Positions 1 through 64,000 of a stretch of 64,000 nucleotides of DNA are shown here, piece by piece. This DNA comes from Pseudomonas sp. HN11 (lineage in GTDB: Bacteria; Pseudomonadota; Gammaproteobacteria; Pseudomonadales; Pseudomonadaceae). The position numbers and the translations under genes are program-made. Location of the stretch: contig NZ_CP089985.1 in assembly GCF_021390155.1 (NCBI RefSeq), positions 4,661,001-4,725,000 on the forward strand, given 5' to 3'. The notes beneath the pieces were generated by a model. That model searched no databases. It was not told the origin of the DNA and worked only from the letters and a program-made list of their open reading frames with translations. Positions within the stretch are counted from its first letter, which is position 1, and every line of letters starts with the position of its first letter.

Positions 1-930
1 GTCGCGGTCGCCATGGCCATTGTCGACACCATCAGGCAGGGCCTGGGCGATGGCAACGCGGTGCAGCACATTGAGGATTTCCGAGAGCACGCCGTTCCAG
101 TCCGGGCCTTGCTCCGACAGGTGACGCACGGCTTCGAGCAACGCCTTGGCATCGCCTTCGATCAGCGCGTGCAGCACGTCGAAGACCTGGCCGTGGTCCA
201 GCGTGCCGAGCATGGCACGCACGTCGGCGGCCATGACCTTGCCTTCACCAAAGGCGATGGCCTGGTCGGTGAGGCTCATGGCGTCACGCATCGAACCATC
301 GGCGGCACGGCCGAGCAGCCACAGTGCGTCGTCTTCGAACGGAACGTTCTCTACGCCCAATACGTGGCTCAAATGCTCGACCACGCGCTCGGGGGTCATG
401 TTTTTCAGGGAGAACTGCAGGCACCGCGACAGAATCGTTGCAGGAAGTTTCTGCGGGTCCGTGGTGGCCAGGATGAATTTGACGTAGGGCGGCGGCTCTT
501 CCAGGGTTTTCAACAGGGCGTTGAAGGAATGGCTGGAGAGCATGTGCACTTCGTCGATCAGGTAGACCTTGAAGCGGCCACGACTGGGAGCGTACTGCAC
601 GTTGTCGAGCAGTTCGCGGGTGTCTTCGACCTTGGTGCGGCTCGCGGCGTCGATTTCGATCAGGTCGACGAAACGCCCTTCGTCGATTTCCTTGCACACC
701 GAGCAGGTGCCGCACGGCGTTGAAGTAATACCGGTTTCACAGTTCAGGCATTTGGCGATGATGCGCGCAATGGTGGTCTTGCCCACCCCTCGCGTACCGG
801 TAAACAGGTAGGCATGGTGCAGCCGTTGGCTGTCCAAGGCATTGATCAGAGCCTTGAGCACATGGGTCTGGCCGACCATTTCGCGGAACGAGCGCGGACG
901 CCATTTACGTGCAAGAACCTGATAACTCAT
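1..930 (-). CDS. dnaX: DNA polymerase III subunits gamma/tau, N-terminal part (runs off the window)
   Basis: This is the clamp-loader ATPase of the replicative polymerase, which loads the beta sliding clamp in the cytoplasm. Only the first 310 codons are present; the gene continues beyond base 1. The product starts MSYQVLARKWRPR, a near-invariant DnaX start. It then shows a Walker A P-loop (GTRGVGKTT), the four-cysteine zinc module (CLNC followed by CGTCSVC), a Walker B-type DEVHML, and the SRC sensor motif (ILSRCLQF). The start codon is at 928-930. No strong Shine-Dalgarno sequence is visible before it. The next gene upstream on the same strand is a DMT transporter, whose stop lies about 150 bases away. 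Confidence 0.97.
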   Translation of the reverse strand, partial: MSYQVLARKWRPRSFREMVGQTHVLKALINALDSQRLHHAYLFTGTRGVGKTTIARIIAKCLNCETGITSTPCGTCSVCKEIDEGRFVDLIEIDAASRTKVEDTRELLDNVQYAPSRGRFKVYLIDEVHMLSSHSFNALLKTLEEPPPYVKFILATTDPQKLPATILSRCLQFSLKNMTPERVVEHLSHVLGVENVPFEDDALWLLGRAADGSMRDAMSLTDQAIAFGEGKVMAADVRAMLGTLDHGQVFDVLHALIEGDAKALLEAVRHLSEQGPDWNGVLSEILNVLHRVAIAQALPDGVDNGHGDRD

Positions 931-1083
931 CGAAAACCGTCGCAACTGGGAAACAGAAGCCGGTAATGCTAGCGGAGCAAGGGGGAAATTGCATCCGGCA
1001 CGCTTGCCTAATCTGACCAAGCTCTTCTGGTTGGCCCCGAAAAGGCCTGAACCCGGAGCGAGTATGCCGCCAGCCCTGGGCAT

Positions 1084-1986
1084 TTATGAGTGATGAAAAC
1101 CTCGGGCAGCGCGCACCCAACGCCCCTCCAGGCTGATGGCCGCGACACTGGCCACTACGATGCCCCCGCCAAGCACCACCTGCAGGGCAATGGACTCTCC
1201 CAGCAGCGTGGCGGCCATCACCATCGCGACCGGCGGTATCAAGTACATCGCCACCGACGCGCGACTGACCTCGACATGCTTTAACACATAGCCCCAGGCC
1301 AGGTAGGCCAGGGCGCTGGGGAAGACCCCGAGCACCAGCACCGCAAGGTTCTCCGCCAACGGCGCCTGCAACACCGCAGCGGGCAAGCCTGGCAGGTTAA
1401 CGCAAAGCATCAGCGTGCCCACCCACACCATGTAGCACGCCATCGTGAGCGGGCTGTAGCGATGGGCGAAGTGTTTCTGGATGGCGAAGTACAGGCTCCA
1501 CGACACAGCCGCCAGCAGGATCAACAGGCCGCGCGGGTCGATGTCACCCAAACCCTGATCGCCCCAGATCACTACCAGCACACCGAGCAGGCCGAGCAAC
1601 ACACAGCTCCAGCGCCAGAGGCTGACCCGTTCCTTCAAGCAGAAAAATGCGATCAACACACTGAACAGTGGCGCCGATTGCGCGAGCACGCTGGACGCCG
1701 CCGCCGTCACGAATTGCTGCCCGTAATTGAGGCTGGTGTGATGCAGGAACACCCCGAAAAAACTCAACACCAGCAGCCATGGCAGATCCCACAGGCGCGG
1801 CCGGCCAATGCCCATCACCAGTGCCACACCCGCCATGAACACCGAGGCAATCAAGAACCGCAGCAACGCCAGCTGGCCAGGGCTGTAGCTGTGCAGCCCC
1901 ATGTGCACGCCAATCGGCGAATAGGCCCAACAGAGGATGACGCTGGCGATGACTAGCGTAAGCTTCAGGGGTGACGGGATGTTCAT
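1084..1986 (-). CDS. EamA/DMT-family transporter
   Basis: This is an inner-membrane protein of about 300 residues with two EamA repeats and roughly ten hydrophobic segments, typical of drug/metabolite exporters. The start at 1986 (MNIPSPLKLTLV) is chosen because a GGA lies about 10 bases upstream and the first membrane segment follows directly. In-frame ATGs at 1995 and further upstream are possible. The gene is divergent from a LysR regulator that begins about 100 bases away, the usual arrangement for a LysR protein controlling its neighbouring exporter. The substrate cannot be told from sequence; amino acids or related metabolites are common in this family. Confidence 0.85.
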   Translation of the reverse strand: MNIPSPLKLTLVIASVILCWAYSPIGVHMGLHSYSPGQLALLRFLIASVFMAGVALVMGIGRPRLWDLPWLLVLSFFGVFLHHTSLNYGQQFVTAAASSVLAQSAPLFSVLIAFFCLKERVSLWRWSCVLLGLLGVLVVIWGDQGLGDIDPRGLLILLAAVSWSLYFAIQKHFAHRYSPLTMACYMVWVGTLMLCVNLPGLPAAVLQAPLAENLAVLVLGVFPSALAYLAWGYVLKHVEVSRASVAMYLIPPVAMVMAATLLGESIALQVVLGGGIVVASVAAISLEGRWVRAARGFHHS

Positions 1987-2088
1987 CGATGGCATCCGAA
2001 AACAGAGAAGGAATACCGTCAGTCTTGGCCCGCACAAGACGCAGGACAATTAACTGTTTCTGACTTCTGAAATCACTGGAACTGAGCA

Positions 2089-2952
2089 ATGGAACTGGCC
2101 CAACTGAAAATGGTGCGAGCCGTAGCGCAAACCGGCAGCGTGGCCCAGGCGGCCGTGCACTTGCATTGCGTGCCGTCCAACATCACTACGCGGATCAAGC
2201 AGCTGGAAAGCGAGTTGGGCACGCCGCTGTTCATCCGAGCGGGGCGTGGGCTGGCAATCAGTGCGGCGGGGGAGATTTTCCTCGAATACTGCGAACGCAT
2301 CCTGGCCTTGGTGGACGAATCCAAACGCGCCGTGGACGCCAACGCCATACCCCGTGGCACCCTGCGCATCGGCGCAGTGGAGTCCAGCGCCAGTGGCCGT
2401 CTGCCGCCGCTGCTGGCGGAATACCACCGACGCTACCCGGATGTCAGCCTGGAACTGGTGACTGGCGCCTGGGGCGAGCTGCTCGATGACCTGCAACACC
2501 ATCGCCTGGATGTGGCGCTGGTGGCCGCTGGCAACAAACGCGCAAAGCTCGAACACAGCGTGGTCTACAGCGAACGCCTGGTGCTGATCGCCAGTGCCTC
2601 CAGCGCACCGATCCGCAGCGCCGAAGACCTGGCCGGCCGCACCTTGCTGGTATGGCCACCGGGTTGCCCCTATCGGGCAGCGCTGGAAAACTGGGTCAAG
2701 CCCCATGCCTTCAAGCCGACCATCGCCAGCTATGCCAGTTGGGGCACGATCATTGGTTGCGTGAGTGCCGGGATTGGCGTGGCGCTGGCGCCGGAAGGCA
2801 TCCTGGCCCGCTATGAGCAGGCCAATCAGCTGGCATCGTACCGGTTCGAAGAATTGCAGGCGGTGGACAACCTGCTGTTCTGGCACAAGGACACCCGGCG
2901 GCACCTGGCGCGGGATGCGTTTGCCGGGTTGTTGCGTGAAACCTTTGGCTGA
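2089..2952 (+). CDS. LysR-family transcriptional regulator
   Basis: This 287-residue protein has an N-terminal winged helix-turn-helix (about residues 1-60, with TGSVAQAAVHLH and SNITTRIKQLE as the recognition region). A periplasmic-binding-protein-like effector domain follows from about residue 90. Its length is normal for the family. The gene is divergent from the DMT transporter, which is the likely target. It is convergent with the next minus-strand gene; the two stop codons abut (2950-2952 and 2953-2955). The effector is unknown. Confidence 0.9.
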   Translation: MELAQLKMVRAVAQTGSVAQAAVHLHCVPSNITTRIKQLESELGTPLFIRAGRGLAISAAGEIFLEYCERILALVDESKRAVDANAIPRGTLRIGAVESSASGRLPPLLAEYHRRYPDVSLELVTGAWGELLDDLQHHRLDVALVAAGNKRAKLEHSVVYSERLVLIASASSAPIRSAEDLAGRTLLVWPPGCPYRAALENWVKPHAFKPTIASYASWGTIIGCVSAGIGVALAPEGILARYEQANQLASYRFEELQAVDNLLFWHKDTRRHLARDAFAGLLRETFG

Positions 2953-3543
2953 TCAGCTTTTTGGGGCTGACAAACGGCTGTACTGATCCTGGCTGATCCA
3001 GCCAGTAAACGAGCGGTCATCGGCATTGATGAACTCGACCTGGGCCCAGCCATCCTTGAAGGCCAGCACACCGACCACGTCATTCTTGACGATGTAGGGG
3101 CGCTTGGCGGCCTTGGCACTCGGATTCTTCAGCAGGTAGGCCTTGTCGGCGGACACCTTCACCAGGCCGATCCACTTTTTGTTGGCGGTCTGGGTCAGGT
3201 CCAGGCCGGTGGCGATCTCTGGCATCAGTACACTCAAGCAACCGGGATGCTGGCGACCCTGTTCCACAGTCAGGGTCACGCCGTCCGAAGAAGGCGCCAC
3301 GCTGCCGGGGTAGGCGGTGTCATTCCAGGTGGTCAGCGCTGAGGGCTTGCCTTGCAGGTAGAACGTGCAGCTGCGGGTCACGCCCTCGCCCATCTCTTCC
3401 GCGTAATAGCCTTCCACCTGATGCTCAGGCGTCACCGCCAGCATCAGCCCTTCGTATTTGCCCGAATGCAACGCCGGTGAACCGGCCAACGCAGGCACTA
3501 CGGCGCACAACGACAACGCACCGGCTGCTAGAAAACGCATCAT
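2953..3543 (-). CDS. Secreted periplasmic protein with SH3-like C-terminus, possible immunity protein
   Basis: This protein of about 196 residues opens with a clear signal peptide (MMRFLAAGALSLCAVVPALAG). The C-terminal third (around RPYIVKNDVVGVLAFKDGWA) resembles a bacterial SH3-like wall-binding fold. The middle carries three cysteines. The start at 3543 is one base past the stop of the upstream muramidase gene (3545-3547), with AAGGG just before it, so the two are translationally coupled. Placing a periplasmic protein directly behind a muramidase that lacks a signal peptide is the pattern of an effector-immunity pair. No specific immunity family is recognised, so the role is an inference. 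Confidence 0.7.
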   Translation of the reverse strand: MMRFLAAGALSLCAVVPALAGSPALHSGKYEGLMLAVTPEHQVEGYYAEEMGEGVTRSCTFYLQGKPSALTTWNDTAYPGSVAPSSDGVTLTVEQGRQHPGCLSVLMPEIATGLDLTQTANKKWIGLVKVSADKAYLLKNPSAKAAKRPYIVKNDVVGVLAFKDGWAQVEFINADDRSFTGWISQDQYSRLSAPKS

Positions 3544-3544
3544 C

Positions 3545-4591
3545 TTATTTTTTCCCTTCAAGTTTCTCGTAGGCTTTTTGCATAAGGACGTCATAGTTGC
3601 CGTAGTCCTTGCCGTTATAGTTACGGGCCATCGAAGTGAAATCCTTGGTTTTCATGGCCGTCATCAACGCCGGGCTGTTAGCGCAAAACGCGAGAAACGC
3701 CTTCAATTGGTTACCGACATTCACTTTTAATGCCGCGGCAAACTCAAACACCGTCTTGTAACCGCATGAGGCATAGTTGAACCCCATGGTCTGAAACATG
3801 CCCCACGACGCCGACATCAACGCCGCTTCCTGGTCCAGGGCGAATGCAGTGGCCATGGTTTCCCAGGCCTTGACCTGATCCTTGTTATTGACCTGCCACT
3901 GCGGCCCGGCCTTTCTCACATAGATATACGAAAGCAGCGGATGCGCCTGGTCGTAGATATGCTTGGTGTACTTGCGAAATTGGTGCCCTTCAAAGGCAAT
4001 GATCGGCAACTTGGCCGGGCCGAAACCCGAGCGACCACCGGACTCCACCGTGGCGAAGGCCCTGATGACATTCACCGAAATGCCGTTGCCCAACTGCTTG
4101 GCGGCCTCCTGGAAATCTGTATCGGTGAGCGTCATGCCGCCGTCGCACGTGGCCTGAAGCATCAATTGGCGATTGCGCCGCTCAGCCTCGATCATCGCCC
4201 GCATGCGGTCCAGGTACACGTTGACGGTGGCTTGCACCGCGTCACCCTGGTTGTTACCGAATGCATTCAGAAAGCTCGGAATACGCATGCTCGGGAAGGC
4301 CTTCACCGGCACCTTCACCGCTTCTTCGATCAGGCTGTTGAAGGTTTTACCGGTCGGGTCGATCACACCATCGGGGTGCGCATACTTGAGATGACGGAAT
4401 TGGTACTGGCTGATGCATTGCACCAACTGGCCGTCGCACTTGCCGTTTTCGGCCAGTGGGAAGCCCAGTTTGGGAATGATCAGATTGAACAAGTACTGGA
4501 TGCACTGCACATCGGCGGGCAAATTGCGGGCTTTACCGGGCGCACCGACCGAAGCACTGATAAGACGGGGCAACCCTTGCAGGCTTTTCAT
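3545..4591 (-). CDS. N-acetylmuramidase-family peptidoglycan hydrolase
   Basis: This protein of about 348 residues has an N-terminal peptidoglycan-binding-like region (about residues 20-90, with DVQCIQYLFN, KCDGQL and FNSL). A DUF3380-type muramidase domain covers the C-terminal half. The diagnostic stretch is FATVESGGRSGFG, whose Glu is the probable catalytic acid, followed by LPIIAFEGHQFRKYT. The WGMFQTMGFNY motif comes later. No signal peptide or membrane segment is visible, so export would need a phage-like holin or a contact-dependent secretion system. The start at 4591 has AAGG at a good distance; ATG at 4600 is too close to it. The gene is followed without a gap by the secreted protein described above. 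Confidence 0.85.
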   Translation of the reverse strand: MKSLQGLPRLISASVGAPGKARNLPADVQCIQYLFNLIIPKLGFPLAENGKCDGQLVQCISQYQFRHLKYAHPDGVIDPTGKTFNSLIEEAVKVPVKAFPSMRIPSFLNAFGNNQGDAVQATVNVYLDRMRAMIEAERRNRQLMLQATCDGGMTLTDTDFQEAAKQLGNGISVNVIRAFATVESGGRSGFGPAKLPIIAFEGHQFRKYTKHIYDQAHPLLSYIYVRKAGPQWQVNNKDQVKAWETMATAFALDQEAALMSASWGMFQTMGFNYASCGYKTVFEFAAALKVNVGNQLKAFLAFCANSPALMTAMKTKDFTSMARNYNGKDYGNYDVLMQKAYEKLEGKK

Positions 4592-4747
4592 CACAGACAT
4601 CCTTGTTAGTTAAAGAAGTGATAGCACTTCAATATCATTCGCACCCCTTGTCATACTCTGAAACAAGTGGCTGGCGAAAACTAACAAGGTGGTTTTGGGT
4701 TGTCCAGAGCGACCGATGAAAGTTGTGAAACAGCCGAATTAAATAAA

Positions 4748-6709
4748 TCAGTAACCGTGGAATTCACGGGTTTTTTGATACGTGTGGAAATCAATCCACT
4801 CAACCACATCGTAAGGCAGGTAAAGCTGCACGCGCGCCCGGGAAATGGCGATGTACACCGCGCACAGCCGCTGATCGAACGCGTAGGCGTCCTTGAATTT
4901 CACGTTGGTCAGCAGCTCCGGCGTCAGTAACACCCGGTCGAACTCCATCCCGCCCGCCTCTTCCGCCAGCATCAGCAGGCAGCGCTTGCCGGGGACGCCG
5001 CTCAAGCGGTTCAAACGTGTGATATCAGCGACGTTGAAACCCTTTTCCAGCTCGCTCTCGACCCACAGGAACGACTCGTCGTACTGGCTGGCATCGCGCA
5101 CCTGTTGCCAGTCGTCCATGTCACTGAAGTGCGCGTGCGGGCCGTTATCGTCGTGCTCGTTGCTGTAGAAGTCTGGCTTGAACAGCGCGATGACGCTGAT
5201 CATGAAGCGCTGCAGATCCTGCTGCGTTGCACTGTCGAAGAAGCCAAACGGGCAGTTGGCCTGTTGCAACTGGATGGCCCATTTCATGGTGTCCCAATGG
5301 GATGCGGTCAACACCACGCAGCCTTCGGGCGGCACGAAACCCTGAGGGTAATACTCGATACCGACGTCGGCGTCCCGCGCGCCTTCGAAGGGCGTCTTGC
5401 CCTTCTGCGAGTGCACGCTGATCAGCGGGTTGACCAGGCGCTCCACGTTGCGGCCCGAGCGCACCGAGTAATTGATGTCGGTGTGCCGGACTTCGCGCTT
5501 GCGCCTGACCATCACACCGCTGGCCAACTGGTACTCATCGCCAAGGGTGATCAGCACCTGGCGGCCGCGTTCGATGATCTGCAACAACGACGGAGGAATG
5601 TCCTGGCTTTCGTCGATCAGGACATGGGTGTACCGGGGCGGCACCACGCACCCATCAAGGCTCGCACGCTTGATCAGTAACAGCGCGGCGAAGGCCGTCT
5701 GACCGGCCCATTGCGGATTGGCTCCCAAATACGTCCACAATCGGCTGGAATACTCCAGCAACGCCTGGGCATCCACGCTGGACAAGGATTGCTTGAAATG
5801 CGGCAGATGCCGTGCCGACAAACTGTGATGGTTGGAATGGCAATAACTGTCGAGCACCTTCAGGCAGATATCGAGCGTCGCCGCGCCATCGTGACCGCGC
5901 CAGCCATGGATATTCAGGGTCTGCGACACTTCGTATTTGCCGGGCAACCGGGCCGGGGTGGCCTGTGCGGCGGGCCGCTGCCCCTGTAACAATGCTTTTG
6001 CGAAGGCGGCAAAGGTCGAGCCGGTCTTGCTGTCCTTGGGCAGTCCCATGCGTTCACGCAGGGTCGCGAGTTTTGGCCCAGTGCGCGCCAGTATCAAGGT
6101 CTGGGCGGGACGCAGGCATTCCATCAACGCGCCCAGCAGATGGCTCTTGCCAATGCCGGCGTAGCCTTGCACATGCAGGTCTTCGTTGAGGTTGGCGCGG
6201 AAGGTCCGCACCAGCTTGTCCTGGGCCGGGCTGAGCCAGCGCTCGCGGTGCCGGGGCGTGACCATTTGCTGGCTGAACGGATTGTTGCTGCGCAGGTGAC
6301 GGACCTTGTAACCGATATCCCATTTGCCGGTAGGCAGCAGGTAATCACGCGATGCAACCTCTTCAGCCGAGAGCAGGCGCAGATTGACCGTTTTAAGGGC
6401 GTTGAAGCCAAAGTACAGCTTGCGCGGATCGAACAGCCGTTGGGCTTCGGACAGCAACGTCGGGCCGCCCTGTGCCTGGGTATCGACCGCCCAGTCGAGC
6501 AGCTTGGCCAGGATGCGCTCCGCGCCAGCGCAGGTCAGGTCCTTTTCCGCCGCCTGGGCCAGGTTCTGGATAACCAGCACGGCGGCCAGCTCCGGGTCAG
6601 TCAGCCCCGGCAGAATCTTGGCACCGTCCGCGCCGAGCAGGCCCGTGCAGGTTTCCTCCGTAACGGGCAGGAAGACAGGGCTGGATAAATCAAAGTGTTC
6701 GGGTTGCAT
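4748..6709 (-). CDS. UvrD/Rep-like superfamily 1 helicase or ATPase
   Basis: This 653-residue protein begins with about 160 residues of unrecognised sequence. SF1 helicase motifs follow: Walker A GYAGIGKS (about 182-189), Walker B/motif II LIDESQD (about 364-370), motif III-like LGDEYQLASG (about 389-398), and motif VI YIAISRARVQLYL near the C-terminus. The Walker A is slightly unusual, with GIGKS in place of GTGKT. The region between motifs IV and V is divergent, so it is not UvrD, Rep or RecB itself. GAGG lies seven bases before the start codon. It sits 20 bases downstream of a small gene on the same strand. The role is unknown; DNA repair or phage defence are the obvious options. Confidence 0.8.
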   Translation of the reverse strand: MQPEHFDLSSPVFLPVTEETCTGLLGADGAKILPGLTDPELAAVLVIQNLAQAAEKDLTCAGAERILAKLLDWAVDTQAQGGPTLLSEAQRLFDPRKLYFGFNALKTVNLRLLSAEEVASRDYLLPTGKWDIGYKVRHLRSNNPFSQQMVTPRHRERWLSPAQDKLVRTFRANLNEDLHVQGYAGIGKSHLLGALMECLRPAQTLILARTGPKLATLRERMGLPKDSKTGSTFAAFAKALLQGQRPAAQATPARLPGKYEVSQTLNIHGWRGHDGAATLDICLKVLDSYCHSNHHSLSARHLPHFKQSLSSVDAQALLEYSSRLWTYLGANPQWAGQTAFAALLLIKRASLDGCVVPPRYTHVLIDESQDIPPSLLQIIERGRQVLITLGDEYQLASGVMVRRKREVRHTDINYSVRSGRNVERLVNPLISVHSQKGKTPFEGARDADVGIEYYPQGFVPPEGCVVLTASHWDTMKWAIQLQQANCPFGFFDSATQQDLQRFMISVIALFKPDFYSNEHDDNGPHAHFSDMDDWQQVRDASQYDESFLWVESELEKGFNVADITRLNRLSGVPGKRCLLMLAEEAGGMEFDRVLLTPELLTNVKFKDAYAFDQRLCAVYIAISRARVQLYLPYDVVEWIDFHTYQKTREFHGY

Positions 6710-6729
6710 AGTGCCTCGCCGCCAGGAGA

Positions 6730-7143
6730 TCAGGCATTGCCCTGCCCGCCCAGTTCAAACCGATACTCCCCCAGGGAGCCCGACATACCGCCGCAATGAG
6801 GACCTGCCTCAGCCGTAGCGGCCATCGCATTGACCTGCTGCTGGAGTTCGAAGACCGCCATATCCAGCAACCGGCGCAGGTCCTCGGCACTCTGTGCGGC
6901 TACATTCAACTGCAGCGTGTAGGCGCCAGTGAGTAGCGGTGGCGTGGGCTCATTGGCCACGTCCGCAGAGCGGATTATTTCCGCCTGGCTAAGAATTTCC
7001 GCGTGCTCGTCGTCCATAAGATCCAGCACCCGCGACAATTCCAGGGTCTGTTCAGGGTGCGATTGAATGCGGTCCTTGATCTCCAGGCGCCGCATCTGCC
7101 ACTCCCGCAGTTTTTCGCGCGTGAGGTCGTCGACTTTTTCCAC
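6730..7143 (-). CDS. Small hypothetical protein upstream of the helicase
   Basis: The product is about 137 residues, mostly helical and charged at the N-terminus (VDDLTREKLREWQMRRLEIKDR), with a second helical stretch near residues 95-115. The C-terminus is rich in Gly and Ser. The GTG start at 7143 is preferred because GGAG lies nine bases upstream. The reading frame stays open to 7248, but there is no ribosome-binding site for the longer form and its extension would crowd the 4.5S RNA gene. It is 20 bases from the helicase start, so the two are very probably co-transcribed and may work together. I do not recognise the family. Confidence 0.65.
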   Translation of the reverse strand: MEKVDDLTREKLREWQMRRLEIKDRIQSHPEQTLELSRVLDLMDDEHAEILSQAEIIRSADVANEPTPPLLTGAYTLQLNVAAQSAEDLRRLLDMAVFELQQQVNAMAATAEAGPHCGGMSGSLGEYRFELGGQGNA

Positions 7144-7264
7144 GTGTGTTGTCTCCGGATGCCAGGCACTGGAGTATGCCGCCATGGACTGCACGATGGC
7201 AGATGGCGTGAAAGCATTTTTTGAATTGAATTTGAGGAAGTATTGCAAGGAAGAGCGTTATGGA

Positions 7265-7374
7265 GGCAACCCCACCAGCCACACCCCGGCACACAATGTT
7301 CCCGCTGTGGCTGCTGCCTTCCGGCTCTGACCAGGTTCACGGGTAATCGTTGCGGGGGGACCGATGGGGTCACC
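7265..7374 (-). ncRNA. ffs: 4.5S RNA (signal recognition particle RNA)
   Basis: The minus strand carries the conserved SRP RNA apical hairpin: GGTCAGAGCCGGAAGGCAGC, with the GGAAG tetraloop region and the facing GCAGCC internal loop. The ends pair over about 12 positions (GGTGACCCCATC with GGTGGGGTTGCC), giving a 110-base molecule, close to the 114 bases of the E. coli RNA. The RNA binds Ffh to form the signal recognition particle for co-translational membrane targeting. Exact mature ends are estimated from the pairing. Confidence 0.95.
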
Positions 7375-7406
7375 ATAACGACGCCTGCCTCTCGGCAAGC
7401 GGGGCC

Positions 7407-7434
7407 ATTGTACCGATCTCATCGGAAGTTACAA
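7407..7434 (-). promoter_or_regulatory. Sigma-70 type promoter for ffs
   Basis: On the minus strand a -35 box TTGTAA (7429-7434) and a -10 box TACAAT (7407-7412) are separated by 16 bases. They lie about 35 bases upstream of the 5' end of 4.5S RNA. The region after the -10 box is G/C-rich, as expected for a stable-RNA promoter. Confidence 0.6.
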
Positions 7435-7482
7435 CCGTTGGGGCCGGATTAAAAATATGAAGGAGCTCAAGCACTTGTGTCC

Positions 7483-8646
7483 CTACAAAATCACTGCTTC
7501 ATCGGCCCGGCCGCCCTCCTCCTGAATCACCAGGTGAATAAAGTGCAGTTTGGCAATCACCGGCGGTGGCAGCACGAAGGGATAGAAATCCGGCTGGCCC
7601 ATGCTGCGTGACAGTTCATTGAGCATGCCGGCCAGTTCGATCCAGGCGTTGACGAACGACAGGAATGCCGCGCCGCCGGGGTGTTCGGGGTCATAGAGGG
7701 TGGTGAGCGGGAATGGCTGGTAATCCAGGTCCATTTCGCGGGCGCTCATGCCAAAGCCGAGGGCGGTGTCGACGGCATCCATCATGTGCAGGTAGTGAGC
7801 CCAGGTTTCGGCCCAGTCTTCCCAGGGGTGCATGGTGGCGTAGGCGCTGACACAGGTTTGCTGCCAGTCCGGCCGTGGGCCGTTCTGATAATGCTGGTCG
7901 AGGGCATCGGCGTAACTGGCGCGTTCGTCGCCGAACAGGTGGCGAAACGGTTCAAGCCAGTGGGTATTGGCGATCAGCCGGTCCCAGTAGTAATGGCCGA
8001 CCTCATGCCGAAAGTGGCCGAGCAGGGTACGGTAGGGTTCGCGCATTTGTACGCGGACTTTTTCGCGGTGGGCGTCGTCGGCTTCCTTGATGTCGAGGGT
8101 GATCAGGCCGTTCGCGTGGCCGGTCATGGGCGCATTGCCTTCCAGGTCGATACCGACAAAGTCGAAGGCCAGGCCGTTGTCCTCATCGACAGTCTTGGGC
8201 ACCACTTGCAGGCCGAGACTGATCAATTGCGCGACCAAACGGCGCTTGGCGGTTTCAACTTTGCGCCAGCGCTCATGGTTTTCCACGATCGACAGGTCAG
8301 GAATGGTGCGGTTCAGGCTGCACGCCACGCACAGCGGCGCGGTGCTGTGGGCCGGGATCAGCCAGTTGCAGGCGGCCGGCGTGTCGAGGTTGGCGCAGCG
8401 GCGGAAAGCGCCGGCGTCTAGGTTGCCGTCTAACCGCCAGGTGCCTTCGACGGGGCCGGGTTGCAGGGAGTCCAGTCGACTTTGTTGCGGTTGGTAGCCC
8501 AGCAGCGCCTGGCAAGCCAGGCATTGGCTATTGCGAAAAAACAGCGATTGGCCGCAACGGCACCGCCACACCTTGCTGTCGCGGGATGTGCCGGCTACGA
8601 ACGGTGCGGCGATGCGCGAACTGAGTTGCTCGAAGTAGCGGAACAT
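7483..8646 (-). CDS. Putative zinc-binding metallopeptidase with N-terminal zinc ribbon
   Basis: This 387-residue protein has an N-terminal zinc ribbon (CRCGQSLFF followed by CLACQALLGY, about residues 29-50) and a second Cys cluster near residue 105. The metallopeptidase motif FRHEVGHYYWDRL (HExGH type) lies at about residues 213-225. This matches the putative zinc-binding metallopeptidase family often found beside ffs/ligA in Pseudomonas. There is no signal peptide, so it is probably cytoplasmic. The physiological substrate is not known to me. The start (MFRYFEQLSSR) directly precedes the zinc ribbon. Confidence 0.85.
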   Translation of the reverse strand: MFRYFEQLSSRIAAPFVAGTSRDSKVWRCRCGQSLFFRNSQCLACQALLGYQPQQSRLDSLQPGPVEGTWRLDGNLDAGAFRRCANLDTPAACNWLIPAHSTAPLCVACSLNRTIPDLSIVENHERWRKVETAKRRLVAQLISLGLQVVPKTVDEDNGLAFDFVGIDLEGNAPMTGHANGLITLDIKEADDAHREKVRVQMREPYRTLLGHFRHEVGHYYWDRLIANTHWLEPFRHLFGDERASYADALDQHYQNGPRPDWQQTCVSAYATMHPWEDWAETWAHYLHMMDAVDTALGFGMSAREMDLDYQPFPLTTLYDPEHPGGAAFLSFVNAWIELAGMLNELSRSMGQPDFYPFVLPPPVIAKLHFIHLVIQEEGGRADEAVIL

Positions 8647-8718
8647 GGCGATCTCTCCCTGGGTGACCGAGACTAGATCATTTTTCCTTCAGGATCGTTC
8701 CACTTTCCTAATGATCCC

Positions 8719-8770
8719 CGGGGGGCTGCTTCGCAGCCCAGCGCGGGACAAGCCCGCTCACCACACAGTC
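8719..8770. repeat. REP-like intergenic hairpin
   Basis: A GGGCTGCTTCGCAGCCC hairpin is followed by GCGGGACAAGCCCGC. This is a known type of Pseudomonas repetitive extragenic palindrome. It lies just downstream of ligA and upstream of the metallopeptidase gene. Confidence 0.6.
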
Positions 8771-8774
8771 CAGA

Positions 8775-11164
<2,390 letters not shown>

Positions 11165-11211
11165 AATATGTTAGTGCGCTTATTCTATCCGACAACGCCG
11201 AGGAGCAATCC

Positions 11212-12072
11212 TCAGCGTTTTTGTGTCAGGGCGCGACGCTCGAACTCGACGATGCGCTGACGGTAGTGCTCGATGGTCTGGGCAGTCAGGACGCTGCGCT
11301 GGTCGTCCTTGAGTTCGCCGTTCAGTTCCTGGGACAGCTTGCGAGCTGCGGCCACCATCACGTCGAACGCTTGTTTCGGGTGACGCGGGCCTGGCAGGCC
11401 GAGAAAGAAGCTCACCGCCGGGGTGCTGAACAGGTCGATATCGTCCAGATCGAAAGTGCCCGGTTTGACCGCGTTGGCCATGGAGAACAGCACCTCGCCG
11501 TTGCCGGCCATGCTTTCGTGGCGGTGGAAGATATCCATCTCGCCGAAGCGCAAGCCGCTTTCCAGAATATTCTGCAACAAAGCCGGGCCCTTAAACCCGG
11601 CTGCGTCGCGGCAGATCACGCTGATCACCAGGACTTCTTCGGCGGCGGGCTGGTCGTTCACAGATTGGCGCGGCGCATTCTTGCCAGCGTTCTCGTCCGG
11701 GAAATCATCGTCACGACTGCTGAAGCTCGGGCCGTCATCGACGTCCAGGTCCAGATCAGCCTGGCGCGGCTCTGCAACCACCGGCGCAGTGCGCTTGCCA
11801 CGCTTGGACGATGGCTCGCGGGCTTCGCGCACCGGTGCGCTCATCGATGGCAAGTCGTGCTCGTCCAGTTGCGGTTCTTTATGGGTATCCAGCACACGGG
11901 GCGGCCCCAGCAGCTCGGCGCCGTCGTCGTCGGGCAAGTTGGACAGGTTGCGGTCCAGACGGAATTTGAGCTTGCCCTTGCCACCGCGCATGCGGCGCCA
12001 GCCATCAAAAAGAATACCGGCAATGACAATTATGCCGATGACGATCAGCCACTCGCGCAGACCGATTTCCAT
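11212..12072 (-). CDS. zipA: Cell division protein ZipA
   Basis: ZipA is a bitopic inner-membrane protein that tethers FtsZ to the membrane at the division site. The product is about 286 residues. It begins [20 protein letters not shown], giving the N-terminal membrane anchor (about residues 7-24), followed by a basic stretch ([12 protein letters not shown]) and a long charged, disordered linker. The C-terminal FtsZ-binding domain covers roughly the last 130 residues ([11 protein letters not shown] to the end). The start at 12072 is chosen because the anchor must be at the extreme N-terminus; the upstream in-frame ATG at 12129 adds an implausible extension. It lies between smc and ligA, as in other pseudomonads. 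Confidence 0.95.
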
Positions 12073-12280
12073 GTAATCCCGTGCCTCTAATAAAAAATGC
12101 TGAAAAATAAGGGGTTTAGCAACGTGCAAACCGCTTTAAAACGTGGCGCCAACTCTATGTTCTGACTGACGTTTTGCCCACGCATACGAAAATTTGACAT
12201 TAAATTAGCACAGTTGGCGAAAGATGTATTGGATTGGCATCTTCGCTCCCAAATAGCATTTTCGTACCCTGGCGCCAACT

Positions 12281-12358
12281 GTGAGCTACAAGCTACAAGT
12301 GACAAGCATCAAGCTCAAGCCAACTCACTTGCAGCTTGCGGCTCTTAGCTAAAAGCTC
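12281..12358. repeat. AGCTACAAGCTACAAG-type intergenic repeat
   Basis: Short direct and inverted copies of AGCTACAAG, CAAGCTCAAG and CTTGCAGCTTG fill the space between smc and zipA. A similar element is found at 51601-51682. It resembles the degenerate intergenic repeats common in fluorescent pseudomonads. No open reading frame is present here. Confidence 0.5.
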
Positions 12359-12363
12359 CGCCA

Positions 12364-15300
12364 CTAGGCGTCCACCATCTTCATCGCTTCTTCCACGTCC
12401 ACCGCGACCAAACGCGAACAACCTGGCTCGTGCATCGTCACACCCATCAATTGATCCGCCATTTCCATGGCGATCTTGTTGTGAGTGATATAGATGAACT
12501 GCACGGTCTGGGACATCTCTTTCACCAATCGTGCGTAGCGTCCAACGTTAGCGTCATCCAACGGGGCGTCCACTTCGTCGAGCATGCAGAACGGCGCCGG
12601 ATTCAACTTGAAGATGGCAAATACCAGGGCCAATGCCGTCAGGGCTTTCTCGCCACCGGACAACAAATGGATGGTGCTGTTCTTCTTGCCCGGAGGCCGC
12701 GCCATGATCGTCACCCCTGTATCGAGTAGATCTTCGCCCGTCAGTTCCAGGTAAGCGCTGCCACCGCCGAAAACTTTTGGGAATAAGGCCTGTAAACCGC
12801 CATTAATCTGATCAAAGGTATCCTTGAAGCGGTTACGGGTTTCCTTGTCGATCTTGCGAATCACGTTTTCCAGGGTGTCCAGTGCTTCGACCAAGTCGGC
12901 GTCCTGAGCATCCAGATAACGTTTACGCTCGGACTGTTGCTGATATTCGTCGATGGCCGCCAAGTTGATCGCACCCAAACGCTGAATACGCGCAGCAATC
13001 CGCTCAAGCTCTTCTTCGGCTTCTTTCTCGTTGGTCTGGGCGGTCAGGGTATTGAGCACGCCGTGCAGGTCGTAGCCGTCTTCCAGCAACTGGTCCTGCA
13101 GGGTTTTGCGGCGCACGGTCAGGGCTTGCCATTCCATGCGCTGTTGTTCGAGCTGGCCGCGGATCAGCTGAGATTGTTGCTCGGCCTGGGTCCGGCGTTT
13201 TTCGGCGTCGCGCAGTTCGCGGTCAGCGTCTTCCAGGGCGATTTGCGCAGTCTTGAGTTCTTCATCGACGGTCATGCGCTTGTCGAGCAATTCTTCCAGC
13301 TTGAGGCGCAGTTCTTCCAGCGGCGCTTCACCCTCTTCCAGGTTAAGGCTCAGTTGCTCGCGCTTTTCGGTGAGGCGTTCAGACTGCATCTCCAGGCGCT
13401 CAAGGGCCTGGGCGGTGGAGGCGTGCTGGGCCTTGAGCGAACCCAGGCGCACCGCTAACTGGTGGGCGTGATCCTTGTGCTGACGGGCTTCCTGGCGCAC
13501 GCGGTCGAGACGTTCGCGCAGGCTGTCGCGCTGGGCCAGCAACAGTTCGCGCTGCTCGGTGTCCAGCGCCATGCTGTCGAGGGCTTCCTGCAATTGCAGA
13601 CGAGCTTCGCCGATTTGTTCGTGTTCGAGGGCCCGTTGCTCACCCATCTCGGCGACTTCTTCGTCGAGGCGAGTGCGGCGTAGGGTCAGTTGTTCGACCT
13701 TGGCTTTGCTCGCGGAGAGTTGAGCTTTGAGTTCGCCTTGCTGGCGCGCTTCGTCCTGCAACAGGCGGCGCAGGTGTTCGCGGCCGGCCTCTTGCTGGCG
13801 CTGAGTGGCACGCAGGGTTTGCAGTTCGGTTTCCAGACTTTCAAGGGTGGCTTCGCGCTCTTCGCGCTCGGCGATCAAATTGACGATTTCCTGGCCACGG
13901 GCCAAAACGCCGCTTTCGGCTTCACTGGCGCGGCGTACACGCAGGAAGTGGCGGCCGACCCAGTAACCGTCGCGGCTGATCAGGCTTTCGCCGGCCGCCA
14001 GTTGGCCGCGTTGGACCAGGGCCTGCTCAAGCGATTCGACCGGTTTGACCTGGCCCAGCCATGGCGACAGATCAATCGCCGCCTCAACCTTATCCAGCAG
14101 ACTGCCCGGCACCCGCGTGCCATCCGCCGAAGGGCTGAGCAAACGCAAGTCGCCCTGGGCAAAACCGGCCAGGTCGAAGCCACCGAAGTCGTCGACCAAT
14201 ACGGCTTGCAGGTCGGCGCCGAGTACGGTTTCCACCGCCAGCTCCCAGCCCGCTTCCACTTTCAAGCCTTCGGCCAGGCGCGGGCGCTCGGCCAGATGCT
14301 GATCGCGCAACCATTCGGCGGTGCCAGTCCCCGGATCCAGCGCGGCTTGTTGCAAAGCCTCAAGGGATGCCAGGCGACCATTGAGCCGCTGCAAATCACC
14401 CTGCGCTTGTTGTTGTGCCTGGGTCGCCTGTTGCAGTTGCTGACGCAATTGCTCCAGGCGCTCCACTTGTTGTTCTTCGCTGGCTTCCAGCTCTTCCAGC
14501 GTCATTTCGCTTTCGGCCAGTTGCTCGCTCAATTCCATGATCGCCGCGTCTTCCGGGTCGGCGGACAGCAATGCGCGCTCTTCCTGCATCCGGCGCTGGC
14601 GCTCGGCCAAACGCTCCATGCTGGTTTCCAACTGTTGGATGCGCGACTGCTGCACCTCGGCCTGGCGGCGTGGCTCGGCGGATTGCAGGTTGAAGGTGTC
14701 CCACTGCTCCTGCCAGCCATGCATGGTGGTTTCGGCTTCTTCCAGCGCGGCGGCGGCTTCTTCCGCGGCGGCGTTGGTGATTTCCTGCTCAGGGGTGAGC
14801 ATGTCCAGCTCTTCGCCGAGGGTCAGCAGCAAGGTGCGATCGTGGCCCAGGTGCGATTCGGTCTCCAGTCGCGCGCGTTCGGCTTCCTTCAAATCATCCT
14901 GCAACTGGCGCAGGCGTTGCTGGCCGTGCTGAATGCTCTGTTCGACGCGGGCAATATCGCCGCCCACCGAATAGAAGCGACCCTGCACCAGATTGAAGCG
15001 CTCGGACAGGTCATGGTGACCGTCGCGCAGGCGTTCGATGCTGGCGTCGGCATTGCGCTGCTCGGCTACCAAGGCTTCAAAGCTGATCTCCTGGGTGCCG
15101 ATGATCGCTTCGCGCTGGCCGACCTGATCGTTCAGCGCCTGCCAACGCAGGGCCGAGAGTTGTGCCTTGAGCTGGCGTTCTTCACCCTTGTATTCCTGAT
15201 ACTTCTCGGCGGCCTGGGCCTGGCGGTGCAGACGCTCCAACTGGCGTTCCAGCTCTTCGCGCAGGTCAGTCAGGCGGGCGAGGTTTTCGTGGGTGCGGCG

Positions 15301-15852
15301 GATGCGGTTTTCGGTCTCGCGGCGGCGCTCCTTGTACTTGGAGATGCCAGCCGCTTCCTCGATGAAGTTGCGCAGGTCTTCGGGCTTGGCTTCGATCAGC
15401 TTGGAGATCATGCCCTGCTCGATGATCGAGTAGCTGCGCGGGCCCAGGCCGGTGCCGAGAAAAATATCGGTAATGTCCCGGCGACGACACTTGGTGCCGT
15501 TGAGGAAGTAACTGTTCTGGCTGTCGCGGGTCACTTTGCGGCGAATCGAGATTTCCGCGTAGGCCGCGTACTCGCCGATCAAGGTGCCATCGGAGTTATC
15601 GAACACCAGTTCGATGCTGGCCTGACTCACCGGCTTACGGCTGGTGGAGCCGTTGAAGATGACGTCGGTCATCGACTCGCCACGCAGGTTTTTCGCCGAG
15701 CTCTCGCCCATCACCCAGCGGACGGCGTCGATGATGTTCGACTTGCCGCAACCATTGGGCCCGACCACCGCCGCCATGTTACTGGGGAAGTTCACCGTGG
15801 TCGGGTCGACGAAGGATTTGAACCCCGCCAGTTTGATGCACTTGAGCCGCAC
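12364..15852 (-). CDS. smc: Chromosome segregation protein SMC
   Basis: SMC is an ATPase of the condensin complex that organises the chromosome together with ScpA and ScpB. The product is about 1162 residues. It has an N-terminal Walker A (GPNGCGKSN, about 32-40), two long coiled-coil arms, a central hinge around residues 510-660, and a C-terminal ABC signature (LLSGGEKALTALAL) followed by Walker B (PFCMLDEVDAPLDDANV). A GTG start at 15852 (VRLKCIKLAGFKSF) is chosen because the family begins exactly there. It lies two bases past the stop of the GntR-family gene, so the pair is probably co-transcribed. Confidence 0.96.
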   Translation of the reverse strand: MRLKCIKLAGFKSFVDPTTVNFPSNMAAVVGPNGCGKSNIIDAVRWVMGESSAKNLRGESMTDVIFNGSTSRKPVSQASIELVFDNSDGTLIGEYAAYAEISIRRKVTRDSQNSYFLNGTKCRRRDITDIFLGTGLGPRSYSIIEQGMISKLIEAKPEDLRNFIEEAAGISKYKERRRETENRIRRTHENLARLTDLREELERQLERLHRQAQAAEKYQEYKGEERQLKAQLSALRWQALNDQVGQREAIIGTQEISFEALVAEQRNADASIERLRDGHHDLSERFNLVQGRFYSVGGDIARVEQSIQHGQQRLRQLQDDLKEAERARLETESHLGHDRTLLLTLGEELDMLTPEQEITNAAAEEAAAALEEAETTMHGWQEQWDTFNLQSAEPRRQAEVQQSRIQQLETSMERLAERQRRMQEERALLSADPEDAAIMELSEQLAESEMTLEELEASEEQQVERLEQLRQQLQQATQAQQQAQGDLQRLNGRLASLEALQQAALDPGTGTAEWLRDQHLAERPRLAEGLKVEAGWELAVETVLGADLQAVLVDDFGGFDLAGFAQGDLRLLSPSADGTRVPGSLLDKVEAAIDLSPWLGQVKPVESLEQALVQRGQLAAGESLISRDGYWVGRHFLRVRRASEAESGVLARGQEIVNLIAEREEREATLESLETELQTLRATQRQQEAGREHLRRLLQDEARQQGELKAQLSASKAKVEQLTLRRTRLDEEVAEMGEQRALEHEQIGEARLQLQEALDSMALDTEQRELLLAQRDSLRERLDRVRQEARQHKDHAHQLAVRLGSLKAQHASTAQALERLEMQSERLTEKREQLSLNLEEGEAPLEELRLKLEELLDKRMTVDEELKTAQIALEDADRELRDAEKRRTQAEQQSQLIRGQLEQQRMEWQALTVRRKTLQDQLLEDGYDLHGVLNTLTAQTNEKEAEEELERIAARIQRLGAINLAAIDEYQQQSERKRYLDAQDADLVEALDTLENVIRKIDKETRNRFKDTFDQINGGLQALFPKVFGGGSAYLELTGEDLLDTGVTIMARPPGKKNSTIHLLSGGEKALTALALVFAIFKLNPAPFCMLDEVDAPLDDANVGRYARLVKEMSQTVQFIYITHNKIAMEMADQLMGVTMHEPGCSRLVAVDVEEAMKMVDA

Positions 15853-15854
15853 GT

Positions 15855-16514
15855 TTAGGCGTCCGCCAACGCAGCGATGACCAACGAGCAACTGCGCTCG
15901 CCGTAGGCCGACAGCACTTGACGGATCTGCGGCAGGTCACGGGCCAGTACGGCGGCGAGCAGTTGCTCGAACAGCGCCAGGTATTCGCTCATGGACGCCT
16001 TGCGTTGATCCAGCGCCAAGTAATAGGCGCGGTTCATCGCCGGTTGCAGGTTCTCGACGGTTTCCTGCAGGTACGGGTTGTTGGCGAAGAGATAGGCGGC
16101 GCGCATCACATTGAAGCTTTCCTCGACAAAGCCGCGGATCTCCTGGCGCTCGAAATGGGTGACCAGGCGCTGCTGGATCTGCACGAACGGCGCCATGTCG
16201 GCCTGGGTCTGCCAGCCCTGGGCCACCGCGTTGCCGAGCAGGATGTACAGCTCGCCCATCAAGGTGCACAGGCTCTGCACCTTGTGCGCGGTGAGTTCGG
16301 TGACGTGGGCGCCTCGGCGCGGCAGGATCGCGATCAGATGGCGGCGTTCGAGGATCAGCAAGGCTTCGCGCACGGAACCACGGCTGACATTGAGCGCCAG
16401 CGTGACCTTTTGCTCCTGGATCCGCTCCCCAGGCTTGAGATCGCCGCGAATGATGCGTTCGGCGAGGTGGTGAGCGATTTGCTCGGCGAGACTGTCCGGC
16501 GCCTTGAACGTCAT
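15855..16514 (-). CDS. GntR-family regulator (FadR/FCD subfamily)
   Basis: This 219-residue protein has an N-terminal winged helix (LAEQIAHHLAERIIRGDLKPGERI followed by VSRGSVREALLILERR) and an all-helical FCD ligand domain (about residues 80-210). It is divergent from xdhA, with 280 bases between them that contain paired TGACC/GGTCA sites. It therefore most likely controls the xanthine dehydrogenase operon in response to a purine-derived or related carboxylate ligand. It is coupled to smc downstream. The ligand is an inference from position. Confidence 0.88.
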   Translation of the reverse strand: MTFKAPDSLAEQIAHHLAERIIRGDLKPGERIQEQKVTLALNVSRGSVREALLILERRHLIAILPRRGAHVTELTAHKVQSLCTLMGELYILLGNAVAQGWQTQADMAPFVQIQQRLVTHFERQEIRGFVEESFNVMRAAYLFANNPYLQETVENLQPAMNRAYYLALDQRKASMSEYLALFEQLLAAVLARDLPQIRQVLSAYGERSCSLVIAALADA

Positions 16515-16698
16515 GTTTTCCCTTCAAAATCTGCTATCGGTACAAGCGCGGCAGTGTAGCGCATTGGCTGGCTGATGGCGCTACGCCCACCTTTCAGAAT
16601 TTGGCACGGAATAAGCAACGATGAACACCCATAAGCCCCCAAAAACGCCGGTTCCAGAAGACTGGACCATAATTGAAAGTGTTGCGATTGCATTTTCT

Positions 16699-16735
16699 TG
16701 ACCTTCTGGTCAGAAAATCGTTGACCGAAAAGTCA
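16699..16735. promoter_or_regulatory. Two tandem palindromic operator candidates upstream of xdhA
   Basis: A perfect inverted repeat TGACC-TTCT-GGTCA lies at 16699-16712. A second near-copy, TGACC-GAAA-AGTCA, lies at 16722-16735. Their centres are 23 bases apart, about two helical turns. They lie about 60-95 bases before xdhA and face the divergent GntR gene. The form suits a dimeric winged-helix repressor; the binding protein is inferred. Confidence 0.5.
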
Positions 16736-16794
16736 GACATGACTAGATTCGGCGCAAAGCGGTTAACAACAATAATGAGTCTGCGAGGCCTTCC

Positions 16795-18243
16795 GTGATC
16801 CAGTTTTTACTTAACCAGGAACTCCGTAGCGAGCACGCCCTGGACCCCAACCTGACTGTGCTCAACTATCTGCGTGAACATTTGGGCAAATCCGGTACCA
16901 AGGAAGGCTGCGCCAGCGGCGATTGCGGTGCGTGCACCGTGGTGGTCGGTGAGTTGCATACGGATGATCAAGGCACTGAGCAGATTCGTTATCGCAGCCT
17001 CAATTCGTGCCTGACCTTTGTGTCGTCGTTACACGGCAAGCAACTGATCAGCGTCGAAGACCTCAAGCACCAGGGCCAACTGCACAGCGTCCAGCAAGCC
17101 ATGGTCGAATGCCACGGCTCGCAATGCGGCTTTTGCACACCCGGTTTCGTGATGTCGTTGTTCGCCCTGCAAAAGAACAGCGACGCCCCCGACAGCCAGA
17201 AAGCCCACGAAGCCCTGGCCGGCAACCTGTGCCGCTGCACCGGTTATCGCCCGATTCTTGCCGCCGCCGAACAGGCCTGCTGCAACAAGCCCCAGGACCA
17301 GTTCGACAGCCGCCAGGCCGAGACCATCGCCCGTCTCAAAGCCATCGCGCCGACGCAGACCGGTGAACTCAACAGCGGCGACAAGCGCTGCCTGGTGCCG
17401 CTGACCGTCGCCGACCTGGCCGACCTCTATGATGCCTACCCGCAAGCCCGCCTGCTGGCGGGTGGCACCGACCTGGCGCTGGAAGTCACCCAGTTCCACC
17501 GCACGCTGCCGGTGATGATCTACGTGGGCAACATTGAAGAAATGAAGCGCATCGACGACTTCGACGACCGCCTGGAAATCGGCGCCGCCACCGCCCTCTC
17601 CGACTGCTACACCGCGCTGCATCACGCCTACCCGGACTTCGGCGAACTGCTGCACCGCTTCGCCTCTCTGCAGATCCGTAACCAGGGCACGCTGGGCGGC
17701 AACATCGGCAATGCCTCGCCGATTGGGGATTCGCCGCCGCTGCTGATTGCCTTGGGCGCGCAGATCGTCTTGTGCAAGGGCGAAGCGCGCCGCACCTTGG
17801 CCCTGGAAGATTACTTCATCGACTACCGCGTCACCGCGCGCCAGGACAGCGAGTTCATCGAGAAGATCATCGTGCCGAAGGGCCACACCTTGTTCCGTGC
17901 CTACAAGGTGTCCAAACGCCTGGACGATGATATTTCCGCCGTCTGCGCCGCGTTCAACTTGAAGATCGACAACGGTGTGATCGGCGAGGCGCGCGTCGCG
18001 TTCGGCGGCATGGCCGCCACGCCAAAACGCGCCAAGAGCTGCGAAGCCGCGTTGGTCGGCGCCACCTGGAACTCCGCCACCGTGGAAAAAGCCTGCGCCG
18101 CCCTCGCCGAAGATTTCACCCCGCTGTCGGACTTCCGCGCCAGCAAGGAATACCGCCTGCTCAGCGCCCAGAACCTGCTGCGCAAATACTTCATCGAACT
18201 GCAAACGCCGCACATCGAGACTCGGGTGACCGCTTATGTCTAA
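16795..18243 (+). CDS. xdhA: Xanthine dehydrogenase small subunit (2Fe-2S and FAD)
   Basis: The electron-transfer subunit of xanthine dehydrogenase oxidises hypoxanthine and xanthine to urate together with XdhB. The 482-residue product carries the plant-type 2Fe-2S site (C39, C44, C47, C72) and the second 2Fe-2S site (C111, C114, C146, C148). A FAD-binding domain follows (LLAGGTDLALEV and GTLGGNIGNASPIGDSPP), then the CO-dehydrogenase flavoprotein C-terminal domain. The start is GTG at 16795 with GAGG upstream. It overlaps xdhB by eight bases, indicating translational coupling. Confidence 0.96.
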   Translation: MIQFLLNQELRSEHALDPNLTVLNYLREHLGKSGTKEGCASGDCGACTVVVGELHTDDQGTEQIRYRSLNSCLTFVSSLHGKQLISVEDLKHQGQLHSVQQAMVECHGSQCGFCTPGFVMSLFALQKNSDAPDSQKAHEALAGNLCRCTGYRPILAAAEQACCNKPQDQFDSRQAETIARLKAIAPTQTGELNSGDKRCLVPLTVADLADLYDAYPQARLLAGGTDLALEVTQFHRTLPVMIYVGNIEEMKRIDDFDDRLEIGAATALSDCYTALHHAYPDFGELLHRFASLQIRNQGTLGGNIGNASPIGDSPPLLIALGAQIVLCKGEARRTLALEDYFIDYRVTARQDSEFIEKIIVPKGHTLFRAYKVSKRLDDDISAVCAAFNLKIDNGVIGEARVAFGGMAATPKRAKSCEAALVGATWNSATVEKACAALAEDFTPLSDFRASKEYRLLSAQNLLRKYFIELQTPHIETRVTAYV

Positions 18244-20635
18244 CCATCACGCCGTCGTTAAAACCCAGGCCGAACTCGCCGAGCTGTTCGCCCAGGACCT
18301 CACCTCCGGGGTCGGCCGCAGCGTCAAGCATGACAGCGCCGCCAAGCACGTGTCCGGTGAAGCGCAGTACATCGATGATCGCCTGGAATTCCCTAATCAG
18401 TTGCACCTGTATGCGCGCATGTCCGACCGCGCCCATGCCCGCATCATCAGCATCGACACCGCGCCCTGCTACGCCTTCGAAGGCGTGCGCATTGTCATCA
18501 CCCATGAAGACGTGCCGGGCCTGAAAGACATCGGCCCATTGATGCCGGGCGATCCATTGCTGGCGATCGACACCGTGCAGTTCGTCGGTCAGGTCGTGCT
18601 GGCGGTCGCCGCCCGCGACCTGGAAACCGCGCGCAAAGCTGCGATGGCCGCAGTGATCGAATACGAAGACCTGGAACCCGTACTGGACGTGGTCGAGGCC
18701 TTTCGCAAGAAGCATTTCGTGCTCGACAGCCACACCCATCAGCGCGGTGATTCGGCAGCCGCACTGGCCACCGCAAAAAACCGTATCCAGGGCACCCTGC
18801 ACATCGGCGGCCAGGAACACTTCTACCTGGAAACCCAGATTTCCTCGGTAATGCCCACCGAAGACGGCGGCATGATCGTCTATTGCTCTACGCAGAACCC
18901 CACCGAAGTGCAGAAGCTGGTGGCCGAAGTGCTGGACGTGTCGATGAACAAAATCGTCGTCGACATGCGTCGCATGGGCGGCGGTTTCGGTGGCAAGGAA
19001 ACCCAGGCGGCCAGCCCCGCGTGCCTATGCGCGGTGGTCGCACGCCTCACCGGCCAGCCGACCAAGATGCGCCTGCCGCGCGTCGAAGACATGCTGATGA
19101 CCGGCAAGCGGCACCCCTTCTATATCGAATACGACGTGGGCTTTGACGACAGCGGCCGCCTGCACGGGATCAACCTGGAATTGGCGGGCAACTGCGGCTG
19201 CTCGCCGGACCTGTCGAACTCGATTGTCGACCGCGCGATGTTCCACTCCGACAACTCGTATTACCTGGGCGACGCCACGGTCAACGGCCATCGCTGCAAG
19301 ACCAACACCGCGTCCAACACCGCCTATCGCGGCTTCGGTGGCCCGCAAGGTATGGTTGCCATCGAGGAAGTGATGGACGCCATCGCCCGCCATCTGGCCC
19401 TCGACCCGCTGGCCGTGCGCAAGATCAACTACTACGGCAAGACCGAGCGCAACGTCACCCACTACTACCAGACCGTCGAGCACAACATGCTCGAAGAGAT
19501 GACCGCCGAACTTGAGGCCAGCAGCCAATACGCTGAGCGCCGCGAAGCGATCCGCCTGTACAACGCCCACAGCCCGATCCTGAAAAAAGGCCTGGCGCTG
19601 ACCCCGGTGAAATTCGGCATTTCGTTCACCGCCAGCTTCCTCAACCAGGCAGGTGCCTTGATCCACATCTATACCGACGGCAGCATCCACCTGAACCACG
19701 GTGGGACCGAGATGGGCCAGGGTTTGAACACCAAGGTCGCGCAGGTGGTGGCCGAAGTGTTCCAGGTGGAAATCGACCGCGTACAGATCACCGCCACCAA
19801 CACCGACAAGGTGCCCAACACCTCGCCGACCGCTGCTTCCAGTGGTGCGGATTTGAACGGCAAAGCAGCACAGAACGCCGCTGAAACCATCAAGCAACGC
19901 CTGGTGGAATTCGCCGCACGCAAGTACGACGTGAGCGAAGCGGACGTGGAATTCCACAACGGCCATGTGCGCGTTCGCGACCAGATCCTGACCTTCGAGG
20001 CGTTGATCCAGCAGGCGTATTTTGCCCAGGTTTCGCTGTCGAGCACCGGCTTCTACAAGACCCCGAAAATCTTCTACGACCGCAGTCAGTCGCGCGGTCG
20101 GCCGTTCTACTACTTCGCGTTCGGCGCGGCCTGCTGCGAAGTGATCGTCGACACCCTGACCGGCGAGTACAAGATGCTGCGCACCGACATCCTCCACGAC
20201 GTCGGCGCCTCATTGAACCCGGCCATCGACATCGGCCAGGTGGAAGGCGGTTTCATCCAGGGCATGGGCTGGCTGACCATGGAAGAGCTGGTGTGGAACA
20301 ACAAAGGCAAGCTGATGACCAACGGCCCGGCCAGCTACAAGATCCCGGCCGTGGCGGATATGCCGTTGGACCTGCGGGTGAAGCTGGTGGAAAACCGCAA
20401 GAACCCCGAAGACACGGTGTTCCATTCCAAGGCCGTGGGCGAACCGCCGTTCATGCTCGGGATTGCATCGTGGTGTGCGATCAAGGATGCGGTGGCGAGC
20501 CTGGGGGACTATCGCCATCAACCCAAGATCGATGCGCCGGCAACGCCGGAGCGGGTGTTGTGGGGGTGTGAGCAGATGCGCCAGTTAAATGCGGCCAAGG
20601 CGGTTGAAACCGAAACCGAGCTGGCCTCACTCTGA
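18236..20635 (+). CDS. xdhB: Xanthine dehydrogenase large subunit (molybdopterin-binding)
   Basis: This is the catalytic subunit of 799 residues, which holds the molybdenum cofactor where xanthine is hydroxylated. Visible motifs are RRMGGGFGGKE (cofactor contact), NTAYRGFGGPQG (with the substrate-orienting Arg), GGTEMGQGLNTK, and VGEPPFMLG near the C-terminus (with the catalytic Glu). The N-terminal aldehyde-oxidase a/b hammerhead domain covers about residues 30-150. The start overlaps the end of xdhA. The gene is followed by xdhC after about a dozen bases. Confidence 0.96.
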   Translation: MSNHHAVVKTQAELAELFAQDLTSGVGRSVKHDSAAKHVSGEAQYIDDRLEFPNQLHLYARMSDRAHARIISIDTAPCYAFEGVRIVITHEDVPGLKDIGPLMPGDPLLAIDTVQFVGQVVLAVAARDLETARKAAMAAVIEYEDLEPVLDVVEAFRKKHFVLDSHTHQRGDSAAALATAKNRIQGTLHIGGQEHFYLETQISSVMPTEDGGMIVYCSTQNPTEVQKLVAEVLDVSMNKIVVDMRRMGGGFGGKETQAASPACLCAVVARLTGQPTKMRLPRVEDMLMTGKRHPFYIEYDVGFDDSGRLHGINLELAGNCGCSPDLSNSIVDRAMFHSDNSYYLGDATVNGHRCKTNTASNTAYRGFGGPQGMVAIEEVMDAIARHLALDPLAVRKINYYGKTERNVTHYYQTVEHNMLEEMTAELEASSQYAERREAIRLYNAHSPILKKGLALTPVKFGISFTASFLNQAGALIHIYTDGSIHLNHGGTEMGQGLNTKVAQVVAEVFQVEIDRVQITATNTDKVPNTSPTAASSGADLNGKAAQNAAETIKQRLVEFAARKYDVSEADVEFHNGHVRVRDQILTFEALIQQAYFAQVSLSSTGFYKTPKIFYDRSQSRGRPFYYFAFGAACCEVIVDTLTGEYKMLRTDILHDVGASLNPAIDIGQVEGGFIQGMGWLTMEELVWNNKGKLMTNGPASYKIPAVADMPLDLRVKLVENRKNPEDTVFHSKAVGEPPFMLGIASWCAIKDAVASLGDYRHQPKIDAPATPERVLWGCEQMRQLNAAKAVETETELASL

Positions 20636-20647
20636 GCCGAGGTGACT

Positions 20648-21487
20648 ATGAATAATTGGATCAGCGCCCTCGCCGACCTGCAAAGCAGGGGTGAACCCTG
20701 CGTGCTGGTGACCATCATCGAAGAGCTCGGCTCCACGCCGCGCAATGCCGGCTCAAAGATGGTGATCAGCGCCGCGCAGACCTTCGACACCATCGGCGGC
20801 GGGCACCTGGAATACAAAGCGATGCAGATCGCCCGCGACATGCTCGTGCGCGGTCAGCAGAACACCCATCTGGAGCGCTTCAGCCTCGGCGCAAGCCTGG
20901 GCCAGTGCTGCGGCGGTGTGACCGTGCTGCTGTTCGAGCCCATGGGCCAGGTGCAGGCGCAGATCGCTGTGTTTGGCGCCGGCCACGTGGGGCGTGCCTT
21001 GGTGCCGTTGCTGGCCAGCCTGCCGTGTCGGGTGCGCTGGATTGATTCGAGAGACCAGGAGTTTCCGGAACATATCCCCCAAGGCGTGCGTAAAATCGTC
21101 AGCGAAGAGCCGGTCGACGAAATTGCCGACCTGCCAGTGGGCAGTTACTGCATTGTCATGACCCACAATCATGCGCTGGACCTGGAACTGACCGCCGCCC
21201 TGCTCAAACGCAACGACTTCGCCTACTTCGGCCTGATCGGCTCGAAGACCAAACGCGTCAAGTTCGAACACCGCCTGCGTGATCGCGGCTTCGACGCTGC
21301 GCAACTGCAACGCATGCGCTGCCCCATGGGCCTCACCGAGGTGAAGGGCAAGTTGCCGGTGGAAATCGCCATTTCCATCGCCGGCGAAATCATCGCCACC
21401 TACAACGCCAATTTTGGCCAGCACACCGCCAGCGCCGAACCCATTGCCAAACTGCTGCCGGCTTCGCGTCGCAGCCAAGCCATTTGA
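20648..21487 (+). CDS. xdhC: Xanthine dehydrogenase accessory protein XdhC
   Basis: XdhC binds and sulfurates the molybdenum cofactor and inserts it into XdhB. The product is about 279 residues. It has an N-terminal XdhC/CoxI domain (CVLVTIIEELGSTPRNAGSKM) and a C-terminal Rossmann-like domain (IAVFGAGHVGRALVPLL and GLIGSKTKRVKF). ATG at 20648 has GAGG upstream; a GTG two codons earlier is in frame but overlaps the ribosome-binding site. It is the third gene of the xdhABC-guaD operon. Confidence 0.94.
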   Translation: MNNWISALADLQSRGEPCVLVTIIEELGSTPRNAGSKMVISAAQTFDTIGGGHLEYKAMQIARDMLVRGQQNTHLERFSLGASLGQCCGGVTVLLFEPMGQVQAQIAVFGAGHVGRALVPLLASLPCRVRWIDSRDQEFPEHIPQGVRKIVSEEPVDEIADLPVGSYCIVMTHNHALDLELTAALLKRNDFAYFGLIGSKTKRVKFEHRLRDRGFDAAQLQRMRCPMGLTEVKGKLPVEIAISIAGEIIATYNANFGQHTASAEPIAKLLPASRRSQAI

Positions 21488-21499
21488 ATTGAGACGACC

Positions 21500-22804
<1,305 letters not shown>

Positions 22805-22825
22805 TTTCAGCCACACAACAAAACC

Positions 22826-22921
22826 AAATGTGGGAGCGGGCTTGCTCGCGAATGCGCAGTGTCAGTCAACAGATGTATTGACTGATCCACCGCGTTCGCG
22901 AGCAAGCCCGCTCCCACATTT
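22826..22921. repeat. Inverted pair of REP elements
   Basis: TGTGGGAGCGGGCTTGCTCG and its inverted copy flank about 45 bases. Together they can form a long cruciform of the kind known as a Pseudomonas REP doublet. It sits between the convergent genes guaD and the GntR regulator and may help terminate or stabilise both transcripts. Confidence 0.85.
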
Positions 22922-22944
22922 TTGTCCCCGGTGAATCAGGGAAA

Positions 22945-23709
22945 CTACAGCTTTATTGAGGAACGCCCCGGCTTCTTGGTCTGCAACAAATGCGAGAACA
23001 CCGCGTGCAAGTCATCCGACGCGCTCTCCTCATCGAGGTTGAGCTTGCTGTCGATATGATCCATGTGATGCATCATCAAATTCACCGCCAACGCCGCGTC
23101 CCGTGCCTCGATCGCATCGATCAGCTGGGTGTGCTCGTCGTAGGAACAGTGCGAGCGGTTGCCGCTTTCGTACTGGGCGATGATCAATGACGTCTGGGAC
23201 ACCAGGCTGCGTTGGAAGCTGATCAGCGGCGCGTTCTTCGCCGCTTCGGCCAGCTTGAGGTGGAATTCGCCGGAGAGGCGGATACCGGCGCCGCGATCGC
23301 CACGGGAAAAGCTGTCGCGCTCGTCGTTGACCATCTGGCGCAGCTCGGCCAGTTGTTCGGCCGTAGCATGTTGCACGGCCAATTCAGTGATCGCCCGCTC
23401 CACCAGACGCCGCGCGAGAAACACCTGGCGCGCTTCCTCGACACTCGGGCTGGCCACTACCGCGCCGCGATTGGGTCGCAGCAGTACCACGCCTTCATGG
23501 GCCAGGCGCGACAGGGCGCGGCGAATGATGGTGCGGCTCACGCCGAAGATTTCGCCCAGTGCCTCTTCACTCAATTTGGTGCCGGGTGCCAGGCGTTGTT
23601 CAAGGATCGCCTCGAAGATATGCGCGTAGACGATATCGTCCTGGGTTCCGCTGCGACCGGCCTTGCCGGCTCGCGGTTGTTTCTTGAGAGGTTGCAACTG
23701 TTCGTTCAT
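22945..23709 (-). CDS. GntR-family regulator (FCD subfamily)
   Basis: This product of about 254 residues has a basic N-terminal tail, a winged helix (TKLSEEALGEIFGVSRTIIRRALSRL), and an FCD domain (about residues 90-225). Metal or ligand-contact residues are seen in GEFHLKLAEAAKNAPL and in the C-terminal HMDHID. The start is uncertain between GTG at 23715 and ATG at 23709. It is divergent from the BenE-type transporter, separated by about 215 bases, and lies next to the purine genes. It therefore probably regulates the transporter, purine catabolism, or both. Confidence 0.87.
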   Translation of the reverse strand: MNEQLQPLKKQPRAGKAGRSGTQDDIVYAHIFEAILEQRLAPGTKLSEEALGEIFGVSRTIIRRALSRLAHEGVVLLRPNRGAVVASPSVEEARQVFLARRLVERAITELAVQHATAEQLAELRQMVNDERDSFSRGDRGAGIRLSGEFHLKLAEAAKNAPLISFQRSLVSQTSLIIAQYESGNRSHCSYDEHTQLIDAIEARDAALAVNLMMHHMDHIDSKLNLDEESASDDLHAVFSHLLQTKKPGRSSIKL

Positions 23710-23923
23710 GGGCACTCGGGTTTGGAGAACGGCGGCGAATTAACGGTAATACGGCAACAGCGGGTCGCTGGCAAGTATCACCTAAAATCAGGGCACATTG
23801 TACACAACCGGCTGCGCCAACACACTGTACGGCTGTTTGCGGCGTCGGCTGTATTGCAATGAGTCGTTACGTTTGAGTTTAGGCTGGAATCCGCAACTAC
23901 TCTGGTAAAAGGAACACCTGTCC

Positions 23924-25114
23924 ATGACCGACGCCGCCCAAGCGCCTCTACGCCCACTGGCCGACACTTCTCCCTCGGCGATTGTCGCCGGTTTCATCGC
24001 CATGATGACCGGCTACACCAGCTCCCTGGTCCTGATGTTCCAGGCCGGGCAAGCCGCCGGTTTGACCACGGCGCAGATTTCTTCATGGATCTGGGCGATT
24101 TCCATTGGTATGGCGGTGTGCAGCATCGGCCTGTCCCTGCGCTATCGCACACCGATCACCATTGCCTGGTCAACGCCCGGCGCGGCGCTGCTGATCACCA
24201 GCCTCGGTGGTGTGAGTTATGGCGAGGCCATCGGCGCCTATATCACCTGTGCGGTGCTGGTGACGATCTGCGGGCTGACCGGCAGTTTCGAAAAACTGGT
24301 CAAGCGTATCCCGGCGTCACTGGCGGCTGCTTTGCTGGCGGGGATTCTGTTCAAGATCGGCAGCGAGATTTTCGTCGCCGCGCAGCACCGTACCGGACTG
24401 GTGTTGGGGATGTTCTTCACTTATCTGGTCATCAAGCGCCTGTCACCGCGTTATGCGGTATTGGCTGCATTGGTGATCGGCACGGCATTGTCGGGGCTGA
24501 TGGGGCTGCTGGACTTCAGTGGTTTTCAGCTGGAGGTAGCGACTCCGGTGTGGACCACGCCGCACTTCTCGCTGGCCGCGACCATCAGCATCGGCATTCC
24601 GTTGTTCGTGGTGGCGATGACCTCGCAGAACATGCCGGGGGTCGCGGTGCTACGGGCCGACGGCTACACCGTGCCCGCCTCTCCACTGATCACCACCACC
24701 GGCCTGGCCTCCCTGGTGCTGTCACCCTTCGGCTCCCATGGCATCAACCTGGCGGCAATCAGCGCGGCCATCTGCACCGGGCCCCATGCCCATGAAGACC
24801 GCAACAAACGCTACACCGCTGCTGTGTGGTGCGGGGTGTTCTACGGAATTGCCGGAGTGTTTGGCGCGACGTTGGCGGCATTGTTCGCAGCCTTGCCCAA
24901 GGAATTGGTGCTGTCGATTGCGGCGTTGGCACTGTTTGGCTCGATCATCAATGGCTTGAGCGTCGCCATGAATGAGCCGAAGGAGCGAGAAGCGGCGCTG
25001 ATCACCTTTATGGTCACGGCGTCCGGCTTGACGCTGTTTTCCATCGGGTCGGCGTTCTGGGGTATTGTGGCCGGGGTGTTGACGCTGCTGATTCTGAACT
25101 GGCGCAAGGCATAA
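23924..25114 (+). CDS. BenE-family secondary transporter
   Basis: This is a 396-residue membrane protein with about 11-12 hydrophobic segments and the family signature SIGMAVCSIGLSLRYRTPIT followed by AWSTPGAALL. The central stretch around ASQNMPG-like residues (MTSQNMPGVAVLRADGY) is also typical. BenE proteins are proton symporters, best known for benzoate. In this place beside guaD and xdhABC the real substrate could be a purine or related heterocycle, which is an inference. A strong bidirectional terminator lies just after the stop. Confidence 0.85.
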   Translation: MTDAAQAPLRPLADTSPSAIVAGFIAMMTGYTSSLVLMFQAGQAAGLTTAQISSWIWAISIGMAVCSIGLSLRYRTPITIAWSTPGAALLITSLGGVSYGEAIGAYITCAVLVTICGLTGSFEKLVKRIPASLAAALLAGILFKIGSEIFVAAQHRTGLVLGMFFTYLVIKRLSPRYAVLAALVIGTALSGLMGLLDFSGFQLEVATPVWTTPHFSLAATISIGIPLFVVAMTSQNMPGVAVLRADGYTVPASPLITTTGLASLVLSPFGSHGINLAAISAAICTGPHAHEDRNKRYTAAVWCGVFYGIAGVFGATLAALFAALPKELVLSIAALALFGSIINGLSVAMNEPKEREAALITFMVTASGLTLFSIGSAFWGIVAGVLTLLILNWRKA

Positions 25115-25147
25115 AAAAACGGCGACCCTCAGGTCGCCGTTTTTTTC
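25114..25147. terminator. Bidirectional intrinsic terminator
   Basis: A GGCGACC/GGTCGCC stem with a CTCA loop is flanked by A7 on the left and T7 on the right. It serves both the transporter gene (plus) and yggL (minus), which converge here. Confidence 0.9.
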
Positions 25148-25151
25148 AGTA

Positions 25152-25496
25152 TCACTTAGCCGCGTTGATCGGCTTTTCCGGATACCACACGTCCAGCAGC
25201 GGGCTGACTTCAGCCTTGGTCAGCTCGGAACGGGTTTTCAGCCAGGCTTCAACAGCAGCACGCTGCTCTTCGGAGACCGAGCCGCGCTTCTGCAGGCAAA
25301 CCAGACCGTAGTCATCGCCGCCGACATAGCCCAGACCGTTGGCTTCCATGGCTTCTTTGATGAACGCTTCGAGGAAAGCGTCGATAGCTTCTTCACTCAG
25401 GCCTTCGTTGAAGTCCAGGTTCAGTTCGAAACCCAGCTCTTGAAATTCATCAACGCACAGTTTTTTGCGCAGACGCTGGGAACGGTTAGTCGCCAT
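25152..25496 (-). CDS. yggL: YggL-family 50S ribosome-binding protein (DUF469)
   Basis: This small protein of about 114 residues matches the YggL family throughout: MATNRSQRLRKKLCVDEFQE at the N-terminus and GGDDYGLVCLQKRGSVSEEQ in the centre. The family has been associated with the 50S ribosome. ATG at 25496 is chosen over one five codons upstream because the conserved region begins there. It converges on the transporter gene and shares its terminator. Confidence 0.9.
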   Translation of the reverse strand: MATNRSQRLRKKLCVDEFQELGFELNLDFNEGLSEEAIDAFLEAFIKEAMEANGLGYVGGDDYGLVCLQKRGSVSEEQRAAVEAWLKTRSELTKAEVSPLLDVWYPEKPINAAK

Positions 25497-25734
25497 TGGA
25501 ACAATCCTCATAAGTAATAACGGGCGGCACTTTAGCAGTTTAAGGCAGCGATTGCCCGACTCTCTGGGACAGGCGGCACTTTGCCTGTAAAAAAAACGCC
25601 GAATACCCGCTATGGTTCAGCTACAAGTGGCTCCGCCTTGGGGCATAATGCCGACACTTTCATGACCATTGAGGGATTTTTCTTGTTTACCCCTCGCCTT
25701 TTTCACCCTCCTCAGCAGTAGGGTTTTACTTCTT

Positions 25735-27195
25735 ATGATCAAATCTTTGCGTTCAGTGTTTTTTGCCGGCCTGATTCTGCCACTGGCCTTTTCCGTCTCC
25801 GCTGCTCCCGTCAACAACACTCTGCCGCCAAATGTTCAACAGGCACTTTCAAAAGCCAAGCTGCAAAACACTGCGCTGTCCCTGGTGATGATCCCCCTGA
25901 ACGGGCCAGGCACGCCGACTGTCTTCAATGCCGACGTCTCCGTGAACCCGGCCTCGACCATGAAGCTGGTCACCACTTACGCAGCCCTGGAAATGCTCGG
26001 CCCCAACCACCAGTGGAAAACCGAGTTCTACACCGACGGCACCCTCAGCGGTGGTGTATTGCACGGCAACCTGTACCTCAAGGGCGGCGGCGACCCCAAG
26101 CTGAATATGGAAAAACTCTGGCTGCTGATGCGCGACCTGCGCGCCAACGGTGTCCAGCAAGTCACCGGTGACCTGGTACTGGACCGCAGCTTCTTCAACC
26201 AGCCGCTGTTGCCGGAATTCAATGACGATGGCAACGACGAGAACAAACCGTTCCTGGTCAAGCCGGACGCGCTGCTGGTCAACCTCAAGGCCCTGCGTTT
26301 TGTGACCCGCAATGATTCCGGCCGTGTGCTGGTGTCGGTCGAGCCGCCAATTGCCAGCATCCGCATCGACAATCAGGTCAAGGTTTCCAATGCCAAACAG
26401 TGCACCGGTGATGTGCGCTACAACCCGGTGACCGCCGCTGATGGCAGCGTGACCGTTACGGTCAGCGGCCAATTGGCCGATGGCTGCAGCTCGCAGACTT
26501 ACCTGTCGTTGCTCGACCACGCCACTTACACCGCCGGCGCCGTGCGTGCGATCTGGAAGGAATTGGGCGGCACCATCCAGGGCCGCGACATCCAGGCGCC
26601 AGTGCCCAAGGATGCCAAGGTGCTGGCCCGGGCGTTTTCGCCGGACCTGGCGGAAATCATCCGCGACATCAATAAATACAGCAACAACACCATGGCCCAG
26701 CAGCTGTTTTTGAGCCTGGGTGCGCAGTTCCGCAACGACGCCGACGGCGACGATGCCAAGGCTGCACAACGCGTGGTGCGCCAGTGGCTGGCGAAGAAGG
26801 GCATCACCGCGCCGCACCTGGTGATGGAGAACGGTTCCGGCCTGTCCCGTGCCGAACGGGTCAGCGCCCGTGAAATGGCGGCCATGCTGCAAGCGGCGTG
26901 GAAAAGCCCTTACGCGGCGGAGTACATCAGCTCGATGCCGATTGCCGGCACCGACGGCACCATGCGCAAACGCCTGAAGACCACCGCCATGCGCGGCGAA
27001 GCCCACGTCAAGACCGGCACCCTGAACACCGTGCGGGCCATCGCCGGGTTCAGCCGCGACAACAACGGCAATACCTGGGCCGTGGTGGCGATCCTAAACG
27101 ATCCGAAGCCATGGGGTGCTTCGTCGGTGCTGGATCAAGTGTTGCTGGATTTATACCGCCAGCCGAAGGTGGTGGCGGCCGCGCCAGTCCTTTAA
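25735..27195 (+). CDS. dacB: D-alanyl-D-alanine carboxypeptidase/endopeptidase (PBP4 type)
   Basis: This periplasmic low-molecular-mass penicillin-binding protein trims peptide cross-links. The product is about 486 residues with a signal peptide (IKSLRSVFFAGLILPLAFS, cleaved near SAAP). It has the three penicillin-binding motifs of the class: SxxK in NPASTMKL, SxN in NKYSNNTMAQQ, and KTG in HVKTGTL. A large insert between the first two motifs is typical of PBP4 (class C). The start at 25735 places the signal peptide at the N-terminus. Gene order with yggL, rlmKL, rmf and pyrD is conserved in Pseudomonas. Confidence 0.95.
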   Translation: MIKSLRSVFFAGLILPLAFSVSAAPVNNTLPPNVQQALSKAKLQNTALSLVMIPLNGPGTPTVFNADVSVNPASTMKLVTTYAALEMLGPNHQWKTEFYTDGTLSGGVLHGNLYLKGGGDPKLNMEKLWLLMRDLRANGVQQVTGDLVLDRSFFNQPLLPEFNDDGNDENKPFLVKPDALLVNLKALRFVTRNDSGRVLVSVEPPIASIRIDNQVKVSNAKQCTGDVRYNPVTAADGSVTVTVSGQLADGCSSQTYLSLLDHATYTAGAVRAIWKELGGTIQGRDIQAPVPKDAKVLARAFSPDLAEIIRDINKYSNNTMAQQLFLSLGAQFRNDADGDDAKAAQRVVRQWLAKKGITAPHLVMENGSGLSRAERVSAREMAAMLQAAWKSPYAAEYISSMPIAGTDGTMRKRLKTTAMRGEAHVKTGTLNTVRAIAGFSRDNNGNTWAVVAILNDPKPWGASSVLDQVLLDLYRQPKVVAAAPVL

Positions 27196-27213
27196 GAGGC
27201 AACGCAGTGCTCC

Positions 27214-27241
27214 TGTGGGAGCGGCCTTGCTCGCTCCCACA
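27214..27241. repeat. Single REP hairpin
   Basis: TGTGGGAGC and GCTCCCACA form a 9-bp stem between the convergent genes dacB and the diguanylate cyclase. It is related to the REP pair at 22826-22921 and may act as a shared 3' end. Confidence 0.75.
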
Positions 27242-27258
27242 TTGGGCCTGCGGTGGTC

Positions 27259-29658
27259 TCAAGCACGCAAGCGCTCAACCTCCACCCGGTCCCTGCCCGC
27301 CTGCTTGGCCACGTACACGGCCGAGTCGGCGCGCAGCAGCAGCCCATCGATACCCTCATCCACCCGCCAACTGGCCACGCCAAAGCTGGCGGTGACGATA
27401 CCGACCGGTTCCATCGGCACACTGCGCAGCGACGCCCACAATTCCATTGCCAGGCTGTAGGCCCGTTCGCTATCGGTGTGCGGACACAGCACCATGAATT
27501 CCTCGCCACCCAGGCGACAGAACACATCGGTGCGGCGCAGACGCTGACTGATGCGTTTGCACAGTTCCTGCAGCACCCCGTCGCCGACGGCGTGCCCGTG
27601 CTGGTCGTTGATGCGTTTGAAGTGATCGATATCCAGCATGATCACCGACAAGTTTCCCGAGGTGCGGTTGAGCCTCACCATCTCGGCCTTGAGACGATCC
27701 TGGAAATAGCGACGGTTGTGGATGCCGGTCAGGGCGTCGGTGATGGAGAGCGCACGCAGTTCTTCTTCCACCCGCTTGAGATCGGAAATATCCGACACGT
27801 ACCCATGCCACAGCGTACCGCCTGCGGGTAACTCTTCCGGAGTCGCCTCACCACGAATCCAACGCAGGCCCCGTTGCGGCAACAGCACGCGGTACTCCTC
27901 GCGCCAATGGCTCAACTGCAATGCTGAGAGGCGGATCGAAGCACGCACCCGCTCCGCATCCAACGGGTGGATGCGCTCGAAGACCTGCTTCGCATCCTGC
28001 TGCAACACTTTGGGTTCGATTTCATAGATGTCGCGCATGCCGTCGCTGGCGTAGATGAATTTCCAGTTGCCCTGGGGTTCCAGGGTGAATTGGAAGATCC
28101 CGCCGGGCACATGGGCGCTGAGCTTCTTGAGCAGGCGGTCGCGGGCGGCCAAGGCCTCGTAGGCATGCTTTTGTTCGGTGACATCCAGGTAGATCGCCAG
28201 GTGGCCGATCCACAAACCGTGGTCGTCCAGCAACACCGTGGCGAGCATGTTCACGGCCAACGGGCTGCCGTTCTCGCGGATCAAGGTCCACTCGCGGGCT
28301 TCGTGCAGGTTGTCCGGGCTTTCCACCAGCATCGCCTGGCTGGCGGGAATACGCTTGCCCAACGTCACACTCAGGCTGGCCGCGCGCGCTTCAAGCTCCG
28401 ACGCCAGGTGCAGGCTTTCCAAGGTGTGCGTGCCCACCACATGCTCGGCCTTGAAGCCCAGCATCTGCTCGGCACCGGCGTTGAAGGTATTGATGACGCC
28501 GCGCAGGTCGGTGGCAATGATTGCCATCTGGGTCGCGGCATTCAGCACGCTGCGCAACTGACCATGGGCACCGCGCAATTCCTGTTCGCGCAGGCGCAAC
28601 TGGGCGGTGCGCTGCTCCACCAGCTTCACTGCGCGCTGGCGTTGGCTCACCAGCACGTAGAGCAAGGCACTGAGTAGCAGGCTGAGCAGGCCGCCCATGA
28701 TCAGGATCGTGTTCAGCGAGGAGTGACTGGCCTGGTCGAATACCTGGCTGGGGCGCAGTTTCAAGGCGTACACATGGTCACCCAGTGTGAGACGACGCAC
28801 GCCGACAAGGGCGCTGCTGCCGACTTCATTGCTGGACTCGAAGAGCACGCGCTCCTGCAAGTCCGAAGTGTCGATGATCTGCATCACCAGGTTGTCCCGG
28901 CCCGGCTTGGGCAGACCGTCGGACACGAGCTGGCGCATGCTGATCACTGCCATCACATAACCGTAAGGCTCGTTCTGGGACTGATCGGAGGTGGGCAGGT
29001 GACTCACCGGCGCGACCAGTAACACCCCGGTGGCATAGGCCGGCTCCACCCCCACCAATTGCATGGGCTGGGACACCGCCAGCTTGCCGGTCTTTTGCGC
29101 ACGCTCAAGGGTCGAACGGCGCAGCGGCTGGGCCAAGAGATCAAAGCCAAGGGGCGCGCCCAGCAGGCTTTGGGTCTGGCTGTACAGCACCGGCACGTAT
29201 TCGTCGCGCTCGGGCGCGGGGGCCAGCTCACCGGTCGAATTCAACTCACGGATCACAAAAGGCGTGCCGCGCAGGTCGGACACCTTTTGCTCAAATTGGC
29301 TGCGCTGCTCGCGAGACACCCGTGGCGCCCACGAATAAGCGCGGGCGCGCAACAACAAGGGTTGGGCGAAACCGTCGAACTCTTCGCGGGACACATCATC
29401 GGAATTGACGAAGAAGCGTCGCAAGCTGTTCAGGCGCTGTTCCTGGTCTTCGAAGCGCTCCTGCAAACGGGTATAGCGCTCATTGACCAGCAACTGAAAG
29501 CGCTGGCGCACCTGTTGCTGATAGAGGTCGCAAGCCGCCCAGGCGACAATCGCCGTCAAGGCAACCCCTGCCAATAACACCACCAATGCCACCAGCCAAG
29601 CCGACGCCTGCTCACTGATAAAACCTAGGATTTTCGGGCGAACGGCTTGCAACGGCAT
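27259..29658 (-). CDS. Membrane-bound diguanylate cyclase (CHASE-like, PAS, GGDEF)
   Basis: This protein of about 799 residues makes the second messenger c-di-GMP. It has an N-terminal membrane segment (about residues 20-45), a periplasmic CHASE-like sensor (SREEFDGFAQPLLLRARAYS), and a second membrane segment near residue 330. Two PAS domains follow, then a C-terminal GGDEF domain. The active site is intact (RLGGEEFMVL). An inhibitory I-site RRTD lies exactly five residues before GGEEF, so product feedback is expected. There is no EAL domain, so it is a synthase only. The start is either 29658 or three codons upstream. The sensed signal is unknown. Confidence 0.92.
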   Translation of the reverse strand: MPLQAVRPKILGFISEQASAWLVALVVLLAGVALTAIVAWAACDLYQQQVRQRFQLLVNERYTRLQERFEDQEQRLNSLRRFFVNSDDVSREEFDGFAQPLLLRARAYSWAPRVSREQRSQFEQKVSDLRGTPFVIRELNSTGELAPAPERDEYVPVLYSQTQSLLGAPLGFDLLAQPLRRSTLERAQKTGKLAVSQPMQLVGVEPAYATGVLLVAPVSHLPTSDQSQNEPYGYVMAVISMRQLVSDGLPKPGRDNLVMQIIDTSDLQERVLFESSNEVGSSALVGVRRLTLGDHVYALKLRPSQVFDQASHSSLNTILIMGGLLSLLLSALLYVLVSQRQRAVKLVEQRTAQLRLREQELRGAHGQLRSVLNAATQMAIIATDLRGVINTFNAGAEQMLGFKAEHVVGTHTLESLHLASELEARAASLSVTLGKRIPASQAMLVESPDNLHEAREWTLIRENGSPLAVNMLATVLLDDHGLWIGHLAIYLDVTEQKHAYEALAARDRLLKKLSAHVPGGIFQFTLEPQGNWKFIYASDGMRDIYEIEPKVLQQDAKQVFERIHPLDAERVRASIRLSALQLSHWREEYRVLLPQRGLRWIRGEATPEELPAGGTLWHGYVSDISDLKRVEEELRALSITDALTGIHNRRYFQDRLKAEMVRLNRTSGNLSVIMLDIDHFKRINDQHGHAVGDGVLQELCKRISQRLRRTDVFCRLGGEEFMVLCPHTDSERAYSLAMELWASLRSVPMEPVGIVTASFGVASWRVDEGIDGLLLRADSAVYVAKQAGRDRVEVERLRA

Positions 29659-29745
29659 AGGCAACACTCACAACGCCAGCGTGCGGGGGGTGTCACTTTG
29701 GCTAGGCCTTAAGTTATAGCCATCGGCCCTGTATTTGACCAGCGT

Positions 29746-29782
29746 AAAAAAACCGCAAGCCCGGAATAATCCAGGCGTGCGG
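29746..29782 (-). terminator. Intrinsic terminator after rlmKL
   Basis: On the minus strand CCGCA and TGCGG enclose an inner GCCTGG/CCGGGC pairing, followed by T7. It lies about 20 bases after the rlmKL stop and separates it from the diguanylate cyclase gene on the same strand. Confidence 0.75.
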
Positions 29783-29800
29783 CTCTTTTAGTAGCAGCGA

Positions 29801-32065
29801 TCAGCGCGCGGTAATTTTCCACGCACGGTGGATCTTCGCGTTACGCGCAAAATCCGGATCGATGGTCTTGTCGCTGATCTCCTCGACCGCATAGCGTTCG
29901 CTGAGGTTGTCCTCCAGCGCGAACTTGCGGAAGTTGTTCGAGAAGTACAACACGCCACCCGGCGCCAGGCGCGCCATGGCCAGGTCGAGCAACTGCACGT
30001 GGTCACGCTGCACGTCGAAGATGCCTTCCATGCGCTTGGAGTTGGAGAAGGTCGGCGGGTCGATGAAGATCAGGTCGAACTCATCGCGGCTGGCCTCCAG
30101 CCACGCTATCACGTCACCCTGTTCCAGGCGGTTCTTGTCGGAGAAACCGTTAAGGGAGAAGTTGCGACGCGCCCAGTCCAGATAGGTCTTGGACAGGTCG
30201 ACACTGGTGGTGCTGCGCGCCCCGCCCTTGGCCGCGTGCACACTGGCGGTGGCGGTGTAGCAATACAGGTTGAGGAAACGCTTGCCGGCCGCTTCTTTCT
30301 GGATGCGCAGGCGCATTGGACGGTGGTCGAGGAACAGGCCGGTGTCCAGGTAATCGGTGAGGTTGACCAGCAACTTCACGCCGCCTTCGCTGACTTCGGT
30401 GAATTTGCCTTGAGCACTCTGGCGCTCGTACTGCTTGGTACCGCTCTGACGCTCACGACGCTTGACCACCACGCGGCTCTTGTCGATGTTCAGCGCCTGG
30501 GGAATTGCGGCCAGCGCATCGAACATACGCGCGGAGGCTTTTTCCGGGTCGATGGATTTCGGCGCAGCGTATTCCTGCACATGGACCCAGTCGTGGTACA
30601 GGTCGATGGCCATGGAGTATTCCGGCATGTCGGCATCGTACACGCGGTAGCAATCCACACCTTCGCGCTTGGCCCACTTGCCCAGCAGCTTGAGGTTCTT
30701 CTGCAGACGGTTGGCGAACATCTGCCCGCCTTCACTCAGGCGCGCTTGCTCGACCACAGGCGCCGGTGCAGGTTTGATCGGGTTGCCGTTCTTGTTGTAC
30801 TGGCGTTCTTGCGGCTCGGCCGGGGCTTGGTCGTAAGCGGCTTGCTCACGTTCAGCCTGGCGCTGCTCCGGGGTGCGACGCTCGCCGGTGACGAACTGGT
30901 CCGGATTGACCTTGATCAACAGCAGCTTGCACGGCAACGCGCCGTTCCAGAACGAATACTGTTTGTGGCTGCGGATGCCCATGCGCTTGCCCAGGTCCGG
31001 CGCGCCGGTGAACACCGCCGCTTCCCAGCCCATGCACGCCTGGCGCAGACGCTCGCCGAGGTTCTGATAGAGGTACAACAGGCTGGCTTCGTCACCCAGA
31101 CGCTCGCCGTATGGCGGGTTGCAGATGACCAGGCCTTTCTGGTTCTGGTCCGGGCGCGGTTCAAAGGTGCCGACCTCACCCTGGTACACCTTGATCCAGT
31201 GACTCAGGCCTGCGCGTTCAATGTTGTTGCGCGCGGGCTGGATCAGGCGTGGATCGGCTTCGTAGCCACGGATCCATAGCGGCGGCTTGTTCATGCCGAT
31301 GGCGGCGCGTTCAGCCGCTTCTGTGTGCAGTTTCTTCCACAGCGCCGGGACGTGACCCAGCCAGGTGGTGAAGCCCCACAATTCGCGATTCAGGTTGGGC
31401 GCCATGTCGGCTGCGATCATTGCGCCTTCGACCAGGAAGGTACCCACGCCGCACATCGGGTCGCTCAGCGCGCCGCCTTCAGCGGCAATACGCGGCCAAC
31501 CGGCACGGATCAGAATCGCGGCCGCCAGGTTTTCCTTCAACGGTGCCGCGCCCTGCTGCAGGCGATAACCGCGCTGGTGCAGGCTGTGGCCGGACAGGTC
31601 GAGGGACAGGATGGCTTCGCCACGGTCCAGACGCAGGTGGATGCGCAGGTCCGGGTTGATCTTGTCGATGGACGGGCGTTCACCGGTCGGGGTACGCAGC
31701 TTGTCGACAATCGCATCCTTGACCTTCAGCGCGCCGAAGTGGGTGTTGTCGATACCCGAGCCGTGGCCGCTGAATTCAACGGCCAGGGTGCCATCCGGGA
31801 CCATGTGGTCGGCCCACTCGATATCCAGCACACCGTGGTAGAGGTCTTCGGCGTCCTTCATCGGGAAGCGCTTGAGCACCAGCAGCACGCGGTTGGCCAG
31901 GCGTGACCAGAGACACAGGCGGTAGGCGGTTTCCATGTCGGCCATGCCGCGCACAGCCGAGGTGTGCTCACGGGCTTCCTCAAGGCCAAGCCCGACGGCT
32001 TCCTCGATCAGCAGGCCTTCGAGGCCCTTGGGGCAGGTGAGGAAGAGTTCAAAACGGTCCGACAT
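29801..32065 (-). CDS. rlmL: Bifunctional 23S rRNA methyltransferase RlmKL
   Basis: This fused enzyme methylates G2445 (N2) and G2069 (N7) of 23S rRNA. The product is about 754 residues. It contains an N-terminal THUMP domain, a RlmL-type methyltransferase with the NPPYGERL catalytic motif near residue 310, a linker rich in Gln and Pro, and a C-terminal RlmK domain with DPPTFSNSKRM. The start at 32065 (MSDRFELFLTCPKGLE) agrees with the family N-terminus; the open frame extends another 72 codons upstream without support. The gene is divergent from rmf. Confidence 0.95.
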   Translation of the reverse strand: MSDRFELFLTCPKGLEGLLIEEAVGLGLEEAREHTSAVRGMADMETAYRLCLWSRLANRVLLVLKRFPMKDAEDLYHGVLDIEWADHMVPDGTLAVEFSGHGSGIDNTHFGALKVKDAIVDKLRTPTGERPSIDKINPDLRIHLRLDRGEAILSLDLSGHSLHQRGYRLQQGAAPLKENLAAAILIRAGWPRIAAEGGALSDPMCGVGTFLVEGAMIAADMAPNLNRELWGFTTWLGHVPALWKKLHTEAAERAAIGMNKPPLWIRGYEADPRLIQPARNNIERAGLSHWIKVYQGEVGTFEPRPDQNQKGLVICNPPYGERLGDEASLLYLYQNLGERLRQACMGWEAAVFTGAPDLGKRMGIRSHKQYSFWNGALPCKLLLIKVNPDQFVTGERRTPEQRQAEREQAAYDQAPAEPQERQYNKNGNPIKPAPAPVVEQARLSEGGQMFANRLQKNLKLLGKWAKREGVDCYRVYDADMPEYSMAIDLYHDWVHVQEYAAPKSIDPEKASARMFDALAAIPQALNIDKSRVVVKRRERQSGTKQYERQSAQGKFTEVSEGGVKLLVNLTDYLDTGLFLDHRPMRLRIQKEAAGKRFLNLYCYTATASVHAAKGGARSTTSVDLSKTYLDWARRNFSLNGFSDKNRLEQGDVIAWLEASRDEFDLIFIDPPTFSNSKRMEGIFDVQRDHVQLLDLAMARLAPGGVLYFSNNFRKFALEDNLSERYAVEEISDKTIDPDFARNAKIHRAWKITAR

Positions 32066-32426
32066 GGGGCATTCCAGGCTTTTCAGCAATAAATGAACGG
32101 GCGACGCATCGCCGGCTCGGTTTTCAATCAAGCACTTTTCTTGAAGAGTGCTCGCGTGGCACGAATGTGCCATCCCACCCCGTCCAGCAGGCATTTGGGC
32201 CTTTATTGACGGGGCAGAAAGAGAATCTGACGTTACAAAAAGAAATATTCCGACCCTTCGTCGAATAATAACCGACTGCAACGGGCGGACATTCTCACTA
32301 AAGGATTAAACCCATCCTCTATGCAGGGTGCATCATAGCTGGCTTTGCCAGACAAATGGGGCGAAAAGCCATCCCAGCTTATGGCTATAGCATCGTTATC
32401 GTTACGTGCTTATGACAAAACGATCA

Positions 32427-32597
32427 TTGAATCCATGTGACCTATTGGTTAGAACTCAACACAGGTTGGCGCCGTAACGACGCCGACACATAGGCTCGCC
32501 ACGCCGGCAGCGAGCCCACCAACGGCAGAAAAACTCTGCCCGGCCTCGGACGGGGCCGAAGGATATCAAGACAGTCAACAAGTGAGGGAAACACCCT
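32427..32597 (+). promoter_or_regulatory. rmf promoter candidate and long structured leader
   Basis: The 532 bases between rlmKL and rmf contain no gene. A possible sigma-70 promoter has TTGAAT at 32427-32432 and TTAGAA at 32449-32454 with a 16-base spacer. The leader of about 135 bases after it has several G/C hairpins, for example GCTCGC/GCGAGC near 32490-32515, and ends in GAGGG just before the rmf ATG. The promoter call is tentative; rmf is growth-phase controlled in other bacteria. Confidence 0.35.
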
Positions 32598-32813
32598 ATG
32601 AGAAGACTTAAGCGTGATCCGTTGGAAAGAGCATTTTTACGCGGATATCAATATGGCGTTCATGGCAAATCCCGTGAGCTTTGCCCATTTACTCTACCGT
32701 CGGTACGCCAAGCCTGGATCAACGGCTGGCGAGAAGGACGCGGCGACAACTGGGACGGTATGACTGGCACTGCGGGCATCCACAGACTCAACGAACTTCA
32801 CGCCGTCGGCTAA
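32598..32813 (+). CDS. rmf: Ribosome modulation factor
   Basis: This 71-residue basic protein matches ribosome modulation factor over its length (MRRLKRDPLERAFLRGYQYG and the WINGWREGRGDNWDG centre). The protein dimerises 70S ribosomes into inactive 100S particles in stationary phase. GAGGG precedes the start by about 10 bases. An intrinsic terminator follows about 90 bases later. The flanking genes rlmKL and pyrD are as expected. Confidence 0.96.
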   Translation: MRRLKRDPLERAFLRGYQYGVHGKSRELCPFTLPSVRQAWINGWREGRGDNWDGMTGTAGIHRLNELHAVG

Positions 32814-32898
32814 TCAAGGGCAACTTATTCCGACACCACCTTTGAATTTGTAACGACTTACCATGCGCGCCCCATCCGGGCGGCGGGCTTCGGCCCAG

Positions 32899-32924
32899 GG
32901 GGCTCCTTAAGGGAGCCCTTTTTA
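32899..32924 (+). terminator. Intrinsic terminator after rmf
   Basis: A GGGCTCC/GGGAGCCC stem with a TTAA loop is followed by TTTTT on the plus strand. It lies between the convergent genes rmf and pyrD. Confidence 0.85.
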
Positions 32925-32935
32925 ATGGGCGCGGG

Positions 32936-33961
32936 TCAGGCTTTTGGCAGTGCCGCGATTGCGTCCACCGACTGGCGGATGAGCGCCGGGCCCTTGTAGA
33001 TAAACCCGGAGTACAACTGCACCAGGCTGGCACCTGCGGCGATCTTCTCGGCCGCATGCTTGCCTTCGGTGATGCCACCGGCGGCGATGATCGGCAGACG
33101 CCCCGCCAGTTCAGCCGCCAACACCCTGACAATATGAGTGCTCTGCTCACGCACCGGCGCACCGGACAGACCGCCCGCCTCGTCGCCATGGGCCAGGCCC
33201 TCGACACCCACGCGGCTGAGGGTGGTGTTGGTCGCGATCACCGCGTCCATGCCCGAGTCCACCAAGGCCTGGGCGACCAGGACGGTCTCTTCATCGCTCA
33301 TGTCCGGTGCAATCTTGATTGCCAACGGTACGCGCTTGCCATGACGAACGGCCAGGTCTTCCTGGCGCTGGCGCAAGGCTTCGAGCAGTTGCTTGAGGGA
33401 ATCACCGAACTGCAGGCTGCGCAGCCCCGGAGTATTGGGCGAGCTGACGTTGACCGTGACATAGCTGGCGTAGGCGTAGACCTTGTCCAGGCAGATCAGG
33501 TAATCGTCCACTGCACGCTCAACCGGCGTATCGAAGTTCTTGCCGATATTGATGCCCAGGATGCCCTTGTACTTCGCTGCCTGAACCCGCGACAGCAGAT
33601 GATCAACGCCCAGGTTGTTGAAGCCCATGCGGTTGATGATCGCCTCGGCTTCCGGCAAGCGGAAGATACGTGGCTTGGGGTTGCCCGGCTGGGGTCGTGG
33701 AGTCACGGTGCCGATTTCGACAAAACCAAAACCCAGCTGTGCAAAGCCATCGATGGCCGCACCGTTTTTATCCAGGCCAGCCGCCAACCCAACCGGGTTG
33801 GGGAAATCGAGCCCCATCACCGATACCGGCATTTTTGCCGGCGCCTTGCATACCAGGCCATTGAGCCCCAGGCGGCCACCAGCCCCGATCAGGTCCAGGG
33901 ACAGATCGTGGGAGGTTTCCGGAGAGAGTTTGAACAACAGCTGGCGGGCCAGGGTATACAT
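32936..33961 (-). CDS. pyrD: Dihydroorotate dehydrogenase (quinone), class 2
   Basis: PyrD oxidises dihydroorotate to orotate in pyrimidine synthesis and passes electrons to membrane quinone. The 341-residue protein has the amphipathic N-terminal helix of class 2 enzymes ([20 protein letters not shown]), FMN-binding segments ([13 protein letters not shown] and [12 protein letters not shown]), the catalytic serine region ([11 protein letters not shown]), and the C-terminal glycine-rich phosphate site (IIAAGGI followed by [15 protein letters not shown]). It converges on rmf. Confidence 0.96.
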
Positions 33962-34047
33962 GGGCGGGCTAGACTCGGATGGCGGCGAAAGGTGGCGGCG
34001 ATTATAGCCGGGGTGACAGCGCGCGCGCGAGGCATGAACCTCAATCG

Positions 34048-34509
34048 TCAGGAGCGTAACGCGACCAATTGCTCGTAATACGCCCAGATTTTCTCTGCGT
34101 ACCGCATGCGCAACGCCTCACGCTCCGGCCCGGAACCTGTCCCCACGTTGTAGGAACCTACCGCTGTCCAGTTGTAGCCAAATCGCTGGATGAACTCGGC
34201 GAGAATCGAAGCCCCCACCTCAACCGACAAGCAAGGTTCATTGATCAACCGGTCTTCGGTAATGCCCTGCTCGAGCAGGCGCGGCAGGTGGATGCTATTG
34301 ATCTGCATCAGGCCGATATCTCGAGTGCCATTACGGTTGGCATGATTCATCGCTTGTGCGCGATAACCCGACTCTACAGCGGCGATCGCTTGCAGCAACT
34401 CCGGCTCGATATTGTGGCGGTTGGCGACTTCCTCCCAACAATAGGCCAGCGCATGATTACTGACCAGCACCATACTCAACACCAACCCCCGGCTCCAGAA
34501 TCTAGCCAT
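34048..34509 (-). CDS. Lytic transglycosylase, IagB/IpgF-like
   Basis: This 153-residue secreted SLT-domain protein has a signal peptide ([19 protein letters not shown]). The catalytic Glu lies in [13 protein letters not shown], followed by [10 protein letters not shown] and the late YNVGTG motif. Its small size and close pairing with a HilA-like regulator match the IagB/IpgF transglycosylases that open peptidoglycan for type III secretion. Its start overlaps the end of the regulator gene by eight bases, so the two are one transcription unit. No other apparatus genes are near except the secretin. Confidence 0.85.
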
Positions 34510-34909
34510 GTCTCACCGCGCCCTGACTGACTTGGCCGCAGGCCGAACACACATGCTCCACACGACCGGTCCCATGGCCGCCTTGCGTCCTCACCCTGCA
34601 GGTAAAGCGATAACCCCGACCATAGATCGTCTTGATAAACCCCTTGTCGGCGCCAAGGTACTTGCGCAACGAGTAGATGCAGCGTGTCAGCGATTCTTCG
34701 GCGACCTCTCCCCGAGGCCACGCCAGCTCCAGCAGGCGATCCTTGGTCATCAACACGCCACCGGACACCAGCAGCAGCCGTAATACCTGCCACTCCTTGG
34801 GCGGCAGTTGAACATCCGAACCCTCGCCAGTCAGACGACCATCGCCATGCAGGGTCCAGCATGCAAAAAACAGGGAGGTCGTCGCTCCTTCGTTATCCGC
34901 GACGGCCAT
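34502..34909 (-). CDS. HilA-like winged-helix DNA-binding protein
   Basis: This 135-residue protein is made almost entirely of an OmpR/PhoB-type DNA-binding domain (residues about 20-105: LPPKEWQVLRLLL, LLELAWPRGEVAEESLTRCIYSLRKYL and IKTIYGRGYRF). It has no receiver domain and no membrane segment. HilA of Salmonella carries the same domain at its N-terminus but is about 550 residues with a TPR region, so this is either a short homologue or a truncated one. The C-terminal tail has a CSAC pair of unknown meaning. It overlaps the downstream transglycosylase gene. Confidence 0.8.
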   Translation of the reverse strand: MAVADNEGATTSLFFACWTLHGDGRLTGEGSDVQLPPKEWQVLRLLLVSGGVLMTKDRLLELAWPRGEVAEESLTRCIYSLRKYLGADKGFIKTIYGRGYRFTCRVRTQGGHGTGRVEHVCSACGQVSQGAVRHG

Positions 34910-35146
34910 TGTTACCTCGGTATTCGACTACTGACATCAAAGTCCTCATTTCCATTGCTGGCTCAAGCCTCCCCACCTGCGCGACTATAAAAACTTGCCG
35001 CACAACTCTCAGTAGGAAAAAACCTATACGCCCAGCGTTTTATAGAACTATGCAGTAAGACGTTTCGTCATCGATTATCCCTGGCACCTGCGCCAGATCA
35101 GTCAGTCCTGTGGAAAAACCTCCAGATATATGGGCTAACGCCTGGT
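34910..35146. other. Intergenic region between the HilA-like gene and the secretin gene
   Basis: These 237 bases are more A/T-rich than their surroundings. They hold no supported gene, only short spurious frames. They probably contain the promoter of the HilA-like/transglycosylase pair; no box could be called with confidence. Confidence 0.4.
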
Positions 35147-36586
35147 TCACGGTGAGAGAGTGCGCAAAGGCCTTACAAACGCCCGTTGAACACGCTCGTA
35201 TTGTGTAGCCGTCAAGGGAGGAGGCCCGGCCCCCCGGATGGGCTCGTCAAACTCGCTGCCCACGGCTCTGGCCTGTATCACAAACAGGCGCACTTGGGCC
35301 GGCGCAGCAGCCCCCTGCCCCTCTGAATCTCGTTGAAAGGCGCCCAGCCAGAGGCGCCGGCCCTGAGGCAAACGAACTACACTGTTGACGGCCACTCGGC
35401 CCACCCCCATGTTTTTGCCACGTCGCCCCGCCTCACGCATCTGGCGGCCGTCCTCAATATCCAGGCGCATCTCGATCTGGTTAGCTTCGACAAAACGCGG
35501 TAGTACGCTGACCTGGGCGCCATAACGCACCGGTTTCCACTCAGTTGGCTCACTTGCGGGGGGCGGCAGATAAAACGTGTGATTATCCTGAAACACCGCG
35601 GGAACATTCTCCTGGGTGAGAATCACCGGCAACGTCGTCACCCTGGCTCGTCGACGACGCTCCAATGCACCGATCCTGGTCATGAGATGGCTATCATCCA
35701 GCGGCGCCAGGACTCGCGAGGTCGATACCTTGGCGTCCTCACCCCAGTCCAGGCCCAGCTTTTTCAATTGTTCACGCTCCACATCCACCAGCCACAGCGA
35801 AACCTCGATCGAACGCTTGGGTATATCGAGCTCCGCCACCAATTTCTGGATAAAGCTGACCTGCGCGGGTTTACCCTTGATCAGCAGACTGTTGCTGTCC
35901 GGGTAGGCGATCACGCCCAGGCTCTTGTCGGCTAGCAAGCCCTTATGCTCGCTGGCCAGAAAAGTTTCGATCATCGAGGCCATCCCCGGAAGTGTGACCG
36001 GGTTGTCGCTCGTGCCGTATTGACGGTCCGCCACGTCGGTGTTGAACACTTGAACGACGCCAAAAGATTGCGTCCCCACGCGCAATTCAGACCTTTGTCG
36101 GTCCACCAATTGGGTCAGGCGCAGCACCTGATCGACATAGTTCGGTGGGCCGGACACGTAGAATGTTCGCCCTTCACTTTCACGCAAGGGATAGCGTGAC
36201 TCATCAAGACCCGAGCGGCGCATGAGGCTACGCAGCCTGTCGACGGAAATATGCCGCAAGGTCACCGCAGAGCTTTTTGCCTCGCCTGCGTCATAGACAT
36301 AAAGCGCTTGGCCGTTGCTGTACCAGATCAATCCTTGTTGCTGCGCCAGCGCCTCCAGGGTTTGTTGCGGCGCACCTAGGTCCAACGCGGCGCTGAGTCG
36401 TTTGCGTGCCACTTCGTGGCTGACAACGATGGGCAGCCCCATTGGCTCCGACAGCGCAGTAAATACGGTATGCAGGCTTTCGTCCTGTGCCTGATAAAGG
36501 TCACCCCGAGCAAGTCCACTTCCCAACAGCAGAACGACCAAAAGCAGCCAGAGGCGGGGCATCGTTGCAAGTAAGTCGACGGACAC
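35147..36586 (-). CDS. sctC: Type III secretion outer-membrane secretin, InvG/SctC-like
   Basis: This 479-residue protein has a signal peptide (PRLWLLLVVLLLGSGLARG) and N0/N1 ring-building domains that read very like Salmonella InvG (GLIWYSNGQALYVYD, RSGLDESRYPLR, TFYVSGPPNYVDQV). A secretin core lies in the C-terminal half (ARVTTLPVILTQENVPAVF, then YGAQVSVLPRFVEANQI). InvG is about 560 residues, so this one is short. A GTG start at 36586 has AGGA upstream; ATG at 36562 is the alternative. It stands alone: no ATPase, export-gate or needle genes lie on either side, only nasS and the HilA-like gene. Confidence 0.85.
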   Translation of the reverse strand: MSVDLLATMPRLWLLLVVLLLGSGLARGDLYQAQDESLHTVFTALSEPMGLPIVVSHEVARKRLSAALDLGAPQQTLEALAQQQGLIWYSNGQALYVYDAGEAKSSAVTLRHISVDRLRSLMRRSGLDESRYPLRESEGRTFYVSGPPNYVDQVLRLTQLVDRQRSELRVGTQSFGVVQVFNTDVADRQYGTSDNPVTLPGMASMIETFLASEHKGLLADKSLGVIAYPDSNSLLIKGKPAQVSFIQKLVAELDIPKRSIEVSLWLVDVEREQLKKLGLDWGEDAKVSTSRVLAPLDDSHLMTRIGALERRRRARVTTLPVILTQENVPAVFQDNHTFYLPPPASEPTEWKPVRYGAQVSVLPRFVEANQIEMRLDIEDGRQMREAGRRGKNMGVGRVAVNSVVRLPQGRRLWLGAFQRDSEGQGAAAPAQVRLFVIQARAVGSEFDEPIRGAGPPPLTATQYERVQRAFVRPLRTLSP

Positions 36587-36831
36587 CGTTGGGTTCCTGA
36601 GCGTTCTGGCATAGAAGGGGCCGCCATACTGAAAGGCCGCTCGGTTTCAATCTTGATGGAAAGGTGACGGCGGCCCACGCCTCCCCCGTGGCATGTGCCT
36701 TGCTATGAACTCTGTATCAGAGCACGCGCCAACGGCGGAGCGAGCTTACGGACAAAGGCGTCGTTACTCGCATGGGCTTACATCGCCATCTGAGGGAACG
36801 ACGTTTTTTTTGAAAGAAAAGGTAGGTGTTG

Positions 36832-38058
36832 ATGAACGATTCGGTTGGCAAAAGCCCGATGAACGACCCGCTGGCCTGGGTCAACGGCAGTGATGCCCCG
36901 GAAAAGAGCAGCCTCGACCTTGGCTTCATGGCCTTGAGCGACTGCGCTTCGATGGTGGTGGCGGCCACCCAGGGCTTCGCTCAACCCTATGGTCTGACCT
37001 TGAACCTCAAGCGCCAATCGTCCTGGGCCAACCTGCGCGACAAACTGGTCAGCGGCGAACTGGACGCCGCCCACAGCCTGTACGGGCTGATCTACGCGGT
37101 GCACCTGGGCATCGGCGGTGTCGCGCCCACCGACATGGCCGTGCTGATGGGGCTCAACCAGAACGGCCAGAGCATCAACCTGTCCCACGCTTTGCAACAA
37201 CAAGGGGTGACCACTCCTGAGGCACTGGATCGCCACGTGCACCAAAGCCGAACAAAACTGACCTTCGCCCAGACTTTTCCCACAGGCACACATGCCATGT
37301 GGCTGTATTACTGGCTGGCGAGTCAAGGCATTCACCCGCTGCAGGACGTGGACAGCGTGGTGGTCCCGCCACCGCAAATGGTTGCGCACCTGCAGGCTGG
37401 GCGCATCGACGGATTTTGCGTCGGCGAGCCCTGGTGCGCCAGCGCGGTCAAGCAGGACCAAGGGTTTACCTTGGCAGCCACTCAGGCGATCTGGCCGGAC
37501 CACCCGGAAAAGGTGCTCGGCTGCACCCAGGCGTTCGTGGACCAGTATCCCAACACCGCGCGCGTTCTGGTAATGGCGATTCTGGAGGCCAGTCGGTTTA
37601 TCGAAGAGAGCCCTGAAAACCGCCGCTCCACCGCGCAATTGCTCAGCGGCCGCGAGTACCTGGACGCACCGCTCGACTGCATCGAACCGCGTCTGTCAGG
37701 GGCTTATGACGACGGCCTGGGCAACCAGTGGCAGGATCCCCACGCCCTGCGCTTTTTCGCAGGGGGTGAGGTGAACCTGCCCTACCTCTCCGATGGCATG
37801 TGGTTCATGACCCAGTTCCGGCGTTGGGGCCTTCTGCGCGAAGACCCGGACTACCTTGGCATTGCACGCCAGGTGCAGCAACTGGGGCTGTATCGCCAGG
37901 CAGCCGACGCCCTGGGCATCGAGTCGAAGGACCATGACATGCGCAGCAGCCAGTTGATCGACGGCAAAATCTGGGACGGTTCCGACCCTGCCGGGTATGC
38001 ACGCAGTTTCCGCCTGCATTCCATGGCCGATCTCACCCACCGCCAAGCCTCGCGCTGA
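36832..38058 (+). CDS. nasS: Nitrate sensor NasS (NrtA-like binding protein)
   Basis: This product of about 408 residues is related to the nitrate/bicarbonate-binding proteins NrtA and CmpA (DLGFMALSDCASMVVAATQG, DAAHSLYGLIYAVHLG, GFCVGEPWCASAVKQ). It lacks a signal peptide or Tat motif, which marks the cytoplasmic sensor NasS instead of a transport protein. In the NasS-NasT pair, NasS holds NasT inactive until nitrate or nitrite binds. ATG at 36832 has AGGT upstream. The gene is followed by nasT after 13 bases and opens the nitrate-assimilation cluster. Confidence 0.88.
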   Translation: MNDSVGKSPMNDPLAWVNGSDAPEKSSLDLGFMALSDCASMVVAATQGFAQPYGLTLNLKRQSSWANLRDKLVSGELDAAHSLYGLIYAVHLGIGGVAPTDMAVLMGLNQNGQSINLSHALQQQGVTTPEALDRHVHQSRTKLTFAQTFPTGTHAMWLYYWLASQGIHPLQDVDSVVVPPPQMVAHLQAGRIDGFCVGEPWCASAVKQDQGFTLAATQAIWPDHPEKVLGCTQAFVDQYPNTARVLVMAILEASRFIEESPENRRSTAQLLSGREYLDAPLDCIEPRLSGAYDDGLGNQWQDPHALRFFAGGEVNLPYLSDGMWFMTQFRRWGLLREDPDYLGIARQVQQLGLYRQAADALGIESKDHDMRSSQLIDGKIWDGSDPAGYARSFRLHSMADLTHRQASR

Positions 38059-38071
38059 CAGGAGGACTTCC

Positions 38072-38647
38072 ATGTTGCGAATCCTGTTGATCAACGATAC
38101 CCCGCGCAAGGTCGGCCGCCTCAGGAGTGCGCTGATCGAGGCGGGTTTTGAGGTCATCGATGAGTCCGGCTTGACGATTGACCTACCCGCACGCGTCGAA
38201 ACGGTGCGCCCGGACGTGATCCTGATCGATACCGAGTCACCCGGCCGTGATGTGATGGAGCAAGTGGTATTGGTCAGCCGCGACCAACCCCGTCCCATTG
38301 TGATGTTCACCGACGAACACGACCCGATCGTGATGCGTCAGGCGATCAAGTCCGGCGTCAGTGCCTACATCGTCGAAGGCATTCAGGCCCAGCGCCTGCA
38401 GCCGATCCTCGACGTGGCCATGGCGCGCTTCGAAAGCGACCAGGCCTTGCGCGCCCAACTGCATGCTCGGGACCAGCAGTTGGCCGAGCGCAAGCGCATC
38501 GAACTGGCCAAGGGCATGCTGATGAAAATGAAGGACTGCAATGAAGAAGAGGCCTACACCCTGATGCGCCGCCAGGCCATGAGTCGCCAGCAGAAACTGA
38601 TCCAGGTGGCGGAACAGATTATCGCCATGAGTGAGCTGCTCGGCTGA
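38072..38647 (+). CDS. nasT: ANTAR-domain response regulator and antiterminator NasT
   Basis: This 191-residue protein has an N-terminal receiver-like domain (MLRILLINDTPRKVG, with the acceptor-position Asp in VILIDTESPG) and a C-terminal ANTAR RNA-binding domain (RKRIELAKGMLMKMKDCNEEEAYTLM written here only in part, about residues 130-185). NasT binds paired hexaloop hairpins in nascent leader RNA and prevents termination. GGAGG lies seven bases before the start codon. A matching two-hairpin and terminator leader lies immediately downstream, before nasA. Confidence 0.93.
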   Translation: MLRILLINDTPRKVGRLRSALIEAGFEVIDESGLTIDLPARVETVRPDVILIDTESPGRDVMEQVVLVSRDQPRPIVMFTDEHDPIVMRQAIKSGVSAYIVEGIQAQRLQPILDVAMARFESDQALRAQLHARDQQLAERKRIELAKGMLMKMKDCNEEEAYTLMRRQAMSRQQKLIQVAEQIIAMSELLG

Positions 38648-38679
38648 GCTGGCGCAGCTCTTGCTAGGGAATCATCACA

Positions 38680-38761
38680 GGTAGCCAACGGCGGTTGCCC
38701 CTCCACGACAAAGACGTCGCACACCCGGTTTGCCCTCGCGAACCCGGTGGCGGCGTTTTTT
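38680..38761 (+). promoter_or_regulatory. ANTAR-responsive antitermination leader of nasA
   Basis: Hairpin P1 (38680-38699) pairs GGTAGCC with GGTTGCC around the hexaloop AACGGC. Hairpin P2 (38706-38719) pairs CGAC with GTCG around the hexaloop AAAGAC. Both loops have A in position 1 and G in position 4, the rule known for ANTAR targets, and six bases separate the stems. A long terminator follows: ACGTCGC (38714-38720) pairs with GCGGCGT (38750-38756), enclosing GGTTTGC/GCGAACC, then a T run to 38761. The left arm of the terminator overlaps the right arm of P2, so the two structures exclude one another. Confidence 0.85.
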
Positions 38762-38804
38762 CGTTTTGGCCTTCTTACAAGACTCCCAACCGTTGAGGTG
38801 CGTG

Positions 38805-40016
38805 ATGAAATCAAGCTTCTGGAAATCCGGGCACACCCCGACCCTGTTTGCCGCGTTCCTGTATTTCGACCTGAGCTTCATGGTCTGGTACCTACTGGGC
38901 CCACTGGCGATACAAATTGCCGCCGACCTGCACTTGACCACTCAGCAGCGCGGCCTGATGGTCGCGACGCCGATCCTCGCCGGCGCGATTTTGCGTTTCC
39001 TGATGGGCATGCTGGCGGACAAGCTGTCGCCCAAGACTGCCGGCCTGATTGGCCAGGTGATTGTGATCTGCGCTCTGTTCGGCGCCTGGGAACTGGGGAT
39101 CCACAGCTACGAACAAGCGCTGTTGCTGGGGGTGTTCCTCGGCATGGCCGGCGCATCGTTTGCCGTTGCACTGCCACTGGCCTCCCAGTGGTATCCGGCA
39201 GAACACCAGGGCAAGGCCATGGGCATCGCGGGTGCAGGCAACTCCGGCACGGTGTTCGCCGCATTGCTGGCGCCTGTACTGGCAGCCGCATTTGGCTGGA
39301 GCAACGTGTTCGGCTTTGCATTGATCCCACTCGTGCTGACCCTGATCGCGTTTGCCTGGCTGGCTCGCAATGCGCCTGAACGACCAAAAGCCAAATCCAT
39401 GGCCGACTACTTCAAGGCACTGGGGGACCGTGACAGCTGGTGGTTCATGTTTTTCTACAGTGTGACCTTCGGTGGGTTCATCGGCCTGGCCAGCGCCCTG
39501 CCCGGTTATTTCAACGACCAGTACGGACTGAACCCGGTGACAGCCGGCTATTACACCGCTGCCTGCGTGTTCGGCGGTAGCCTGATGCGCCCACTGGGCG
39601 GCGCCCTGGCGGACCGCTTTGGCGGGATCCGGACCTTACTGGGCATGTACAGCGTAGCGGCGATCTGCATCGCAGCGGTAGGTTTCAACCTGCCGAATTC
39701 CTACGCAGCACTGGCACTTTTCGTCTGCACCATGCTGGGTCTTGGCGCAGGAAATGGCGCAGTGTTCCAGCTGGTTCCCCAGCGTTTCCGCCGTGAGATC
39801 GGCGTGATGACCGGCCTGATCGGCATGGCCGGCGGTATCGGCGGTTTCGCCCTGGCAGCGGGCATGGGCGCGATCAAGCAAAGTACCGGTAGCTATCAAA
39901 TGGCGCTATGGTTATTCGCCAGCCTGTGCGTGTTGGCTTGGTTCGGCCTGCATGGCGTGAAGCGTCGCTGGAGAACCACCTGGGGCTCGGCTGCCGTGAC
40001 GGCTGCGCGGGTCTGA
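38805..40016 (+). CDS. nasA: Nitrate/nitrite transporter of the NarK/NasA family
   Basis: This 403-residue major-facilitator protein has about 12 membrane segments. It carries the nitrate-porter signature segments FDLSFMVWYLLGPLA near the N-terminus, GMAGASFAVALPLASQWYP, and GLGAGNGAVFQLVPQRF in the second half. It imports nitrate for assimilation. The start (MKSSFWKSGHTPTLF) lies 44 bases after the antitermination leader. Its stop overlaps the start of the kinase gene (ATGA). Confidence 0.93.
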   Translation: MKSSFWKSGHTPTLFAAFLYFDLSFMVWYLLGPLAIQIAADLHLTTQQRGLMVATPILAGAILRFLMGMLADKLSPKTAGLIGQVIVICALFGAWELGIHSYEQALLLGVFLGMAGASFAVALPLASQWYPAEHQGKAMGIAGAGNSGTVFAALLAPVLAAAFGWSNVFGFALIPLVLTLIAFAWLARNAPERPKAKSMADYFKALGDRDSWWFMFFYSVTFGGFIGLASALPGYFNDQYGLNPVTAGYYTAACVFGGSLMRPLGGALADRFGGIRTLLGMYSVAAICIAAVGFNLPNSYAALALFVCTMLGLGAGNGAVFQLVPQRFRREIGVMTGLIGMAGGIGGFALAAGMGAIKQSTGSYQMALWLFASLCVLAWFGLHGVKRRWRTTWGSAAVTAARV

Positions 40017-41686
40017 TGAGCCTGCAACTGAGCGTCGCTCAAGCCAGTGCCATCGGCCCACGGGCGGAAAACCAGGACGCGCTGCGGGTGGTGACTCCAG
40101 TGGCCGAACTGGCGGCGAGCAAAGGCTACCTGTACGCCATGGCTGATGGCGTAAGCCAGTGCGCCGACGGTGGCCTGGCCGCACGTTCGACCTTGCAGGC
40201 GCTGGCACTGGACTACTACGCCACGCCGCAAACCTGGAGCGTGGCCCAGGCCCTGGAGCGGTTGCTGCTGGCACAGAATCGCTGGCTGCAGGCCAATGGC
40301 GGTGGCCAGCCCTTGCTGACCACCCTCAGTGCCCTGGTGTTTCGCGGCCAACGCTTTACCCTGGCGCACGTTGGCGATTGCCGCGCGTATCGCTGGCTCG
40401 ATGGCGAATTGCAGCGCATCAGCGAGGATCACGTCTGGGAGCAGCCGGGTATGCAGCACGTGCTCAAGCGCGCCCTCGGCCTGGATCAGCACCTGGTGGT
40501 GGACTTTCTCGATGGCCAGTTACGTGAAGGTGAGTGTTTCCTGCTGCTCAGCGATGGTGTCTGGGCAACTCTGGGCGATCACAGTATCCGTGCGATCTTG
40601 CGCGAGCAAACGGACATGGAGTTGGCGGTCAACACCCTGGTGAGCGCGGCGCACCTGGCCGGCAGTCAGGACAATGCCAGCGCCCTGCTGGTACGGGTCG
40701 ACACCCTCGGCGCGGCCACTCTCGGCGATGCACTGGTGCAGTTGCAGCAGTGGCCACTGCCACCCCAGTTGAAAGCCGGGCAACACTTTGAAGGCTGGCA
40801 GGTAGAATGTGTATTGGCGCAAAGCCGGCAGTCGTTACTGTACCGGGTGCGAGATGCCCAGCAGCAACCCTGGCTGCTCAAAACCCTGCCGCTGAGCCGT
40901 GACGATGACAGCGACGCCGGACAAGCCTTGCTGTCGGAGGAATGGTTTCTACGGCGGGTTGCAGGACGTGCGTTTCCTGAGGTCCATGTCGCCAGCGGGC
41001 GCCAGCATTTATACTACGTGATGCGTGAATATTCCGGTCAAACCCTGGCCGAACTCTTCCAGCGTCAAGGCCCGCTGCCCCTCGCCCAATGGCAGTCGGT
41101 AGCCGAAAGGTTGCTGCGGGCGGTCGGCATGCTGCATCGACGACAGATCCTGCACCGCGATATCAAGCCAGAAAACCTGCTGCTGGGAGAAGATGGCGAA
41201 CTGCGCGTGTTGGATTTCGGCCTGGCGTACTGTCCGGGCCTGTCGGAAGACCACGCTCATGTACTGCCGGGCACGCCAAGTTTTATTGCTCCCGAGGCCT
41301 TCAATGGCGAGCGTCCTACAGCTCAACAGGATTTATACAGCGTCGGCGTCAGCCTCTATTTCCTGCTGACCGGGCATTATCCCTACGGTGAAATCGAAGC
41401 CTTCCAACGGCCCAAATTCAACCAGCCTGTCAGCGCCAGTCGCTACCGTCCCGACCTGCCGGATTGGCTGCCCCTCAGCCTGGAGAGGGCAGTCGCGGCC
41501 CAACCTGCCCATCGTTACGAGACCGCCGAAGAATGGTTGCGGGTGCTGGAACAGGCTGACCGCCAGGAGCTGAGCATACGCCCCAGGCCGCTGCTGGAAC
41601 GCGAGCCGGTGAAGGTCTGGCGCACGCTGGCGCTGCTGTCGATGCTGATCAACTTGGCACTGCTGTATTCACTCTTTCACAGCTGA
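40016..41686 (+). CDS. Fused PP2C-type phosphatase and Ser/Thr protein kinase
   Basis: This 556-residue protein has an N-terminal PP2C-like phosphatase domain (GPRAENQDALRV, YAMADGVSQ, LAHVGDCRAYRW, LLLSDGVW). A protein kinase domain covers about residues 255-525 (catalytic loop LHRDIKPENLLL, then LDFGLAY and PGTPSFIAPEAF). A single C-terminal membrane segment follows (LALLSMLINLALLYSLF). Homologues sit in the same place between nasA and nirB in other pseudomonads. The start overlaps the nasA stop. Its role in nitrate assimilation is not established as far as I know. Confidence 0.92.
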   Translation: MSLQLSVAQASAIGPRAENQDALRVVTPVAELAASKGYLYAMADGVSQCADGGLAARSTLQALALDYYATPQTWSVAQALERLLLAQNRWLQANGGGQPLLTTLSALVFRGQRFTLAHVGDCRAYRWLDGELQRISEDHVWEQPGMQHVLKRALGLDQHLVVDFLDGQLREGECFLLLSDGVWATLGDHSIRAILREQTDMELAVNTLVSAAHLAGSQDNASALLVRVDTLGAATLGDALVQLQQWPLPPQLKAGQHFEGWQVECVLAQSRQSLLYRVRDAQQQPWLLKTLPLSRDDDSDAGQALLSEEWFLRRVAGRAFPEVHVASGRQHLYYVMREYSGQTLAELFQRQGPLPLAQWQSVAERLLRAVGMLHRRQILHRDIKPENLLLGEDGELRVLDFGLAYCPGLSEDHAHVLPGTPSFIAPEAFNGERPTAQQDLYSVGVSLYFLLTGHYPYGEIEAFQRPKFNQPVSASRYRPDLPDWLPLSLERAVAAQPAHRYETAEEWLRVLEQADRQELSIRPRPLLEREPVKVWRTLALLSMLINLALLYSLFHS

Positions 41687-41712
41687 CGTCATCCCTGGAC
41701 GAGGAAAACCCT

Positions 41713-42456
41713 ATGAACGCAAAAGTCTGGCTGGTGGGCGCGGGACCCGGTGATCCGGAGCTGCTGACCCTCAAGGCGGTACGCGCGATGCGTGAGGCCG
41801 ATGTGGTGCTGATCGATGACTTGGTCAATCCGGCGGTGCTGGAACATTGCAGTAACGCGCGGGTAGTCATCGTGGGTAAACGCGGCGGCTGCCGCTCGAC
41901 CCCACAGGACTTTATCCACCGCTTGATGCTGCGCTATGCGCGCCAAGGCAAGTGCGTTGTGCGACTCAAGGGTGGCGACCCGTGCATTTTCGGGCGCGGT
42001 GGTGAGGAGGCTATATGGCTGCGTGAACGGGGCGTCGAGGTGGAGTTGGTCAACGGAATTACCGCAGGGCTGGCAGGCGCGACAAATTGCGCGGTTCCAC
42101 TGACGTTGCGCGGGGTGAGTCGGGGCGTGACGCTGGTCACGGCGCATACCCAGGACAACAGCAGCCTGAATTGGCGTGCACTGGCAGAAGGTGGGACCAC
42201 CCTGGTGGTGTACATGGGCGTGGCGAAGCTGGAAGAAATTCGCCAGCAATTGATCGACGGCGGGATGGCCGCGGATATGCCCGTGGCGATGATCGAAAAT
42301 GCATCGCTGCCCCAGCAAAGGGAATGTCGTAGCGAGCTGTGGCGTATGCATGAAGATGCGCAGGCATTTGCCTTGAAGAGCCCGGCCATCTTGGTGATTG
42401 GACGTGTTTCAGCCCCGGGACAGGTGGCTAGCCTCGCCCAAGCCGCCAGTGCCTGA
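41713..42456 (+). CDS. cobA: Uroporphyrinogen-III C-methyltransferase
   Basis: This 247-residue enzyme makes precorrin-2, the siroheme precursor needed by assimilatory nitrite reductase. It shows the family's N-terminal GxGPGDPELLTLKA motif (VGAGPGDPELLTLKA), DDLVN, RLKGGDPCIFGRGGEE, and NGITAGLAGA. It follows the kinase gene after only 26 bases. In other pseudomonads the nitrite and nitrate reductase genes lie at this point, so here the cluster is shorter. An intrinsic terminator follows. Confidence 0.94.
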   Translation: MNAKVWLVGAGPGDPELLTLKAVRAMREADVVLIDDLVNPAVLEHCSNARVVIVGKRGGCRSTPQDFIHRLMLRYARQGKCVVRLKGGDPCIFGRGGEEAIWLRERGVEVELVNGITAGLAGATNCAVPLTLRGVSRGVTLVTAHTQDNSSLNWRALAEGGTTLVVYMGVAKLEEIRQQLIDGGMAADMPVAMIENASLPQQRECRSELWRMHEDAQAFALKSPAILVIGRVSAPGQVASLAQAASA

Positions 42457-42471
42457 GGCAAATTACAGGCG

Positions 42472-42503
42472 AAAAAAAGCCCGGCCTAAGCCGGGCTTTT
42501 TTT
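42472..42503. terminator. Bidirectional intrinsic terminator between cobA and oprF
   Basis: A perfect stem AGCCCGGC/GCCGGGCT with a CTAA loop has A7 on the left and T7 on the right. It serves the two convergent genes. Confidence 0.92.
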
Positions 42504-42516
42504 CAGCACTCAGTAA

Positions 42517-43497
42517 TTACTGAGCTTGAGCTTCAACCGACGCTTCTACGCGACGGTTAACAGCACGACCAGCTTCAGTTGCGTTGTCAGCAACTGGGCG
42601 GGACTCACCGTAACCTACTGCGGTGATACGGCTAGGAGCAACGCCGTCTTTAACCAGGACTTGCTTAACAGCGTCAGCACGACGCTGGGACAGCTTCTGG
42701 TTGTAAGCGTCTGGACCTACGGAGTCAGTGTGACCAGCAACTTCTACGTTGGTAGCTGGGTACTGAGCCATGAAGTCGGCCAGGTTTTTCACGTCGCCGT
42801 AGCTGTTAGGCTTAACAACCGACTTGTCGAAGTCGAACTTAACGTCCAGCTCAACACGTACAACCTGAGCAACTGGAGCTTCTGGCTCTGGAGTTGGCTC
42901 TGGAGCTGGTGCTGGGGTAGGAGCTGGAGCGACTGCGCCAGCGTTACCGCCGAAGTTCACGCCCAGGCCGACCAGTGCGGAGTAGTCCCACTTGCCGTTG
43001 TCCAGACCGTAGTCAGCTTCAACACCGGCACGAGCGTACAGGTTGTTGGTGAAGTAGTACTTCACGCCAGTACCAACGGTAGCGAAGGTAGTCTGGTCGC
43101 GACCGCTGTGGCCGTCAGCTTGAACGTTGGTACGGCTCTGGTGGCCGAAACCGCCTTCCACGTACGGACGCAGGCTGTCTACGCCAGCTTGACCGAAGTG
43201 ATACTGGGCAACCAGGCTGCCGGTATCGCCTTTGATCTTCTGGTTACCAGTACCGTCGTTCGAACGGGTGTGGTTGGTTTTGTCGTAGGACAGGTTCAAG
43301 GACAGGTCGTCGGTCAGGAAGTAACCGATGCGAGCGCCAGGATTGAAGCCGTCTTCGATGTGCTTGACGCTATCGTTGTACTGCTTCTTGTAGAACAGCT
43401 CGCCTTCAACTGCGCCTTGGCCTTGTGCCAGAACGCCGAAAGAAGTAGCGGCAATAAGAGAACCAATGGCCAAGCCCAAGGTGTTTTTCAGTTTCAT
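42517..43497 (-). CDS. oprF: Major outer-membrane porin OprF
   Basis: OprF is the structural porin that links the outer membrane to peptidoglycan. The 326-residue product has a signal peptide (KLKNTLGLAIGSLIAATSFG), an N-terminal beta barrel (about residues 25-185), a Pro/Ala/Glu linker (PAPTPAPAPEPTPEPEAP), and a C-terminal OmpA-like domain (VAGHTDSVGPDAYNQKLSQR). GGGGA lies about 10 bases before the start. It lies directly downstream of sigX on the same strand; SigX is known to drive oprF transcription in Pseudomonas. Confidence 0.98.
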   Translation of the reverse strand: MKLKNTLGLAIGSLIAATSFGVLAQGQGAVEGELFYKKQYNDSVKHIEDGFNPGARIGYFLTDDLSLNLSYDKTNHTRSNDGTGNQKIKGDTGSLVAQYHFGQAGVDSLRPYVEGGFGHQSRTNVQADGHSGRDQTTFATVGTGVKYYFTNNLYARAGVEADYGLDNGKWDYSALVGLGVNFGGNAGAVAPAPTPAPAPEPTPEPEAPVAQVVRVELDVKFDFDKSVVKPNSYGDVKNLADFMAQYPATNVEVAGHTDSVGPDAYNQKLSQRRADAVKQVLVKDGVAPSRITAVGYGESRPVADNATEAGRAVNRRVEASVEAQAQ

Positions 43498-43604
43498 CCG
43501 TTAAATCCCCATCTGGTGATTGTAAAGCAGTCCCACAAACCGGGGGACAACTCGGCGACAAGTCTAACAGAACTTGCCTACACGTAAGAGATATTTGCCA
43601 CGCA

Positions 43605-44195
43605 CTAAGTTTCAGTCTCGCCCGCAAATTTCTCACGTAATTTATCAAGAGCACGCTTGTAACGCATTTTTGTAGCACTCAAACCCATGTGCATGATGTC
43701 GGCGATTTCCTGGAATTCAAGCTCTGCGACAAATCGTAGCACCAGAATTTCCCGGTCAATCGGGTTCACATACACCAACCAGCGATCAAGTCCGCCCTTC
43801 TCCTCGGGTGCCGGCGCCTTCTCTTCAGACGCTTCCTCAAGGGGGTCCAGACTCAACGCGTCCATCAAGCGACGCTTTCGCCGTTCCTTACGATACTGCG
43901 TGATGCACTCGTTATACGTGATGCTGTATAGCCATGTCTTGAACTTCGATTTGCCCTCAAAGTTCTTCAGGCCATACAGCACCTTGAGCATCACTTCCTG
44001 ACAGACATCGTCCGCATCTCTATCGTTCCCTAAATACCTTGAACAAACGTTGAACAGAGTGCGTTGATATCTGCGCATCAATTCTTCGTACGCGCGTGTT
44101 ACGTGAAACAGCTCCGTGTGTGCGCGCGCGACCAACTCCTCATCAGAGAGCTCACGGGGGTCATAGCGCGTGGACAGCGTTTGGGCTTTATTCAA
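43605..44195 (-). CDS. sigX: ECF sigma factor SigX
   Basis: This 196-residue extracytoplasmic-function sigma factor has region 2 (VCSRYLGNDRDADDVCQEVM and KSKFKTWLYSITYNEC) and region 4 (EILVLRFVAELEFQEIADIM, then SATKMRYKRALDKLRE). It is the SigX of the oprF locus, involved in membrane and fatty-acid homeostasis in Pseudomonas. It lies between oprF and the cmpX-cfrX genes, which respond to the same envelope stress. Confidence 0.96.
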   Translation of the reverse strand: MNKAQTLSTRYDPRELSDEELVARAHTELFHVTRAYEELMRRYQRTLFNVCSRYLGNDRDADDVCQEVMLKVLYGLKNFEGKSKFKTWLYSITYNECITQYRKERRKRRLMDALSLDPLEEASEEKAPAPEEKGGLDRWLVYVNPIDREILVLRFVAELEFQEIADIMHMGLSATKMRYKRALDKLREKFAGETET

Positions 44196-44282
44196 AACAA
44201 GTCGTGCCGACAGTCAGGTCAATGTCCGCCACAACCCGGTCAGCCGGGCCAGCGGCGGCGTACATTAGCAGGGTTTGCCGGA

Positions 44283-45107
44283 TTAGCGGCTACTGACCTG
44301 CTGCTCCAGGAGAATCCGATTGGACAACGACACCAGGTCGCCGTCGTCGGTCAGCACCGTCGTCTTGACTGTACCGATCTCCTCGATTTGCCCTTCGACC
44401 TCGCCCACACGCACCTGTTGCCCAACCTGATACAACTCACGCACATAGATTCCCGCAAGAATCTGACCGGCAATTTCCCGGCTTCCCAAGCCCATGGCCA
44501 GCGCAACGGCCAGACCAACGGTAATCAAAACAATCACAATCACGTGGTTGAGCAGGTCAGTCTTGACCTCCAACTGGCTGATCGCGACCGAAATACTGAT
44601 GATGATCACCAAGCCCTGAGCAATCCGCCCCAAGCCCGCAGCATAGTCCAGCCCCACGCCCTCAGCCGCGCCGCGCACCAGCCCATTGGCCAGTTGCGCC
44701 AGCAAAACGCCTACCAACAGCACCAGCGCGCCGCCGAAAACCTTCGGCAAATACAGCGCAAGCATGTCGAGCGTAGCTGAAACTCGCTCAAGTCCAAGGG
44801 ACTGAGCCGCAGAAACCAGAAAAATCAGCAAAACAAACCAATAAACGATCTTGCCGATCAAGGTGGATATCGGCACCTGAAGCCCGGCGCGCCCCAACAG
44901 CTTGGTCAGACCGGTGCCCGCCATCAGGCGATCGAGGCCCAGTTTCGCAAGCAATTTAGACAGCAGGGTGTCGAGCAGCTTGGCCACGACAAATCCCAGC
45001 AGTACCAGTACCAGAGCGCCAAACAGGTTGGGAATGAAATTCGCCACCTTGGTCCACAATGCGGTCATCGCAGTGACCAGGCTCTGGGTCCAGAGATCAA
45101 GTTCCAT
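44283..45107 (-). CDS. cmpX: CmpX, small-conductance mechanosensitive-channel family protein
   Basis: This 274-residue inner-membrane protein has about four to five membrane segments and an MscS-like soluble part at the C-terminus (GQILAGIYVRELYQVGQQVRVGEVEGQIEEIG). The start MELDLWTQSLVTAM at 45107 gives the length I recall for the P. aeruginosa protein. It is adjacent to cfrX (two bases between stop and start) and upstream of sigX. CmpX is tied to SigX activity and envelope stress. Confidence 0.93.
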   Translation of the reverse strand: MELDLWTQSLVTAMTALWTKVANFIPNLFGALVLVLLGFVVAKLLDTLLSKLLAKLGLDRLMAGTGLTKLLGRAGLQVPISTLIGKIVYWFVLLIFLVSAAQSLGLERVSATLDMLALYLPKVFGGALVLLVGVLLAQLANGLVRGAAEGVGLDYAAGLGRIAQGLVIIISISVAISQLEVKTDLLNHVIVIVLITVGLAVALAMGLGSREIAGQILAGIYVRELYQVGQQVRVGEVEGQIEEIGTVKTTVLTDDGDLVSLSNRILLEQQVSSR

Positions 45108-45109
45108 AT

Positions 45110-45355
45110 TCAATCAGCCTTATCAGCAGTGCGAGCAAGAGGTTTACGACGGGAAACCGGCGATACGTGGGCCGAACCGTTGTTCAGGGCCATCATCAAC
45201 GCCGGCAGCCAGCGGCCGAGCAGACCGAACAGGTCACCCGCCCCTACCTGGCGGTTGGCGGTTTTCAACACGCGGCCCAGGCAGGCATCGTCGTCACGGT
45301 TGGACGGCGAGGCGTTGAGCATGTCACGCAAAGACTGTTCGAACGGATCGTGCAT
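45110..45355 (-). CDS. cfrX: CfrX, conserved small protein of the sigX locus
   Basis: This 81-residue protein (MHDPFEQSLRDMLNASPSNR) has a Cys in DDDACLGRVLKTANRQ and a short hydrophobic stretch (LFGLLGRWLPALMMAL). It is coupled to cmpX. Its position between cmaX and cmpX matches CfrX of P. aeruginosa. The molecular function is unknown. The start at 45355 leaves the strongly conserved part intact. Confidence 0.85.
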   Translation of the reverse strand: MHDPFEQSLRDMLNASPSNRDDDACLGRVLKTANRQVGAGDLFGLLGRWLPALMMALNNGSAHVSPVSRRKPLARTADKAD

Positions 45356-45441
45356 AAAGACCTCTCGCAAGTGATTTAAAAGACGAGGGTAAAATTCTTG
45401 GGGTCACATAGAACTCTTCCTGTGTTCAGGTCATATTCAGC

Positions 45442-46437
45442 TCAAACCCAGCGCAATCGTCGAAATAGCCACCATTGCCCCAGCGCCACCGAGACCATCA
45501 ACAGGCACGCAACCATGAATCCATAGGGGCTGGCGGAGAACGGAATACCGCCCACATTGATCCCTAACAGACCGGTGAGAAAACTCATCGGCAGGAAGAT
45601 CCCGGTGATGATCCCGAAGCGGTACATGGTGCGGTTCATGCGCACGCTCAAGCGCCGGTCTTCGGCCTCCAGCACCAGCCCCACGCGCTCCCGGGTCAAT
45701 TCGAGCTCTTCCAGATAACGGGTCAGGCTGTTGTTCAATTCGTTCCAGTAGTCAGCATCATCATCACAGAACCACGGCAATTTGATCCGCGTGAGCTGGG
45801 CAAAAATATCCCGCTGCGGAGCAAGGAATCGCTTCAGCCCAGCGGCTCGTCGACGGATCTGCAGGACGCTGCCATGTTCCGGGGTGTACCGTTCGTCGGT
45901 ATCAAGTTTTTCTTCCTCGGCGTCGACGATTTCAGACAAATCCGAGACCAGGTCCTGCACTTTGTTAGTCAGGTACTGGGCCATATAGAGGATAAGTTCT
46001 GAGGCAGTCTTCGGCCCTTTGCCATCCGCTAATTGCACCAGTAGCTCGTCAGTGGCGCGCAATGGGCGCAGTCGCAAGGAAATCACGCGACTGGCCGCCG
46101 CAAAGATACGCACCGATACCATGTCTTCCGGCTCAGCACCTGGATTGAGGTTGACCCCACGCAGGAACAACAGCAATTCCGAGTCTGGTAGTGGCAACAG
46201 GCGCGGGCGAGTATTTTCCTCCAGCAGCAGGTCACACGCAAATTCGCTCAAACCGCTGGATTTGCGCAGCCAGGTCTGGGTTTGCGGGTGACTGCGATCC
46301 CAATGCAGCCACAGGCTTTCCTGGGGTTGCAGTTGCAAGTCGTCGAGCTCTGTCCGGGCAATCGAACGCGCACCGCCTTTACCGTCCAGTACCAGGGCAT
46401 GCACCAGCCCCCATTGCGCGTTTTCTTCCTCGAACAT
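45442..46437 (-). CDS. cmaX: CmaX, CorA/ZntB-family metal transporter
   Basis: This 331-residue protein has a large cytoplasmic N-terminal funnel domain, with a long coiled helix around residues 180-265, and two C-terminal membrane segments. The loop after the first segment reads GINVGGIP, the ZntB-like variant of the CorA GMN signature, so zinc or a related divalent ion is the likely substrate. It lies in the conserved rraA-cmaX-cfrX-cmpX-sigX order. Confidence 0.92.
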   Translation of the reverse strand: MFEEENAQWGLVHALVLDGKGGARSIARTELDDLQLQPQESLWLHWDRSHPQTQTWLRKSSGLSEFACDLLLEENTRPRLLPLPDSELLLFLRGVNLNPGAEPEDMVSVRIFAAASRVISLRLRPLRATDELLVQLADGKGPKTASELILYMAQYLTNKVQDLVSDLSEIVDAEEEKLDTDERYTPEHGSVLQIRRRAAGLKRFLAPQRDIFAQLTRIKLPWFCDDDADYWNELNNSLTRYLEELELTRERVGLVLEAEDRRLSVRMNRTMYRFGIITGIFLPMSFLTGLLGINVGGIPFSASPYGFMVACLLMVSVALGQWWLFRRLRWV

Positions 46438-46450
46438 CCTTACCCCTGTC

Positions 46451-46942
46451 TTATTCAGGCATTTTCAGCGGGCTGGGGGAAACGATCACGCCGTTGTTAT
46501 CGGCATACACGTACTCTCCAGGGCGAAACGTCACGCCTGCAAACGTGACCACTACGTTCAGGTCGCCAATGCCGCGCTTGTCTGTCTTCATCGGGTGGCT
46601 CGCCAAGGCCTGCACGCCCAAATCTGTCTGGGCAATAACGTCTACATCACGGATGCAGCCGTAGATCACCAGGCCTTCCCAACCGTTTTTCGCGGCTTTC
46701 TCGGCGATCATGTCGCCCAACAGCGCGCGACGTAGGGAACCACCACCGTCAACCACCAGCACCTTACCGGCGCCCGGCTGATCAGCCTGCTCCTTGACCA
46801 GGGAGTTATCTTCGAAGCATTTGATAGTGACGATCTCGCCGCCGAAGGAATCTCGGCCGCCGAAGTTGCTGAACATCGGTTCGAGCACCTGCACCAGGTC
46901 CGGATAGGCGTCGCACAGATCAGGGGTCACGTAATGGTTCAT
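46451..46942 (-). CDS. rraA: RraA-family regulator of ribonuclease E or related aldolase
   Basis: This 163-residue protein ([20 protein letters not shown]) shows the family motifs [34 protein letters not shown] and [19 protein letters not shown]. Some members inhibit RNase E by trimer binding; others have aldolase activity on 4-hydroxy-4-methyl-2-oxoglutarate-type substrates. The start at 46942 removes a 33-residue upstream extension without homology. It is 13 bases upstream of cmaX. Confidence 0.92.
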
Positions 46943-47130
46943 TGAAAAATTCCTTTCCGTCAAAGAGGTGTCTTTCGAAAGAAGCGCCAGCCAGAGCAGG
47001 TGCGAAACATCCCATTCGCCTCGCCGCAACGCAATAGCCACTACGCGACTGAATATGACCAGAAGCGTTTAACGCGTCATATCTTAGCCGCAACCACACG
47101 CAAACGAAACGTCCCTGGCAGAGCGCCGCG

Positions 47131-48120
47131 TCAAACCGCAGCCGACACCTTGGCCTGCGCGCCAAACAACGGTGTGAGCGGATCTTTCAGCCACCGCGCC
47201 ACCAAAGGCCACACTTCGGCCTGGGCCGCTTTGCTGACAAGCATTTCCACATGCCCGAAATCTCCGGTAAAGCCTTGCTGCCGGCCCAGGCACAGGTACT
47301 GACGATGCTCGGAGCCGACTTGCTCGAAAAGCTTGCGACAGGCCCAGTCGGGGTCTTGATGATCACCGGCGGCACTGACGGCCAACAGCGGCACATCGAC
47401 TTCGGCCAAGCCTTTCCACCAATCGTTATTGCCTTCACCAAAGCGGCCAAACAGACCATTCCAACGCATGGCTTCGATCAGCACGCCCGCAGGCTCGTCT
47501 TCAGGACCACGCTTGAACCGCGAGCCGGATAATTCGCCGAAGCGCTTCAACAGCAAGCGGCCCGTCCATTCCACCGGGGGCAATTTCAACGGCCAGTGGG
47601 TACGACTGACCTGGCAGCCAAACAGCGCCACCGACGCCACTGCTGGCGCGCCAAGGTGCTGCCCGCCGAGCGCCGCAGCCAAACTGGTGCCGCCCAGGGA
47701 ATGGCCGATCCAATGGGGGATCTGCCCGCTTTGCTCACGCACGAACGCGCCAATGGCCGGTAAGTCATAGCGCGCATAGTCAGCAACACGGTTCCGGGCG
47801 TAGTCATGATTGCGCTTAGACAGGCCATGACCACGCATTTCAGGGATCCAGACATCAAACCCCTCCCGCGCCAGGTAAGCCCCCAGGCCGATCCCTCTAG
47901 GCGAGTACCAAAAACGGCGATTGGAAAAACTGCCGTGCAGCAAAATAACCGGTATGCCCCGGTTTTCCGGGACATCGGCCAGGCCCAAACGGGTAACCGC
48001 CAGCTCGACGGTGCCGTCAGGGCTGTTACCGGGTTTGAGGCGGTACACATCTTCACTCAGGTCGCCACGACGTTCAGCGCTGATCAAGGCGACGGGAAAC
48101 AGGTTGCTGCTGCTTTGCAT
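47131..48120 (-). CDS. estX: Alpha/beta hydrolase (EstX-like esterase)
   Basis: This product of about 329 residues is an alpha/beta-hydrolase. The oxyanion region is ILLHGSFSNRRFW and the nucleophile elbow is WIGHSLGGTSLAA. A late acid/base pair is seen in AAGDHQDPDW and GDFGHVEMLVS. It has no signal peptide. The start at 48120 (MQSSSNLFPVALISAE) follows the terminator of ppsA. The natural ester substrate is unknown; homologues lie at this position in other pseudomonads. Confidence 0.88.
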   Translation of the reverse strand: MQSSSNLFPVALISAERRGDLSEDVYRLKPGNSPDGTVELAVTRLGLADVPENRGIPVILLHGSFSNRRFWYSPRGIGLGAYLAREGFDVWIPEMRGHGLSKRNHDYARNRVADYARYDLPAIGAFVREQSGQIPHWIGHSLGGTSLAAALGGQHLGAPAVASVALFGCQVSRTHWPLKLPPVEWTGRLLLKRFGELSGSRFKRGPEDEPAGVLIEAMRWNGLFGRFGEGNNDWWKGLAEVDVPLLAVSAAGDHQDPDWACRKLFEQVGSEHRQYLCLGRQQGFTGDFGHVEMLVSKAAQAEVWPLVARWLKDPLTPLFGAQAKVSAAV

Positions 48121-48133
48121 AATGCTCTTGCAC

Positions 48134-48167
48134 AAAAAAGGGCGGCGTCCGGATGGAGTTCCGCCCT
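48134..48167 (-). terminator. Intrinsic terminator before estX
   Basis: On the minus strand GGGCGG pairs with CCGCCC around an inner hairpin and is followed by T6. It lies between ppsA and estX, which run in the same direction. Confidence 0.75.
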
Positions 48168-48180
48168 GCACAGATAAGAA

Positions 48181-48209
48181 TGCCGGTCACCCACAACGGG
48201 TGACCGGCA
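48181..48209. terminator. Perfect 12-bp hairpin after ppsA
   Basis: TGCCGGTCACCC and GGGTGACCGGCA form a perfect stem around a five-base loop, 18 bases past the ppsA stop. The following T run is weak (TTCTT), so it may mainly protect the 3' end while the element at 48134-48167 does most of the termination. Confidence 0.6.
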
Positions 48210-48226
48210 CTTTTGACGTGACGATC

Positions 48227-50602
48227 TCAGGCGGACGCTTGGCCTTCCGCCAGGAAGAACCAGGTTTCCAGCACGGAATCGGGGTTCAGCGAGACGCTTT
48301 CGATACCCTGCTCCATCAGCCATTTGGCCAGGTCAGGGTGATCTGAAGGGCCTTGACCGCAGATACCGATGTACTTGCCGGCCTTGTTACAGGCCTGGAT
48401 GGCGTTGGCCAGCAGCTTCTTGACCGCAGGATTTCGCTCGTCGAACAGGTGCGCGATGATCCCCGAGTCACGATCCAGGCCCAGGGTCAGTTGGGTCAGG
48501 TCGTTGGAGCCGATGGAGAAACCATCGAAGAACTCCAGGAACTCTTCAGCCAGGATGGCGTTGGACGGCAGTTCGCACATCATGATGACGCGCAGGCCGT
48601 TTTCGCCACGGGACAGACCGTTTTCCGCCAGCAGGTCGACCACTTGGCTCGCTTCGCCCAAGGTGCGCACGAACGGCACCATGATCTCGACGTTGGTCAG
48701 GCCCATCTCGTTGCGCACGCGCTTGAGGGCGCGGCATTCGAGCTCGAAGCAGTCACGGAACGCTTCGCTGATGTAACGCGAGGCACCACGGAAGCCCAGC
48801 ATCGGGTTTTCTTCTTCCGGCTCGTAGAGCTTGCCGCCGATCAGGTTGGCGTATTCGTTGGACTTGAAGTCCGACAGGCGCACGATGACCTTCTTCGGGT
48901 AAAACGCCGCCGCCAGGGTGCTGATGCCCTCCACCAACTTCTCGACGTAGAACCCCACCGGGTCGTTGTAGCCGGCGATGCGCTTGTCGACGCTTTCCTT
49001 GATGTCCAACGGTAGGCCGTCGTAATTCAACAGGGCCTTGGGGTGCACGCCGATCATGCGGTTGATGATGAACTCCAGGCGGGCCAGGCCCACACCGGCG
49101 TTTGGCAACTGCGCGAAGTCAAAGGCGCGGTCCGGGTTGCCGACGTTCATCATGATCTTGAACGGCAGGTCCGGCATGGCGTCGATGGAATTCTGCTTGA
49201 TGTCGAAGCCCAGCTCGCCCTCGAAGATGAAGCCGGTATCGCCTTCGGCGCAGGACACGGTCACACCTTGGCCGTCTTTGAGCAGTTGGGTCGCGTTGCC
49301 GCAGCCCACGACTGCAGGGATGCCCAGCTCACGGGCGATGATCGCCGCGTGGCAGGTACGCCCGCCACGGTTGGTGACAATGGCGCTGGCGCGCTTCATC
49401 ACCGGTTCCCAGTCCGGGTCGGTCATGTCGGAAACCAGTACGTCGCCTGGCTGGACTTTGTCCATCTCGGACACGTCCTTGATGATCCGCACCTTGCCCG
49501 CGCCGATGCGCTGGCCGATGGCACGGCCTTCCACCAGCACGGTGCCGGTTTCCTTGAGCAGGTAGCGCTCCATGACGTTGGCCGAGGTGCGGCTCTTCAC
49601 GGTTTCGGGGCGAGCCTGCACGATGTACAGCTTGCCGTCGTCACCGTCCTTGGCCCACTCGATGTCCATCGGGCACTTGTAGTGCTTTTCGATGATCATC
49701 GCTTGTTTGGCCAGCTCGCTGACTTCAGCGTCGGTCAGGCAGAAACGCGCGCGCTCGGCCTTGTCGACTTCAACGGTTTTAACCGAACGACCGGCCTTGG
49801 CCTCGTCGCCGTAGATCATTTTGATGGCCTTGCTGCCCAGGTTGCGGCGCAGGATGGCCGGGCGACCTGCTTCGAGAGTGCCCTTGTGTACGTAGAATTC
49901 GTCGGGGTTGACCGCGCCTTGTACGACGGTTTCGCCCAGACCGTAGGCGCCGGTGATGAACACCACATCACGAAAGCCCGATTCGGTGTCGAGGGTGAAC
50001 ATCACACCGGCGGTGCCGGTTTCCGAACGCACCATGCGTTGCACACCGGCAGACAAGGCCACCAGCTTATGATCGAAACCCTGGTGTACACGGTAGGAAA
50101 TGGCGCGGTCGTTGAACAGCGAGGCGAAGACTTCCTTGGCCGCGCGGATCACGTTTTCCACGCCGCGGATGTTCAGGAAGGTCTCTTGCTGGCCGGCGAA
50201 GGAGGCGTCCGGCAAGTCTTCGGCGGTGGCCGAGGAGCGCACGGCAACGGCCATGTCCGGGTTGCCGGCCGACAGCGTGGCGAAGGCGGTGCGGATTTCT
50301 TCGTTGAGCTTCTCGGGGAACTCGGCTTCCATGATCCATTGACGGATCTGGGCGCCGGTCTTGGCCAGGGCATTGACGTCATCGACGTCCAGGGCGTCCA
50401 GCGCGGCGTGGATCTGAGCATTGAGGCCGCTCAGTTCGAGGAAATCGCGGTAAGCCTGGGCCGTGGTGGCGAAACCACCGGGCACCGAGACACCAGCGCC
50501 TGCAAGATTACTGATCATCTCGCCGAGGGATGCGTTCTTGCCCCCCACGTGCTCTACATCATGGACGCCGAGCTTATCGAGGGAAACTACGTACTCTACC
50601 AA
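48227..50602 (-). CDS. ppsA: Phosphoenolpyruvate synthase
   Basis: PpsA converts pyruvate, ATP and water to phosphoenolpyruvate, AMP and phosphate in gluconeogenesis. The 791-residue enzyme has an N-terminal ATP-grasp domain ([14 protein letters not shown] and [20 protein letters not shown]), the central phosphohistidine domain ([20 protein letters not shown]), and the C-terminal PEP-binding barrel ([19 protein letters not shown], then [14 protein letters not shown]). It is divergent from ppsR, its regulator, with about 180 bases between them. Confidence 0.98.
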
Positions 50603-50779
50603 GGTGATCTCTCCACTAACTGTGTTGGAAAAGCTCAGGACGCCGGCTGCTCAGTAGGAGCGAGGCCAGCGCTTGTGGCCTGGACCTGGAAAATAAGTGA
50701 GAATGCGGCCCACTGCGGGACGGCAAAATCGCGCCTATCATATCCAAGATTCGCCATCAGCTTAAGGCCCAGGGCTCAA

Positions 50780-51598
50780 ATGAAACGATCTGCTTTCTTT
50801 ATCTCCGACGGCACCGGCATCACAGCCGAAACATTGGGTCAAAGCCTGCTCGCGCAGTTCGAAAACATTACCTTCGCCAAATTCACGCGGCCGTACATCG
50901 ACAGCGTGGATAAAGCGCGGGCCATGGTACAACAAATCAATCTGGCGGCTGAAAAAGACGGTTTTCGCCCGATCATTTTCGACACCATCGTCAATCAAGA
51001 CATCCGTGAGATTCTCGCAACGTCGAATGGTTTCATGATCGACATTTTCTCGACGTTCCTGGCACCACTGGAGCAGGAGCTGAGTGAACATTCGTCGTAT
51101 TCGGTAGGAAAGTCCCATTCCATTGGGCACAACTCCAACTATATGGAGCGTATCGAGGCGGTGAACTTCGCCCTCGACAACGACGACGGTGCCCGCACCC
51201 ACTACTACGACAAGGCCGACCTGATCCTGGTGGGCGTGTCGCGCTGCGGCAAAACGCCCACCTGCTTGTACATGGCCATGCAATTCGGTATCCGTGCGGC
51301 CAACTACCCGCTGACCGAAGACGACATGGAGCACCTGACGCTCCCCGCTGCCCTGCGCGCGCATTCGCACAAGCTGTTTGGGCTGACCATTGATCCGGAC
51401 CGCCTCACGGCGATCCGCAATGAGCGCAAGCCGAATAGCCGCTACTCCAGCTATGCGCAGTGTGAGTTCGAGGTGCGTGAAGTAGAAAATTTGTTCCGCC
51501 GGGAGAATATTGCGCACATCAATTCCACGCATTTTTCGGTGGAGGAGATTTCGGCGAAGATTCTGGTGGAGAAAGGGGTGGAGCGCAGGTTCAAGTGA
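50780..51598 (+). CDS. ppsR: PEP synthase regulatory protein (bifunctional kinase/pyrophosphorylase)
   Basis: This 272-residue DUF299 protein phosphorylates and dephosphorylates PpsA, switching it off and on. It begins [20 protein letters not shown] and has the P-loop [14 protein letters not shown] near residues 150-163. The start at 50780 matches the family; the longer open frame to the left is an antisense shadow of ppsA. It is followed by a degenerate repeat. Confidence 0.96.
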
Positions 51599-51600
51599 AG

Positions 51601-51682
51601 CAGCTGGAAGCTTCAAGCTGCAAGCTGCAAGGAAAAGCCACTCGGCACTTGTCTTGCAGCTTGTAGCTTGTAGCTTGTAGCT
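51601..51682. repeat. AGCTTGTAGCTTGTAG-type intergenic repeat
   Basis: Direct copies of CAAGCTG on the left and of AGCTTGTAGCTTGTAG on the right face each other and can pair. The same family is seen at 12281-12358. It fills the space between convergent ppsR and the MocR gene. Confidence 0.55.
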
Positions 51683-53107
51683 TTACAGCTGAAACCTCCC
51701 TCCCCCCTGCCCCAGCGCCGTGGCCAACGCATCAAACCCCGCCCGCAACAACTGATCATCCCCCGACGTATTGCAGATGCTCGCCCGAATGAACTGAGGC
51801 ACCGCCGTCTGCCCCACCGCAAACGCTTCGGCGGTGGCGATCAGGTAATTATTCTGCTTGAGCTCCGCCTCGATTTCTGACGCCCGCCACGGTTCCGGCA
51901 CTTCAATCCAGAAATGCGGGCTGTTGAGGTGGGTGCGGTATTCCAGGCCGGCCAGCAAGTCGCGCACCAAGGCTTTGCGTCGGCTGATCTCGTTGATCTG
52001 CTGGCGCAGCAGGTATTCCGCCGTACCGTTTTCGATCCATTGGGTGGCAAGCTCCAGGGTGACGGGCGTGGCCATCCAGCAGGTCGAACGCAGCGCCGCC
52101 GAAATACGGCTGACCAACGCCGGTGGGGCGTGCACATAACCCACACGCAGCCCGGCCGACACGGCTTTGCTGAGACTACTGATCAAAATCGTACGTTCAG
52201 GGGCGAAATGACTGAGGGGCGGCGGTCGATCTTCGACCAACACGCCGTGGGCTTCGTCTTCAAGAATCAGCAGGTTGTGTTCACGGCACACTTTGACCAG
52301 CGCCTCGCGGCGCGCCACCGAGAGCACTGCGGTGGTCGGGTTCTGGATCGTCGGTGTGCAATACAGCGCTGAAATCCGGTGATTTCGACAGACTTCGTCC
52401 AACACGCTCGGCAGCACGCCCTCCTCATCCATTTCCAGGCCAATCAGCCGGATCCCCAGCATACGCGCAGCGGTAATGAGACCAGGGTATGTCAGCTGCT
52501 CGGTGACCACCGTGTCGCCTGCCCGCAACAGCGCCATCATCGAGCACAGCAAACCATGCTGGCCGCCATTGACACAAATGACCTGCTCGGGGATTGGGTG
52601 AAAGTCACGCTGCACCAACCATTGCGCACCCGCTTCACGGTAGCGCGGCAAGCCGGCATCCGGCGTGTAGGCGCTGATGTCCTGGAGGAATTTGGCGTTG
52701 GTCGACAGGGTTTGGAAGCTTTGGGCCAGGAACACCGTCTCCTGCCCTGGGATGTGCATGTTGCGGCTCATGTCGAAGTACTGGCGCGGCTCTTCACTGA
52801 AGTTGCGAAAGCCTTCATCGCGCTGACGCTCCATCCCACGCTTGCGCACGAAAGTACCATCACCGACTCGCGCCACAACCAGCCCCAGGCGTTCCAGTTC
52901 GCCGTAGGCCCGGCTGATGGTGCCGATGGTCACACCCAGGTTGTCGGAAAGCACCCGATGGGGCGGCAGTTTTCGTCCTGGTTCAATCAAGCCTTCAAGG
53001 ATGCCCCGCTCCATGACATCGGAAAGGCGCTTGTACTTCACGCCCTGACCGCTGGACAACCCCTCACGCATAATTGACACCATGTCAATATTTGTTTTGA
53101 CAGTCAT
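51683..53107 (-). CDS. MocR-type regulator (GntR winged helix fused to aminotransferase fold)
   Basis: This 474-residue protein has an N-terminal GntR winged helix (KLPPHRVLSDNLGVTIGTISR, about residues 40-75) and a C-terminal type-I aminotransferase domain (about 115-470). The PLP lysine lies in ISSLSKAVSAGLRVGYVH, and AHGVLVEDRPP and NGGQHGL belong to the cofactor pocket. MocR proteins sense PLP or its adducts with amino acids and usually control the divergent gene. The divergent operon here encodes amino-acid sulfur chemistry and an exporter, which suggests a cysteine-like or aminated ligand. Direct repeats lie in the shared promoter region. Confidence 0.9.
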   Translation of the reverse strand: MTVKTNIDMVSIMREGLSSGQGVKYKRLSDVMERGILEGLIEPGRKLPPHRVLSDNLGVTIGTISRAYGELERLGLVVARVGDGTFVRKRGMERQRDEGFRNFSEEPRQYFDMSRNMHIPGQETVFLAQSFQTLSTNAKFLQDISAYTPDAGLPRYREAGAQWLVQRDFHPIPEQVICVNGGQHGLLCSMMALLRAGDTVVTEQLTYPGLITAARMLGIRLIGLEMDEEGVLPSVLDEVCRNHRISALYCTPTIQNPTTAVLSVARREALVKVCREHNLLILEDEAHGVLVEDRPPPLSHFAPERTILISSLSKAVSAGLRVGYVHAPPALVSRISAALRSTCWMATPVTLELATQWIENGTAEYLLRQQINEISRRKALVRDLLAGLEYRTHLNSPHFWIEVPEPWRASEIEAELKQNNYLIATAEAFAVGQTAVPQFIRASICNTSGDDQLLRAGFDALATALGQGGGRFQL

Positions 53108-53135
53108 CTTTCGCCCTAATAGTGTGCTTTTACGG

Positions 53136-53186
53136 GTTCAATCGCCGAATTTTACAACTCATTACACGCTCAATATAGAGTTCAAT
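53136..53186. promoter_or_regulatory. Direct-repeat operator candidate between the MocR gene and the exporter
   Basis: GTTCAAT occurs at 53136-53142 and again at 53180-53186 in the same orientation, 44 bases apart, close to four helical turns. Flanking bases are partly alike (GGGTTCAATCGCCG and GAGTTCAATTCCGG). Paired direct repeats are the usual target of MocR dimers. The rest of this 103-base intergenic region carries no gene. Confidence 0.45.
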
Positions 53187-53210
53187 TCCGGCCCAGGGAA
53201 GCCATAAACG

Positions 53211-54161
53211 ATGCCAATGTCCGCCGTACTTGAAAACACCACCAAGACAAAAACCCAAAAACAGTGGTTGGCCGGGCTGATCACCAGCGTGATGTTCCTG
53301 ATCGTGTGCCTGAGTTGGGGTACCACCTGGCTGGGGATCAAGATCGCCGTGGAGAGCGTGCCGCCACTGACTTCCGCCGGCCTGCGCTTCCTGATCGCCT
53401 TCCCGCTGTTCCTGTGTTTTGCGATGGTGCGCCGCGAGCCGATCCTGTTTCCCCGTGAAAGCCGCTGGTTCTTCGTATTCGTGACCCTGTCCTACTTCAG
53501 CGTGCCCTACTACCTGCTCAACTACGGCGAGATGCATGTCTCCTCCGGCCTGACCGCGCTGCTGTTCAGCTGCATGCCGGTGTTTATCCTGATTTTCTCC
53601 GCGCTGTTCTTGCGCGAGCGCATCTACTTTTCCCAGGTGGTCGGTATCGGTATCGGTTTCGGTAGCCTCTACATGATCATCAAGAGCCAGGGCCTGCATT
53701 TGGACCACGCGGAATTCTTCGGCGTACTGGCGATCCTCACCGCCGCGATCATGCATGCCCTGTGCTATGTGATAACCAAGCAGAAAGGCAGCGCCATCAG
53801 CGTGATCACCTACAACACCCTGCCCATCGGCATTGCCGGGCTGATGCTGTTCGTCGCCGGGCTGTGGTTTGAAACGCCGACCTTCGAAACCATCACCCTG
53901 CGCTCCTGGGGCGCGCTGTTCTACCTGGGCCTGGTGGCCTCGGTGGGCGGGTTCATCGTGTACTTCATGCTGCTCAAGCGCTTGAGCCCGATCATCCTGT
54001 CGTTCGTGTTCATCATTTTCCCGGTGTTCGCGGTGATCATCGGCGCCTGGTACGAGGGCGTGTCGATTTCCCGCGACCTGATGCTGTACTCGGCCATCCT
54101 GCTGGCCGGCTTTGCGATCACCAAGTTGCCGGTTGAAAAACTCCTGGCCAAGAAAAATTGA
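53211..54161 (+). CDS. EamA/DMT-family exporter of the sulfur cluster
   Basis: This 316-residue inner-membrane protein has two EamA repeats and about ten membrane segments (MFLIVCLSWGTTWLGIKIAV opens the first repeat). The family includes exporters of cysteine, O-acetylserine and threonine. It is the first gene of a tightly packed run with the JAMM-carrier-E1-rhodanese fusion, cysteine-synthase-like and serine acetyltransferase genes. This points to export of the pathway product or an overflow intermediate. AGGGA precedes the start; a second ATG two codons later is possible. The next gene starts 23 bases after its stop. Confidence 0.88.
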   Translation: MPMSAVLENTTKTKTQKQWLAGLITSVMFLIVCLSWGTTWLGIKIAVESVPPLTSAGLRFLIAFPLFLCFAMVRREPILFPRESRWFFVFVTLSYFSVPYYLLNYGEMHVSSGLTALLFSCMPVFILIFSALFLRERIYFSQVVGIGIGFGSLYMIIKSQGLHLDHAEFFGVLAILTAAIMHALCYVITKQKGSAISVITYNTLPIGIAGLMLFVAGLWFETPTFETITLRSWGALFYLGLVASVGGFIVYFMLLKRLSPIILSFVFIIFPVFAVIIGAWYEGVSISRDLMLYSAILLAGFAITKLPVEKLLAKKN

Positions 54162-54184
54162 CCCTTCAGCAACGCGAGAGAAAC

Positions 54185-56047
54185 ATGGAAGTCCTCCGCC
54201 CCACCGCCCTGGAACAGATCTACGCCCATGCCAGCCGCAGCTACCCCGAAGAATGCTGTGGTTTTGTCTTCGCCGACGGCAGCGTGTACCTGGGCAGTAA
54301 TATCCAGAACGAGCTGCACCGCAAGAACCCCGAGATGTACCCGCGCAGCGCGGCCAACGGCTACACGTTCTCAGTGGCCGACACCCTGCTGCTGAACAAA
54401 GCGTTTCGCAGCGACAACCCCGTGGTGGTGATCTACCACTCCCACCCGGATGTCGGTGCTTATTTCAGCGACGAAGACCAGGACAAGGCGCTGTTCATGG
54501 GCGAGCCGATCTACCCCGTCAGCTACCTGGTGGTAGACGTTCGCCAGGGCCAGACCCTGGGTTCCAAGCTGTTTGCCTGGGATGGCAAGCATTTCGCCCT
54601 TACACCTTTCAACGACCTGCACACGGAGTTGTCCATGAACGCTGTCTCCTTCCCCGACATTCTGGTTCGCGTGGCCAAGCTGCCGGAATCGACCCTTGAG
54701 GGCACCGGATCGACATTGCGCGAAGTCATTGAAAACCTCTGCAGCAGTCATCCACAGTTGCGCCCGCACCTGTTTCACGAGAAAAACAACCAGCTCAAGG
54801 AACACTTCCTGTTTACCGCTGAGGAAGCGTTGATCGACGCCGACGAACCTTTGCCGGAAAAAGCCAAAATCGAAGTGCTGCTGGCCACGTCCGGCGGCAT
54901 GGATGTCGACGCGCTGAGTAATGAAGAAGTACAGCGCTACGTGCGTCACATCACCCTGCCCGGCGTGGGTCGCGAAGGTCAGTTGAACCTCAAGAAAGCC
55001 AAGGTATTGATCATCGGCACTGGAGGCCTGGGTTCGCCGATCAGCCTGTACCTCGCGGCTGCCGGGGTCGGCACCTTGGGACTGGTGGACTTCGACGTGG
55101 TCGAAAGCAGCAACCTGCAACGCCAGATCGTCCACGGCAACAGCACCCTCGGCCTGCCCAAGGTGGAATCCGCCAAGCAACGCTTGCAGGACCTCAACCG
55201 CCATATCCAGATCAACGCCCACGACACCGCGCTAAACGCCGACAACGCCCTGGAACTGGTGGGCGCCTACGACCTGGTGATCGACGGCACCGACAATTTC
55301 GATACCCGTTACCTGGTCAACGATGCCTGCGTACAATTGGGCAAGCCCTTGGTGTACGGCGCAATCTACCGCTTCGACGGGCAGATCAGCGTGCTCAACT
55401 ACAAAGGCGGGCCGTGCTACCGTTGCCTGTTCCCCAGCGCGCCGCCCGCCGAACTGGCGCCCAATTGCAGCGCCGGGGGTGTGATCGGGGTGCTGCCCGG
55501 TGTGGTCGGGATGATTCAGGCGACCGAGGCGATCAAGCTTTTGATCGGCATTGGTGAACCCTTGTCCGGCCGCTTGATGCGCTTCGATGCGCTGGCGATG
55601 AAGTTCAGCGAGATCCGCTTCAAGCGCCGTGCCGACTGCCCGTGCTGCTCCGAGGCGCGTCACAACGAAACTCTCGCACCGACCGCCTGCGCGGATGCCG
55701 TGCCCAGCCAACCGTCGCTGGCCGAAGAGCGCTACATAAAGCCACGGGTACTCAAGCAGGTACTCGAACACCATAGCAGCGCCGATGTGCTGTTGGACGT
55801 GCGCGATGCCAGCGAACTGGAAGTGTGTAAATTGCCGGGCGTGGTACATATCCCCCTGGCCGAACTGGACGGCCACCTCGACAGCCTAAGCCGGGATAAC
55901 ACCCATTATCTGATTTGTTACGCCGGCACCCGTGCGGAGCAAGCCGCCAGTACCTTGCTGGCTGCCGGCTTTGCCAACACCAAAGTCCTGCAGGGCGGCA
56001 TGAAGCATTGGGTTCGCGACGTCGAACCCGACATGCCGTTGTATTGA
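54185..56047 (+). CDS. Four-domain fusion: JAMM protease, sulfur-carrier (MoaD/ThiS-like), E1-like adenylyltransferase, rhodanese
   Basis: This 620-residue protein combines a complete sulfur-relay set. Residues 1-145 form a JAMM/Mov34 metalloprotease with E23, H85, H87, S95 and D98. Residues about 155-238 read as a MoaD/ThiS-type ubiquitin-like carrier (FPDILVRVAKL, TLREVIENLCSSHPQLR, KAKIEVLLATSGG) with the diglycine at 237-238 followed by Met. Residues 245-495 are a ThiF/MoeB E1 domain (GTGGLG at 278-283, active-site C428, zinc pairs C411/C414 and C485/C488). Residues 515-620 are a rhodanese with active Cys578 in CYAGTR. All key residues are present. By family knowledge the E1 adenylates a carrier C-terminus and the rhodanese supplies sulfur; JAMM would cleave after Gly-Gly. 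ATG at 54185 lies 23 bases after the exporter gene. Confidence 0.88.
   Translation: MEVLRPTALEQIYAHASRSYPEECCGFVFADGSVYLGSNIQNELHRKNPEMYPRSAANGYTFSVADTLLLNKAFRSDNPVVVIYHSHPDVGAYFSDEDQDKALFMGEPIYPVSYLVVDVRQGQTLGSKLFAWDGKHFALTPFNDLHTELSMNAVSFPDILVRVAKLPESTLEGTGSTLREVIENLCSSHPQLRPHLFHEKNNQLKEHFLFTAEEALIDADEPLPEKAKIEVLLATSGGMDVDALSNEEVQRYVRHITLPGVGREGQLNLKKAKVLIIGTGGLGSPISLYLAAAGVGTLGLVDFDVVESSNLQRQIVHGNSTLGLPKVESAKQRLQDLNRHIQINAHDTALNADNALELVGAYDLVIDGTDNFDTRYLVNDACVQLGKPLVYGAIYRFDGQISVLNYKGGPCYRCLFPSAPPAELAPNCSAGGVIGVLPGVVGMIQATEAIKLLIGIGEPLSGRLMRFDALAMKFSEIRFKRRADCPCCSEARHNETLAPTACADAVPSQPSLAEERYIKPRVLKQVLEHHSSADVLLDVRDASELEVCKLPGVVHIPLAELDGHLDSLSRDNTHYLICYAGTRAEQAASTLLAAGFANTKVLQGGMKHWVRDVEPDMPLY
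54625..54637 (+). promoter_or_regulatory. Internal ribosome-binding site and ATG inside the fusion gene
   Basis: GGAG (54625-54628) is followed after six bases by an in-frame ATG (54635), codon 151 of the fusion. It stands exactly at the border between the JAMM and carrier domains. A second product beginning MNAVSFPDIL would lack the protease. This may be a relic of two separate genes or a working dual start. Confidence 0.5.
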
Positions 56048-56059
56048 GGCGAGGGCTGA

Positions 56060-56977
56060 ATGATGTTGCATAACTCCATTCTCGACGTGATCGGCCAAAC
56101 GCCGATCGTGCGCCTGGCGCAGTTCTCCGAAGACCTCGGCATCGAGGTCTACGCCAAGCTTGAATCCCTCAACCCCGGCGGCAGCCACAAGGCGCGCATC
56201 GCCCTGGGCATGATTCTCGACGCCGAGCGCCGGGGCGTGCTGATCCGTGATTCCGGGCAAACCATCATCGAACCCAGCGGCGGCAATACTGGCATCGGCC
56301 TGGTCATGGCCGGCAATGTGCTGGGCTATAAAGTGGTGTTGGTGATCCCCGATAACTACAGCCCGGAAAAGCAGAAGCTGCTGCGTTTATATGGGGCCAA
56401 GGTGGTGCTGTCGGACAGCCGCCTGGGCAACAACTCCCATGGCGAAAAGTGCATGGAACTGCAGCTGGAAAACCCCAGCTACGTGATGCTCAACCAACAG
56501 CGCAACGGCGCCAATCCACAGACCCATCGCGACACCACCGCACCGGAAATTCTGCGTGACTTCGGCGAGCAACGCGCCGACTACTTTGTCTGCGGCATCG
56601 GCACCGGGGGGCATATCACCGGCATCGGCGAAACCCTGAAAGCCGCCTGGCCAGCCCTGCGCGTCATGGGTGTGGAACCGGAAGAATGCGACCTGCTGAA
56701 AAACCAACACGCGCCGCATCACATCCAGGGTCTGTCGATCGGGCTGATCCCCAGCATCCTCAACCTGGACGTGATCGACGGCATGCTCAAGGTCTCGCGC
56801 CAGGACTGCATCGATATGATGAAACGCATCATGCGCACCGACGCTATCAGCCTGGGCCTGTCGTCCGCCGCCAACATGGTGGCCATCGCCAAGCTCGCCC
56901 CCGAACTGCCGCCCGAAACGGTGGTGCTGACCATGGTCTATGACAATGCCGACAGCTACCTGCCCAGTTTCGAATAA
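56060..56977 (+). CDS. Cysteine-synthase-family PLP enzyme, divergent
   Basis: This 305-residue fold-type II PLP enzyme is related to CysK/CysM. The cofactor lysine is K44 in NPGGSHKARIA, where ordinary cysteine synthases have S-[VFT]-K-D-R. The substrate loop reads EPSGGNTGIG in place of EPTSGNTG. The cofactor phosphate loop GIGTGGHITGIG and the NQQRNGANPQTHRDTTAPEI stretch are normal in form. It follows the sulfur-relay fusion by 12 bases and precedes a serine acetyltransferase gene. It probably joins an activated serine to sulfur delivered as carrier thiocarboxylate, by analogy with CysM-CysO. GAGGG lies before the start codon. Confidence 0.85.
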   Translation: MMLHNSILDVIGQTPIVRLAQFSEDLGIEVYAKLESLNPGGSHKARIALGMILDAERRGVLIRDSGQTIIEPSGGNTGIGLVMAGNVLGYKVVLVIPDNYSPEKQKLLRLYGAKVVLSDSRLGNNSHGEKCMELQLENPSYVMLNQQRNGANPQTHRDTTAPEILRDFGEQRADYFVCGIGTGGHITGIGETLKAAWPALRVMGVEPEECDLLKNQHAPHHIQGLSIGLIPSILNLDVIDGMLKVSRQDCIDMMKRIMRTDAISLGLSSAANMVAIAKLAPELPPETVVLTMVYDNADSYLPSFE

Positions 56978-57014
56978 ACGGGTTTCCAGCCAACCAGAAT
57001 GCGGGGGTGCCTCC

Positions 57015-58007
57015 ATGGGCGGTTTTATCGACATGCAACAGTTGCACGATGAGTTGCTGACCCACCTCATCAAGACCCTCACGCCCGTCCAGATGAAGCA
57101 GTTGGAACCGCACCTGGCCCCGCTGATCCAGAATGCGGCCCAGGCGGTGGCTGAGGACCTGATTGCCTACGCCTACCGTGATCCGGCGTCACGTGGGCGC
57201 GGCGAGCTGATCCTGGAGTCCTACGCCTCGTTCAAGGCAGTGCTGTATTACCGCCTGGCGCACCTGGTGTGGCATTTCCCGGACCAGACCAACGGCGTGT
57301 TTTCGCGCATTGCACTCAAGCTGAGCAGCCAGGGCAAGGTGCTTTCCGGTGCCGAGATCCACCCAGCAGCCCGCATTGGCCGACGCTTCGTGCTGGATCA
57401 TGGGTACGGCACGGTGATCGGCGAAACCTGCGAGATCGGCAACGACTGCTACATCCTCTGCGGCGTGACCCTGGGCGCCCGTGGCATCGCCAACAACCCA
57501 GATGGCAAGCGTCACCCGCGGCTGGGCAATAACGTCGAGGTCGGCTCCGGCGCCCGCGTGCTGGGCTATGTGCTGATTGGCGACAATGTGTTTATCAGCC
57601 CGTCCTGCGTGATCACCCAGGACGTTCCCGCCGGCACCAAGGTGAAGGTGGTGAACCAGATCCAGCTGCAAAAAAACGATGAATCGGACCACGGCAACTA
57701 CCTCGGTGCCTTCGCCCTGGATGAGCGCTTGCACGTGGTGGGCGAGATCAACGCCAGCCACAAAGTGACCGTGCTGGACGCCGATTTCCATCCCTTGCCG
57801 GGGCTAATGCTGGAGCCCACGGTCAAGGAGCGGCACCACCTGCAATTTCGCCTGCATCGCGTCGAGGCAGGCAATCAGCTGCCGCGCTTGCCACTGAACC
57901 TGAAAGTCTGCGGCCCGGAATTTGAGATCACCCTGCTCTCTCCCCCTGGCTTGAGCGCCATGGTGCGCTCCCTGCTGCAAGCCCGCCCACTGATCGTCGG
58001 AGGTTGA
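57015..58007 (+). CDS. Serine O-acetyltransferase-like enzyme with C-terminal extension
   Basis: This product of about 330 residues has an N-terminal helical region and a left-handed beta-helix acyltransferase core (about residues 110-220). CysE-like residues are intact: D128-H129 in FVLDHGYGTVIGE and KRHPRLGNNVEVGSGARVLG. It would make O-acetylserine for the neighbouring PLP enzyme. After the core comes about 110 extra residues (from NDESDHGNYLGAFALDE to the end) that ordinary CysE proteins lack and that I do not recognise. ATG at 57015 has a G-rich ribosome-binding site. Its stop is two bases before the next start. Confidence 0.85.
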   Translation: MGGFIDMQQLHDELLTHLIKTLTPVQMKQLEPHLAPLIQNAAQAVAEDLIAYAYRDPASRGRGELILESYASFKAVLYYRLAHLVWHFPDQTNGVFSRIALKLSSQGKVLSGAEIHPAARIGRRFVLDHGYGTVIGETCEIGNDCYILCGVTLGARGIANNPDGKRHPRLGNNVEVGSGARVLGYVLIGDNVFISPSCVITQDVPAGTKVKVVNQIQLQKNDESDHGNYLGAFALDERLHVVGEINASHKVTVLDADFHPLPGLMLEPTVKERHHLQFRLHRVEAGNQLPRLPLNLKVCGPEFEITLLSPPGLSAMVRSLLQARPLIVGG

Positions 58008-58009
58008 AC

Positions 58010-58738
58010 ATGTCCGTGCACACCATGGAAACCCTGGCGCTGTTCGACAGCGCGCCCTACCAGAATGCCTTCAGCGCCCGGGTGATTGCCGTCAGCGAAC
58101 ACGGCATCGCCCTGGAGCACACGCTGTTTTACCCCACAGGTGGCGGGCAACCAGGCGACACCGGCCACCTCACCCTCGCGGACGGTACGCGGGTCGAAGT
58201 GACCGGCACTGCGCGCGATCCGGTGCTGCGCTCGATCATCTGGCACCAGGTGGAACACTGCCCCGCGCAATTGACTGCAGGCGCACAGGTGGATGCCGGC
58301 CTCGATTGGGACCGCCGCTACCAGCACATGAAAATGCACACCTGCCTGCACCTGCTGTGCTCGATCATCGACGCGCCGGTCACCGGATGCAGTATCAGTG
58401 CGGACAAGGGCCGACTGGATTTCGACCTGCCGGAAATGACCCTCGATAAAGACAGCATCACCCGCGACCTCAATGCGCTGATCGAACAGGCCCACCCGGT
58501 AAAAACCCTATCGATGCCGGCTTCCGAATACTCGACTCTGCTACAAATCACCCGTACACAAGCCGTGGCCCCGCCGGTAATTCAGGGGTCAGTAAGGGTG
58601 ATTGAAGTCGCCGGCATTGATATCCAGCCGTGTGGGGGCACCCACGTGGCCAACACTGAAGAAATTGGTCGGGTGTTCTGCGAGAAGATCGAGAAAAAGA
58701 GCAAGCATAACCGCAGGGTGATTTTGCGGTTCGAGTGA
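58010..58738 (+). CDS. Stand-alone alanyl-tRNA editing protein (AlaX type)
   Basis: This 242-residue protein is homologous to the editing domain of alanyl-tRNA synthetase. It has the PTGGGQPGDTG motif near residue 43, the zinc motif HMKMHTCLH (HxxxH), and the second zinc half CGGTHV (CxxxH). AlaX proteins hydrolyse wrongly charged Ser- or Gly-tRNA(Ala). It is the last gene of the run, with AGG seven bases before the start codon and two bases after the serine acetyltransferase stop. Its presence in a biosynthetic operon suggests it removes a mischarged amino acid that accumulates when the pathway runs. Confidence 0.88.
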   Translation: MSVHTMETLALFDSAPYQNAFSARVIAVSEHGIALEHTLFYPTGGGQPGDTGHLTLADGTRVEVTGTARDPVLRSIIWHQVEHCPAQLTAGAQVDAGLDWDRRYQHMKMHTCLHLLCSIIDAPVTGCSISADKGRLDFDLPEMTLDKDSITRDLNALIEQAHPVKTLSMPASEYSTLLQITRTQAVAPPVIQGSVRVIEVAGIDIQPCGGTHVANTEEIGRVFCEKIEKKSKHNRRVILRFE

Positions 58739-58811
58739 AACGGCACGCAGGTCGCGGTCAATATGAGCGGACTTGGCCTTTCCCATACTGACCTGGCTGT
58801 CACCGGCGACG

Positions 58812-59723
58812 TCACGCTGCCTGGGTTTTAACCCGGGCACTCAGTTCCTCTATTTGCTGTTTCAGTTGTGAGATCACCTGCGTGAACTCGGTAATCATTT
58901 GATCTATACGGGCGCGAAGCTCCTTGTTGTCGTGCATGAGCTCATCAACTGTGCGTGACTCGGACGAAGGGGGCTCATCCGTTTGCGTGGACGGCTGGGT
59001 GTTGCTGGTAACGGTGTCTGCGCCGGCCGAAGCAGGGTCCGAGGAAGTGTCGGAGCTCGTGTGCGCGTCCGGGTTCTCTGGAGCAGTCTGAGTGGGTGGG
59101 GTACCTGGCCCGCCGATCTTTTGATTCAATTCCTGTATTTGTTGTTGAAGCTGTTTGACTATCGCGGTGAACTGGGTCTGCAAGCGCTCGACAGTTTCGC
59201 GCAGTTGGTTATTTTCGGCAGTCAAATGCTTGAGGCTTCGAGGGACCTCCTGCCCCGATACGGGGGCATTTTCTACCGGAGCGCTCGCCTGCGGCGATTC
59301 GCCACTTTTCGATCTCTCGGTAACGTCTGGGGTTGATGGCGAGTTCTCTTTTGCAGGTTCTCCGATCTTGTTGAGTTGTTGAGTAAGCTCAGCCACTTGC
59401 TGTCGCATTTGCATGATTATGGGTGTGAACTGAGCAACCAGCTGGTTCAACTTGTCACGCAGTTGATTGTTTTCCTGAGAGAGCTGCGCGAGCTGACCGG
59501 GGCTGGGTTGTGGGGTGGATGCTGGCGAGTTGACCAAACCGCGATGTGATGAAAACTGCCCACGCTGCTGGGGGTTCATCGGCTGGCGGGGGGGCGCAGA
59601 ATTTGACTCGGTGCTGGGCGATGCGGGGGGTTCAGCCGTTTCGTTTGAATTGGGCACCGACTTCGGGCGCATTTCATAGTTGGCGTGATAGGGCGCGTAT
59701 TGTTGATTGCTTACGCTGGTCAT
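58812..59723 (-). CDS. Hypothetical protein with disordered N-terminus and three coiled-coil repeats
   Basis: This 303-residue protein of unknown function has a Ser/Pro/Gln-rich N-terminus (MTSVSNQQYAPYHANYEMRP). Three related helical blocks of about 40 residues follow (near 77-120, 170-205 and 262-300), each of the pattern NNQLRD or NKELRA, then QFTPIIMQM-type, then QQ(V/I)xELxxx. They are separated by long Ser/Thr/Pro linkers. There is no signal peptide, membrane segment or cysteine. GAGAGG lies before the start at 59723. Its first 15 residues and the NPQQRGQFSSH segment match the next gene upstream, so the two are paralogues. Confidence 0.75.
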   Translation of the reverse strand: MTSVSNQQYAPYHANYEMRPKSVPNSNETAEPPASPSTESNSAPPRQPMNPQQRGQFSSHRGLVNSPASTPQPSPGQLAQLSQENNQLRDKLNQLVAQFTPIIMQMRQQVAELTQQLNKIGEPAKENSPSTPDVTERSKSGESPQASAPVENAPVSGQEVPRSLKHLTAENNQLRETVERLQTQFTAIVKQLQQQIQELNQKIGGPGTPPTQTAPENPDAHTSSDTSSDPASAGADTVTSNTQPSTQTDEPPSSESRTVDELMHDNKELRARIDQMITEFTQVISQLKQQIEELSARVKTQAA

Positions 59724-59889
59724 GGAGGGCCTCTCAGATTCAGGTGCTGTATTCACGAATATTGCTCGCCAGACGACCTGAAACGCAGGCCATCTGGCTA
59801 CCTGATTGGCTGATATCTGAAAAGGGTTCCACGGACGTAGGACGTATGAATAGCAAAGTGTGTCGGGGTCAGCCGTCAAAGCACTGCTT

Positions 59890-59967
59890 TCAGATCATCC
59901 ACGCCTCCACAAACCGATTCACCGGCGTCGCCTCAAGCCGTACGTGATCCTTACACGGCATAAAAAT
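59890..59967 (-). pseudogene. Duplicated 3' end of prpD
   Basis: About 78 bases between the two repeat-protein genes match the last 25 or so codons of prpD (61234 onward), including the stop codon region and the CACAAACCGATTCACCGGCG stretch. It has no start and lies out of context. The start of the match overlaps the 3' end of the upstream gene. It marks the junction of a tandem duplication. Confidence 0.85.
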
Positions 59968-61087
59968 GCCCCTTCTTAAATTCTCCAAGCGCTTCATCCA
60001 AAGGGGATGGCCGAGGCGCGAGCAGGTCATGCGTCTCTTTTGCGAGCGTTTGCAGGGCATGCTGGTTCTGTACCTCCTGCTTCAACTCACCCAGCGCTTC
60101 ATCCAGAGGGGATGGCCGAGGCGCGAGCAAGTCATGCGTCTCTTTTGCGAGCGTTTGCAGGGCATGCTGGTTCTGTACCTCCTGCTTCAACTCACCCAGC
60201 GCTTCATCCAGAGGGGATGGCCGAGGCGCGAGCAGGTCATGCGTCTCTTTTGCGAGCGTTTGCAGGGCATGCTGGTTCTGTACCTCCTGCTTCAACTCAC
60301 CCAACGCTTCATCCAGAGGGGATGGTCGAGGCGCGAGCAGGTCATGCGTCTCTTTTGCGAGCGTTTGCAGGGCATGCTGGTTCTGTACCTCCTGCTTGAA
60401 CTCACCCAGTGCTTTGGCCAGAGGGGATGGCGGAGGCGCGAGCAGGTCATGCGTCTCTTTTGCGAGCGTTTGCAGGGCATGCTGGTTCTGTACCTCCTGC
60501 TTCAACTCACCCAGCGCTTTGCATAGAGGGGATGGCCGAGGCGCGAGCAGGTCATGCGTCTCTTTTGCGAGCGTTTGCAGGGCATGCTGGTTCTGTACCT
60601 CCTGCTTCAACTCACCCAGCGCTTCATCCAGAGGGGATGGCCGAGGCGCGAGCAAGTCATGCGTCTCTTTTGCGAGCGTTTGCAGGGCATGCTGGTTCTG
60701 TACCTCCTGCTTCAACTCACCCAGCGCCTTATCCAGAGGGGATGGCCGAGGCGCGAGCAGGTCATGCGTCTCTTTTGCGAGCGTTTGCAGGGCATGCTGG
60801 TTCTGTACCTCCTGCTTGAACTCACCCAGCGCTTTGGCCAGAGGGGATGGCCGAGGTGTAACTAATGCCCGTGTTGAGTCGGCAAGCTGGTTTTGCAGTT
60901 GGCTATGGGCTGAAAGCCGGCCACGTTGCTGCGAGTTCATCGGCTTGTGGGACGGTGTTGAATGACCTTGGCTGTTGGTATTGGCACCCACTTCGGCACC
61001 GACTTCATAGCAAATGCGCTTCGGCTTAGGGGGCCTCTCACAGTGGGTGGGATAAGGAGCGTAATGTTGATTGTTTACACTGGTCAT
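59951..61087 (-). CDS. Hypothetical protein built of eight 35-residue repeats plus a partial ninth
   Basis: This 378-residue protein has an N-terminal region like its paralogue (MTSVNNQHYAPYPTHCERPP, then PMNSQQRGRLSAHS). Eight nearly identical 35-residue units follow, of pattern APRPSPLDEALGELKQEV then QNQHALQTLAKETHDLL, with a truncated ninth unit ending in FKKGHFYAV. Each unit has a PRPSPL turn and a long amphipathic helix. The last residues are encoded by sequence derived from the prpD remnant, so the original C-terminus was lost in the duplication. There is no signal peptide or membrane segment. GAGAGG precedes the start codon. The function is unknown. Confidence 0.75.
   Translation of the reverse strand: MTSVNNQHYAPYPTHCERPPKPKRICYEVGAEVGANTNSQGHSTPSHKPMNSQQRGRLSAHSQLQNQLADSTRALVTPRPSPLAKALGEFKQEVQNQHALQTLAKETHDLLAPRPSPLDKALGELKQEVQNQHALQTLAKETHDLLAPRPSPLDEALGELKQEVQNQHALQTLAKETHDLLAPRPSPLCKALGELKQEVQNQHALQTLAKETHDLLAPPPSPLAKALGEFKQEVQNQHALQTLAKETHDLLAPRPSPLDEALGELKQEVQNQHALQTLAKETHDLLAPRPSPLDEALGELKQEVQNQHALQTLAKETHDLLAPRPSPLDEALGELKQEVQNQHALQTLAKETHDLLAPRPSPLDEALGEFKKGHFYAV
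59985..60857. repeat. 105-bp tandem repeat array inside a coding sequence
   Basis: A unit of exactly 105 bases recurs with few changes, as shown by the GAGGGGATGGCCGAGGCGCG core at about 60001, 60106, 60211, 60316, 60421, 60526, 60631, 60736 and 60841. Variation is concentrated in the short CTTCATCC/CTTTGGCC/CTTTGCAT segment, which encodes the two residues after PSPL. There are eight full copies. High identity indicates recent expansion or gene conversion, and copy number probably varies between strains. Confidence 0.95.
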
Positions 61088-61233
61088 ACAGTGCCTCTCA
61101 GGTTCATGGGATGTATTCAAAACGGCCCGTTGCGGGCCGTCTGATACCTGATTGGCAACTATCTGAAAATGGTTCCCCACGTGTAGGAACCTGAGCCTAA
61201 AAGCGTGTCAATGCCACCCATCAAAACGCGCGT

Positions 61234-62718
61234 TCAGATCACCCACGCTTCCACAAACCGATTCACCGGCGTCGCCTCAAGCCGTGCCTGGTCCTTGCAC
61301 AACGCAAAAATCTCGGCACTGCGCTGTGCGGTAAACCGTGTGGCCAGGTTGGCCTTGAACTTGTCTTCCAGCAACGGAATGCCCTCGACCCGGCGACGGC
61401 GATGACCTATCGGGTATTCAACTACCACCTGTTCAGTGCTGGTGCCATCTTTGAAAAACACCTGCACGGCATTGGCGATGGAGCGCTTGTCCGCCTCCAG
61501 GTATTCGCGGCTGTAACGTGGGTCTTCGACGATGGCCATCTTTTCCCGCAACTGATCGATGATTGGATGGGCGGCGTGGAATTCGTCCTCGTACTGCTCG
61601 GCCACCAGCTTGCCAAACACCAACGGCACGGCTGTCATGTACTGCAGGCAATGATCGCGATCAGCGGCGTTGGCCAGTTGGCCGACCTTGGAGATGATGC
61701 GAATCGCCGACTCATGGGTAGTGACCACGATACGTTCGATTTCCTGCAGACGATCTTTCACCAATGGGTGCAAGGTCACCGCCGCCTCACAGGCCGTTTG
61801 TGCGTGGAACTCGGCAGGAAAACTGATTTTGAACAACACGTTCTCCATCACATAGGTGCCGTAGGGCTGGGACAGACTGAACGCGCGTTTGTCCTCCGGC
61901 TTGAGCGCCAGGTCCTTGTTGGTGTGGCTGAATAGCACGTCGTAGAAACCCCACTGTGGCGCGCTCAGTACGCCAGGAATGCCCATCTCGCCACGCAAGG
62001 CGATATCCGCCAGACGCACGCCTCGACTCGACGCATCCCCCGCCGCCCATGATTTGCGCGAACCGGCATTCGGCGCATGCCGGTAGGTGCGCAATGCCTG
62101 CCCATCGACAAACGCATGGGACAAGGCCGCCAGCAACTGCTCACGGTTGGCGCCCATCAGCTTGGCGGTGACCGCCGTGGAGGCGACTTTCACCAGCAAC
62201 ACATGGTCAAGGCCGACGCGATTGAAGGAGTTTTCCAAGGCCATCACACCCTGGATTTCGTGGGCCATGATCATCGCCTCCAGCACCGCGCGCATGGTCA
62301 GCGGCGCGTCACCATTGGCCACGCGTTTTTGCGACAGGTGATCCGCCACGGCGAGGATGCCGCCGAGGTTGTCCGAGGGGTGCCCCCATTCGGCAGCGAG
62401 CCAGGTGTCGTTGTAATCGAGCCAGCGCACGATGCAACCGATGTCCCAGGCCGCCTTCACCGGGTCGAGCCGGAAGGAAGTGCCCGGCACCCGAGCGCCA
62501 AACGGCACCACCGTACCCTCGACGATCGGCCCCAGGTGCTTGGTGCACTCGGGGAAGCGCAGGGCCAACAGACCACAGCCCAAGGTGTCCATCAGGCAGT
62601 TGCGGGCGGTGTCCAGTGCGTCCTGGGAATGGATCCGGTAAGTGAGGACATAGTCGGCGATGTCCTGCAGGACCTGGTCGTAGTCGGGGCGGTTGTTCTG
62701 GTCGACGTTGGTGCTCAT
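61234..62718 (-). CDS. prpD: 2-methylcitrate dehydratase
   Basis: This 494-residue enzyme of the 2-methylcitrate cycle of propionate degradation belongs to the MmgE/PrpD family ([57 protein letters not shown]). The start at 62718 ([17 protein letters not shown]) gives the usual length; an ATG eleven codons upstream is less likely. It follows prpF on the same strand. A piece of its 3' end is repeated at 59890-59967. Confidence 0.95.
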
Positions 62719-62804
62719 GGCAGTACTCCAAAAGGTTAGGGGTTGTTCCATCCTCAGGTCAGGGTTGAAGTGTCATGGCGGGTCTGATTGCCCGTTTTTG
62801 GGGG

Positions 62805-63995
62805 TTAAAACGCGTCACCGGGGACGCGTACGAAGCCTTCCATCAGCACCCTGGCGCTGCGGCTCATGATGGCTTTCTTCACCACCCACTCGCCGTTCAT
62901 CTGTGTGGCCTCTGCGCCGACGCGCAACGTGCCGGACGGATGCCCGAACCGCACCGCGTTGCGCTCCACACCACCGGCCGCCAGGTTGACCAAGGTTCCG
63001 GAAATCGCCGCAGCCGTACCAATCGCCACCGCCGCCGTGCCCATCATCGCGTGGTGCAATCTGCCCATCGACAGCGCACGCACCAGCAGGTCCACATCAT
63101 CCGCCTTGATCGCCTTGCCACTGGACGCCACGTAGTCCGCAGGCTTGGCCACGAACGCGACTTTCGGCGTGTGCTGGCGCTGGGCGGCTTCGTCCAGGTG
63201 CTTGATCAGGCCCATGCGCAACGCGCCGTAGGCCCGTACGGTTTCAAACATCGCCAGGGCCTTGGGGTCGCTGTTGATTGCGCCTTGCAGCTCGGTGCCG
63301 GTGTAGCCGAGGTCTTCGGCGTTGATGAAGATGGTCGGGATACCGGCGTTGATCAGCGTGGCCTTGAAGGTGCCGACGCCAGGCACTTCCAGGTCGTCGA
63401 TCAGGTTGCCGGTGGGGAACATCGAACCACCGCCGCCCTCTTCTTCCGCCGCCGGGTCCATGAACTCCAACTGCACTTCGGCGGCCGGGAAGGTCACACC
63501 GTCCAGTTCGAAATCACCGGTTTCCTGTACAGCGCCGTCGGTGATCGGCACATGGGCGATGATGGTCTTGCCGATATTGGCCTGCCACACCCGCACCACG
63601 GCCACGCCGTTCTGGGGGACGCGGGCCGGGTCGACCAGGCCAGCGCTGATGGCGAAGGAACCGACCGCCGCCGACAGGTTGCCGCAGTTGCCACTCCAAT
63701 CCACGAACGGCTTGTCGATGGAGACCTGACCGAACAGGTAGTCCACGTCGTGCTCGGCGCGGGTACTTTTGCACAGGATTACCGTCTTGCTGGTGCTCGA
63801 GGTGGCGCCGCCCATGCCGTCGATCTGCTTGTCGTAGGGATCGGGACTGCCGATCACCCGCAACAGCAAGGCATCGCGCGCGGCACCCGGCACCTGCGCC
63901 GACTCGGGCAGGTCCTCGAGGCTGAAAAACACGCCCTTGCTGGTGCCGCCGCGCATGTAGGTGGCGGGTATCTTGATTTGCGCTACGTGTGTCAT
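62805..63995 (-). CDS. prpF: PrpF, isomerase/accessory protein of the AcnD-dependent 2-methylcitrate pathway
   Basis: This 396-residue protein belongs to the PrpF family with a diaminopimelate-epimerase-like fold (IPATYMRGGTSKGVFF, GMGGATSSTSKTVI, DWSGNCGNLSAAVG with the family's active-site Cys). PrpF works with the Fe/S dehydratase AcnD and acts on the aconitate-type intermediate. Its presence shows that this organism uses the AcnD/PrpF branch; acnD should lie beyond the right edge. PrpD follows 86 bases downstream. Confidence 0.94.
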   Translation of the reverse strand: MTHVAQIKIPATYMRGGTSKGVFFSLEDLPESAQVPGAARDALLLRVIGSPDPYDKQIDGMGGATSSTSKTVILCKSTRAEHDVDYLFGQVSIDKPFVDWSGNCGNLSAAVGSFAISAGLVDPARVPQNGVAVVRVWQANIGKTIIAHVPITDGAVQETGDFELDGVTFPAAEVQLEFMDPAAEEEGGGGSMFPTGNLIDDLEVPGVGTFKATLINAGIPTIFINAEDLGYTGTELQGAINSDPKALAMFETVRAYGALRMGLIKHLDEAAQRQHTPKVAFVAKPADYVASSGKAIKADDVDLLVRALSMGRLHHAMMGTAAVAIGTAAAISGTLVNLAAGGVERNAVRFGHPSGTLRVGAEATQMNGEWVVKKAIMSRSARVLMEGFVRVPGDAF

Positions 63996-64000
63996 GGTGT

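Follow-up and report, generated by a model that had tools for sequence, protein, structure and literature searches.

The gene cluster and its conservation

The window, a 64,000-nucleotide stretch of Pseudomonas sp. HN11 DNA (contig NZ_CP089985.1, positions 4,661,001 to 4,725,000), contains a compact cluster in which a mocR gene on the minus strand diverges from five plus-strand genes, with successive gaps of 103, 23, 12, 37 and 2 bases. The MocR-type regulator (51683..53107) joins a GntR DNA-binding domain (PF00392) to an aminotransferase-like PLP domain (PF00155). The plus-strand genes encode an EamA/DMT exporter of 316 aa that matches PF00892 in two stretches (53211..54161), a JAMM-carrier-E1-rhodanese fusion of 620 aa (54185..56047), a CysK-like PLP enzyme of 305 aa (56060..56977; PF00291), a serine acetyltransferase-like protein (SAT) of 330 aa (57015..58007) and an AlaX-type tRNA editing protein of 242 aa (58010..58738). 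We took as start codons the ATGs implied by the spacings; a mechanical list of open reading frames has longer starts for some of the genes. The gene set and spacings are those of the original prediction, and domain matches from Pfam and NCBIfam bear them out (GntR and aminotransferase; EamA; Prok-JAB, ThiF and Rhodanese; PALP/cysKM; Hexapep/cysE; tRNA_SAD/AlaXM). All six genes are under purifying selection, with dN/dS values of 0.026–0.113 in 16 of 16 comparisons (0.03–0.11 for the fusion gene).

A scan of GTDB genomes, in which loci were picked for their resemblance to the fusion protein and came mostly from close relatives, left 75 kept loci, every one of which has all six genes in a single order; one is in Vreelandella. 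This order has not arisen by chance. Across the genus, the cluster is present in 34 of 199 sampled genomes, HN11 included, a patchy distribution as for an accessory trait. At L191 the cluster lacks AlaX. The original prediction had named beforehand the co-occurrence of its gene families in other genomes as a check that could refute it; the homologues stay together there, and the prediction therefore passes this check.

The regulator's best NCBIfam match is EhuR, at 447 bits against a cut-off of 480, and its PLP-lysine motif, SLSK, is kept in all 84 loci matched. A palindrome, TTGACACCATGTCAA, lies at 53074-53088 with a further TTGACA at 53097-53102, overlapping the annotated mocR start. The HN11 genome has a single copy of the pattern TTGACANNNTGTCAA, which is found exactly in 79 of the 85 loci of type a. 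We designate 53074..53102, with strand unspecified, as a predicted operator-like element.

The fusion protein and its internal Gly-Gly

The fusion protein begins with a JAMM/Prok-JAB metalloprotease domain carrying HSHPDVGAYFSDED (residues 8-119; 54206..54541; PF14464), followed by a ThiS/MoaD-like carrier domain that ends in ATSGG (residues 151-238; 54635..54898), a ThiF/MoeB-like E1 adenylation domain (residues 252-487; 54938..55645; PF00899, E 5.6e-82) and a rhodanese domain with the loop CYAGTRAE (residues 525-611; 55757..56017; PF00581), all on the plus strand. A whole-protein Pfam scan of the fusion did not match the carrier domain. When cut out alone, the carrier matched ThiS (PF02597) in 9 of 9 relatives, with the HN11 copy right on the threshold (22.5 of 22.5 bits), and a carrier profile search of the PDB returned 4n6e_B (E 1.7e-4). 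The structure model of the fusion has a mean pLDDT of 52.7, too low to serve as evidence.

All 85 loci encode the carrier and E1 as one fusion. The JAMM domain shares a frame with the carrier in 66 of these but not in the other 19; split JAMM genes were read directly in L065 and L072-L078. The predicted four-domain fusion is therefore present in the window, but its JAMM part is lineage-specific, the JAMM fusion being confined to one Pseudomonas lineage. The catalytic motifs of the cluster proteins, including the rhodanese loop, are kept across the loci matched, and the JAMM motif is kept in 73 of 85 loci, those whose best match covers the motif.

The carrier tail ATSGG is unchanged in all 85 loci and the E1 domain continues from it in frame, so the Gly-Gly is internal. 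The residue that follows is M in 49 loci, I in 19, L in 16 and T in 1. These counts come from 117 loci, 32 of which gave no carrier-E1 junction (L110-L138, short pieces centred on the SAT, and the type-b loci L186, L187 and L189). An internal start at an ATG after the Gly-Gly was rejected as a general explanation, since I, L or T stands there in 36 of the 85 loci and such variation disfavours a conserved internal start. Because the invariant ATSGG precedes an in-frame E1, the carrier would have to be cut free, presumably by the JAMM domain; cutting of fused carriers is a known activity of JAMM enzymes. If this is right, the protein is a natural example of a carrier that has to be severed from the E1 that activates it ahead of sulfur transfer.

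Divergent enzymes and related cassettes

The SAT and the CysK-like enzyme do not group with housekeeping CysE and CysK, either in trees or by curated NCBIfam cut-offs (147.5 of 210.7 bits for the SAT against cysE; 293 of 351 bits for the CysK-like enzyme against cysK). The SAT occupies a separate branch (support 100/100) away from 28 other SATs, and the CysK-like enzyme another (support 100/99.7) away from 6 other CysK-family proteins; neither tree is rooted and both have long branches, while the CysK tree has few canonical CysK rows and omits L139, whose gene spans two frames. Because separate CysE, CysK and CysM homologues are encoded elsewhere in the same genome, the role of the cluster likely extends past housekeeping cysteine.

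The CysK-like enzyme bears the marks SHKAR, SGGNTG, LNQQRN and PEECD. Its best PDB match is DcsD, the O-ureidoserine synthase of D-cycloserine synthesis (232 bits), but a cysteine synthase scores nearly the same (228 bits) and DcsD groups with canonical CysK in the tree. The adjacent SAT, present in 75 of 75 loci, suggests that O-acetylserine is the substrate of the CysK-like enzyme. About 105 aa at the C-terminus of the SAT form an extension with no Pfam match. The top three Foldseek matches of the SAT model are SATs; its C-terminal part gave weak CD1/antibody-like matches alone, which we leave uninterpreted. The possibility that the C-terminal Gly-Gly of the SAT is another carrier tail was rejected, since these residues are not conserved.

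An AlaX gene is no more than about 1.5 kb away in 44 of 46 SAT-selected loci, compared to 0 of 27 canonical cysE loci. L091 was left out of the cysE control; it falls in the cassette branch, and its region (L163) is a related cassette without AlaX (44 of 47 when L091 is counted). The SAT, CysK-like enzyme, AlaX and exporter also recur in cassettes without the sulfur relay. The fusion protein has no match in 16 fetched regions of these other cassettes, and in some cassettes relatives of the cluster enzymes adjoin methyltransferase or NRPS genes. A plasmid search with the SAT gave 53 records; the first two, those examined, were both cassettes. This wider set of SAT/CysK-like/AlaX/exporter cassettes is a new result.

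The AlaX protein scores 206.8 bits against AlaXM, below the cut-off of 300; it has the SAD domain (PF07973), and its zinc motifs HxxxH and CxxxH are kept in the loci matched. A special substrate for it is a guess, because known members of the family act on tRNA(Ala) mischarged with Ser or Gly. The exporter is nearer YedA than the cysteine exporter, and it scores 38.9 bits with the O-acetylserine/cysteine exporter model, whose cut-off is 472. The original prediction had combined serine activation, sulfur addition, export of the product and protection of translation; the joint conservation of the genes, the kept motifs and the related cassettes all fit, but the exporter score lends no support to cysteine as the exported compound.

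Known systems, proposed function and alternatives

Iyer, Burroughs and Aravind (2006; Table 1, row 4c) listed an uncharacterised operon, in P. aeruginosa among others, that contains a carrier, an E1-rhodanese, a JAB and a cysteine synthase. The same genes stand together in one predicted operon in the window, which places it in class 4c; the JAMM is fused in the window, whereas the SAT, AlaX, exporter and regulator are absent from their row. By gene names and order, the P. aeruginosa class 4c operon is PA2100-PA2106, genes named in expression papers on that species. The core of this operon has been on record since 2006, which corrects the original prediction: the window's set is not wholly undescribed. 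Our literature search found no paper joining alanyl-tRNA editing to cysteine synthase; most subscription journals were outside its scope, making this weak evidence of absence.

In the mycobacterial CysO-CysM-Mec pathway with MoeZR (PMC3227635), a thiocarboxylated carrier feeds a cysteine synthase and release is JAMM-type. The window has a JAMM hydrolase and an E1-rhodanese activator, and its carrier has the Gly-Gly tail, which in 85 of 85 loci would be free only once cut. Thiocarboxylate donation and JAMM-type release, known in mycobacteria, would be shared. However, that pathway uses separate genes and O-phosphoserine, unlike the O-acetylserine-type setting, carrier-E1 fusion, AlaX and exporter found here. 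The PDTC and quinolobactin thiocarboxylate siderophore loci likewise have an E1-rhodanese, a carrier and a JAB; no AMP ligase or CoA-transferase of such loci was found among the nine proteins scanned (50762-62751), and a siderophore reading was rejected for lack of a ligase among them. A parallel to the proposed role of AlaX comes from the fluorothreonine producer, where the free-standing deacylase FthB protects the cell from its own amino acid (PMC11295145); FthB is related to ProXp-ST1, not AlaX, and that amino acid is made another way.

We propose, at about even confidence and taking the chemistry from protein families, that the cluster makes, under regulation and apart from housekeeping cysteine, a beta-substituted L-alanine that bears sulfur. 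This thio-amino acid could be cysteine that is later modified or exported. The SAT would make O-acetylserine, and the JAMM domain would separate the carrier from E1 by a cut behind the internal Gly-Gly. The freed tail would be adenylated by E1 and converted to a thiocarboxylate by the rhodanese persulfide. The CysK-like enzyme would then turn O-acetylserine into aminoacrylate and add the carrier-bound sulfur, after which the JAMM domain would release the amino acid from the carrier. The product could leave via EamA, and AlaX could remove it, or accumulated serine-like intermediates, from mischarged tRNA. MocR may sense an amine or thiol via PLP and switch the operon.

More tentatively, and with clearly less than even confidence, the cluster could belong to a family of little-described substituted-alanine factories, each with a separate-branch SAT and CysK-like enzyme, an AlaX that strips the product from tRNA, an exporter, often a MocR and an exchangeable module for the attacking group. 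The window would hold the sulfur version, in which a ubiquitin-like thiocarboxylate carrier, severed from its E1 by the fused JAMM, would supply the sulfur for an exported thio-amino-acid antimetabolite or signal. If so, common pseudomonads would make a set of new non-protein amino acids and protect themselves from these by inherent tRNA proofreading, and the marks xGGN, PxxCD and the SAT branch could be searched for more such clusters.

The main rival, which we consider unlikely though clearly ahead of the others, is backup synthesis of plain cysteine as in mycobacteria, keeping sulfur safely on the carrier under stress, with EamA venting excess and AlaX acting against serine mischarging only. 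Its domain set equals CysO, MoeZR, Mec and a cysteine synthase, RpoH raised the operon in a P. aeruginosa study, and for the delayed recovery of a P. aeruginosa mutant lacking both cysK and cysM its authors suggest PA2104 or PA1061 as backup. Yet deletion of cysE (PA3816) leaves P. aeruginosa auxotrophic although it has PA2105, which may be silent there. The housekeeping genes present in HN11, the enzymes' separate branches, whose relatives adjoin methyltransferase or NRPS genes, and the persistence of AlaX in cassettes without the relay also speak against backup synthesis.

We find it improbable that the cluster is a thiol or metal stress device, in which MocR would respond to a loss of metal or to thiols resembling cysteine and the operon would rebuild or export thiols for the cell's protection, with no role for the product outside the cell. 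N-acetylcysteine raised PA2100-PA2103 by 0.7–1.7 log2 units, outside the Zur regulon, but in that study it was mainly a zinc chelator, PA2104-PA2106 are absent from the listed genes, and such a device has no need for AlaX. Least probable is a pair of adjacent functions, a carrier relay serving another sulfur pathway beside an independent SAT/CysK-like/AlaX/exporter unit with a different sulfur source. The occurrence of the SAT/CysK-like/AlaX core without the relay, as in the 16 regions lacking a fusion match, agrees with such a separation. Against it, in every one of the 75 kept loci the relay sits between the exporter and the CysK-like gene, and LNQQRN, found in 84 of 85 type-a loci, travels with the relay, with Phe kept at that place in the other cassettes.

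Composition and distribution of the cluster

Domain scans bore out the gene names of the original prediction, and its coordinates were confirmed: a minus-strand MocR gene (51683-53107) lies 103 bases from five plus-strand genes (53211-58738) encoding a DMT exporter, a 620-residue JAMM/carrier/E1/rhodanese fusion, a CysK-like enzyme, a serine acetyltransferase-like protein (SAT) and AlaX, with gaps of 23, 12, 37 and 2 bases. Several of these proteins fall short of the curated cut-off for the family that they resemble (SAT against cysE, 147.5 bits with a cut-off of 210.7; CysK-like against cysK, 293 and 351; AlaX against AlaXM, 206.8 and 300; the exporter against the O-acetylserine/cysteine exporter family, 38.9 and 472). 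The dN/dS of the cluster genes was 0.026-0.113 in 16 comparisons with three relatives (cysK and mocR were left out of the L051 comparison). The window also holds a tandem array 3' of the cluster (59988-60856), in which a 105-base unit is repeated 8.3 times with 95% matches, within repetitive ORFs.

The core operon, in P. aeruginosa among others, was already presented by Iyer et al. 2006 (Table 1, row 4c); by gene names and order, this is PA2100-PA2106. When GTDB genome contigs were scanned with the fusion protein, 154 stretches encoded a relative, and the best 80 were kept, giving 75 loci. Co-occurrence of the genes in other genomes had been proposed as a check, and all 75 kept loci carry the six genes in the same order. 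These loci come mainly from P. fluorescens relatives; distant ones (L065 and L072-L078, including P. alcaligenes, P. nitroreducens and Vreelandella boliviensis) encode fusion proteins with 63-78% identity. Of 199 genomes sampled from the genus, 34 (the window's own genome counted) had a full-length SAT relative and 8 more a shorter one; a SAT profile matched 20 of 198 family genomes and 7 of 398 phylum genomes (E at most 1e-55). This patchy presence across the genus, family and phylum samples indicates that the cluster is an accessory trait. Ten regions fetched from the SAT surveys comprised seven clusters with the sulfur relay (type a), one of which (L191) lacks AlaX, and three without it (type b).

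A palindrome, TTGACACCATGTCAA, and an additional TTGACA box overlap the annotated mocR start. An exact copy of TTGACANNNTGTCAA is present in 79 of the 85 type-a loci (15 of which were aligned), and the 6.27-Mb genome has a single occurrence of it; because it is both unique and conserved, MocR is probably dedicated to this operon. PA2100 (MdrR2) is said to act on efflux genes as well, as recounted in PMC9431628.

The carrier within the fusion protein

Residues 151-238, located between JAMM and E1, match ThiS (PF02597) in nine of nine relatives and, used as a profile, retrieve PDB 4n6e_B ('ThiS/MoaD family protein', E 1.7e-4), which we take to be a CysO. The carrier terminates in ATSGG, with E1 following, and this motif is identical in all 85 type-a loci checked, including the diverged L139, whose carrier is 31% identical. 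The next residue varies (M in 49, I in 19, L in 16 and T in 1), and the E1 frame stays open for at least 300 residues beyond ATSGG in 82 loci; in the remaining three, all drafts (L062, L079 and L139), a frame change interrupts it. Carrier adenylation requires a free terminal glycine, and therefore the invariant internal Gly-Gly predicts that the carrier is cut after it.

The JAMM domain shares a chain with the carrier in the window, as in 66 of the 85 loci; the other 19 are arranged otherwise, and in L065 and L072-L078 it was read directly as a separate gene. The zinc, adenylation, crossover-cysteine and rhodanese-cysteine motifs are retained wherever matches cover them. A JAMM that cuts a fused carrier is known in Deinococcus, where DRJAMM cleaves MoaD-MoaE (PMC8832034); the window's JAMM would find its carrier on its own chain. 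Cleavage after Gly82 is also required for mycobacterial MoaX, although the authors of that study did not name the protease (PMC4326299), and JAB cleavage of fused carriers was foreseen by Iyer et al. (PMC1779556). In four draft assemblies (L062, L064, L079 and L139) the fusion gene is split by frame changes, as is the CysK-like gene of L139; these may reflect either sequencing error or decay.

Related cassettes without the relay

In the genus survey, the SAT relatives that ranked next belonged to other small clusters and were not housekeeping CysE. Type-b loci from Pseudomonas and kin (L141-L148, L186, L187 and L189; eight in the 199-genome sample and three later) contain MocR, SAT, AlaX and a CysK-like enzyme with only about 30% identity to the window's, in an order that varies from locus to locus; the two whose ORFs were read (L142 and L187) also encode a membrane protein, MFS transporter-like by eye. 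None of the 16 other-type regions tested matched the fusion protein at E 1e-3. L140 combines EamA, AlaX, CysK-like, SAT and thioredoxin genes. The SAT's C-terminal extension (window 57684-58004), which has no Pfam match and is modeled as beta strands, is present in L139 and L140 and absent from type b.

Two cassettes are plasmid-borne. On Salmonella plasmid NZ_CP022016.1 (L152, 4178-8050), AlaX, CysK-like and SAT genes accompany an AzlC permease and a SAM methyltransferase, as if the product were methylated. On the small Xenorhabdus plasmid NZ_CP147736.1 (L153), a CysK-like/SAT/DMT set and, within 8 kb of it, AlaX, a valine-tRNA ligase and a serine-dehydratase-family gene (PF03313) occupy 34-9059 and 34756-36057 together with brnQ; the ligase could be a self-resistance copy. 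L163 (603-8206) has SAT, an adenylation protein, CysK-like and DMT genes, with AlaX absent, and in L139 (3608-11376) a diverged type-a set, where a regulator and exporter were looked for and not found, adjoins a condensation-adenylation gene. Because adenylation or condensation genes adjoin the cassette-type genes, the product of these two loci may feed a peptide.

Both enzymes separate from other family members in unrooted trees with long branches. In the SAT tree (50 rows, bootstrap unsettled), a 100/100 branch separates all 21 cassette rows and L091, the SAT of L163, from the remaining 28. Among 30 CysK-family proteins, a 100/99.7 branch splits 24 cassette rows from the few canonical ones (six: own-genome CysK-, CysM- and CBS-like proteins, a second CysK, DcsD and a PDB cysteine synthase). 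The canonical TSGN loop becomes xGGN in cassette rows (xGGS in L142 and L145), which also contain PxxCD, L146 excepted. Type-a enzymes have CD in 85 of 85 and LNQQRN in 84 of 85, the Gln being Phe in other cassettes.

AlaX lies within about 1.5 kb of 44 of 46 cassette SAT loci, many closely related and hence not independent, compared to 0 of 27 canonical cysE loci, and identical counts were obtained for a CysK-like gene. The two loci without AlaX nearby are L171 (AlaX farther away; the same as L187) and L183 (the genome of L191).

Proposed product and alternatives

AlaX and an exporter mostly accompany the SAT/CysK-like pair, even where the relay is absent, which suggests one logic common to the cassettes: a substituted alanine would be made from O-acetylserine, kept from protein and exported. 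In the window's version, sulfur would be supplied on a protein. The product might be cysteine or another compound; we give an even chance to a specialized one. A backup route of cysteine synthesis is possible, if doubtful; deletion of PA3816 (cysE) is described as auxotrophic although PA2105 is present (PMC13256707), and a cysK cysM double mutant as recovering late (PMC12800425). RpoH reportedly increases PA2101-PA2104 and PA2106 by 2.2-4.3 fold (PMC9866376). A role in thiol or metal stress is improbable: N-acetylcysteine raises PA2100-PA2103 by 0.7-1.7 log2 units, but in that account the compound acts chiefly as a zinc chelator (PMC9431628). That the genes serve two separate functions is still more improbable.

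None of the papers in the literature searched mentions both alanyl-tRNA editing and cysteine synthase. According to PMC11295145, known AlaX enzymes clear tRNA(Ala) mischarged with Ser or Gly, and deacylation inside a producer has a precedent in FthB. Region L200 (G000:C1:1957557-1957658) encodes an additional short protein with a tRNA_SAD match, besides ThrRS- and AlaRS-sized proteins and the cluster's AlaX.
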